Shown one piece after another: positions 1-35,514 of a DNA stretch of 35,514 nt. The position numbers and the translations under genes are program-made. This DNA comes from Pirellulales bacterium (lineage in GTDB: Bacteria > Planctomycetota > Planctomycetia > Pirellulales > Thermoguttaceae), in the NCBI GenBank assembly GCA_016935315.1, contig JAFGRD010000123.1, positions 1 to 35,514 of the forward strand, in the 5' to 3' direction. The notes below the pieces were generated by a model that saw nothing but the letters and a program-made list of their open reading frames with translations, was not told the DNA's origin and ran no database searches. Position 1 is the first letter of the stretch. Each line of letters starts with the position of its first letter.

Positions 1-19
1 CGCCGCCGCCAGCTCTTGA

Positions 20-358
20 CGGTCTCTACCCCATCGCCGTCCCAGCCGCGCGATTCACAGTTTTGCACGGCTGCCGCAAGGACACGAAGCTGCGACGGCG
101 ACTCGCGAAGTCGCTGACCTGAGGGAAAAGACACGGCACCTTGAACTGATTAGTCGGGCGATCTGGGAGCTGCTTCGGGAGAGTGCAAAGCTAACCGAGG
201 CGGATCTTCTCCAGAAGGTGCGCGACGTCGACCTCGACGAAACAAACGCCTCTCCGAAGCAGTGTGGTGTTTGCTCCCGACCAAACAACGCGAAGCGTCT
301 GAGATGCCTCTATTGCGGCGCGGATCTTCCACAAGAAACAGCCTTTGAGGCGATCTGA
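20..358 (+). CDS. Zinc-ribbon protein, 5' end unclear
   Basis: The frame is open from an in-frame TGA at 17-19 to the TGA at 356-358 (112 codons). It encodes a helical segment (VADLREKTRHLELISRAIWE) followed by an acidic linker and a C-terminal zinc ribbon with two CxxC pairs, CGVC and CLYC, about 14 residues apart. The layout of a short helix, 'LTEADLLQKV' and then a zinc ribbon resembles small uncharacterised proteins I know from planctomycetes. No ATG, GTG or TTG lies in frame before the conserved part; the only near-start is CTG at 71. Either the start is unusual, or the true 5' end is outside the window and a frameshift or stop has broken it. The role is unknown; metal binding is inferred from the four cysteines. 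Confidence 0.55.
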   Translation, partial: RSLPHRRPSRAIHSFARLPQGHEAATATREVADLREKTRHLELISRAIWELLRESAKLTEADLLQKVRDVDLDETNASPKQCGVCSRPNNAKRLRCLYCGADLPQETAFEAI

Positions 359-1418
359 GGCAACGGCTAACGGCGGTTGCATCAACCGCCTGAGAAAGCA
401 GAACGCTGAATGACAACAGCTGCTCGCACGGTGAGTGAGTGAGCGTCGGCCGAACTGCTCGCTCATGCTTGGCAACTGAGACCGGCAAGATCCAAGAACT
501 GATCAGAATCTGCCAGGAACAGCGATTCGAGCGGTTCGCACCTCGGGCCATTTGGCCCGGCTCCTTCGGACGTTCCAGGCGGAATGACAGGCAGTGATCC
601 GCCTGTGAGGGCGGAGGAGGAAACAACGGAGTCCCGTTTAACCACCCTTTAGCCACACAATTCTCATTGGCCCTCAGGCATCCGACGTCTACTCGCCGTC
701 CGGCCAGCACCTGACTCTGGCTCCCGCATTGAGGACAACCACTCGTTGACCGCAGCGTGATCGTAGTGCTTGACACGCGTGCAGACGCCCAGCATCAGTC
801 TTATGCCGTGATTGCCGTGACCTCCAAGGCAATTGGGTACACACGTTTGGCGCAAACAATCGGCGACCGGTAGCTAGAACATGATGGGACCCGTTGGCGT
901 TGGGGGGGCGCCGGGGGGAGGGTCAGAGGACGGTGTGCCTTGACGCGCGTTCATCATCGCGTTTCGGCGCGCTGCATCGATGGCCATCATTCCGACAGCA
1001 AGCCCAAAACAAGCCCCAAACAGCCTGCAAACAACGCCCCAACAACACACGCCCTAGGGCGATCACACGTGCCATGCGACTGATCACGTGGCGAAGCAGT
1101 GTCTGCCCACCCAATGCGTTCACCCCCAGTGCCCGAACGTGCCTTGGCGGTTTCTGCCGAGTGAAAAGGGGCGCCGGGGCTTTGTCCCTTTCGCCCGTGT
1201 CCCATTTTCCAAAGTGTCCAACGAGAATTCTTTTCTGGCTGCGGGCACTCTCCGTCCCTATAGGGCGAAAACACTTTTTGTATTCGGCACCACTTCACTA
1301 GGTTTGTAAACTGGTGCAGACGCCGGGCGCGACGTGCCGCCCGGCCACCAACAAAATGGCCCCCGCGGTGCGACAACACCCGAGGGCCTGGCCCAAACCT
1401 ACTAAGGAGGTTCGGACG
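359..1418. other. About 1 kb with no convincing gene
   Basis: This stretch separates the zinc-ribbon gene from the ardC-like gene. Frames are open on both strands, but their translations are Arg/Ser/Pro-rich, show no domain I recognise and have no credible ribosome binding sites. It could hold decayed genes or an undetected RNA. The only structure I can point to is the GC hairpin at 1322-1345 just before the next gene. Confidence 0.5.
1322..1345 (+). promoter_or_regulatory. GC-rich hairpin in the leader of the ardC-like gene
   Basis: GCCGGGCG (1322-1329) pairs perfectly with CGCCCGGC (1338-1345) across an 8-nt loop. It lies about 75 bases before the ATG. No T-tract follows, so it is not a classical terminator. 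A role as leader structure or attenuator is only a guess. Confidence 0.3.
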
Positions 1419-2879
1419 ATGAAATTCTATCGCAAGGCGGAGAGTGCAGCCAGGGCCATTTTGGAGGCCTTCCGTTGCGGCAGCGTCCCCAAGGCCATGG
1501 CGCCGGTCTTCATCCGACGCAAGGACAACGTGCCCTGCCGGTCCTGGTCCAACCAGATGATCGCCGCCCTGTTCTGCGGGGGCGACGCCCGCGGCTACCG
1601 CCAATGGCAAGAGGTCGGCCGGCAGGTGAAAAAGGGCGAGAAGGCCGCCCACATCCTCGTTCCCCTGGTCGGCAAACGCAGCGAGACGGACGCCGAATCC
1701 GGACAGACGCAGGAGCAGACTTTTCTCTACGGGTTCACCAGTGCGCCGGTCTTCGGGCTGCACCAGACCGAGGGCGCCCCGTTGCCGCCCCCGGACCCCG
1801 AGGTGATGGCCTGGCTGGAGAACCTGCCCCTGGTCGAGGTGGCCCGGTCCTGGGGCCTGTCGATCGACGCCTACAACGGCCGCCCCGGGGCGCCTTTGGG
1901 CAAGTATCGCGGAAGGCAAGGCATCGCCCTGGGAGTAGAGAACCTGGCCACCTGGGCCCACGAGATGTGCCACGCGGCCGGCGACCGGTTGGGCAACCTT
2001 ACGGAACGGGGCCAGCATTGGCGAAGCGAGACGGTGGCCGAGTTGGGCGGGGCGATCTTGCTGGAGATTCTCGGCCACGAAACGCACAGCGACCGGGGCG
2101 GCTGTTTCGAGTACGTCAAGGCGTATGCCGATGCGGTCGGGATCGAGCCCATGGCAGCCTGCCAGCGGGTCCTGAATCGCACTTGTGACGCGGTGGCGTT
2201 GATTCTGGGCACGGCCGCACCGGTGATTGACGCGGACGGGAAGCGATGTCGGCCGTGGGTGTTTCGAATCATCCTCAGCCACAGCCGCAAGGGCTACAGC
2301 GAGGCGGTCTATCGACAGACGACCGAGGCGTTCGTCCAGTGCCTCGAAAACGCATTTCACTATTTCGGCGGCGTTCCCCGTCGATTGGTCATCGACAACC
2401 TCAAGGCGGCCGTGTCGAGGGCCGACTGGTACGACCCGGAGATACATCCGAAGCTCCAGTCGCTGGCCGAACACTACGGAACGATCTTCGTGCCGACCAA
2501 GGCCTATACCCCACGGCACAAGGGCAAGGTCGAACGGGGCGTCGATTACGTCCAGGAGAACGGGCTGAAGGGGCGTCAGTTTTCCAGCCTCGAAGAAGAG
2601 AACCGCCACCTACTCGACTGGGAAGCAAACGTCGCTGACACGCGGATCCACGGCACGACGCGAAAACAGGTCGGCGGTCTGCTCGAGTCGGTCGAGCGGC
2701 CCGCGCTGCTTGAACTTCCACCGGACCGATTCCCCTCCTTCCAGGAGGCGACCCGCAAGGTCCATCGCGATGGGTACATCGCCCAGGCTGATTTGCGTGT
2801 AGACGCCCATCACCCCAGGAAATCCAGCCGTGTGCCGGTCTTGTCTTTCAGGGGGCCGGATAGCAGGGGATCGTGTTGA
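1419..2879 (+). CDS. ArdC-like antirestriction protein fused in frame to an IS21 IstA fragment
   Basis: The ATG at 1419 is chosen because AAGGAGG (1404-1410) sits 8 bases upstream; the product is 486 aa. Residues 1-264 look like an ArdC-type protein: an N-terminal ssDNA-binding-like region (SWSNQMIAALF, KKGEKAAHILVPL), then a zinc-metallopeptidase-like part with HEMCH at 181-185 and a likely third ligand, Glu208, in VAELG. ArdC proteins are known from plasmids as antirestriction factors. From about residue 266 to 455 the sequence becomes an IS21-family IstA transposase (FRIILSHSRKGYSEAVYRQT, VIDNLKAAV, KGKVERG). Its second catalytic Asp (326) and Glu (372) are present, but the first Asp and the N-terminal helix-turn-helix are missing, so it cannot be an active transposase. 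The last 30 or so residues match neither family and overlap the convergent methyltransferase gene by 70 bases. The ArdC part may still be functional with a foreign tail. Confidence 0.8.
   Translation: MKFYRKAESAARAILEAFRCGSVPKAMAPVFIRRKDNVPCRSWSNQMIAALFCGGDARGYRQWQEVGRQVKKGEKAAHILVPLVGKRSETDAESGQTQEQTFLYGFTSAPVFGLHQTEGAPLPPPDPEVMAWLENLPLVEVARSWGLSIDAYNGRPGAPLGKYRGRQGIALGVENLATWAHEMCHAAGDRLGNLTERGQHWRSETVAELGGAILLEILGHETHSDRGGCFEYVKAYADAVGIEPMAACQRVLNRTCDAVALILGTAAPVIDADGKRCRPWVFRIILSHSRKGYSEAVYRQTTEAFVQCLENAFHYFGGVPRRLVIDNLKAAVSRADWYDPEIHPKLQSLAEHYGTIFVPTKAYTPRHKGKVERGVDYVQENGLKGRQFSSLEEENRHLLDWEANVADTRIHGTTRKQVGGLLESVERPALLELPPDRFPSFQEATRKVHRDGYIAQADLRVDAHHPRKSSRVPVLSFRGPDSRGSC
2217..2790 (+). 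mobile_element. istA: Internal fragment of an IS21-family istA gene
   Basis: The translation over this interval follows the core of IS21 IstA, from 'GKRCRPWVFRIILSHS' through 'DNLKAAV' and 'KGKVERG' to 'RKVHRDG'. The helix-turn-helix, the first catalytic Asp, the C-terminal part of istA and the whole istB ATPase gene are absent. No terminal inverted repeats were found on either side. It is a relic, in the same frame as the upstream ardC-like gene. Confidence 0.8.
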
Positions 2880-3538
2880 AGGCTGTCGTCAGCGCAGAGA
2901 TGCACGGCGAACTGAGTGCGATAGTACTCACGCCGCCGCCAGCGACAGCGGCGTCGACTCCAACGCGCCAGTAACCGTGCTAATCGCCGGCCGGCCATTG
3001 CGTCGAGTCGGGCCTGAAAACGCTCGAGAAATCGGCGCGTGTTTTCCACCGTGGACTCGCCGACGGGCCGTTTGAAGCCGATGCCGTACATCGTGTGAGG
3101 GAACGTCTCGGCACCCTGCCACCCCACTACCGTCGCCGATGCTGCGGTGAGCAACTGCTCCACGGCACGGGGTGTCGCGCGCCAATGAAGGTCTTCGGGG
3201 CCGGACACGAAGCCGGCCAAGGGCGCACAAACCAGCATTTTGCCACCCGGCTTCAGGATCCTGGCGATTTCGTTTCCGGCCTGGTTTGCGCGAAAGGCAT
3301 AGTCCAGCGCGCCGATACAGAGCACAGTGCGCGCCGCCTGGTCGGGAAAGGGCAACCGGTCCGCTTTGGCCGCACGGCTCAACTCGAACTGGACATGTGA
3401 GGTCCGGGCAAAGCACCCGCGCAGCGACGTCTGAAGACGTGGATCGCCGCTCTCGTAGAGCCCAAGCTGATAGACGGGACCTCTCAGCCCGAACGCCTCA
3501 ACCGCGCTAGCGACGAACGCCTCGATCGACTCGTACAT
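2810..3538 (-). CDS. SAM-dependent methyltransferase, type 11-like
   Basis: The start at 3538 (MYESIEAF) has GGGAGAG seven bases upstream on the minus strand; an earlier in-frame ATG at 3592 lacks such a site. The product is 242 aa. The middle reads like a class I methyltransferase: 'ADRLPFPDQAARTVLCIGAL' resembles the region around motifs III-IV, and 'ARILKPGGKMLVCAPLAGF' is the typical strand after motif V. The glycine-rich motif I is not clear (VYQLGLYESGD), so cofactor binding may be atypical. The start lies within the end of the upstream glycosyltransferase gene (32-base overlap), so the two are probably co-transcribed and translationally coupled. That pairing suggests modification of a cell-surface glycan or lipid-linked sugar, which is inference. 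The 3' end overlaps the ArdC-IstA frame and the last 25 or so residues may be altered by that junction. Confidence 0.72.
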   Translation of the reverse strand: MYESIEAFVASAVEAFGLRGPVYQLGLYESGDPRLQTSLRGCFARTSHVQFELSRAAKADRLPFPDQAARTVLCIGALDYAFRANQAGNEIARILKPGGKMLVCAPLAGFVSGPEDLHWRATPRAVEQLLTAASATVVGWQGAETFPHTMYGIGFKRPVGESTVENTRRFLERFQARLDAMAGRRLARLLARWSRRRCRWRRREYYRTQFAVHLCADDSLQHDPLLSGPLKDKTGTRLDFLG

Positions 3539-5309
3539 GTTCGTACTCTCCCACCGGGAAAGGTGCGGTTTCGGCTGCCAGGTGTCGTGCAAATCGTTCG
3601 GGGGCCCACTGGTAGACGACCACGGCCTGCTGATTCGGCCGACGCGCCGACGGCTGGGGGAACTCGGCGACGGGCCGGGCCGCTACCTCGATCAGCCACG
3701 CCAGCGTTCGGCTGCGAGCGCTGTCATAACCTGGTTCCCGCTTCTCCATCACGAGATACGCCAACTCGGGGTCGCTCAAGACCGCTGGGCCTTGCGTGTA
3801 GCGATAGGTATGGCGACCGGAGTACAATCCGGTCCAGCCCTGTGTGTCGAGCACCGTTCCTCCGGCGACCTTGTGCCCCGCAAGCCATTCTCCGGCCCCG
3901 CGATGCCCCAGCCGACTACTGTGGTGTCGTATGAGCGTTTGCGGCAGGCAGGCCGCCGCCGCCAGCAGCACCAATATCCACGCTCCGACAGGTTGGCATC
4001 GAGGGGATCGCTTGGCAGCCTGCAAGACAGGCCAGGCATCAAGCGGATTTCTTCTCGCAACATACCAAGCCGTAACCTCTCGCCCCAATTCCAGCGTACC
4101 GTATCCGGCGGCACCCATGCCCGCAACTACCAGCGGCAGAAGGTGCCGCGGAGCAAGATACCCTTCCGCGGCCGCGAAAGCGATCGCCGCCAAGGAATAC
4201 AGCACGAAGAAGATCTGCACGAACCGCTCCGAGATGCTGACCCGACTGCGCCGCAAACGCCAGGCCCCAAACAGGGCCAATGCACCGATCCAATAGCCAA
4301 ATGCGTCGCTCAGCTTCCTGACAAACTGGCTGACCGCCGCCGCATAGCCTCGCCGGCGGATACTGATGCCCGGCTCCTTTTCCGCAAACGAGGTCCGTTC
4401 TCCGTCGGCCAATCGCCAGGCGGTGGTTGTCTCTGCCATGGTCGGGGCAGCCGAGACCGGTTTTGGTTGCCGGCGACCCAACACGCGGGCCAGGGCCGAC
4501 TGGGGTTGCAGTGCCCCTACGGAAGCGAAATACGGTCCGAGCACGGCGGCCAATCCCAGCATCCAGCATGCCAGCGCCGTGCCCAATCCCGTCCACGACT
4601 GACGGCGACGCGGAACTAGCTGGAAAGCGCACAACCCCACCCAGAAAGCCAAGGCCAGCACCAGGACTTCGGCACGGGTCAGCAGCGCCAAGGCCATTGC
4701 CACGCCGGTCGGCAGTAGCCAGAACGAAGCACCCGGCGCGTAACGCGTTGCTATGTCCCGCGAGCCGCGGGCGTTCTCGCCGGGTGAGTCCATATCGGGG
4801 CAGACGCTACGGCCCGCTCTGCCTTCTCTCCTCCAGAAGTACTCCACGGTCGCCCAGAACGCCACGCAGAAAAACAGCAAGTGTGTGCTGTCGCTAATGC
4901 CGTCGGCTCCCAGCCGCGACACCTCGGGCAGCAGGCAGTAGAAGAGAGTTCCAGCCAGCGCAGCCGGCGCGCCGACCAGCCGCACAAGCAGCAAGTAGAG
5001 TGGTATCACCGACAGCACCGATGCAGCGGCCGCCGCCGACTGAACGCTGGTTGCCCAAATCGAGGGAGAGTTACCAACCAGCGACTCAAGACCCTCATGG
5101 ACCACCCAAACCCAGACGGGAAACAGCGGCTGTTCCCACTGAGCCCGGACCGTTGGCAGCAGCCCTTGCTCATCGATTTCTTGGGCATAGCGTGCGAACC
5201 GGACGCCATCCAATGCCGTTGTCGTGGCCCGACGGACGACCACCGTTTGCACAAGACAGGAAAGGCCCAACAGCCCGACAATAGCCAGAATGTGACGAGA
5301 GCGTTTCAT
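3507..5309 (-). CDS. GT39/PMT-type membrane glycosyltransferase
   Basis: A 600-aa integral membrane protein. I place the start at 5309 (MKRSRHIL) because a hydrophobic segment follows at once; an ATG at 5345 is also possible, and neither has a strong Shine-Dalgarno site. It has many transmembrane segments and an early 'DGVRFARYAQEIDEQG' loop, which matches the first periplasmic loop of lipid-phosphate-sugar-dependent glycosyltransferases (ArnT/PMT_2 families), where an acidic residue is catalytic. These enzymes transfer a sugar from a polyprenyl-phosphate donor to lipids or proteins on the outer face of the membrane. A Lys/Arg-rich loop and a soluble C-terminal part (about residues 470-600) follow the membrane core. 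It overlaps the downstream methyltransferase gene, which points to an operon. The acceptor cannot be predicted. Confidence 0.75.
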   Translation of the reverse strand: MKRSRHILAIVGLLGLSCLVQTVVVRRATTTALDGVRFARYAQEIDEQGLLPTVRAQWEQPLFPVWVWVVHEGLESLVGNSPSIWATSVQSAAAAASVLSVIPLYLLLVRLVGAPAALAGTLFYCLLPEVSRLGADGISDSTHLLFFCVAFWATVEYFWRREGRAGRSVCPDMDSPGENARGSRDIATRYAPGASFWLLPTGVAMALALLTRAEVLVLALAFWVGLCAFQLVPRRRQSWTGLGTALACWMLGLAAVLGPYFASVGALQPQSALARVLGRRQPKPVSAAPTMAETTTAWRLADGERTSFAEKEPGISIRRRGYAAAVSQFVRKLSDAFGYWIGALALFGAWRLRRSRVSISERFVQIFFVLYSLAAIAFAAAEGYLAPRHLLPLVVAGMGAAGYGTLELGREVTAWYVARRNPLDAWPVLQAAKRSPRCQPVGAWILVLLAAAACLPQTLIRHHSSRLGHRGAGEWLAGHKVAGGTVLDTQGWTGLYSGRHTYRYTQGPAVLSDPELAYLVMEKREPGYDSARSRTLAWLIEVAARPVAEFPQPSARRPNQQAVVVYQWAPERFARHLAAETAPFPVGEYEHVRVDRGVRR

Positions 5310-5816
5310 CGGTTTGAAGAGTGAACAACGCGAACAACGCGGCATTGTCCCGAGCAGACTGCGGGGCGAAAGGGTATCCCCCCGGCCAGCCTGGGTCAAC
5401 GGGACATTCGGCCCGAGATCGCCCGAGGCCGCCGGCGAGAACATGCGAAACATGCGAAGGCGGCGGCGTTGGCGAGGAATGCGCAGCATGTATCCGACTC
5501 AAGGTCCCCGGCGAGGCGTCCGAGATGACGACGCAAATGTAGACTTGTTGCGTAAGAAATGCCGAAGTCTTCAGAGGGGCCACAGCAGCTTCCGAGTTCC
5601 CCGTTTTGCTACCTGCGGCGACGGCAAATCCCGTCTTGCGCAAGAACCCCGCCTACGCTATCATTGGCGCTGCCGAGGACGTCCGTGTCCGTGCAATCTT
5701 CGTCCCAGTTTCGCCGAAGTGGTCAGCGTGACGATCGGCGTCGCCGGTTGTTGGCCGAGGAATCGCCCGACTCGGCCGGGACGTCTCGACGATGGGTCGG
5801 TTGCTCCGGAGACACA
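5310..5816. other. Divergent intergenic region
   Basis: This region separates the minus-strand glycosyltransferase operon from the plus-strand membrane-protein gene. It contains the promoter at 5636-5664. The plus frame stays open from 5559, but its translation before residue 86 is Arg/Ser/Pro-rich with no conserved features. No convincing minus-strand promoter was found. Confidence 0.5.
5636..5664 (+). promoter_or_regulatory. Sigma-70-like promoter for the membrane-protein gene
   Basis: TTGCGC (5636-5641) and TATCAT (5659-5664) are separated by exactly 17 bases; the -10 box differs from TATAAT at one position. Transcription would begin near 5671, about 145 bases before the proposed ATG. This also argues against the long open frame that begins at 5559 as the translated start. 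Confidence 0.5.
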
Positions 5817-6914
5817 ATGCACGGAGGCGACCTTGCGGGCAGGAGATCGCGAAGCTACGGAGATGCCGAATTCATGGATGAGCCGTTGCGATTGATCGAC
5901 TTGATTCCCAGACGGCTGACGACCTTCGCCGCATGGCTGCTGGTCGGTGCGACCGTGATCGTCGTCCTGGAGGTCTTCTATACCTGGATGCCCGAGTTGG
6001 CCCCGACGACGAGCGACGGTCGGGTCGCCGCGTTGGATCTTGACGGCGAGGGTAGTCTGGCGGCCTGGTTCTCGTCGGTGATTCTGCTCTTGGCCAGCAT
6101 GACTGCCCTGCTGGTCTACACGGTCCGCCGACACAAAACGGACGACTATCAGGGCTACTATCGGATCTGGCTCTGGGCGTCCATGTGCTGGCTGCTGATG
6201 AGTATTGATGAGACATCGAGTCTGCACGAAGGCTTCAAGAACATGATGGTCCTGGTCACCGGCACCGCAATTTTCGGCGACGGTTCCATTTGGTGGGTGC
6301 TGCCCTATTTCTTCCTGCTGGGGGCCGTCGGTTCACGGCTGCTGGTCGACATGTGGGATTGCCGACTTTCCAGTGCTTCGCTGATGGGCGTCGCGGGCTG
6401 CTACGTTCTGGCGGTCGTGATACAACTACAGTGGGTGCTTCCGGAGAGTGGCGCCCGCGGTGTGATGTTTGAAGAAGGCGCCGAGATGGCCGGCAACGTG
6501 TTGCTGCTACTGGCCATGGGGCTGCACGCCCGATACGTGGTTCTTGACGCGGAGGGCCTGCTCCCACAGGTGGGTGCCGATGTGGTCGCAAGGGAGGAAA
6601 GGGCGTCGGAGACGGGGGCGGAGCTGCGATGGGATCAGGGTGACGATGCGGCAGAAGAGTTCTTGCCGGAACCTCCGGAATCAGACTCTTCGGAAGTCGA
6701 CGAGTGGGTTAAGGTCGATTCCGCCCACGGTCCCCCCCAGCCGGTGCTGAAACGCAGCGTTTCCGCACCCAGACCGGCCCCCAAGGCCGCTGAAACCTCG
6801 GTGCGCCGCAAACTGACTAAGGCCGAGCGCAAGGCGCTGCGCAAGCGGCTTGCCCGAGATCGGCTCGAACGCGAGCGAAAGCAGCGCGGCAATTGGGGCA
6901 AAGCTGCCGGATAG
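5817..6914 (+). CDS. Six-helix membrane protein of unknown function
   Basis: A 365-aa protein starting at ATG 5817, with GGAG at 5808-5811; ATG 5874 (MDEPLRL) is an alternative. Six hydrophobic segments can be seen, beginning around LTTFAAWLLVGATVIVVL, AAWFSSVILLLASMTALL, IWLWASMCWLLMSIDE, IWWVLPYFFLLGAVG, SLMGVAGCYVLAVVIQ and GNVLLLLAMGLHARYVV. Acidic and polar residues sit at helix edges (MSIDETSSLHEGFKN, FEEGAEMAGN), which could be functional. The C-terminal 120 residues are soluble: first acidic, then a strongly basic helix (KLTKAERKALRKRLARDRLE). I recognise the pattern as a planctomycete-type conserved membrane protein, but the family has no function I know of. gltX follows 211 bases later with its own promoter. 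Confidence 0.75.
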   Translation: MHGGDLAGRRSRSYGDAEFMDEPLRLIDLIPRRLTTFAAWLLVGATVIVVLEVFYTWMPELAPTTSDGRVAALDLDGEGSLAAWFSSVILLLASMTALLVYTVRRHKTDDYQGYYRIWLWASMCWLLMSIDETSSLHEGFKNMMVLVTGTAIFGDGSIWWVLPYFFLLGAVGSRLLVDMWDCRLSSASLMGVAGCYVLAVVIQLQWVLPESGARGVMFEEGAEMAGNVLLLLAMGLHARYVVLDAEGLLPQVGADVVAREERASETGAELRWDQGDDAAEEFLPEPPESDSSEVDEWVKVDSAHGPPQPVLKRSVSAPRPAPKAAETSVRRKLTKAERKALRKRLARDRLERERKQRGNWGKAAG

Positions 6915-6951
6915 ACACTAGGTCTCCCGAGGACCTCGCCCGACCTGCTGC

Positions 6952-6979
6952 TTGCGGCTACGCGCCTCTGAGCTATACT
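6952..6979 (+). promoter_or_regulatory. Promoter candidate for gltX
   Basis: TTGCGG (6952-6957) and TATACT (6974-6979) are spaced by 16 bases. The -10 box matches TATAAT at five of six positions. The predicted transcript would have a leader of about 140 bases before the gltX ATG. Confidence 0.4.
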
Positions 6980-7125
6980 GTGGCGTCGTCCCAGGCGTTG
7001 CCCGCCGCGGCGCGCCTAGGGAAGGTGGTTCTTGTCGGCGGTCGACAGACAAGCCAAGAGGTGTTGCAGACCGTCACGCTAGCGCATAGCCTGCCATTGT
7101 TCCCCATTGCTTTCTCCGACTTTCC

Positions 7126-8685
7126 ATGGTTCGCACTCGATTTGCCCCCAGCCCGACCGGATACCTTCACATTGGCGGCGTCCGCACGGCGCTGTTCTGC
7201 TGGCTGTTTGCCAGGCGACACGGCGGTCGCTTCGTCTTGCGGATCGACGACACCGACCAGCAGCGGAACGTCGAGGAGGCATTGGCCCCGATCCTCCACG
7301 GGCTGCGGTGGCTGGGTATCGACTGGGACGAGGGCCCGGAAGTTGGGGGGCCTTACGGCCCGTATTACCAGTCGCAACGGGCCGATCGCTACCGGGCGGT
7401 CGCCGAGAGACTTCTGGCCGACGGACTGGCCTATCGCGACTATGCCACCCCCGAAGAGATTCAGGCGGAGCGCAAAGCGGTCCAGCAGCTGAAGCGTCCC
7501 TTCATTTACAGCCGCCGCTGGATGGCCGAGACGTCTCAGCAACAGGCCCGGTTCGAGGCCGAAGGTCGCCAGGGCGTGGTCCGGCTGAAGATGCCCCGGG
7601 AGGGCAGGCTGGTGGTCGACGATCTGGTGCGCGGGCAAGTCGAATTCGAGTGGGCCCAGGAGCAGGACCACGTGATCCAGCGGGCGGACGGCTCGTGCTT
7701 GTACCACCTGGCCAGCGTGGTCGACGACCACGAGTTCCAGATCACGCATGTCATCCGCGCCGAAGAGCATCTTTCCAACACGCCACGCCAGGTCTTCATT
7801 GCCCAAGGCCTTGGTTACGAGCTGCCCCAGTATGCCCATTTGCCCTATGTAGCCGAGCCCGGCAGCAGGAACAAGCTCAGCAAGCGAAAGCTGGCGAAGT
7901 ACTTGAAGAATCGTGATTTTGCCCAACGGGTCGAGCACGGCCGGAAGATCGCCGAGGCGATCGGCCTGAAAACCGATCCCGAGGCCTTCAACCCGGTGAT
8001 CGTCGACTTTTATGAACAGGTGGGCTACTTGCCCGATGCCATCGTCAACTACCTCGCCTTGCTGGGCTGGTCGCTGGACGACCAAACGGAGCACTTCACA
8101 CGGCAGGAGCTGCTGCAGAGTTTCTCCATGGAGCGTGTCAACAAGGCGCCGGCCAGCTTCGACTGCCAGAAACTTTGGGCGTTCCAGGAGCACTACATGC
8201 AGCAGGTGCCGGACGACGAGAAGATCCGCATGGTCTTGCCCTACTTGCAGAAGGCGGGGCTGGCGGCTTCGCAACCGCCTGGCGAAGTCGAGGCGAGAGT
8301 CGCCAGGATCGTCCGAGCCGCCGGCGACCGCATCAAGACCGCCGGCGACGTGCTGGACTATGCCGATTTCTTCGTGCCTGACGACGAACTGCCCTACGAC
8401 GAAAAAGCCCTGCAGAAACGGCTCCGGCAACCACCGGGGGCCGTCGAGCTGTTGAGGAAGTTCCAGGCCCAACTGGCCGCGGCCGACGCGTACGACGCCG
8501 AAACGCTGGGCAAGCTGCTGCACGACTTCGTCGAGAACGAAGGAATTGGGATCGGCCAGATCATCCACGCGGTCCGCGTCGCCGTGACCGGCAAGGCAGT
8601 CGGATTCGGTCTGTTTGATACACTGGCCATCCTCGGCAAGGCAAGCTGTCTGGCCCGGATCGAGCGTGCGATACGACAGGTGTGA
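7126..8685 (+). CDS. gltX: Glutamate--tRNA ligase
   Basis: A 519-aa class I aminoacyl-tRNA synthetase that attaches glutamate to tRNA-Glu in the cytoplasm. The N-terminus '[14 protein letters not shown]' carries the HIGH-type signature (HIGG, residues 15-18), and KLSKR at 250-254 is the KMSKS loop. '[11 protein letters not shown]' is the usual GluRS variant of the RIEDTD motif. The C-terminal helical anticodon-binding part is present, and the length is normal for bacterial GluRS. I see no zinc-binding cysteine cluster in the connecting domain. The ATG at 7126 is set by homology; no Shine-Dalgarno sequence is visible before it. glnS follows 98 bases downstream on the same strand, so the two are likely co-transcribed. 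Confidence 0.95.
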
Positions 8686-8783
8686 CCCCGGGGCAGGTGC
8701 GCCACGGGCTTGGATGCGACGGGCTCGGATGCAGGCATGCCGACGACACGAACTCAATGAGAAATGAGACAGGAGCGGTCAAC

Positions 8784-10490
8784 ATGAGCACGAACGATTC
8801 CACACGCTCTTCCGATTTCATCCGAGACATTGTCGCCGAAGACCAGAGAACGGGCAACTGGGACGGTCGCGTGCACACCCGCTTCCCGCCCGAGCCGAAC
8901 GGCTATCTGCACATCGGGCATGCCAAGTCGATCTGTCTGAATTTCGGCATCGCCGAAGAGCATGAAGGCGGGCTGTGCAACCTGCGATTCGACGACACCA
9001 ATCCGCTCAAAGAAGAGCAGGAGTATATCGACGCGATCAAGGAAGACGTTCGCTGGCTGGGGTTCGATTGGGAGGATCGCGAGTACTTTGCTTCCGACTA
9101 TTTCGATCAACTCTGCGCGTGGGCCGTGCAGTTGATCCAAGCGGGCAAGGCGTACGTCTGCGATCTCGATGCCGATCAGATCCGCGAATACCGCGGCACC
9201 TTGACCAAACCGGGCAAGGACAGCCCGGATCGAAACCGGTCGGTGGAAGAGAACCTCGTTCTGTTTGAGCGGATGCGGGCCGGTGAGTGTCCGGACGGCT
9301 CGCGGACCTTGCGGGCGAAGATCGACATGGCCCACCCCAACCTGAACATGCGGGACCCGGTCATGTATCGCATCCTGCACGCCGCGCATCCGCGCACGGG
9401 GAACAAATGGTGCATTTACCCGACGTACGATTTCACCCACGGCCAGTCGGATTCCATCGAGCGAATCACGCATTCGATCTGCACGCTGGAGTTCGAAAAC
9501 CACCGCCCGCTGTACGACTGGTATCTCGACGCGCTGGAGGTCTACCATTCCCGGCAGATCGAGTTTGCCCGGCTGAATCTGACCTACACCGTGATGAGCA
9601 AGCGGAAACTGCTCACGCTGGTGCGAGAGGGCTACGTCAGCGGTTGGGATGATCCGCGGATGCCAACGATTTGCGGACTGCGCCGACGCGGGTATACGCC
9701 CGAGGCGATCCGCAGCTTCTGTGAGCGAATCGGCGTGGCCAAGTTCAATAGCACCATCGACATCGCGCTACTGGAGCATAGCCTTCGCGAGGATCTCAAC
9801 CAACGGGCCCCGCGCGTGATGGCCGTGCTGCGGCCCCTGAAAGTCGTGATCGACAACTATCCGAAAGGTCAGGAGGAGGAGCTTGACGCCGTCAACAATC
9901 CGGAAGATCCCGGCATGGGCACGCGAAAAGTCCCGTTTTCTCGGGTGCTGTACATCGAGCAGGATGACTTCCGCGAAGACCCGCCCAAGAAGTATTACCG
10001 CCTGGCGCCGGGACGCGAGGTGCGGTTGCGTTACGCCTACTTCATCAAGTGCGTGGAAGCAGTCAAGGATGAGACGACGGGCGAGGTCGTGGAACTACAC
10101 TGCACCTACGACCCCGAGACGCGCGGCGGCGGCGCTCCCGATGGCCGGAAGGTGAAGGCCACGCTACACTGGGTATCGGCTGCCCACGCACTCCAGGCCG
10201 AAGTCCGACTCTACGACCATCTGTTTGCCAAAGAATACCCGGAGGCGGTCGACGAAGGCTCCGACTTCAGGGCGAACCTGAACCCGAACTCGCTGCACAC
10301 GTTGACCTCTTGCCGCGTCGAGCCAAGTCTCGCCGGCGCACCGGCCGAGAGCCGCTACCAGTTCGAACGGCAAGGCTATTTCTGCGTCGATTCAGCCGGC
10401 TCGTCCGATGCCAAACTGGTCTTCAACCGCACCGTATCGCTTCGCGACACCTGGGCCAAAATTGAGAAGACCCAGAACTCCGGGCAATAG
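8784..10490 (+). CDS. glnS: Glutamine--tRNA ligase
   Basis: A 568-aa GlnRS that charges tRNA-Gln directly. The ATG at 8784 is preferred because AGGAG (8771-8775) lies 8 bases before it; the in-frame ATG at 8757 lacks a site. '[17 protein letters not shown]' carries HIGH at 43-46, and VMSKR at 270-274 is the KMSKS loop. '[17 protein letters not shown]' and '[20 protein letters not shown]' are hallmark GlnRS segments. The C-terminal two-barrel anticodon domain is complete ([15 protein letters not shown] through [12 protein letters not shown]). Bacterial GlnRS is generally taken to derive from a eukaryotic-type GluRS lineage by transfer. Its presence means Gln-tRNA need not be made by amidation of Glu-tRNA. 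Confidence 0.96.
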
Positions 10491-10620
10491 CAGCGTCTAC
10501 GACTGCGATCTTGCCGGTCTTGGGTGGGAATGCGCGGCTGCCGGTGGCATGTCCTGACGGAACGGACAGCCCGGTTGCTCGCTGGTGGGCTGCGAGCTGA
10601 CACCGCTGCGGTCGCAGACT

Positions 10621-10642
10621 CGTCCGGTACCATCGGCGGACG
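10621..10642 (-). terminator. Weak hairpin between convergent glnS and the giant gene
   Basis: CGTCCG (10621-10626) pairs with CGGACG (10637-10642) over a 10-base loop, about 20 bases beyond the stop of the minus-strand giant gene. No T-tract follows on either strand, so a terminator role is uncertain. Nothing else was seen in the 172-base gap. Confidence 0.25.
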
Positions 10643-10662
10643 GGGCTTTGGGGGAGGATAGG

Positions 10663-13600
10663 TTATCGTGGATCGGCCAGCAGGGCGTCGATAGCCTGGT
10701 CGGCTGCCTGGACGTTCTTGGCCGGATTCTGCTTCGCCTGGAGCTTCTCAAACTCGTAAAGCCAGGTCATCTTGGCCGGCGACGACTGCGGCGTTGCCGC
10801 CTCCTCGACGGCCGTTTTCTTCCACACGGCGTCCAACGCCGCTGATTCCGCAGCCTTGACGCCTGGCACGGTAATCAGTCTCAGCGCGTTGAGGAAGTTC
10901 GTCTGGTTGTTGCGCGCGATCAGCATGTCAGTGGCGTTGACCCGGGCGTCACGGTTGAAATCGGCATGGAAATCGATCGGGGCCGGATTGAGGAAGTTGC
11001 GGGGGTTGTTCCGGGCCAACAGCATGTCCGTGGCGTTGACCTTGGCATCGAGCGTCGAGTTGCCTGCCTCGCCCACGGCGTTGCCGAAGTAGAACACGTC
11101 GTCCGACAAGAGACCGGTGTCCGCGTTGGCCAGCACGGTGACCTGGAGCCACTGCTTCGAGATGGCGTAGTCGGGCCAGATGATTGTCACGCGATCGGAG
11201 CCGCCCTGGCCGGCGCCAAGTCGGAGGGTCACGCTGGAGGGCGCCGGGGTGATCGCCCAGGTGCTCGGAGTGTTGCTGTTGCCCACGCGAAACTGGAAGT
11301 CGCCGGCGTCCAACACCGTGTCGCCGGGGACGCCGGCAATGTCGATCATCACGCCGTTGATGCCGCGGGTGTAGCTGGTGTAGTTGGCGAAGGTCGCCGT
11401 CTGGCCCGGCAGCAGGGCGGTTTTGTCCGGTGCAATCGCCCCATCATCCAGGGCATTGGCGGCCGCATTGTTGCCGTCGAACGAGGAGAAGTTGTAGAAG
11501 ACGTGGCGGGCCACGACGCGCCCCGGAGCGGCATATTCCACGCTGCCGGGCGTGGGCGGACCGGAGGTCCACATGGTTCCGTCGTTGCCCCAGCTCTCCG
11601 GCTGCAACCGGTAAAGCGAGCTGCCGGTGCCGTCGGCCTCGACCGGCCACGACCCTTCGTCGTCGTAAACCACCTCGTCTTCCAGCAGCCGCGGATAGAA
11701 TCCCGGCTCGTCCGGCGGCGGCGTATCGGGCCGCTGCAACTGCACCCGCTCGCCTCCGTCGTCCAAATGGCCGCTGAAGGGCCCCCACAGCCGCACCGAG
11801 GCGTCAATCCCGTAGTGCGTCCGAAAAGCCACCGCGGCGTCGGTATCGGCCGGGTCGAACGGTACGACGACCGCGACGCCGTAAGCGTCCAGCACCGCGT
11901 CGGCGGGGAAGTCGAAGTCGACCCCCTTGCCAAGCCGCCAATGAGCCAAGCCGACCGGCGCCGCGGTCGGGTTGTAGATCTCGACGAATTCAAACTCTTC
12001 GGCGTCCGGGAACGTCCCGGGGTTGTACTGCACTTCGCTGATAATCACCGGTCCCACTCGCGGGCCGCTGTTCTGGCCATGGGCCGGATCGAGGGTCCGC
12101 TGGCTCATCGGATACAGCGGCCCCTCGCCGTTGGGCCAACGCCCGAAGCTCTCGCCGTTCTTTGCCGCGCCGAAGATCGCGTAATCGACGAACCGCGTCG
12201 GCTTGCCGTCCGCGCCGGCGGCCACCAGGTAGACCTCGTCACCGTGGGCCCCATCCAGGGCGAAATCATTCGGCCCCGGATTCAATGGCGTGGGGTTGAA
12301 ATCGTCTTCGTCGAAGACCACGTAGCCGAAAGCGGGAATGGTGGTCCCATCGGGAATCCGGAACTTCAGGTAGGCGGCGTCCGAGTCGCTGAGGTACCAA
12401 CCGCCGACGTCGATCGGATCGGCCGTCGTGTTGTACAACTCGATCGAATCGACCAGCGGCGGGTCGGTGTGGGTGAGCACCTCGTTGATGACGACGTCTC
12501 GCCGCGGCGTGCCCTCCGCGCTGCCGGGAGTCCCGCCCAGCACGGTGCCTGTCTGCCAGCTCTGGCTCTGACTCCAACTGGCCGCCTTGGCGGCCGGGTC
12601 GCGGATTTGCAGGGCGTACCCGTCGCCGTCGGTGGTCGGATACCAGGCGTCGCTGTACTCGAACCGTAGCACGGCAGCCTCCAGCGGGGCGGCCAGCTGT
12701 AGCACAAGCTCCTCGCCGCAGTTGCAGAGGCTGCCGGAAAACTCGCCGGCCACGTTGTTGCCCGGACCGTACGCCCGCGCAAAGGCCTCGCGGTTGCTGA
12801 CCACGACGACGTAGTCGCCCGGGGCAAGCATCAGCGCCGGGAAGGTGAAATCAATGCCGCCGGCCAGCCGCGCGCCGGTCAAATCGAGCGTCGCGGCGCC
12901 GACGTTCTGCAGCTCGACGAATTCCGTATCGGTGTTCTCCGCCGGGTGATACATGATCTCGGTGACCCGCAGCCCGTCGAGCAAAGCCATCGCCTGGGCG
13001 ACGCGGGCATCCTCCGAGACGGTAATCGTCGCGTCCAGCGTCATGCCAAAGACAACGTCGGAGCTGGTGTCGCTGGTCTGATGGACCTCCACCGCCAGCA
13101 CGTTATCGCCTTGTCGCAGGCTGCCCGTGGGAAGGGTGAACGGCCCCTCCGGGTCCGCGTCGCCCACGCTGCGCACCGGGGGCCCCATGCCCAGTTGATA
13201 CACCTGCTGCCCGTTGAGGTAGAAGATGGCCCCGTCGTCGATCAGCGTGCTCATGGTCAGCACCACGCTTGCCGGATCGGCGTCGAGCGTGAAATGCGTG
13301 CGGAAATAGTAGGTCATGACCTGGGGGCTGCCGAGTGACAGCGGCGTGTTGATCGGCGATGGCAGCGTGGAGTCCTCCACGCCCAGCACTCCCGGACCAC
13401 TCGGCCAGGCCGGCACGGGCGTAAACTCGGGCTGATTCCAGTTGGGGTCGGCCGCGGCGCCCGACTGGTCATAGGACCAGACGCTGTCCATCGCGATCAA
13501 CGGAACGGTGATCGTTGCCGGGAAGGGATTGCTGACTCCCGGCGTGGGCAGCCTGGAAAACGCGTAGCTCTCGGCGCCGTCCGGGGCGCGGCCTTCGGCG

Positions 13601-16600
13601 ACGTCGGTCGTCTGCGGATAGTAGACGATCTTGTCGATCTGCTTCAGTTGGGCGTCGAACAGTCCCAGCAGCTCCTGGCCGGACGAGAGCTTGAAGCCGA
13701 CGTGGTTGGCCCCTGCTGCGGTGTCGGAGTCGGCCACGAAGACGGCGTAGCCACTACCGGCGACGAAACTCAACGGGGCGATCTCGTGCATGTCAGGCTG
13801 GCCGTAGGGCCGATCGCTGAGGTACAATCCGGCCAGAGGCACCGGAAGCGGGTCGGCGTTGTACAGCTCGAGGAAGTCGTCGGCGAGCCGCACGTCGCCG
13901 TTGGCGAACCACTCGTTGATCTTCAACGTCGCGGGGTTGCCCGTCCGTTGGGCCACGTTGGCCGTGCCCAACGTCGGCTGGCACAGCGCCCACTCGGCAC
14001 GATGGCCGATCCGGCCGATCGACAGGTCGGCAAGCTGCATGCCGAATTCGACCGAATCGAGCAGCGCCCCGCCGTTGGCGGCCGTGTCATACAGCAATAC
14101 GGCCTCGCCGTCGCCGTCCAGCGCGAAGCCCAGGTGAAGCCCCGAGGTGCCGGTGTCGTTGTCGGCGTATACCACCAGGTATCCGCCGGCCGGGATGGTG
14201 GTCTCGGCGGGCCGGCTGCTGGGGAAGACGTATTTCGCCGGGTTGGGCGAATTGTCGCTCAGGCTCATGCCGGCAAGATCCACCGCGTTCGGCCCGGCGT
14301 TGTACAGCTCGATCAGGTCGGGATACGTCCCTTCGTGCTCCACCGCCGCCGTATTGATCGCCAGCACCTCGTTGATTCGCACTCGCAGGGGCAACGGCGA
14401 CGTATCGACCGCCCAGGTTTGCGAGACGCTCGCGTCGGCCTCGTCCTGCCAGACGTTTGCGCGGTTCTTGCCTTGGACCTCCACGGTGTAGTCGCCGTCG
14501 GCCAGTCCGGTAAGCACGATCGGCGAGGCAACCGGCGTTTCGCTGCTCCAGACCCCGCCGTTGACGCGATATCGGTAGGCCGCGATGCCGGGCCCGCCGA
14601 CCGTCAGAGTGGCGGCGGTCTGCGCGGTCGTCGCCGGGGGCTCGCCGGCGATGGACGGTCCGCCTGGCACCATGGCCCCCATGTCCTGTCCGTTGGGCCC
14701 GGCTGCCACCGCGGGCGAGCCGGGCAGCAAATGGAAATCGCCAACGGTCGGATCGGCCAATCGCGGGTCCTCGTCGAGGTTTCCCGTGCCGTAGACGTGA
14801 TACGCCGCCGGCATGATGTTCCGGTGGGCCACCAGATCCGTGTCGACCTGCACTTCGTTAAAGATCACGGCCGTCTCGGCGAAAATGTTCCCCTCGACGT
14901 AGGCCCCGCGTCCCGGGCCGCTGGTGTCGCCCGGACGCACGAAGTACACGGCCGAGATCACCCCGCCGACCAGCGTGTTGTTGACCAGCGTGAGAAACGC
15001 GTCGTCCTTGACCTGGGCGATGTGGTCCACGTCGTAGAAGGTGTTGCGAGCCATGGTGAAGTCGTGCCCGGCACCGGCCGAAATCACGTTGGAGTCGCCC
15101 GTGCCCGTATTCCACTGGTCCTTGCGGATGTGCATGAAGGTGTTGCCCTCGATCAGGGCGTCGCCTTCCAGATCCAGCGCGTCGTCGCCGCCGCCGAGAA
15201 ACACGTTGTTGAGGTATTGCATCACGGTGGCGGGCGAAGAATGGCCGTCGACGTCAATCACGTCGTTGTGCCCCTTGGTGGTGCCGAAGACATTGTTCTC
15301 GATGAGGAATTGTCCGCTGTCCGAGGCCCGCCCCCAGATGTGCTCGCTGAGGTTGTCGGTGATCGGGGCCTCGCCGGGGCCGAAGATGTCGGTGAACGTC
15401 GAGTTGCGGACGATCAACGTCGAGTCCAGCGTCCGGATCCGCCGCCGCTGGGCATGGTCGAATGTGCAATGGTCGATCAGCAGGTTCGAGTTCACCACGC
15501 CCACCAGACCGTCGTTGGTCGTGGCGTATTCGAGCACCGCGTAGCTCAGACGGTTGTCCTGCATGGTATCGGCGAACTGCAGGCCGTTCCAGCTTCCCCC
15601 GTTGGGGACGTGCGTGAAGCGGATCTGCTGATACTTCGTCCCTTCGGCCAACAGCCGGCCGTTGATCGTCAGGCTCGTGTTGTCCTCGAAGAACAACGTC
15701 GTGCCCGGTTCGATCGTCAAGGTAACGCCGGAGTCCACGACCACACTGCCGGTGAACGTGTAGGGTCCGTCGGCGGCCGTGAGGATCGTATCGACCGAGA
15801 TGTTGCCGGCGGGAATCTCCGCCGCGGCCAGAATGGGGCCGTCTTGGGGCGCGTCCGTCAGAGCCTCCTGCCCGGCCTGGTTGGTGGGAATCGACGCCGG
15901 GGCGCCGCCGGGGGCCTCGACCGTCCAGGTTTTCGACACGCTGGCTTCCGCTTCGGCCTGCCAGATGCCGGCGGAGTCTCGTGCAATGACCTCCACCGTG
16001 TAGTCGCCCGCGGCCAGGCCGCTTAGCACGATCGGCTCGCGTCGCCGGGCGATGATCGTGCCGGTGGCCGGCGAAGTCGGCGCGCCGGTCACGGTGACCT
16101 GGAAGGTGTTGACCGTGGCGTTGGCGACGGTAAACGCTCCATTGTACTCTCGCTGCTTGGAACCGTAGATATCCACCACGTCGCCGTTGGCATAGCCGTG
16201 GGCGGTCAGCGTCACGGTGGCCGTCGAGCCGACGCGGGTGATCGATCCGACCGTCTTGACGGCCGCCCGTTCGGTGCTCCAGACGCCCTCGTTGACGCGG
16301 TACTTGTAGCCGTAGATGTGCGGCCCGCCCACGGTCAGCGTGGCAGAGGTCTCGGTCGTGTTGGCGGGTGGCTCGCCGGCGATGGTCGCTCCGGCCGGAA
16401 TGAGGCCGCCCATGTCGACGCCGTTGGGCCCCGTGCCGACGGCCGGCGAGCCGGGCAGCAGCGCGAAGGCCGCCCTGATGCCGGCTTCCGTGATGTCGCT
16501 CGGATTCGGATTGCTCAGCAGCGGATCGACGCCGATGAGGTTGCCCGTGCCGACCCAGGACACGGGCTCGGCGTCGGTGGCGGGATAGACGATCGAGTTG

Positions 16601-19600
16601 TTCATCGTCACGGCCACGGGGCGGGTGGTGGGCTCCAGGTGCTCGAACAGGGCCGACACGTTGTAGAAGATGTTGCCGTCGAGGTAGACGCCGTTGCCTT
16701 CGTATTGGGGCGGGCGGTCCTCGAAGAAGTTGATTGCGGCGGTGGTGGCGTTGGTGGTGGTGTACTTCTTGTAGACGTTGACGATCGTGTTGTTGACGAT
16801 CGTGCCGTGGGCGCCGTCCTTGATGATGATGGCGTGATCCACGTCGTAGAACAGGTTCCGCACGATGGTGACTTCCGTGCTCTGATCGAGATCGTTGCCG
16901 GTGGCGATGGCGTGCGACTTGCTGTCGCGCGAGCCGTCCTGGTGGAAGTCGACGAAGACGTTGCCCTCGATGTGGGCGTCCGTGCTGTCCAGGTCCAGCG
17001 CGTCGTCGCCCCCGCCGGAAAAGTAGTTGTTCATCACGCGGAGAATCGGGCCGGGCCGCTGACCGCCGGTGAAGTCGATCACGTCGTTGTAGCCGTTGGC
17101 TCTCCCGAACCAGTTCCCCTCGAACAGCGCGTATCCGCCGGTCGGAAAGCCCGTGCCGTGGATCAGCTCGCCGCTGCCCAAGTCGGGAAACGTGCTGTTG
17201 CGGACGATGATCGACGACGTGTGAATGTCGAGATAGTACGACTCTTCATGATTGTTGAAGTTGACGTTCTCCAGCACGACCTGGGCGTTGGTCATCTCGA
17301 CGGCGTCGCCCGCCGAATCGGAATAGCTGATGTCGGCGTAGGCAATGTGGTTCACCTGGGTGGAGTAGGAACCGTAACTGAAGACGATGCCCGCCCAGGC
17401 GCCCGACTCGCCGAAACGGGTCAGCGTGATCCGGTGGTCGTCCAACCCCTCAGCCAAGAACCGGCCGTTGACGGTCAGCCTCGTGCCCGGGTCGAAATAC
17501 ACCGCCGTGCCCGGCTGGATCGTCAGAGTCTGCCCGGCCGGCACGGTGATGCTGCCGGTCACGTGGTAGTAGCCGTTGACCGGCGACCATTCGCCGGAAA
17601 CGTTTCCGGCGGGAATCACGTTCTCGGTCTGGTCCGCGTCGTACCAGACGTCGATGTAGCCGGTTTCCAGCGGCTCGCCCGTCCCTTCGCGGTTGTCGAA
17701 CGTCTCGACGACGATCCGGTTGACGCCCGGATTCAGCGGGACGCCCCCGGTTCCCGGCGTGCCGTCATCCAGCGTGACCGACAGCATCGGGCGGTTGGCG
17801 CCGGTGCCGTCCTCGTGCGAGTCGAAGTCGACCCCGCCCGACCCGGTGGGCAACAGCACCCAGCCGTGGTTGCTGGAGGGGGCCGCCTGCCATGCCAGCA
17901 CCGAGCTGGTTACATCAATTGTGATCCGCCCGGTCGAGCCCGCCGAGGCCACCGCGTCGGCGGTGGCCATGGCCTCGATCCCGTTGGCCTGGACACCGTT
18001 GCCGCCGAACGTGTTCCAGTTGCTCGTCTCGGCCCATCCGCTGAGCATCCGGTGTAACTGCATGTTGTCGCCGGTGTCCGTGACGTTCAGCGTCAGCGTG
18101 GCGCGGGCGATCGGATCGGTCAGAGCCACCTGGCCCGGCCCGTCGCCGAAGATGTTGTCGAAGCGGATCAGTGCCTGCACCGCGCCGCCGTCGTCCGAGC
18201 CATCGACGTTGATCGATGTCTCCGTGCTCAGGTCCGCTGTGGGTGTGCTCCAACGTATTTCGGTGTCCACCGTGCCGGCGTAGGTGGCGTCCGGGTTCAC
18301 GCCGTCCTGGAACGAGAGGACGGTCGCGCCGATGCCGCCCTGGCCGAACGCCCAGGTACCCTCCCGTGGCGACCAGTCCACGTCCACGCCGTTGACCCGG
18401 ACGAGATAGGTCTCCGAAGCGTCGGCCGTCCCCGTGATCGCCGCCACCGGCGAGCCCGTCAAGTGATACCCGCCGACAACCGGCAGGGAGCTGTCGATGG
18501 TGAACTCCCGCGGGATCTGTGACAGAACCTCCGCGGTCCGCTCGTCAATATAGTTTTTGATGCCGACAATGGTGCTCGCCGGGGCGAAAGGTCCCAGGAC
18601 CCGGTCGATCAGCGGGTCGAGCACCGTCCGATTGAAGAACGCGCCCATCAGGTCCAAAAACGCCTGGTAGTATAGCGGTGTGACGTCGGGGTGGTGCAGC
18701 AGGCGGTCCAGGGCCTCGACGCCGTTGGAGCCGCTCACACCGTCGGCCGGGGCGAAGATGCTCTGATCGGTCGCCCCGCTGCCGGAAAGCTGCATCAAGG
18801 AATCCAGATCGTGCGGGATCAGGACGAACCGCGGGTCGTTGAAGCCGGCGTACATCGTATAGTCGTCGCCGATGCCCCTGCTTAGGCCCGTCTCGCGATT
18901 CAGCAGCAGCGCGTCCAGCGCCAGCCAGTGCAGCCACTGGTCTACGTCGATCACCGTGCTCACCTCGGCCAGGTAGCTCTCCTCGGGCGCGTTGGCCAGC
19001 ACGTCGGTCATGTGGATCAGGTCGGACCAGTCGTCCACGTCCTCGTTGGTCATCTTGAAGTACGTGTCGCGGTAGGCGTCGGGATTGGCGCCCTCGTAGC
19101 GGAAATCGGCCTCCTGGCTGTAGTCGTCCAGACGCAGGCCCTTGTAGAGATTGCCGTCGCCGTCCTGGGGGAAATGCCTCGCGGTGAAGTCGGTGTCGGG
19201 GGCCTCGAGCGACACGTACGTGCCGTACATGCGGCCGTAGTTGACGCTCAGGTCGGTGCCGTTGACCAGCACTTGCACCCCGACGGCGTTGGGCGCCGGC
19301 AAGCCGGCCATCTGGTACATCGCCATGCCCAGGATTTGCGAGTCCGTGTTCTGGCAGTTGATGTTGATCCGCGTCATGCTCTGCCACGGCCGGTCGTTGG
19401 CGAAGTTCACGCGGTAGTTGTTTGGAGGACCGGTCCGGGTGCCGTGCCCGCGATTGCGCACGCCGGCGTTGTAACGCAGCTCCACATCCACCCCGTCGAC
19501 GCTGATGAACGTCGCATTCATCTGGGCGTTGCTGTCGTCCTCGCTGCCCGTGCCGCCGTCGCCGATGTCGGCCAAGCGCAAGCGTTCGGCCTCGGTCATC

Positions 19601-21186
19601 AGGATCCGGTAGATCGGTTTGCTGCCGGGGGTCCACTGGGCCTCGGGGTCGAACGAATCGTCGACCTGATACAGGGCGTTGGTGACCTGCTGCGGTGTGC
19701 CGTCCACGTTGCTCGGCGCCGGCCAGGTCCGACTGTGGGCGCCGGCGTCGGAGGCCTCGACGAAGAACTCCACCACGGTCCCGTCCGGTTGCGAGGGGAC
19801 TTGGCCCCCGTAGACCCCGTCGCCCGCCGCGCCATCGCCGCTGGCCCCGTCGTCACGCATCGCCACGACCGTGTAGCTTGCCGCGTTGTACGTCGGGTAG
19901 GTGTTCTGGTCGTAAGTCGAAGTGTCGACGCGGTAGTGCAAGCTCACCGTCAGGCCGGTGTCCAACTCGTCGATGATTCGGGCCGTCACGACTACCGGAT
20001 CGGTCGCCCGGGGAATCACGGGCCCGTGGGCAACGTCCACCACCAACGGCGCGATGTCCGTTGTGGCCGCCGAGTTGGCCGCTCCCGGCGTGCCCTGGTC
20101 GGCCGTGCTGGCCTTCCAGTTTTGCCCATATTCGTTCGGCACCAGCAGATTGATCAGCTCCAGCGATTTCCCGCCGCCGTCGTGGTCGTCGGTCCACTGC
20201 CAGCCGCGATGAGTGTAGTCGAGCGGACCCAGCTCTCGCGATGCCCAGTCGCCCTCATCGGCGTAGCTTACGCGGTCGACGCGAACGCCGATGGAGTCGA
20301 CTACTTCGACTGTCTCGCCCCCATTGGCCAGGTGGCCCGACCAGCCGCCGATGACGTTCGTCACCCCCGGGTACTTGGCCGAGAAGGCCGCCACGTCGGC
20401 CGCGACGACCAGGTATCCGTCCTTGGGAATCGACACATTGGGAAACGCGAAGTCCACGCCGTCGGTGATCTGCCAGCCCGAAAGATCCACCGGCCCCGAG
20501 CCCTCGTTATGCAGCTCGATGTATTCCTCCAGATCATTTTGCGAGGAGGGGTGATACATGATCTCGGTGATCACGAGTTGGTGCGTGGGGTCGGGGACGG
20601 GCTGGCCGAGGTTCGGCTCGCCGGGTGTCGGAGCCGTGAAGTAGCCGCGCGTCGCCAGATTCGGCGACAAGCCATAGGAGACGTCGGGATACTGCTGCGG
20701 AAAGGCCGGGGCGTACTCGAACTCGATGGTCGTTCCGTTGGGCCGCACCAGCCCCAGGTATTCGCCGTCGCCGCTGAGCTTGAAGTTCGTGTGCAACTCG
20801 CCCGGCGGTCCGTTGGGGGCCTTTTCCGACGCAAAAACCAGCAGATAGTCGCCGGCCGCCAGGCTGTGCGTGGGGAACTGCCACTTGGTCAGGTTGTCTG
20901 CCTTGTCGGTCAGGTACCAGCCACCTAGCTCGATCGGAGAAGCCGTGGGGTTGTGGACCTCGATCCAGTCGACATGCTCCCCATCGCCATCGACGCGGCC
21001 GCTGTCGTTCAGCGCCATGAACTCGGAAATCACCAAACTGCCGTCCAGGAGCATTCGCGGCTCGAGCGGCTCGAACACGAGTCGGTCGTGTTGCCTGCGG
21101 GCAAGGCTCGATCCAGCAGTGGCCGGCTCACGGCGAAGCCGGCGATGACGGTACGCAGAGGTTATTCCCTTGAAGTTGCGCAGCAT
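10663..21186 (-). CDS. Giant secreted CotH-kinase / lamin-tail / beta-helix protein
   Basis: A protein of about 3507 aa. The ATG at 21186 has GGAG six bases upstream. The N-terminus is Arg-rich and carries LEPRMLLDG at 41-49, the LEPR-XLL motif of large exported planctomycete proteins. Domains by approximate residue: lamin-tail (LTD) 1 and 2 at 50-330 (LVISEFMALND, LVITEIMYHPSSQ); a CotH-type kinase at 520-800 ending in FVLIPHDLDSLM; a DNRLRE-like module at 975-1135; a right-handed beta-helix at 1190-1600; a second beta-helix at 1790-2180; LTD 3 and 4 from 2267 and 2420; a jelly-roll-like module at 2560-2720; LTD 5 to 7 from 2737, 2898 and 3045; and a dockerin-like pair at 3374-3435 (KVNATDMLLARNN, RVNATDMLIARNN). 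LTD and dockerin modules suggest a role in extracellular binding or assembly. CotH proteins are atypical kinases of spore-coat proteins; activity here is inference. Seven LTD copies, two helix modules and an inserted domain near 1640-1715 indicate growth by module duplication. Confidence 0.9.
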   Translation of the reverse strand: MLRNFKGITSAYRHRRLRREPATAGSSLARRQHDRLVFEPLEPRMLLDGSLVISEFMALNDSGRVDGDGEHVDWIEVHNPTASPIELGGWYLTDKADNLTKWQFPTHSLAAGDYLLVFASEKAPNGPPGELHTNFKLSGDGEYLGLVRPNGTTIEFEYAPAFPQQYPDVSYGLSPNLATRGYFTAPTPGEPNLGQPVPDPTHQLVITEIMYHPSSQNDLEEYIELHNEGSGPVDLSGWQITDGVDFAFPNVSIPKDGYLVVAADVAAFSAKYPGVTNVIGGWSGHLANGGETVEVVDSIGVRVDRVSYADEGDWASRELGPLDYTHRGWQWTDDHDGGGKSLELINLLVPNEYGQNWKASTADQGTPGAANSAATTDIAPLVVDVAHGPVIPRATDPVVVTARIIDELDTGLTVSLHYRVDTSTYDQNTYPTYNAASYTVVAMRDDGASGDGAAGDGVYGGQVPSQPDGTVVEFFVEASDAGAHSRTWPAPSNVDGTPQQVTNALYQVDDSFDPEAQWTPGSKPIYRILMTEAERLRLADIGDGGTGSEDDSNAQMNATFISVDGVDVELRYNAGVRNRGHGTRTGPPNNYRVNFANDRPWQSMTRININCQNTDSQILGMAMYQMAGLPAPNAVGVQVLVNGTDLSVNYGRMYGTYVSLEAPDTDFTARHFPQDGDGNLYKGLRLDDYSQEADFRYEGANPDAYRDTYFKMTNEDVDDWSDLIHMTDVLANAPEESYLAEVSTVIDVDQWLHWLALDALLLNRETGLSRGIGDDYTMYAGFNDPRFVLIPHDLDSLMQLSGSGATDQSIFAPADGVSGSNGVEALDRLLHHPDVTPLYYQAFLDLMGAFFNRTVLDPLIDRVLGPFAPASTIVGIKNYIDERTAEVLSQIPREFTIDSSLPVVGGYHLTGSPVAAITGTADASETYLVRVNGVDVDWSPREGTWAFGQGGIGATVLSFQDGVNPDATYAGTVDTEIRWSTPTADLSTETSINVDGSDDGGAVQALIRFDNIFGDGPGQVALTDPIARATLTLNVTDTGDNMQLHRMLSGWAETSNWNTFGGNGVQANGIEAMATADAVASAGSTGRITIDVTSSVLAWQAAPSSNHGWVLLPTGSGGVDFDSHEDGTGANRPMLSVTLDDGTPGTGGVPLNPGVNRIVVETFDNREGTGEPLETGYIDVWYDADQTENVIPAGNVSGEWSPVNGYYHVTGSITVPAGQTLTIQPGTAVYFDPGTRLTVNGRFLAEGLDDHRITLTRFGESGAWAGIVFSYGSYSTQVNHIAYADISYSDSAGDAVEMTNAQVVLENVNFNNHEESYYLDIHTSSIIVRNSTFPDLGSGELIHGTGFPTGGYALFEGNWFGRANGYNDVIDFTGGQRPGPILRVMNNYFSGGGDDALDLDSTDAHIEGNVFVDFHQDGSRDSKSHAIATGNDLDQSTEVTIVRNLFYDVDHAIIIKDGAHGTIVNNTIVNVYKKYTTTNATTAAINFFEDRPPQYEGNGVYLDGNIFYNVSALFEHLEPTTRPVAVTMNNSIVYPATDAEPVSWVGTGNLIGVDPLLSNPNPSDITEAGIRAAFALLPGSPAVGTGPNGVDMGGLIPAGATIAGEPPANTTETSATLTVGGPHIYGYKYRVNEGVWSTERAAVKTVGSITRVGSTATVTLTAHGYANGDVVDIYGSKQREYNGAFTVANATVNTFQVTVTGAPTSPATGTIIARRREPIVLSGLAAGDYTVEVIARDSAGIWQAEAEASVSKTWTVEAPGGAPASIPTNQAGQEALTDAPQDGPILAAAEIPAGNISVDTILTAADGPYTFTGSVVVDSGVTLTIEPGTTLFFEDNTSLTINGRLLAEGTKYQQIRFTHVPNGGSWNGLQFADTMQDNRLSYAVLEYATTNDGLVGVVNSNLLIDHCTFDHAQRRRIRTLDSTLIVRNSTFTDIFGPGEAPITDNLSEHIWGRASDSGQFLIENNVFGTTKGHNDVIDVDGHSSPATVMQYLNNVFLGGGDDALDLEGDALIEGNTFMHIRKDQWNTGTGDSNVISAGAGHDFTMARNTFYDVDHIAQVKDDAFLTLVNNTLVGGVISAVYFVRPGDTSGPGRGAYVEGNIFAETAVIFNEVQVDTDLVAHRNIMPAAYHVYGTGNLDEDPRLADPTVGDFHLLPGSPAVAAGPNGQDMGAMVPGGPSIAGEPPATTAQTAATLTVGGPGIAAYRYRVNGGVWSSETPVASPIVLTGLADGDYTVEVQGKNRANVWQDEADASVSQTWAVDTSPLPLRVRINEVLAINTAAVEHEGTYPDLIELYNAGPNAVDLAGMSLSDNSPNPAKYVFPSSRPAETTIPAGGYLVVYADNDTGTSGLHLGFALDGDGEAVLLYDTAANGGALLDSVEFGMQLADLSIGRIGHRAEWALCQPTLGTANVAQRTGNPATLKINEWFANGDVRLADDFLELYNADPLPVPLAGLYLSDRPYGQPDMHEIAPLSFVAGSGYAVFVADSDTAAGANHVGFKLSSGQELLGLFDAQLKQIDKIVYYPQTTDVAEGRAPDGAESYAFSRLPTPGVSNPFPATITVPLIAMDSVWSYDQSGAAADPNWNQPEFTPVPAWPSGPGVLGVEDSTLPSPINTPLSLGSPQVMTYYFRTHFTLDADPASVVLTMSTLIDDGAIFYLNGQQVYQLGMGPPVRSVGDADPEGPFTLPTGSLRQGDNVLAVEVHQTSDTSSDVVFGMTLDATITVSEDARVAQAMALLDGLRVTEIMYHPAENTDTEFVELQNVGAATLDLTGARLAGGIDFTFPALMLAPGDYVVVVSNREAFARAYGPGNNVAGEFSGSLCNCGEELVLQLAAPLEAAVLRFEYSDAWYPTTDGDGYALQIRDPAAKAASWSQSQSWQTGTVLGGTPGSAEGTPRRDVVINEVLTHTDPPLVDSIELYNTTADPIDVGGWYLSDSDAAYLKFRIPDGTTIPAFGYVVFDEDDFNPTPLNPGPNDFALDGAHGDEVYLVAAGADGKPTRFVDYAIFGAAKNGESFGRWPNGEGPLYPMSQRTLDPAHGQNSGPRVGPVIISEVQYNPGTFPDAEEFEFVEIYNPTAAPVGLAHWRLGKGVDFDFPADAVLDAYGVAVVVPFDPADTDAAVAFRTHYGIDASVRLWGPFSGHLDDGGERVQLQRPDTPPPDEPGFYPRLLEDEVVYDDEGSWPVEADGTGSSLYRLQPESWGNDGTMWTSGPPTPGSVEYAAPGRVVARHVFYNFSSFDGNNAAANALDDGAIAPDKTALLPGQTATFANYTSYTRGINGVMIDIAGVPGDTVLDAGDFQFRVGNSNTPSTWAITPAPSSVTLRLGAGQGGSDRVTIIWPDYAISKQWLQVTVLANADTGLLSDDVFYFGNAVGEAGNSTLDAKVNATDMLLARNNPRNFLNPAPIDFHADFNRDARVNATDMLIARNNQTNFLNALRLITVPGVKAAESAALDAVWKKTAVEEAATPQSSPAKMTWLYEFEKLQAKQNPAKNVQAADQAIDALLADPR

Positions 21187-21391
21187 GACGATCTCCATTG
21201 AACGATCGCACGAACACACCGGGATACCACGGCCACCGTGGCCGCGAGTGTGATCGGCGCCAAGCAGGGCAAAACTGTTCCGTTGAGGTCCCATGACGGC
21301 CGAGCGAGCCGGCCTGACGTCCACACCGTTGCCTCGGGGCAAATAGGCCTCGTGTGGCCGTATCGTCCGCCGCCTGCCGAACCTAACGCTC

Positions 21392-21419
21392 ATTCTAACA
21401 GGAAACACCGACAAAACAA
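21392..21419 (-). promoter_or_regulatory. Promoter candidate for the giant CotH/LTD gene
   Basis: On the minus strand TTGTTT (21414-21419) precedes TAGAAT (21392-21397) with a 16-base spacer. The -10 box matches TATAAT at five of six positions; the -35 box is weak. The leader would be about 200 bases. Confidence 0.35.
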
Positions 21420-21723
21420 GAATCTCGTGAAAAACACGTCTGCGATGCCGCCGCTGGCTAAAATCCCCCCCCAATCGAGACGGTCTGCCGCTCGCAAATC
21501 GCCTTCGGGAAACGGGCCCGCAAGCGACGTGATGTGATCCGGCCGTGGTGCCTTGCGAACCGGCGATCCCGGCGTGGCGGTAGCGTGTGCGTACGAGCGC
21601 CCCGCCCCGTCCGGCGGGTGCGCCCGGAACCAGAACGAGTTGGCCCCCGACAACGCAGGCAGCGCAGTCAGCAACTTGTAGCTGAAGTGCTGCAAATACT
21701 CTAGACGCACCAGGGCAAATCTG

Positions 21724-21732
21724 TGATACAAT
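21724..21732 (+). promoter_or_regulatory. Extended -10 promoter candidate for the LamG gene
   Basis: TGATACAAT (21724-21732) fits the TGN plus TATAAT-like pattern of extended -10 promoters. No good -35 box is visible. The transcript would start about 80 bases before the ATG at 21821. Confidence 0.35.
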
Positions 21733-21820
21733 CACGGCAACATCGGCCAGGACGTGGTCCGGGCCTGGCGACCAACGGGCAGTTCCCGGTTCAGAGGTGT
21801 TCAGAGAAGGAGGCACTTCC

Positions 21821-24800
21821 ATGGCGCGTCGTAAGAGACCTCTTCGCTTGTTGCGGCCGCGTTGCGAACGATTGGAGCCTCGGCTGGTCTTGTCGGGCGC
21901 CGGGTTGAGCAGCCTGGCGGTCGAGCCGCTGCTGCGCTTGCCGGATACGGTCGGTTTCGACGGCGTGGACGACCTGATCGAGATCACCGACCGGCCGGAG
22001 CTGAACACCAACGAGTTTACGATTGCCCTGTGGATGAAGGCCGCCGACGCGACCGCGGGCACGCAGTCGCTGATCGCCCGGGGCGAAGACTGGACCTTGG
22101 ACAAGGCCCAATGGGTAGTCGAGCTGAACGACGCGCGGAACCCTGGCAAGCTCCAACTCTGGTACGAGCAGGCCAACGACGCCGATCACTGTTTCGCCAC
22201 CGACACGATCATCGAATCGGGCAGGTGGTACCATTTCGCCGCAACCCGCGCGGCGGACGGCCAGGTGGAGATCTACCTCGACGGCCAGCGGGAGTTGGAG
22301 AGAATCGACCCGAGCCAACCGGCGTCGGTGAACACGCCCGTTTTGTTGGGCGCCCGGCGGAACCGACCCGGGCAAGTGCAGGACTACTTCGACGGTTCCT
22401 TGCACGAGGTGATCGTCTTCGACGAGGTGCTCTCTTCGCAGGCGATCGACGAGCTCATGGAGCAGACCCGGCCGGAAGCGTGTTCGATCGGCGATCGGAT
22501 CGAGGTCAGCCCCGCGGGCGCCTACGCCGACGTGGCCATGAACAGTGACGGCAGCTTCGTCACCGTCTGGACGGAATCGGTCGAGGAGAGCGACGAGGTA
22601 TTCGCCCGGCAATTCGACGCCCAGGGCAACCCGCTGGGCGGGCCGATCGCCGTCAACACGACCACCGCCGGCGGGCAAAAGGACGCGGCTGTGGCCGCGC
22701 GGCCGGATGGCGGTTTCGCGGTGGTTTGGTCGAGCGAGCTTTCCGGCTCCCAGGCGATCCGTGCCCGACTCTTCAGTTCCGACGGCACGCCGCTGGGCGG
22801 CGAGTTGCCCGTCGGGGTCCACGCGGACGCCCACTGGGGCCGACCCGACGTGGCGGTCGACGGTCAGGGGAATTTCGTGGTCGCTTGGAACGGTCGCTGG
22901 GACGGCGAAGGCGTGCTGGCTCGGCGATTCGACCGACAGGGGGACCCGCTCGGTGACGCCTTCCAGGTCGACACCCAGTCGCACACGGGCTACGGCTGGC
23001 CACAGGTGGCGATGAACGACGCCGGCTGGTCTGCGATTGCCTCGCCGCGGGGCGAGTGGACCACGACGGATTTGCTGACCTACGATCCCGGCGGCAGGCC
23101 GATTTCCGCCAGCGAGATCGACACCCTTTACGGCGCCGGCTTGGCGATCAACGACGATGGCCTGCTGGCGCTTTCCTGGATCGGAAACTACACCGGCCAG
23201 CCGATCGGCGACCCCTTCGCGCTGTATGCCCAGATCTTCAGCATCCAGGGACACGAGGTGGGCCCGCGAGTGTTGGTCACTCCCGGCAAGGCAGGCGGCC
23301 TCGACTGGAACATCTACGACAGCGACGTGGCAATCACCCACGAGTCCTTCGTAGTGACGTGGAAGGACTATGTCTTTGACGAGAACGGCTGCCACAGCAA
23401 CGGGCTCTATGCCTCGCGGTTCGACCTGGAAGGCCGGCTGCTGGGCGAGGAGCTCGAGTTGGGTGATCCGGTCGAGCAGGAGTTCTACCCGGCCGTGGCC
23501 ATGGCCGAGAATGGCCCTTACGTGGTTGCCTGGCAGCGGCTGTGGGGCGACGGGGTATTTGCCAGGACCGTGGGCTGCCCGATTCCGGGCACAGGAGAAA
23601 CGCCCGATCCCCTGTTGCGGATCGAGGATCGCCACCAGTTCGACGGTGTTGACGACTACCTTGCCATCGACCAGGCGAACTTGAATATCAACCAGTACAC
23701 CGTCGGCTTCTGGTTCCAGGCCGACGACCCCGGCCATGGCGAACAGACGCTGATCGCCCGCGGCGAGGACGTCCGCGACAAGGCGCAATGGATCGTGCAA
23801 CTCAATGCCGACCAGAACCCGGGCAAGCTCCAGTTGTGGTACGAAGACCGCAACGACCGCGACGCGTACTTCGCCAGCGAGACGACCATCAACGCCGGCC
23901 AGTGGTACTACGCGACGATCACCCGCTCGTCCGACGGCCACGTGCAGATCTTTGTCAACGGAGCCCTGGAGCGGTCGGCGCATAGCTCGCGCCTGCCGGT
24001 GTCAGCCGAAGTGCCGGTTCTGATCGGTGCGCGGACCAATGCGCCGAACAAGATCCAGGACTACTTCGACGGGGCAATCGACGACCTGACGATCTTCGAC
24101 GAGGTGCTCTCGGCCTATCAGATCAATCGGCTGATGTTGAGCACGCTGCACGGGCAGGAGCCGGTCGGTCCGGTCTACACGCACGCGGGGCCGATCGAGC
24201 TGAACGGCGTGGACCAGTATCTCTCGATTGACGACGACGCGTTAGACACGTCGGTCTACACGATCGCGTTGAGTTTCCGCGCCGACAACCCCGGCCTCGG
24301 TACGCAGTCGTTGATCGCTCGCGGCGAGGACTTCGCTGCGGACAAGGCCCAATGGGTCGTGGAGCTCAACGACGCGCACAGCCCGGGAAGAGTTCAGCTC
24401 TGGTACGAGGAAGCCAATGACCGCGACCACTACTTTACGGCCCCCACGACCATCGAGGCCGACAGCTGGTACCACGCTGCCTTCACCCGAGCGGCCGACG
24501 GAACGGTGCGGATCTACATCGACGGCCAGCAGGTCTACGAGGAGACCGATCCGGCGCAGCCCGCGTCCGTAGACACTCCGGTACTGATCGGCGCGCGCAC
24601 CAACCGGCCGGACCGTTTCCAAGACTACTTCGACGGCACGATCGAGGACGTCCAGATCTACAATTACGCGATGGGGCCCGCTGAAATCGAGGAACTCGTT
24701 TCGCCGCCGCGGTTGGAGCTGTTGAGTCCGGTCGACGGCGAGGTCTTTGCCAACGGCGAGGTTCCCCTGTCGCTGAGCATGGATCGGCCGCTGACGGCGT

Positions 24801-26074
24801 TGTCGTACAGCCTCGACGGCGCCGAGGCGGTTAGCCTGATCGGCCAGAACTGGGTGTACCAGGAGAACCCCGACGCTGCGATCGTCCGCTCCCTCGGCTC
24901 GGGCACGGTGGAGTTTGAATACGACAAGCCGGAATACGCCGTGGCGGCCCGCTGGCAATACGAGTACAGCACTGCGGCCGGCACGGAAACCGTCGCGGAA
25001 GACTTGCCGCAGGACGCCTGGGACCATGATGCGGGCAAGGTGGCTGTGCGCGTCGTCTACCCCGACTCGACTACCGCCGCGGTCCGTACCCAGTACAGCA
25101 CGGGAATCTGGCACGACTGGGATGACTTGGGGCCCAATAACCCCGGCGGCAACGGCAACGACGCTGGTGTGCTCTACGATGGCAACTGGGCTACCGGGGC
25201 CGCCTACCACAACGGGGCGCGGCAATGGCTCACGTCGGTCGCCGGGACCTACGTGAAGTTCCAGGAGGAAGCGATCTGGTGGGACGTGCAACTGGTCGAA
25301 GGCGCGATCCAGCGAACCGTCGACGTCGCGCCCGGCCTACACACCATGACCATCTTCGGCACGGACACGCTGGGCAAAACCTCGTCGGTCACCGTCCGCT
25401 TCACGGTCGAGGCAGACATGCCGGTCGTCAACGGCGACTTCGAGATGGGCGAGTTGGGGCCGTGGGTGTTGACCGATTCGGGCGCCGTGGTCACGGCCGA
25501 CTTGTTCACGCCGGGCATTCCGCCGGCCGGCGGGACCTACATGGGCTATATCACCACCGGCAGGAATGAACTGCCCTCGGATCTCCACTTCGCGGATCTC
25601 GACGGCAACGGCGTCCCGGAGAGGGAGTACTCGGCCTTGGCCATGGAAGTGTCGACGCCGACGGTGGCCGTCGTGGAAGTCGATCTGAACTTCCTCACTG
25701 AGGAGGTGATGCCCGGCGGCTCCTTCAGCGCTTCCGACCTGCTTGGCGTGACCACCGGCGCGGTCACGGACGCGGAGGCCTACAAGCTGCTTCTCGCCGT
25801 AGCCGCCACCGACGGCAGCTATACCGGGACGGCGACACCGCTGACGGCCAACGACTTTTCTGACGAGCTGATCTGGGATAACCCCTACGGCAGCTACCCG
25901 ACGATCGCCGATGTGAGCCAGTTCAACGGCCAAACCGGCTTTCACCGCTACAGCTTCGTTTTGGAGGCGGGTACCCATACACTGACGTTTTTCGTCGCCG
26001 ACAGTCACACCGACGGCGGCGCCACCGCCATGCTGATCGACAATCTCACGATCCACCCGCAAGGGGATTATTGA
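21821..26074 (+). CDS. Large secreted protein with three LamG domains and a repeat domain
   Basis: A 1417-aa protein. The start at 21821 has AAGGAGG (21807-21813) seven bases upstream. The basic N-terminus carries LEPRLVLSG at 18-26, a LEPR-XLL motif. Three LamG/concanavalin-like domains follow at about residues 42-216, 603-776 and 791-960; each contains IARGED, a KAQWxVxLN strand, PGKLQLWYE or a near variant, and a closing YFDG. Such domains bind carbohydrates or proteins. Between the first two lies a region of repeats ending in forms of 'FDxQGxPLG' (GNPLGG, GTPLGG, GDPLGD), likely blades of a beta-propeller. The last 220 residues start 'VVNGDFEMGELGPWV', resemble a choice-of-anchor type beta-sandwich and end in TLTIHPQGDY. 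No PEP-CTERM or dockerin is present. The gene is divergent from the giant CotH/LTD gene, and a hairpin repeat starts at its stop codon. Confidence 0.85.
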   Translation: MARRKRPLRLLRPRCERLEPRLVLSGAGLSSLAVEPLLRLPDTVGFDGVDDLIEITDRPELNTNEFTIALWMKAADATAGTQSLIARGEDWTLDKAQWVVELNDARNPGKLQLWYEQANDADHCFATDTIIESGRWYHFAATRAADGQVEIYLDGQRELERIDPSQPASVNTPVLLGARRNRPGQVQDYFDGSLHEVIVFDEVLSSQAIDELMEQTRPEACSIGDRIEVSPAGAYADVAMNSDGSFVTVWTESVEESDEVFARQFDAQGNPLGGPIAVNTTTAGGQKDAAVAARPDGGFAVVWSSELSGSQAIRARLFSSDGTPLGGELPVGVHADAHWGRPDVAVDGQGNFVVAWNGRWDGEGVLARRFDRQGDPLGDAFQVDTQSHTGYGWPQVAMNDAGWSAIASPRGEWTTTDLLTYDPGGRPISASEIDTLYGAGLAINDDGLLALSWIGNYTGQPIGDPFALYAQIFSIQGHEVGPRVLVTPGKAGGLDWNIYDSDVAITHESFVVTWKDYVFDENGCHSNGLYASRFDLEGRLLGEELELGDPVEQEFYPAVAMAENGPYVVAWQRLWGDGVFARTVGCPIPGTGETPDPLLRIEDRHQFDGVDDYLAIDQANLNINQYTVGFWFQADDPGHGEQTLIARGEDVRDKAQWIVQLNADQNPGKLQLWYEDRNDRDAYFASETTINAGQWYYATITRSSDGHVQIFVNGALERSAHSSRLPVSAEVPVLIGARTNAPNKIQDYFDGAIDDLTIFDEVLSAYQINRLMLSTLHGQEPVGPVYTHAGPIELNGVDQYLSIDDDALDTSVYTIALSFRADNPGLGTQSLIARGEDFAADKAQWVVELNDAHSPGRVQLWYEEANDRDHYFTAPTTIEADSWYHAAFTRAADGTVRIYIDGQQVYEETDPAQPASVDTPVLIGARTNRPDRFQDYFDGTIEDVQIYNYAMGPAEIEELVSPPRLELLSPVDGEVFANGEVPLSLSMDRPLTALSYSLDGAEAVSLIGQNWVYQENPDAAIVRSLGSGTVEFEYDKPEYAVAARWQYEYSTAAGTETVAEDLPQDAWDHDAGKVAVRVVYPDSTTAAVRTQYSTGIWHDWDDLGPNNPGGNGNDAGVLYDGNWATGAAYHNGARQWLTSVAGTYVKFQEEAIWWDVQLVEGAIQRTVDVAPGLHTMTIFGTDTLGKTSSVTVRFTVEADMPVVNGDFEMGELGPWVLTDSGAVVTADLFTPGIPPAGGTYMGYITTGRNELPSDLHFADLDGNGVPEREYSALAMEVSTPTVAVVEVDLNFLTEEVMPGGSFSASDLLGVTTGAVTDAEAYKLLLAVAATDGSYTGTATPLTANDFSDELIWDNPYGSYPTIADVSQFNGQTGFHRYSFVLEAGTHTLTFFVADSHTDGGATAMLIDNLTIHPQGDY

Positions 26075-26150
26075 CGGTTGCCCACTCAATGCGCGAGGGC
26101 ACCCCACGGGAGCCCGACTGTTCGGGCTTCCCATTGGTCGGCCTTGATCG
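26071..26150. repeat. Intergenic hairpin repeat, copy 1
   Basis: This copy starts at the stop codon of the LamG gene (TTGAC at 26071) and shares about three quarters of its bases with 31365-31445. Its core, GGGAGCCCGA then TCGGGCTTCCC across a 4-base loop (26108-26132), folds into a strong hairpin with one bulge. It might also terminate the LamG transcript, although no T-tract follows. Confidence 0.7.
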
Positions 26151-26514
26151 CTTGCAGGCTCAGCAACAATGGCAAAACGCCCAACCCGCGCAGCACGGGT
26201 CCGCTGGTGGCCTTCGCCCGGCTCGCTTTGCTCGTCACTCTCGGCCGCCGGCACCATGTATGGGCGCGTCGCCCGTACACACCTTTCCCGAGTGCTTGAC
26301 AGCCGGATACGTGTCGCGTACGCTCAGTTCCATGTAGCTATCGCCAATGGGAGCGACGGGAGCGATTGGGGACGGGCATGCCCGCCGATGCTCGACCTGA
26401 ATCGGTGAGTGTCCCGCATTCCCGGCATTCTCCCTGCCTGTGCAATTGGCGAGTGCTCCGAGTGAACGATAGACGATCCGCAATCCCCCGACCCGTGTAT
26501 GCAGAGGCACCATC
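26151..26514. other. Intergenic region with a promoter
   Basis: Together with the repeat just before it, this makes a 440-base gap between two secreted-protein genes. Apart from the promoter at 26296-26324 I see nothing in it; short open frames lack ribosome sites and recognisable content. Confidence 0.5.
26296..26324 (+). promoter_or_regulatory. Promoter candidate for the 26515 gene
   Basis: A perfect TTGACA -35 box (26296-26301) is followed after exactly 17 bases by TACGCT (26319-26324), which keeps the T, A and final T of the -10 consensus. The predicted leader is about 185 bases. Confidence 0.45.
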
Positions 26515-27795
26515 ATGAACCACTTGTTGATCCGGATCGCGCGCACGGCTTCTTGCCTGGCAGCGACCTGCCTCGTGGCAGGCTCCCTGTTCGGCGAGCA
26601 GCCAGCGCGTGCGGCCGAAGAACCGATCTCCTCGCAGCCCGGCAAGTATCAGTTCGACGCGACGATTTCGCGCGAGGTGTTGGAGAACTATCTCTCGCGG
26701 GCGATTACCATGGAGGGGCTCCTCAATGGGCGGGGCAACCTCGAAGACAACATCCGGATGCTTAAGAGCATTGGGGCGAAGTTCATCGGACGAAGCCTTT
26801 GCCTGTGGGCCGGCGAGGCGAATCTGCTGCAGAACCTCGAACGGGCGAGGCAGCAATGTCCCCTGGTCCACGCCGCCGACCCGGAAATGGTTGTGCAGGC
26901 GTGCATCTTCGAGATCGTGACCACCCAGGTGGAGCAGGTTCCGGTGCCGCCATGGGCGCAGGCCGCGCTGGGCCAGCCGGTCGAGAAGCGGAACTTCCGC
27001 TACGCCGACATGCTCTATCCCAACGGGCGGTTCAAAGACCACTGGCGACGAGGGCAGTCCGTGCCGGATGTGAGCCGGCCGGAAACCAAGCTCTGGTTCT
27101 ATTATCTGGGGGCTTCGTACATCGACGTGGGCTGCGAGGCGATCCACTTCGGGCAGACGGAGCTGATGAACGGCAACGACCGCAATCTCAATCACTACCA
27201 CCAGGTGCTCCTGCTAATCCGGTTGTACGCTGCCAAGCACGCCCGACGGCACATGGTGCTGTGCGACTCTCACGTTCCCAGCGGCGGCCTGGTGCGTGAC
27301 GGCCAACTGCTGATGGATTTCCATTCTTTTCCGCTGCGGATCATGGAGGTTCCGGACAAGCCGCAGGAAGCGATCCTCAAGGTGGGATTCTCCGACGGCA
27401 TCTACGGCCGCAGCAAGGGCGGGGCGACCTTTAGCGGCTGGAGATGCGAGCACTTGCCCTATCTGGTGGAGATCGACAACTGGGGCGTGAGCCGGCAGCC
27501 GGGCCGGGCCAATGCGGGAGGCATCTGGATCTGGGGCTACGACGAAATCACCTGGTTTGCGCACCAAAGCCGGGAATACCGCAGCACGTGGCTGCGCTAT
27601 GCGCGGGATTGGGTGCGGCGCACGGACCCCAATGGCTATCTCGAGATGCCCGGCAGCCGCACGCTGAGATCACCACTGGACCAGATGCGATGGTACTACG
27701 CCAACAATCAAAGTCCGGCGGTTCCGGATGGGTTCGGCGACGAGGAGGCGATTGGTGCCATCTGGGCGGCCGACTCGGCAGGCCGTGAGAATTGA
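26515..27795 (+). CDS. Secreted protein of unknown function, possible TIM-barrel enzyme
   Basis: A 426-aa protein whose ATG at 26515 is preceded by GAGG about 8 bases upstream. The first 33 or so residues form a signal peptide (basic start, hydrophobic SCLAATCLVAG, cleavage likely after PARA). I do not recognise the family with confidence. Alternating hydrophobic strands and helices, together with segments such as 'YIDVGCEAIHFGQTELMN', 'RHMVLCDSHVPSGG' and 'GIWIWGYDEITWFAHQS', look like a (beta/alpha)8 barrel. In that reading the acidic residues after the strands (Glu in CEAIHFGQTE, Asp in LCDSH, Asp/Glu in YDEITW) would be candidate catalytic groups, as in glycoside hydrolases. This is inference from pattern only. 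It has its own promoter candidate and faces the PQQ gene across a convergent terminator. Confidence 0.7.
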   Translation: MNHLLIRIARTASCLAATCLVAGSLFGEQPARAAEEPISSQPGKYQFDATISREVLENYLSRAITMEGLLNGRGNLEDNIRMLKSIGAKFIGRSLCLWAGEANLLQNLERARQQCPLVHAADPEMVVQACIFEIVTTQVEQVPVPPWAQAALGQPVEKRNFRYADMLYPNGRFKDHWRRGQSVPDVSRPETKLWFYYLGASYIDVGCEAIHFGQTELMNGNDRNLNHYHQVLLLIRLYAAKHARRHMVLCDSHVPSGGLVRDGQLLMDFHSFPLRIMEVPDKPQEAILKVGFSDGIYGRSKGGATFSGWRCEHLPYLVEIDNWGVSRQPGRANAGGIWIWGYDEITWFAHQSREYRSTWLRYARDWVRRTDPNGYLEMPGSRTLRSPLDQMRWYYANNQSPAVPDGFGDEEAIGAIWAADSAGREN

Positions 27796-27980
27796 GGGCC
27801 TGCCAAAGGACCCATTGGGCATTCCCGTGAGTTAGAAGATGGAAGACAGAATGCCGTGCAAACTCATGACGGCACCAACCTCAAGACTCCCGTGGTCGGT
27901 GGACGCCCGCGGCGCCCTGGTCATCGAGAGCCTTAGCGATGAAGCGAACGACGAATACTCCCTCAGGTGGTTTGTGCAGC

Positions 27981-27994
27981 CCGGCACGTGCCGG
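27981..27994. repeat. Perfect 14-base palindrome
   Basis: CCGGCACGTGCCGG is identical to its own reverse complement. It lies 6 bases before the terminator-like hairpin. It could be a protein-binding site or part of a larger terminator structure. Confidence 0.6.
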
Positions 27995-27999
27995 AACTT

Positions 28000-28030
28000 A
28001 CGGCGACCACCCATCCGGCCAGGTCGCCGT
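28000..28030. terminator. Terminator-like hairpin between convergent genes
   Basis: ACGGCGACC (28000-28008) pairs perfectly with GGTCGCCGT (28022-28030) over a 13-base loop, and CCCTTTT follows on the plus strand. The position between two convergent genes suits a terminator, most clearly for the plus-strand gene ending at 27795. Confidence 0.5.
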
Positions 28031-28142
28031 CCCTTTTCGCACGGCCGTTCAGCCGGGGAAGTCCAAGGCTAACGGCTCTGAACAGGAAACGAAGGTCGGT
28101 TCTGGAGATTCCACGTCGACCGTGCGTTTCGGTTACAAGCGA

Positions 28143-31100
28143 CTATTCACTCCCCCCGCCAAGCTCGACAACACCAGCCGGCACGCAAGCCATCGACACG
28201 GGCGCGTAGTTGCAGGTACAACCCGCAGTGAGATTCGGGATGTTCAGCACGCCGTTGGCCGGATACAGGTTGTTGTTCGTCGCGCAACCCGGACGCACTC
28301 CCAGCAGCGGCGTGATCTGGCGGCGGTCGAGATCAATCCAGGCCGAATTGCCGTGATAGCGTGTGGTCAGCAGATGTGTACTCGCCCGCGTGCCCGTGCA
28401 TCCACGACGGACCCATGTCAGCGGTTCGCCAATCAGCCCGCCCGAAGGAATGTCGTAGACGCGCAGGTTTTCTTCGTTGCCGGTAAGCAACTTGCTACCG
28501 GCAATGAACCCCGGCAGTCCTGGTTCGGGCAATCCCTTTCCCTGGACGACAAGTCGGGGCCGCGGCAAATCGGACTTCGGCCGCAGAGACTCACCGTCGC
28601 TGCCGCGATAGAAGTCCGTAGGAGTGACCACGATGTCGAGCGAGGGGCTGTACCGTAATGGGGCACCACCTGCCTTCTGCCATACTCGCTCGCCCGTGGC
28701 GATGTTCAGCGCGAACATGCTGCCATCACGGGTCTCGTCTTCGCCACGCCGCGCATCGGTGAGTTCTGCGCAAAACACCTTGTTCCCACCCACGGCCAGG
28801 CTCAGCGCGTCGCGAGTTGCCTCATACTGCCACAGAAGTTCGCCCGTGCGGCGCTGTAAGCACAACACATGTGGCCCGCTGTTGCCCACCAGATAGTCGC
28901 CGCAAATGCGAAGGTTCGTCCAGGGCGTTTCGAGGCCGTCGGGAAGGTCGATGTGTCCGGCCGGCGCACCTGTGGCCGGATCGAACACTAGGCAACTCGT
29001 GCTTTCGCTCAGGTAGATCGCATCTTCGACAACCACAAACTGTGTGGTCGATGCGAGGCTTGCTCCAGGCCCCCATTGTCGGTGTCTCGCGTAGCGGACC
29101 GCTTCGCGAGCAAAAGGGTCGGTGAGGGGCTTCTGACCCAGCGGTACCTCGACCTCCCACAGTCTGCGGCCCGTGTACACGTCTGATGCATGCAACACGC
29201 CTTCCTCGAACAGCACAAGCCGTCCGCCGACCACGCGAACCTGGTTTTGCCCCGGATACTTGTGCCACCGCTCGGCCGCATCGAACCATAGCACCGCCAT
29301 GGGCGAGCGGATAAAGTCGTCCTGCGATGCCCCGGTACCGGCAGCATCGGCCTCCGCATGGGACCAGTCCGCTGCTCCGGGCAGCGCCCCGGAGCGAGCC
29401 AGCAGCACGAAGTCGCCAGACTCACGAACGCTTGCGCCGGGAAACGCTTCGCCTTCGACGATCTCCTCGATCCGGCTGCGATCCGCCAGTGAGCCCCAGG
29501 CAACGGCGACGCCCCCGTAGGGCCGCAGCGTATGGAAGACAGCTTGCGCCAGCACTCGTTCTTCCGCCCGGTCCAAACCAACGGGCATTTCCGAAACAAC
29601 GAGGCTCGCCAAGTATGGTGAGAACGGGTAAGTCACGGGGTTACCGACCAGCACGCTCACCCGCGTTCCATACAGCCCCATGCCGCAGAGCCGGTCGCGG
29701 ACTGCGTCAACCTTGTCCGGATCGTTATCTACGGCGATCACATGGAGGTTTGACTGCCGAGCGAACTCTTCGATGAGACGCCCACGGTCGATCCCCAGCA
29801 CCAAGGCGTAACCGTCGCGAACTCCCGTGGCTTCGAGGACGGCGTTGGCGTGCTCGGTCCACTCATCCGCGGCAGAGGGAGGTGTGTTGGACACCGTGCG
29901 CGTGGTCGCCTCACCAGACTGTCCGGAGGCGAAAGCCAATATGCTCCCCTCGGCCGTCACGATGAACAGCTTCTCGTCGGCTGCCAGCATCCGCTGTGGC
30001 GTTCCTTCGATTTTCGCACGCCACACGACCTTCGGTTCCGAGCTGGTGGTGTCAATCGCTTCCACGACTCCCGGGCCACCGGCATAGAGCCTGTTGCCTG
30101 CCTTGATATGCACATCGAGCTTGGAGGGCAGTTCCCAAAGCCGGCGAAAGACACCGCCGAGAGTGTCCGGAACCTCGTCCTTGGCGCGGTGGGACGGGGT
30201 ATTGCCCGCCGTCCATTTGTGAAGTGTATACGACGTCACGTCTCGGGCCACAATTCCCTGGTCGCTTTCGTACGCCACTTCGGGTGTCATCACCGGCTGG
30301 CGAAAGCGGTCGAGTTCTCGCTGGTTGGCGCGTTCGATGTCCAGCCGAGTCCAGCCGCCCGGATAAAGCATGGGCTTAAAATCGGTCTCGCCGGGCTTGG
30401 TCTTTGGAAGCCGCTCCTCGCTGGGAAGCGTGATGTCGTACAGATCTCCGCCGTGGCTGAGATACTTGCCAGCGCCGGCCACGAACCAGCAGCCTTTGGG
30501 CAGCCCGTTGCGCCCGCCCCAGCCCGTAGTGTACGTTTGCAGCTTGCCCGTTTTCAAGTCGAGGAAAGCTGGCAGTTGCGTTCCGCAGGGAACAATCAGC
30601 CTGTCGCCGACGATCGCCAAATAGCCCTGGGGCGTCAGGCCGGCGTCCTCTCCTTGGCCGTGGTCCCAGTTGCTTTTGGGGATGTGATCGCTGTCCGTGT
30701 TCGACCAAACGGCTTGCCCCGACTCAGCGTCCACTGCGTGAACGAACACACCTTCGGTCGGCCACAAGCCTGCGGCGAAGTAGACCACGCCATCGGCCAA
30801 GACGGGGCCACCGCGGGCAGGCCATAGCGAGACGCATCGCCCGTGGCCGATAACCTTGCGGTCGGGCTTCTCCTCGGGAAGGCCGCGGAACTTCCAGCGC
30901 AGGGAGCCGTCGTCGGCGTCCAGGCAATACAGATAGCCGTCGTCCGAAACAAAGAAGACCTTACCCTCCCAAGCCACGGGAGCGAAGCGGACCGGGCCCT
31001 CGGCAAAGAATCGCCAACGCTGGTTACCCGTCTCGGTGTCAAGTGCCGTGACGCTGTCGGTGACCATCGAGGGAACGAACATAGTGCGGCCGAGCACTAC

Positions 31101-31325
31101 CGGCTCGTAGGAAGCGTCGTACGCCAGCCTGAGTTCGTGAGGAAACGCGGGTCGTGGTGCCGGAAGCGTCTGTGTCCAGCGGAGTCGGAGATTGGCGGGC
31201 AACTCGTGCGGTGATGCCGCAGTGCGCCCCACGTCGTAGCGGAACTGCGGCCAATCGCCCGCCCACACGTCAACGGTCAACAGGCAAACCACGGTTAGCA
31301 GCGCCAGGTGGGATAGCCGTTTCAT
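28143..31325 (-). CDS. Secreted PQQ-type propeller with embedded methyltransferase-like domain
   Basis: A 1060-aa protein. The start at 31325 has AAAGGA about 7 bases upstream. Residues 1-22 are a signal peptide (HLALLTVVCLLTVDVWAG). From 'DWPQFRYDVGRTAASPHELP' to about residue 480 there are PQQ/BamB-like propeller blades with 'TALDTETGNQRWRF', 'YLYCLDADDGSLRWKF' and 'VHAVDAESGQAVWSN' strands. Residues of about 500-660 are different: 'ALVLGIDRGRLIEEFARQ', 'VIAVDNDPDKVDAVRDRL' and 'LASLVVSEMP' follow the order of class I SAM-methyltransferase motifs I, II and IV. Propeller blades resume from about 690. The C-terminus has a cysteine cluster (PGCATNNN, ANGVLNIPNLTAGCTCNY) that I have seen in other planctomycete PQQ proteins. 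The glycine-rich motif I is imperfect (LGIDRG), so the inserted domain may not be an active methyltransferase. The ligand is unknown. Confidence 0.82.
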   Translation of the reverse strand: MKRLSHLALLTVVCLLTVDVWAGDWPQFRYDVGRTAASPHELPANLRLRWTQTLPAPRPAFPHELRLAYDASYEPVVLGRTMFVPSMVTDSVTALDTETGNQRWRFFAEGPVRFAPVAWEGKVFFVSDDGYLYCLDADDGSLRWKFRGLPEEKPDRKVIGHGRCVSLWPARGGPVLADGVVYFAAGLWPTEGVFVHAVDAESGQAVWSNTDSDHIPKSNWDHGQGEDAGLTPQGYLAIVGDRLIVPCGTQLPAFLDLKTGKLQTYTTGWGGRNGLPKGCWFVAGAGKYLSHGGDLYDITLPSEERLPKTKPGETDFKPMLYPGGWTRLDIERANQRELDRFRQPVMTPEVAYESDQGIVARDVTSYTLHKWTAGNTPSHRAKDEVPDTLGGVFRRLWELPSKLDVHIKAGNRLYAGGPGVVEAIDTTSSEPKVVWRAKIEGTPQRMLAADEKLFIVTAEGSILAFASGQSGEATTRTVSNTPPSAADEWTEHANAVLEATGVRDGYALVLGIDRGRLIEEFARQSNLHVIAVDNDPDKVDAVRDRLCGMGLYGTRVSVLVGNPVTYPFSPYLASLVVSEMPVGLDRAEERVLAQAVFHTLRPYGGVAVAWGSLADRSRIEEIVEGEAFPGASVRESGDFVLLARSGALPGAADWSHAEADAAGTGASQDDFIRSPMAVLWFDAAERWHKYPGQNQVRVVGGRLVLFEEGVLHASDVYTGRRLWEVEVPLGQKPLTDPFAREAVRYARHRQWGPGASLASTTQFVVVEDAIYLSESTSCLVFDPATGAPAGHIDLPDGLETPWTNLRICGDYLVGNSGPHVLCLQRRTGELLWQYEATRDALSLAVGGNKVFCAELTDARRGEDETRDGSMFALNIATGERVWQKAGGAPLRYSPSLDIVVTPTDFYRGSDGESLRPKSDLPRPRLVVQGKGLPEPGLPGFIAGSKLLTGNEENLRVYDIPSGGLIGEPLTWVRRGCTGTRASTHLLTTRYHGNSAWIDLDRRQITPLLGVRPGCATNNNLYPANGVLNIPNLTAGCTCNYAPVSMACVPAGVVELGGGSE

Positions 31326-31715
31326 CAGTTTCCTTTCTGTGCGTCTCGAATCGGGTCCGGTTCATTGACGTTTGCACAGTCAATGTGCGAGGGCGACCAG
31401 CGGGAGCCCGATTATTTCGGCCTCCCGTTGGTCAGCCTCGATCATTCGCCATGCAGACATCAATAGGATGATCTGGCTCGTCGCGCCTCAAAAGCTGTGG
31501 ACACGGGAGAGAGTCAGTCAGCCCTATCCAGGATTCTACCCAACCCTGACCGCTGGTGCCACCGTGCCGGCGATGCGGGAAATGGCAAGGGTGCCCCGCT
31601 GTCGAAACACTGAATCGAGTGGCCGGTTAGCCGGCACCTGCTGCGTTCAAGTGGCCGTCGATGTGACCCCCACAAAGGGCAGACGAAGAGATCGGAAGTT
31701 GCCGGGATAGGGAGA
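31326..31715. other. Intergenic region between two minus-strand genes
   Basis: This 390-base gap separates the RCC1/PEP-CTERM gene (upstream) from the PQQ gene. It contains the second copy of the hairpin repeat. Nothing else recognisable was seen between 31446 and 31715. Confidence 0.5.
31365..31445. repeat. Intergenic hairpin repeat, copy 2
   Basis: This matches copy 1 at 26071-26150 across TTGACG, TCAATG, GCGAGGG, CGGGAGCCCGA and TTGGTC. The core folds as GACCA-CGGGAG-CCGA pairing with TCGG-CTCCCG-TGGTC around a TTATT loop with only two mismatches (31395-31433). The outer part also has TTGAC facing GTCAA (31365-31369 and 31379-31383). Differences that preserve pairing between the two copies would indicate selection on the structure. 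Confidence 0.7.
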
Positions 31716-32696
31716 CTACCGGCTCCTGGAGATACCAGTTCGGCGTCGGACGAGAAGCCCTACCAAGGCGCCCGCCGTCAGCAGCCAAAGCGTAGCAGGT
31801 TCGGGCACCTCGATGGCCGTGGCGTGGGAGGTGCCGCAGGCGATTGCCACGAAACGGGTTCCGCAAGGCACGTCGCACTGCCCGTGGCCGTTGGCGCCCC
31901 AAGCAACCAGCGAACCATCTTCTCGGAGTGCCATGCTAATGTCTCCCCCGGCCGCGATGGCCGTGAAATCACTGCCCGCGGGAATCTCGCATTGCCCTTC
32001 AAAGTTCCGTCCCCAGGCCGCTAGCGACCGATCGGTCCGGAGAGCGAGCCCGTGGGACGCACCCACGCTGGCGGCAATCGCCACAAAGTCACTTCCCTCC
32101 GGGACATCAGCAAGCCGTGGGTTGTTGTTGCCCGTCGCGACAAGGGAACCGTCGGCCCGCAGCGCGACGATGTCAAACGCGCCTGCGGCGACGGCCACGA
32201 AATCGTTGCCGGGGGGAATGGGAAGAAACGCGACTTCACCCCAAGCCGTCAGCGACCCGTCGGAGCAAAGCGCGACACTGTAGTAGTTGCCACAGGCGAT
32301 AGCCCGAAAACCACTCCCCGCCGGAATATCACATTGGTGCGAGGCGTTGCTGCCCCAGGCCACTAGCGATCCGTCCTGTTTCAGGGCAATCGCATGCTCA
32401 TAGCCAGCCGCCACGTCCACAAAGTCGTTGCCTTCGGGCAGGGCGTCGCTGACACCGGCCCAATCCGCCCCCCAACCTGCGAGCGATCCGTCGGCCTTCA
32501 AGGCCAACGTGTACTTCCAGCCGCACGCGATGTCCACAAAGTCGTTGCCCTCGGGGACACAACACTGGTTGTGGTCGTTTTCGCCCCAGGCTCGGAGCAG
32601 GCCGGCCTGCGAAACACTGCCGCCGACAAGCCAGGCCGACAAGGCGATCGCTCCGACAGCCATCCGCCTCTCGCCCCTTCCGGTCGATCTTCTCAT
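31716..32696 (-). CDS. RCC1-repeat PEP-CTERM protein
   Basis: A 326-aa exported protein. The ATG at 32696 has GGGAGG about 9 bases upstream; a later ATG at 32663 is possible. A signal peptide (AVGAIALSAWLVGGSVSQA) is followed by seven RCC1-like repeats of about 42 residues. Each has the form 'P.G.DFVAIA.G....ALR.DGSL.AWG', and the DNA shows the same periodicity. RCC1 repeats form seven-bladed propellers, so seven units give one complete ring. The C-terminus is a clear PEP-CTERM sorting signal: VPEPATLW, a hydrophobic helix (LLTAGALVGLLV) and a basic tail (RRRTGISRSR). PEP-CTERM proteins are processed by an exosortase; none is encoded in this window. The propeller's binding partner is unknown. 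One blade (residues ATGNNNPRLAD) has lost the usual AWG. Confidence 0.92.
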   Translation of the reverse strand: MRRSTGRGERRMAVGAIALSAWLVGGSVSQAGLLRAWGENDHNQCCVPEGNDFVDIACGWKYTLALKADGSLAGWGADWAGVSDALPEGNDFVDVAAGYEHAIALKQDGSLVAWGSNASHQCDIPAGSGFRAIACGNYYSVALCSDGSLTAWGEVAFLPIPPGNDFVAVAAGAFDIVALRADGSLVATGNNNPRLADVPEGSDFVAIAASVGASHGLALRTDRSLAAWGRNFEGQCEIPAGSDFTAIAAGGDISMALREDGSLVAWGANGHGQCDVPCGTRFVAIACGTSHATAIEVPEPATLWLLTAGALVGLLVRRRTGISRSR

Positions 32697-33059
32697 GTTT
32701 TGCCACCTCCCAAGTTCCGTACGCGCCCCAACGCACTTGCCGCTGTTCCCTGGCCCAGACCGAGGCTGGTCGCCTCCGCGCCCACCTTAAGCACTTGTGG
32801 CCAACTCGCATGCGGAAACTCGGCTCATCCCCGCAGTGCACTCGTGAGCGACCGCCTCCGTCTATTAGTGTCCTTGGAAAGCAGAACGTTCCACATAGGG
32901 GCTGCATTTTCTCGGATTCTGCCGGAAAACCTGAGCCTCGGCAGTTGTCAGCAATGCCCGACGTGCGTAGCTGATCTCGATCCAAGGCCCCCGTTTCGCC
33001 TCTCTTGTCGCGGCCGCCACGCCGCGGATTTCGTTCTACGGACCACTCGGGCGCTCTGA
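32697..33059. other. Intergenic region, nothing recognised
   Basis: This 363-base gap precedes the RCC1 gene on the minus strand and the orphan fragment on the plus strand. It must carry the RCC1 promoter, but I found no good -35/-10 pair. If the fragment at 33060 was once a full gene, its 5' part is not recognisable here. Confidence 0.4.
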
Positions 33060-33545
33060 ACAGACTTGAGTCGTCGCAACCCGGACCCACACTGGCTCGT
33101 GTTGGAGCAGGAGCTTGCGGGATGGGAGGCCCAAGGTGTCGCAATCGACACAGCCCGGAAAGCGGAGTGCTTTGCGCTGTACCGCCGTGTCTGCGAATTG
33201 CGTCGGCGAATCGCGTCCTCCAACCCGCTGCTCGATCTCGACGGGCTCGTTTTCGTCAAGCGTCGGCTGGCCACCGCCAATCACATGTGCGACCAGTACT
33301 TCGGGAACCTTGCCCGAGCTGGTGGAGGGTTGTTCCTGCTGGAGGATCCGTTCGGCCCTTCCCTCCGCGTGCGAAGTATCGTGGGAGGCTTGACGGTGGA
33401 AAACGGGCAACTGCGGGGAGCGCCCCTGGAGGGAGGCTCGCTCCTCCAACCGGCCTTGTCCGATGAGTGGGCATTTCCCGGGGACATCGACCGTGCCGAT
33501 GCGAACCAGGCGGCAAGAGATCGTCTGCGGGGCGGACTTACCGGG
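33060..33545 (+). pseudogene. Remnant of a hydrazine-synthase-alpha-like (TolB-like) protein gene
   Basis: The frame begins after a TGA at 33057-33059 and has only a TTG (33066) as a possible start, with no signal peptide. The first 130 or so residues match a large planctomycete secreted family related to the middle domain of hydrazine synthase alpha: 'FALYRRVCELRRRIASSNPL', 'LDGLVFVKRR', the distinctive HMCDQYFG, 'GGGLFLLEDPFGP' and 'GGSLLQPALS'. In intact members, several hundred residues precede and follow this segment. Here similarity stops near 33465, and the frame continues only as the antisense of the neighbouring TPR gene. It is best read as a truncated relic. Confidence 0.65.
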
Positions 33546-33567
33546 AATTCTGCGAGAAGTCGGCCTG

Positions 33568-34335
33568 CTATTGGAGCGAGGTGGCCGATTCGCGATCCAC
33601 CAGCCGTGTGCCGTCGGTGGGCGCGGTGGTGTAGACGGTGGCGCCGAGTTTCGAGCGCAGCGCCGTCGCACGCGAAGCAAGCTGCGGTTGGAACTGGTCG
33701 GAGGCGAGCGACCGCTGGTAGTCGTTCAGCGCCTGCGCATGGTCGCCCATCTGTTCGCGGATGTTGCCCAGGGCGGCCAACGCCCGGGCATTGTCGGGGT
33801 CGATTTTCAACGCGGCGATCAGGTGCTCCTTGGCCTCGGCGCGATAGTTGTACTCTTCGCAAAGGCGAGCCAGCTCGATCTTGGCCTCGGACGAGCCGGG
33901 CTGGCGATCGCACCAGCCCTCGACCAGCCGGAAGGCGTCCTCGTGGCGGCCCTGCTCGGCCAGCAACACGGCCAGCCCGCGATAGCACTCGCGGTGGTTC
34001 TCGTCCTTGTCGAGACACTGGTTGTAGTAGTTTTCGGCCTGGTCGAGGTAATCGTCGCGACCTTCGAGCACTCCGAGGCGATGGTAGGTGGCGGCCAGGT
34101 TGTAGTAGCCGTCGGGGTCGTTGGGATCGGTGTTGACGGCTTCCTGGAAGCGTTGCATGGCCTGGTGGTGCTGGGCCTGCTGGCAGAGCCGCACGCCTTC
34201 GGAATTGAGGCCCTGGGCGGCGAAACTGCCGCAGCCAGCGGCCGCCGCGAGCAACAGCCCGGTCGAGAGCATGCCCGCCACAAGGGGAGGACAACCACGG
34301 AAACGCCGACGGGTCGCTTGAGTGGGGATGGACAC
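33568..34335 (-). CDS. TPR-repeat lipoprotein
   Basis: A 255-aa protein, read from a GTG at 34335 with GAGG about 9 bases upstream; an ATG at 34428 is possible but lacks a ribosome site. A basic N-terminus and the hydrophobic stretch MLSTGLLLAAAAGC end in a lipobox with Cys35, so it should be a membrane-anchored lipoprotein. From about residue 42 there are five or so tetratricopeptide repeats (GLNSEGVRLCQQAQHHQAMQ, PDGYYNLAATYHRLG, RECYRGLAVLLAEQG, AKIELARLCEEYN, ARALAALGNIREQMGDHAQA). TPR lipoproteins usually scaffold envelope complexes; the partner here is unknown. The C-terminal 35 residues are not TPR. It is followed by the orphan fragment on the opposite strand. Confidence 0.82.
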   Translation of the reverse strand: MSIPTQATRRRFRGCPPLVAGMLSTGLLLAAAAGCGSFAAQGLNSEGVRLCQQAQHHQAMQRFQEAVNTDPNDPDGYYNLAATYHRLGVLEGRDDYLDQAENYYNQCLDKDENHRECYRGLAVLLAEQGRHEDAFRLVEGWCDRQPGSSEAKIELARLCEEYNYRAEAKEHLIAALKIDPDNARALAALGNIREQMGDHAQALNDYQRSLASDQFQPQLASRATALRSKLGATVYTTAPTDGTRLVDRESATSLQ

Positions 34336-34549
34336 GTGCTTCGGCCTCGTCTTGCAGAGACTGCGGACGGAAAAGACCCCGGCGGCGCGGTCGCCGCGCC
34401 GGTCACCATAGAAAGGAGGTGGGAGCATAGCGATCCGGCCCGCTTGCTGCAAGACCGGTTCTCCCTCGCCTTAGCCCACACCTCAGCCCGCTCCCGGCAG
34501 GGAACGTCCCCTTCTATGGGACCGGCCCGGCGACCGCGCCGACGGTTGC

Positions 34550-35068
34550 TCAGACGGCGTTGGTCGTCTGCACGTGTTGCGGGACGAATTCCGGGGCCGA
34601 GCCGGGCGTCGGATGGCGGGGCAACTGGCCGTCGGATCGCTTCTCGTAGCCGAGTTTCCTGATGACCTCCAGCACCTCGCTACAGGTGGGAAACATCCGC
34701 CCGCTTTGTCGCTTGTACTCGTCCAGCGCGTTCATGAACTCGACTTCGTCGTTGGTGTAGTCCCGTTCGCAGGTGGTCGGGTCGATCTGACGACGCCGGG
34801 CAACCTTGGTGCGTCTCTGGAGCTTGCGCCGTTCCACCGGGACCGGCGCGTCCTTCTTTCGCCGGTCGGAGGTCGCACGACGGTCTTGGCTCGACCGGCG
34901 ATCGACGGTCACCTCCGCGGTGCCGGCCTTCCTGGTCCTGGTCTGCTTCTTGGCCGTCGTCGCCTTCTTCCGGGTGCTGCTGCTCTTCTTGGCCTCCGAG
35001 GTCTTCTTGCCGGCGGAGGTCTTCTTCGCTCTGGTTGCCTTCTTAGTGGTTTTCTTGGTCGCTGCCAC
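34550..35068 (-). CDS. Histone H1-like basic protein with a conserved C-terminal domain
   Basis: A 172-aa protein. I choose the GTG at 35068 because GGGGGAG lies seven bases upstream; the frame extends to a TTG at 35110 without a site. The first 55 or so residues are Lys/Ala/Thr/Ser-rich repeats ([20 protein letters not shown]), like the tail of eukaryotic histone H1 and bacterial Hc1/AlgP-type proteins, so DNA binding is likely. A basic linker with RR/DRR motifs follows ([18 protein letters not shown]). The C-terminal segment '[20 protein letters not shown]' to '[14 protein letters not shown]' (about residues 100-145) is a compact helical unit that I recognise from other planctomycete proteins, without a known function. 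A role in nucleoid organisation or transcription is inference. Confidence 0.78.
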
Positions 35069-35106
35069 GGATATGCTCCCCCGCGTCGATGTCTGTCGTT
35101 GTTTCC

Positions 35107-35514
35107 TCAATGTAGAAACAATACATCACCGTTGTGGAAAAGCATCGAAAATCGGGTCAAGAAATCCCGGGGGATCAGGAAAGGCCGACCGGTTCCATAA
35201 GAGAACGGGATTGTGCGGGGACTGCCGAATGCGCGAGCCGGTTTCCGGTGATGGTGTAGCCCCGGCAGGTCGAAGATGACGGTGTCGACGTCGACAATCG
35301 TGACCTTCGTGGCCGGCACACCATCGACCGTCAGATCGGCCGCTTCGAGTGTGTCAAATCGAAACGGGTCGTTGAAGTCGAGGGTCAGCTCTCGGGGAGC
35401 GGTCGGGAACACCGCCCCGTCGGCCAGGTCGGTGCCTGCGACCGCAAGCGCAGGCAGGTCGCCCGTGTGGCCGGTAACCTGCAAAAAGTACTCCCCGATG
35501 GTGTCGTTCGCGCC
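35107..35514 (-). CDS. C-terminal part of an Ig-like surface protein, possibly truncated
   Basis: The frame is open to the window edge. The first 80 or so residues, including '[20 protein letters not shown]' and '[20 protein letters not shown]', follow the pattern of SbsA/Big-type Ig-like domains in large planctomycete surface proteins. After 'VIFDLPGL' (about 35265) the translation turns into an unrelated His/Arg/Phe-rich tail, while a normal domain would continue with more beta strands. The gene is therefore probably truncated or frameshifted at its 3' end. It stops just before the start of the histone-like gene on the same strand. Confidence 0.55.

Follow-up and report, generated by a model that had tools for sequence, protein, structure and literature searches.

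The window, by which we mean the whole stretch of 35,514 nucleotides analysed here, contains near its start an open reading frame (1419 to 2879; features lie on the plus strand unless stated otherwise) in which parts of two protein families are joined, as judged from its stop-free translation of 486 amino acids and a search of its own genome. Residues 1-263 (1419 to 2207) form an ArdC-like antirestriction protein that ends with the last conserved helix, RTCDAVALIL; this assignment comes from family profiles, comparison with R388 ArdC, Foldseek and the confidence of a structure model. Residues 264 to about 455 (2208 to 2782) are an internal piece of IstA, the transposase of IS21 elements, with a partial DDE domain. 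The join lies within CTG GGC ACG GCC GCA (2205 to 2219), which is ArdC-like upstream and IstA-like from about GGC. The frame closes with a 31-residue tail and the stop codon (2783 to 2879), which overlap in antisense with the 3' end of a convergent SAM-methyltransferase ORF (2810 to 3592, minus strand), whose stop lies about 28 bp past the IstA piece; the tail has no family or solved-structure match in profile and PDB-sequence searches. The methyltransferase is 32-42% identical to its eight best relatives within the family and looks complete at its convergent end, because six of the eight align as far as residue 256-258 of 260, while the remaining two end at 243 and 219. A sequence-only reading had described the frame as an ArdC protein joined in frame to a dead IstA core behind a strong ribosome site, and both points hold: the first is borne out by the translation, the profiles and the structure-sequence matches, the second by a Shine-Dalgarno-like AAGGAGG read from the sequence 8 nt upstream of the ATG (1404 to 1410). 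Purine-rich sequences of the AGAGGA/AGGAG type also precede several ArdC relatives, and a sigma-70 promoter scan of 1100-3000 returned no site, with 0.2 expected. Chance is ruled out for both the ArdC and the IstA homology. Elsewhere in the window, two adjacent class I E/Q-type tRNA synthetase genes (7126-10490) point to a chromosomal contig. Two further long frames lie on the minus strand, one of 3837 aa in which a CotH kinase domain accompanies seven stretches of lamin-tail domain (10663-22176) and one of 1060 aa with PQQ/BamB-like propeller repeats and a weak methyltransferase match below the cut-off (28143-31325).

The ArdC part is recognized by the Pfam profile ArdcN, PF08401, at residues 59-112 (E 1.1e-5) and with 27 bits against a cut-off of 22.6, which identifies an ArdC-N domain with single-stranded DNA binding as the activity predicted from the family. 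The coverage of PF08401 is partial (68-123), as it is in L098 (68-123) and two further relatives (L002 and L014). R388 ArdC (6i89, 6sna) aligns with residues 60-233 (phmmer E 3.4e-4) at about 20% identity and shares both the ArdC-N domain and the HExxH metalloprotease domain. The metal ligands of R388 ArdC are described as H201, H205 and E229 (PMC7213743). Their counterparts are found in the HEMCH motif (1959 to 1973), whose His181, Glu182 and His185 are equivalent to R388 H201, E202 and H205, and in Glu204 (2028 to 2030), the likely third metal ligand. Glu208 had earlier been named in this role; however, R388 E229 aligns with Glu204, which is conserved as Glu in 42/42 distinct aligned relatives (44 distinct in all), whereas position 208 is Glu in 39 and Gln in three of the 42 aligned there. 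HEM in place of HEL was considered as a sign of decay and rejected, since HEMVH or HEMIH is present in four relatives. The close ArdC relatives (46-64% identical) terminate 12-24 residues past residue 262, and the portion that was lost is therefore an unconserved tail only; the ArdC protein is nearly complete, as had been proposed, and where R388 ArdC has its C-terminal tail the chimera continues with IstA sequence. A second ArdC is absent from the genome (search at E 0.001). The nearest ArdC from a viral contig (L098, 2441-3343; 55%) adjoins ORFs that by eye resemble phage portal and terminase genes, and this ArdC subfamily may therefore be partly phage-borne. In two other loci, a small ORF that by eye resembles a clamp-loader AAA protein lies directly downstream of ardC (L014, 1437-2081; L027, 747-1400, minus strand); no such ORF was seen directly behind the ardC of the window.

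The IstA part is matched by the rve profile (residues 274-365, E 5.4e-10) and by the IS21 transposase model NF033546 (residues 271-435, 170 bits against a cut-off of 160), which assigns it to the family by its DDE core. The IstA protein of IS5376 (8q4d, 8b4h) aligns at residues 272-454 (E about 4e-19 by sequence) with its own internal core, residues 133-312. The catalytic residues of IS5376 are reported to be D124, D187 and E233 (PMC10122671). Equivalents of the latter two are kept, namely Asp326 (2394 to 2396), the second catalytic Asp, and Glu372 (2532 to 2534), the catalytic Glu, whereas the position of the first Asp is taken by Ile262, which is contributed by ArdC. The chimera also lacks the HTH modules, the complete beta-barrel and the C-terminal part of IS5376 IstA as well as an istB gene, and full-length IstA relatives carry about 140-220 aa ahead of the captured piece and mostly 170-260 aa behind it. 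Alignments and profile searches thus agree with the sequence-only reading, which had listed the HTH domain, the first catalytic Asp, the C-terminus and istB as missing. In searches of the genome at E 0.001, no other IS21 match lies above the family cut-off, with two weak ones confined to the N-terminal part of the profile, and no convincing istB was found; of two marginal IstB matches, one just reaches the cut-off, and only when neighbours are added. With one of its three catalytic acids and the modules on both flanks lost, the extension is probably inactive as a transposase, and the chimera is not an IS21 transposase, as the defining features are missing.

In the searches made here, the junction was seen on this contig only. 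Whole-protein searches covered overlapping samples of 119 genomes of the family, 396 of the order, 392 of the phylum (E 1e-20) and 397 of the class (E 1e-25), with the best four candidates or fewer scored per genome in the latter three. Matches were obtained in 13/119 (own genome included), 96/396, 28/392 and 25/397 genomes, respectively, and none of the listed matches spans both halves. No further strain of the species, or of the genus, was among the genomes listed. Among 152 other fetched loci, the ArdC part was matched by 53, the IstA part by 82 and both by none, and the idea that the IstA part is a normal domain of the ArdC family, which had been put forward as an objection to a fusion, is rejected on this ground. 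Many IstA matches start at residue 199-245 and thus formally cross the join. In 21 such alignments (G009, G138, G392, G942, G931, G885, G377, G527, G155 and others), the ArdC side contributes 4-11 identities over 24-62 positions and corresponds to the IstA stretch before the Asp, while the right side, with the exception of the match in G159, contributes 69-128 identities over 172-198 positions. The short match in G159 has 7/33 identities left and 17/27 right of the join; it crosses the join at 37%, but turned out to be a 183-aa 5' stump of istA that ends just past the join position and was rejected as a junction homolog. This stump (L146, 1104-1655, minus strand), which ends shortly past the first Asp, adjoins an ORF that by eye resembles a helicase gene. 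On viral contigs, 30 ArdC and nine IstA loci were found and none with both, two loci (L119 and L129) being cut by contig ends. None of 29 matching phage records and none of at least 5000 plasmid records reaches 80% query coverage; the matches on Burkholderia and Bradyrhizobium plasmids among the latter start at residue 183-228 and are transposase or istA where annotated. A collection of named genomes yielded three ArdC-type loci, two of which (L021 and L022) terminate soon after ArdC, and an ArdC-IstA fusion is unreported in the titles and abstract openings searched. The same junction, which the sequence-only reading had suggested looking for in related genomes, is thus a single occurrence.

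Truncated remnants of insertion sequences fused to neighboring genes take the form of a partial transposase ORF without element ends, which lies beside or inside a gene. The present case differs from these in that the host gene is nearly full length and the frame is open. We consider it probable that the locus represents the remnant of an IS21 element that was trapped recently, and probably neutrally, at the 3' end of a solitary ardC on the chromosome. An IS21-family element would formerly have been located between ardC and the convergent methyltransferase gene. A deletion on the left would have taken away the HTH domain and the codon of the first Asp along with that end of the element, and one on the right the IstA C-terminus and istB along with the other end. 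Through the former, ardC would have been fused near codon 263 to istA in what is observed as an open frame, with loss of the ArdC stop, and the right breakpoint would lie near 2782, about 28 bp ahead of the methyltransferase stop. Neither the ends of an IS21 element nor the pre-insertion site was seen, and either an insertion followed by two deletions or the capture of an internal fragment could have produced this arrangement. Should the frame be translated, it would yield an ArdC-like protein carrying about 223 additional residues that would not be under selection. Disrupted IS21 copies are common in this order: some contain stops (G376, G377, G199 and G288) or split frames (G315 and G175), and others are short pieces (G312, G390 and G309) or a 5' stump (G159), some of which are perhaps cut by contig ends. 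Furthermore, separate, unfused relatives exist for both parents.

The sequence at the join reads GTG GCG TTG ATT CTG GGC ACG GCC GCA. In many relatives, a Thr codon is followed in the same register by Ala (ArdC) or by Ala or Gly (IstA). At the position of ACG GCC, five of seven ArdC relatives encode the Thr-Ala pair and three of the seven contain the exact word ACGGC; the five IstA relatives compared all encode Gly-Thr, followed by Ala in the nearest (L003, ACC GCC) and by Gly in four, and none contains ACGGC. Since ardC and istA are alike at a few bases that stand in register, it is plausible that a short shared word guided the join; however, with ACGGC in 3/7 ArdC and 0/5 IstA relatives, microhomology is not demonstrated. 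One of the three forward frames stays open, whereas the other two run into stops after 6-7 codons. An in-frame join of a same-strand piece is thus about a one-in-three event that needs no special cause, and this expectation weakens frame keeping as an argument for function. Out-of-frame joins would end near the natural length of ArdC, and the case would then go unnoticed.

The IstA piece contains neither a frameshift nor a stop codon, and it differs from its nearest relative with a dN of 0.185 and a dS of 1.23 (NG86). To define conserved columns, positions with at least 95% conservation across 23 relatives were taken, leaving out rows that were below 50% identity, partial or interrupted by a stop. 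The piece deviates at 6/69 of these columns; with leave-one-out columns, 19 of the 23 relatives deviate at 0-2 and four (L039, L043, L044 and L046) at 4-6. A simulation of neutral decay, which starts from the L003 codons at the changed columns and models substitutions without indels, gave 5.2 deviations at 0.03 substitutions per site. The simulated probability of at most six deviations and no stop was 0.43 at 0.03, 0.09 at 0.05 and 0.002 at 0.08 substitutions per site. Under this model, the little decay seen would be compatible with neutrality since the capture up to about 0.05 substitutions per site. As the piece shows little decay, the fusion appears to be young compared with the split between the piece and its closest known relative. 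The IstA piece is either a recent neutral capture or constrained, and the data do not need selection. The sequence-only reading had offered two interpretations, a neutral relic and a chimera with altered ArdC behavior; the former is supported, while the latter received no positive support.

Four other explanations have to be weighed against a neutral remnant. An error of assembly or binning, by which an ardC and an istA piece would have ended up in one chimeric contig, is conceivable in a draft genome of 172 contigs, where the ORF starts 1.4 kb from the beginning of a 35.5-kb contig, but it is unlikely. The IstA piece has two joins, and both lead into sequences that are single-copy in the genome, ardC on one side and the methyltransferase gene on the other. 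As, in addition, the assembly yielded no IS21 copy that could have served as donor, a collapsed repeat is not a likely explanation, although contigs made of repeats can drop out in binning. The GC3 of the piece (0.79) also resembles that of three other genes of the window (0.78-0.81).

It is improbable that the whole gene is a pseudogene, in which ArdC was already inactive and the IstA piece is further debris. This explanation draws on W43-S44-N45 (1545 to 1553), which corresponds to the WSxxN of close ArdC relatives shortened by an in-frame loss of two residues. WSxxN is present in 33/44 distinct relatives and a variant of the same spacing (YSxxN or WTxxN) in five, the remaining six alignments beginning too late; the spacing W/Y-S/T-x-x-N, a criterion of this analysis rather than a published one, is thus kept in 38/38 distinct relatives that reach the site and is lost in the chimera. 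WSxxN was also seen in five further relatives, and ArdC copies with stops do exist in related genomes (G119:C38 and G882). However, the active-site residues are kept, and the model is confident over ArdC. On the ArdC branch, third-position changes account for 43-51 of 89-102, and the ArdC part is changed at 3/65 conserved columns, compared with 0-2 in four close and 10-16 in three more distant relatives.

Still less probable is an exapted chimera, in which the IstA core is retained because it alters ArdC, for example in DNA binding, oligomerization or partner choice. The frame is stop-free over about 190 codons, Asp326 and Glu372 are kept, and the ribosome site is good. Moreover, a survey of the polyvalent proteins of phages and conjugative elements describes ArdC-N as a domain that often heads multidomain architectures at the N-terminus (PMC5512222), and the chimera likewise has an N-terminal ArdC-N with a further domain behind it. 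The architectures of those proteins recur on mobile elements, whereas the chimera was found once, with its second domain truncated, on a contig with tRNA synthetase genes, and the main text of the survey (PMC5512222) uses none of the terms transposase, integrase, DDE or RNase H. A third-position bias is seen on the IstA branch, with 19-25 first-, 7-11 second- and 39-51 third-position changes (68-87 in total) for six single outgroups, the contrast being weaker against the consensus of all other rows (18, 7 and 14 changes at positions 1, 2 and 3). A constrained fusion would also give such a bias; however, the constraint may all date from the time when the piece belonged to a transposase, and as the time before and after the capture cannot be separated, the test is uninformative on selection after the capture.

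Structure prediction speaks against an exapted chimera. In an AlphaFold2 model based on a 31-row alignment, the block means of pLDDT range from 73 to 96 over the ArdC part and from 32 to 71 over the IstA part, and the last ArdC helix (252-266) stands where the Asp-bearing first strand of the RNase H fold would be. In a control, the complete core of a relative from a viral contig modeled from a 7-row alignment, the first strand is formed (32-39) and the mean pLDDT is 80.6. Part of this contrast in confidence is technical, because four distant IstA rows of the 31-row alignment are poorly aligned (8-21% identity to the window, compared with 26-37% to the control in its own alignment). Foldseek matches the model to ArdC (6i89, E 1.8e-9) and IstA (8q4d/8b4h, E 2-3e-4); the TM-scores of the five significant matches are low (0.16-0.38), because the model consists of two parts of uncertain placement. 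The proposal that the transposase core alters ArdC has no positive support: no homolog of the junction was found, no constraint necessarily postdates the fusion, the Asp strand is lost, the model confidence is low, the HTH domains are absent and 6/69 conserved columns are changed. An early-stage fusion, by which ArdC would have acquired a fragment of an RNase H-like transposase core still able to fold or to bind DNA or partners, and with it a different choice of incoming DNA or transposons to act on, is the least credible of the four and highly doubtful.

We therefore return to a probably neutral IS21 remnant, with a chimera that acts, if at all, as an ArdC protein with an inert extension. The locus illustrates clearly how a host reading frame can be extended by the remnant of an insertion sequence even when selection plays no part, and both parent families as well as the join can still be recognized. 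It also cautions against taking the annotation 'ArdC-transposase fusion' as a new functional protein. If the functional reading were nevertheless true, the locus would show an antirestriction protein in the act of capturing a domain.
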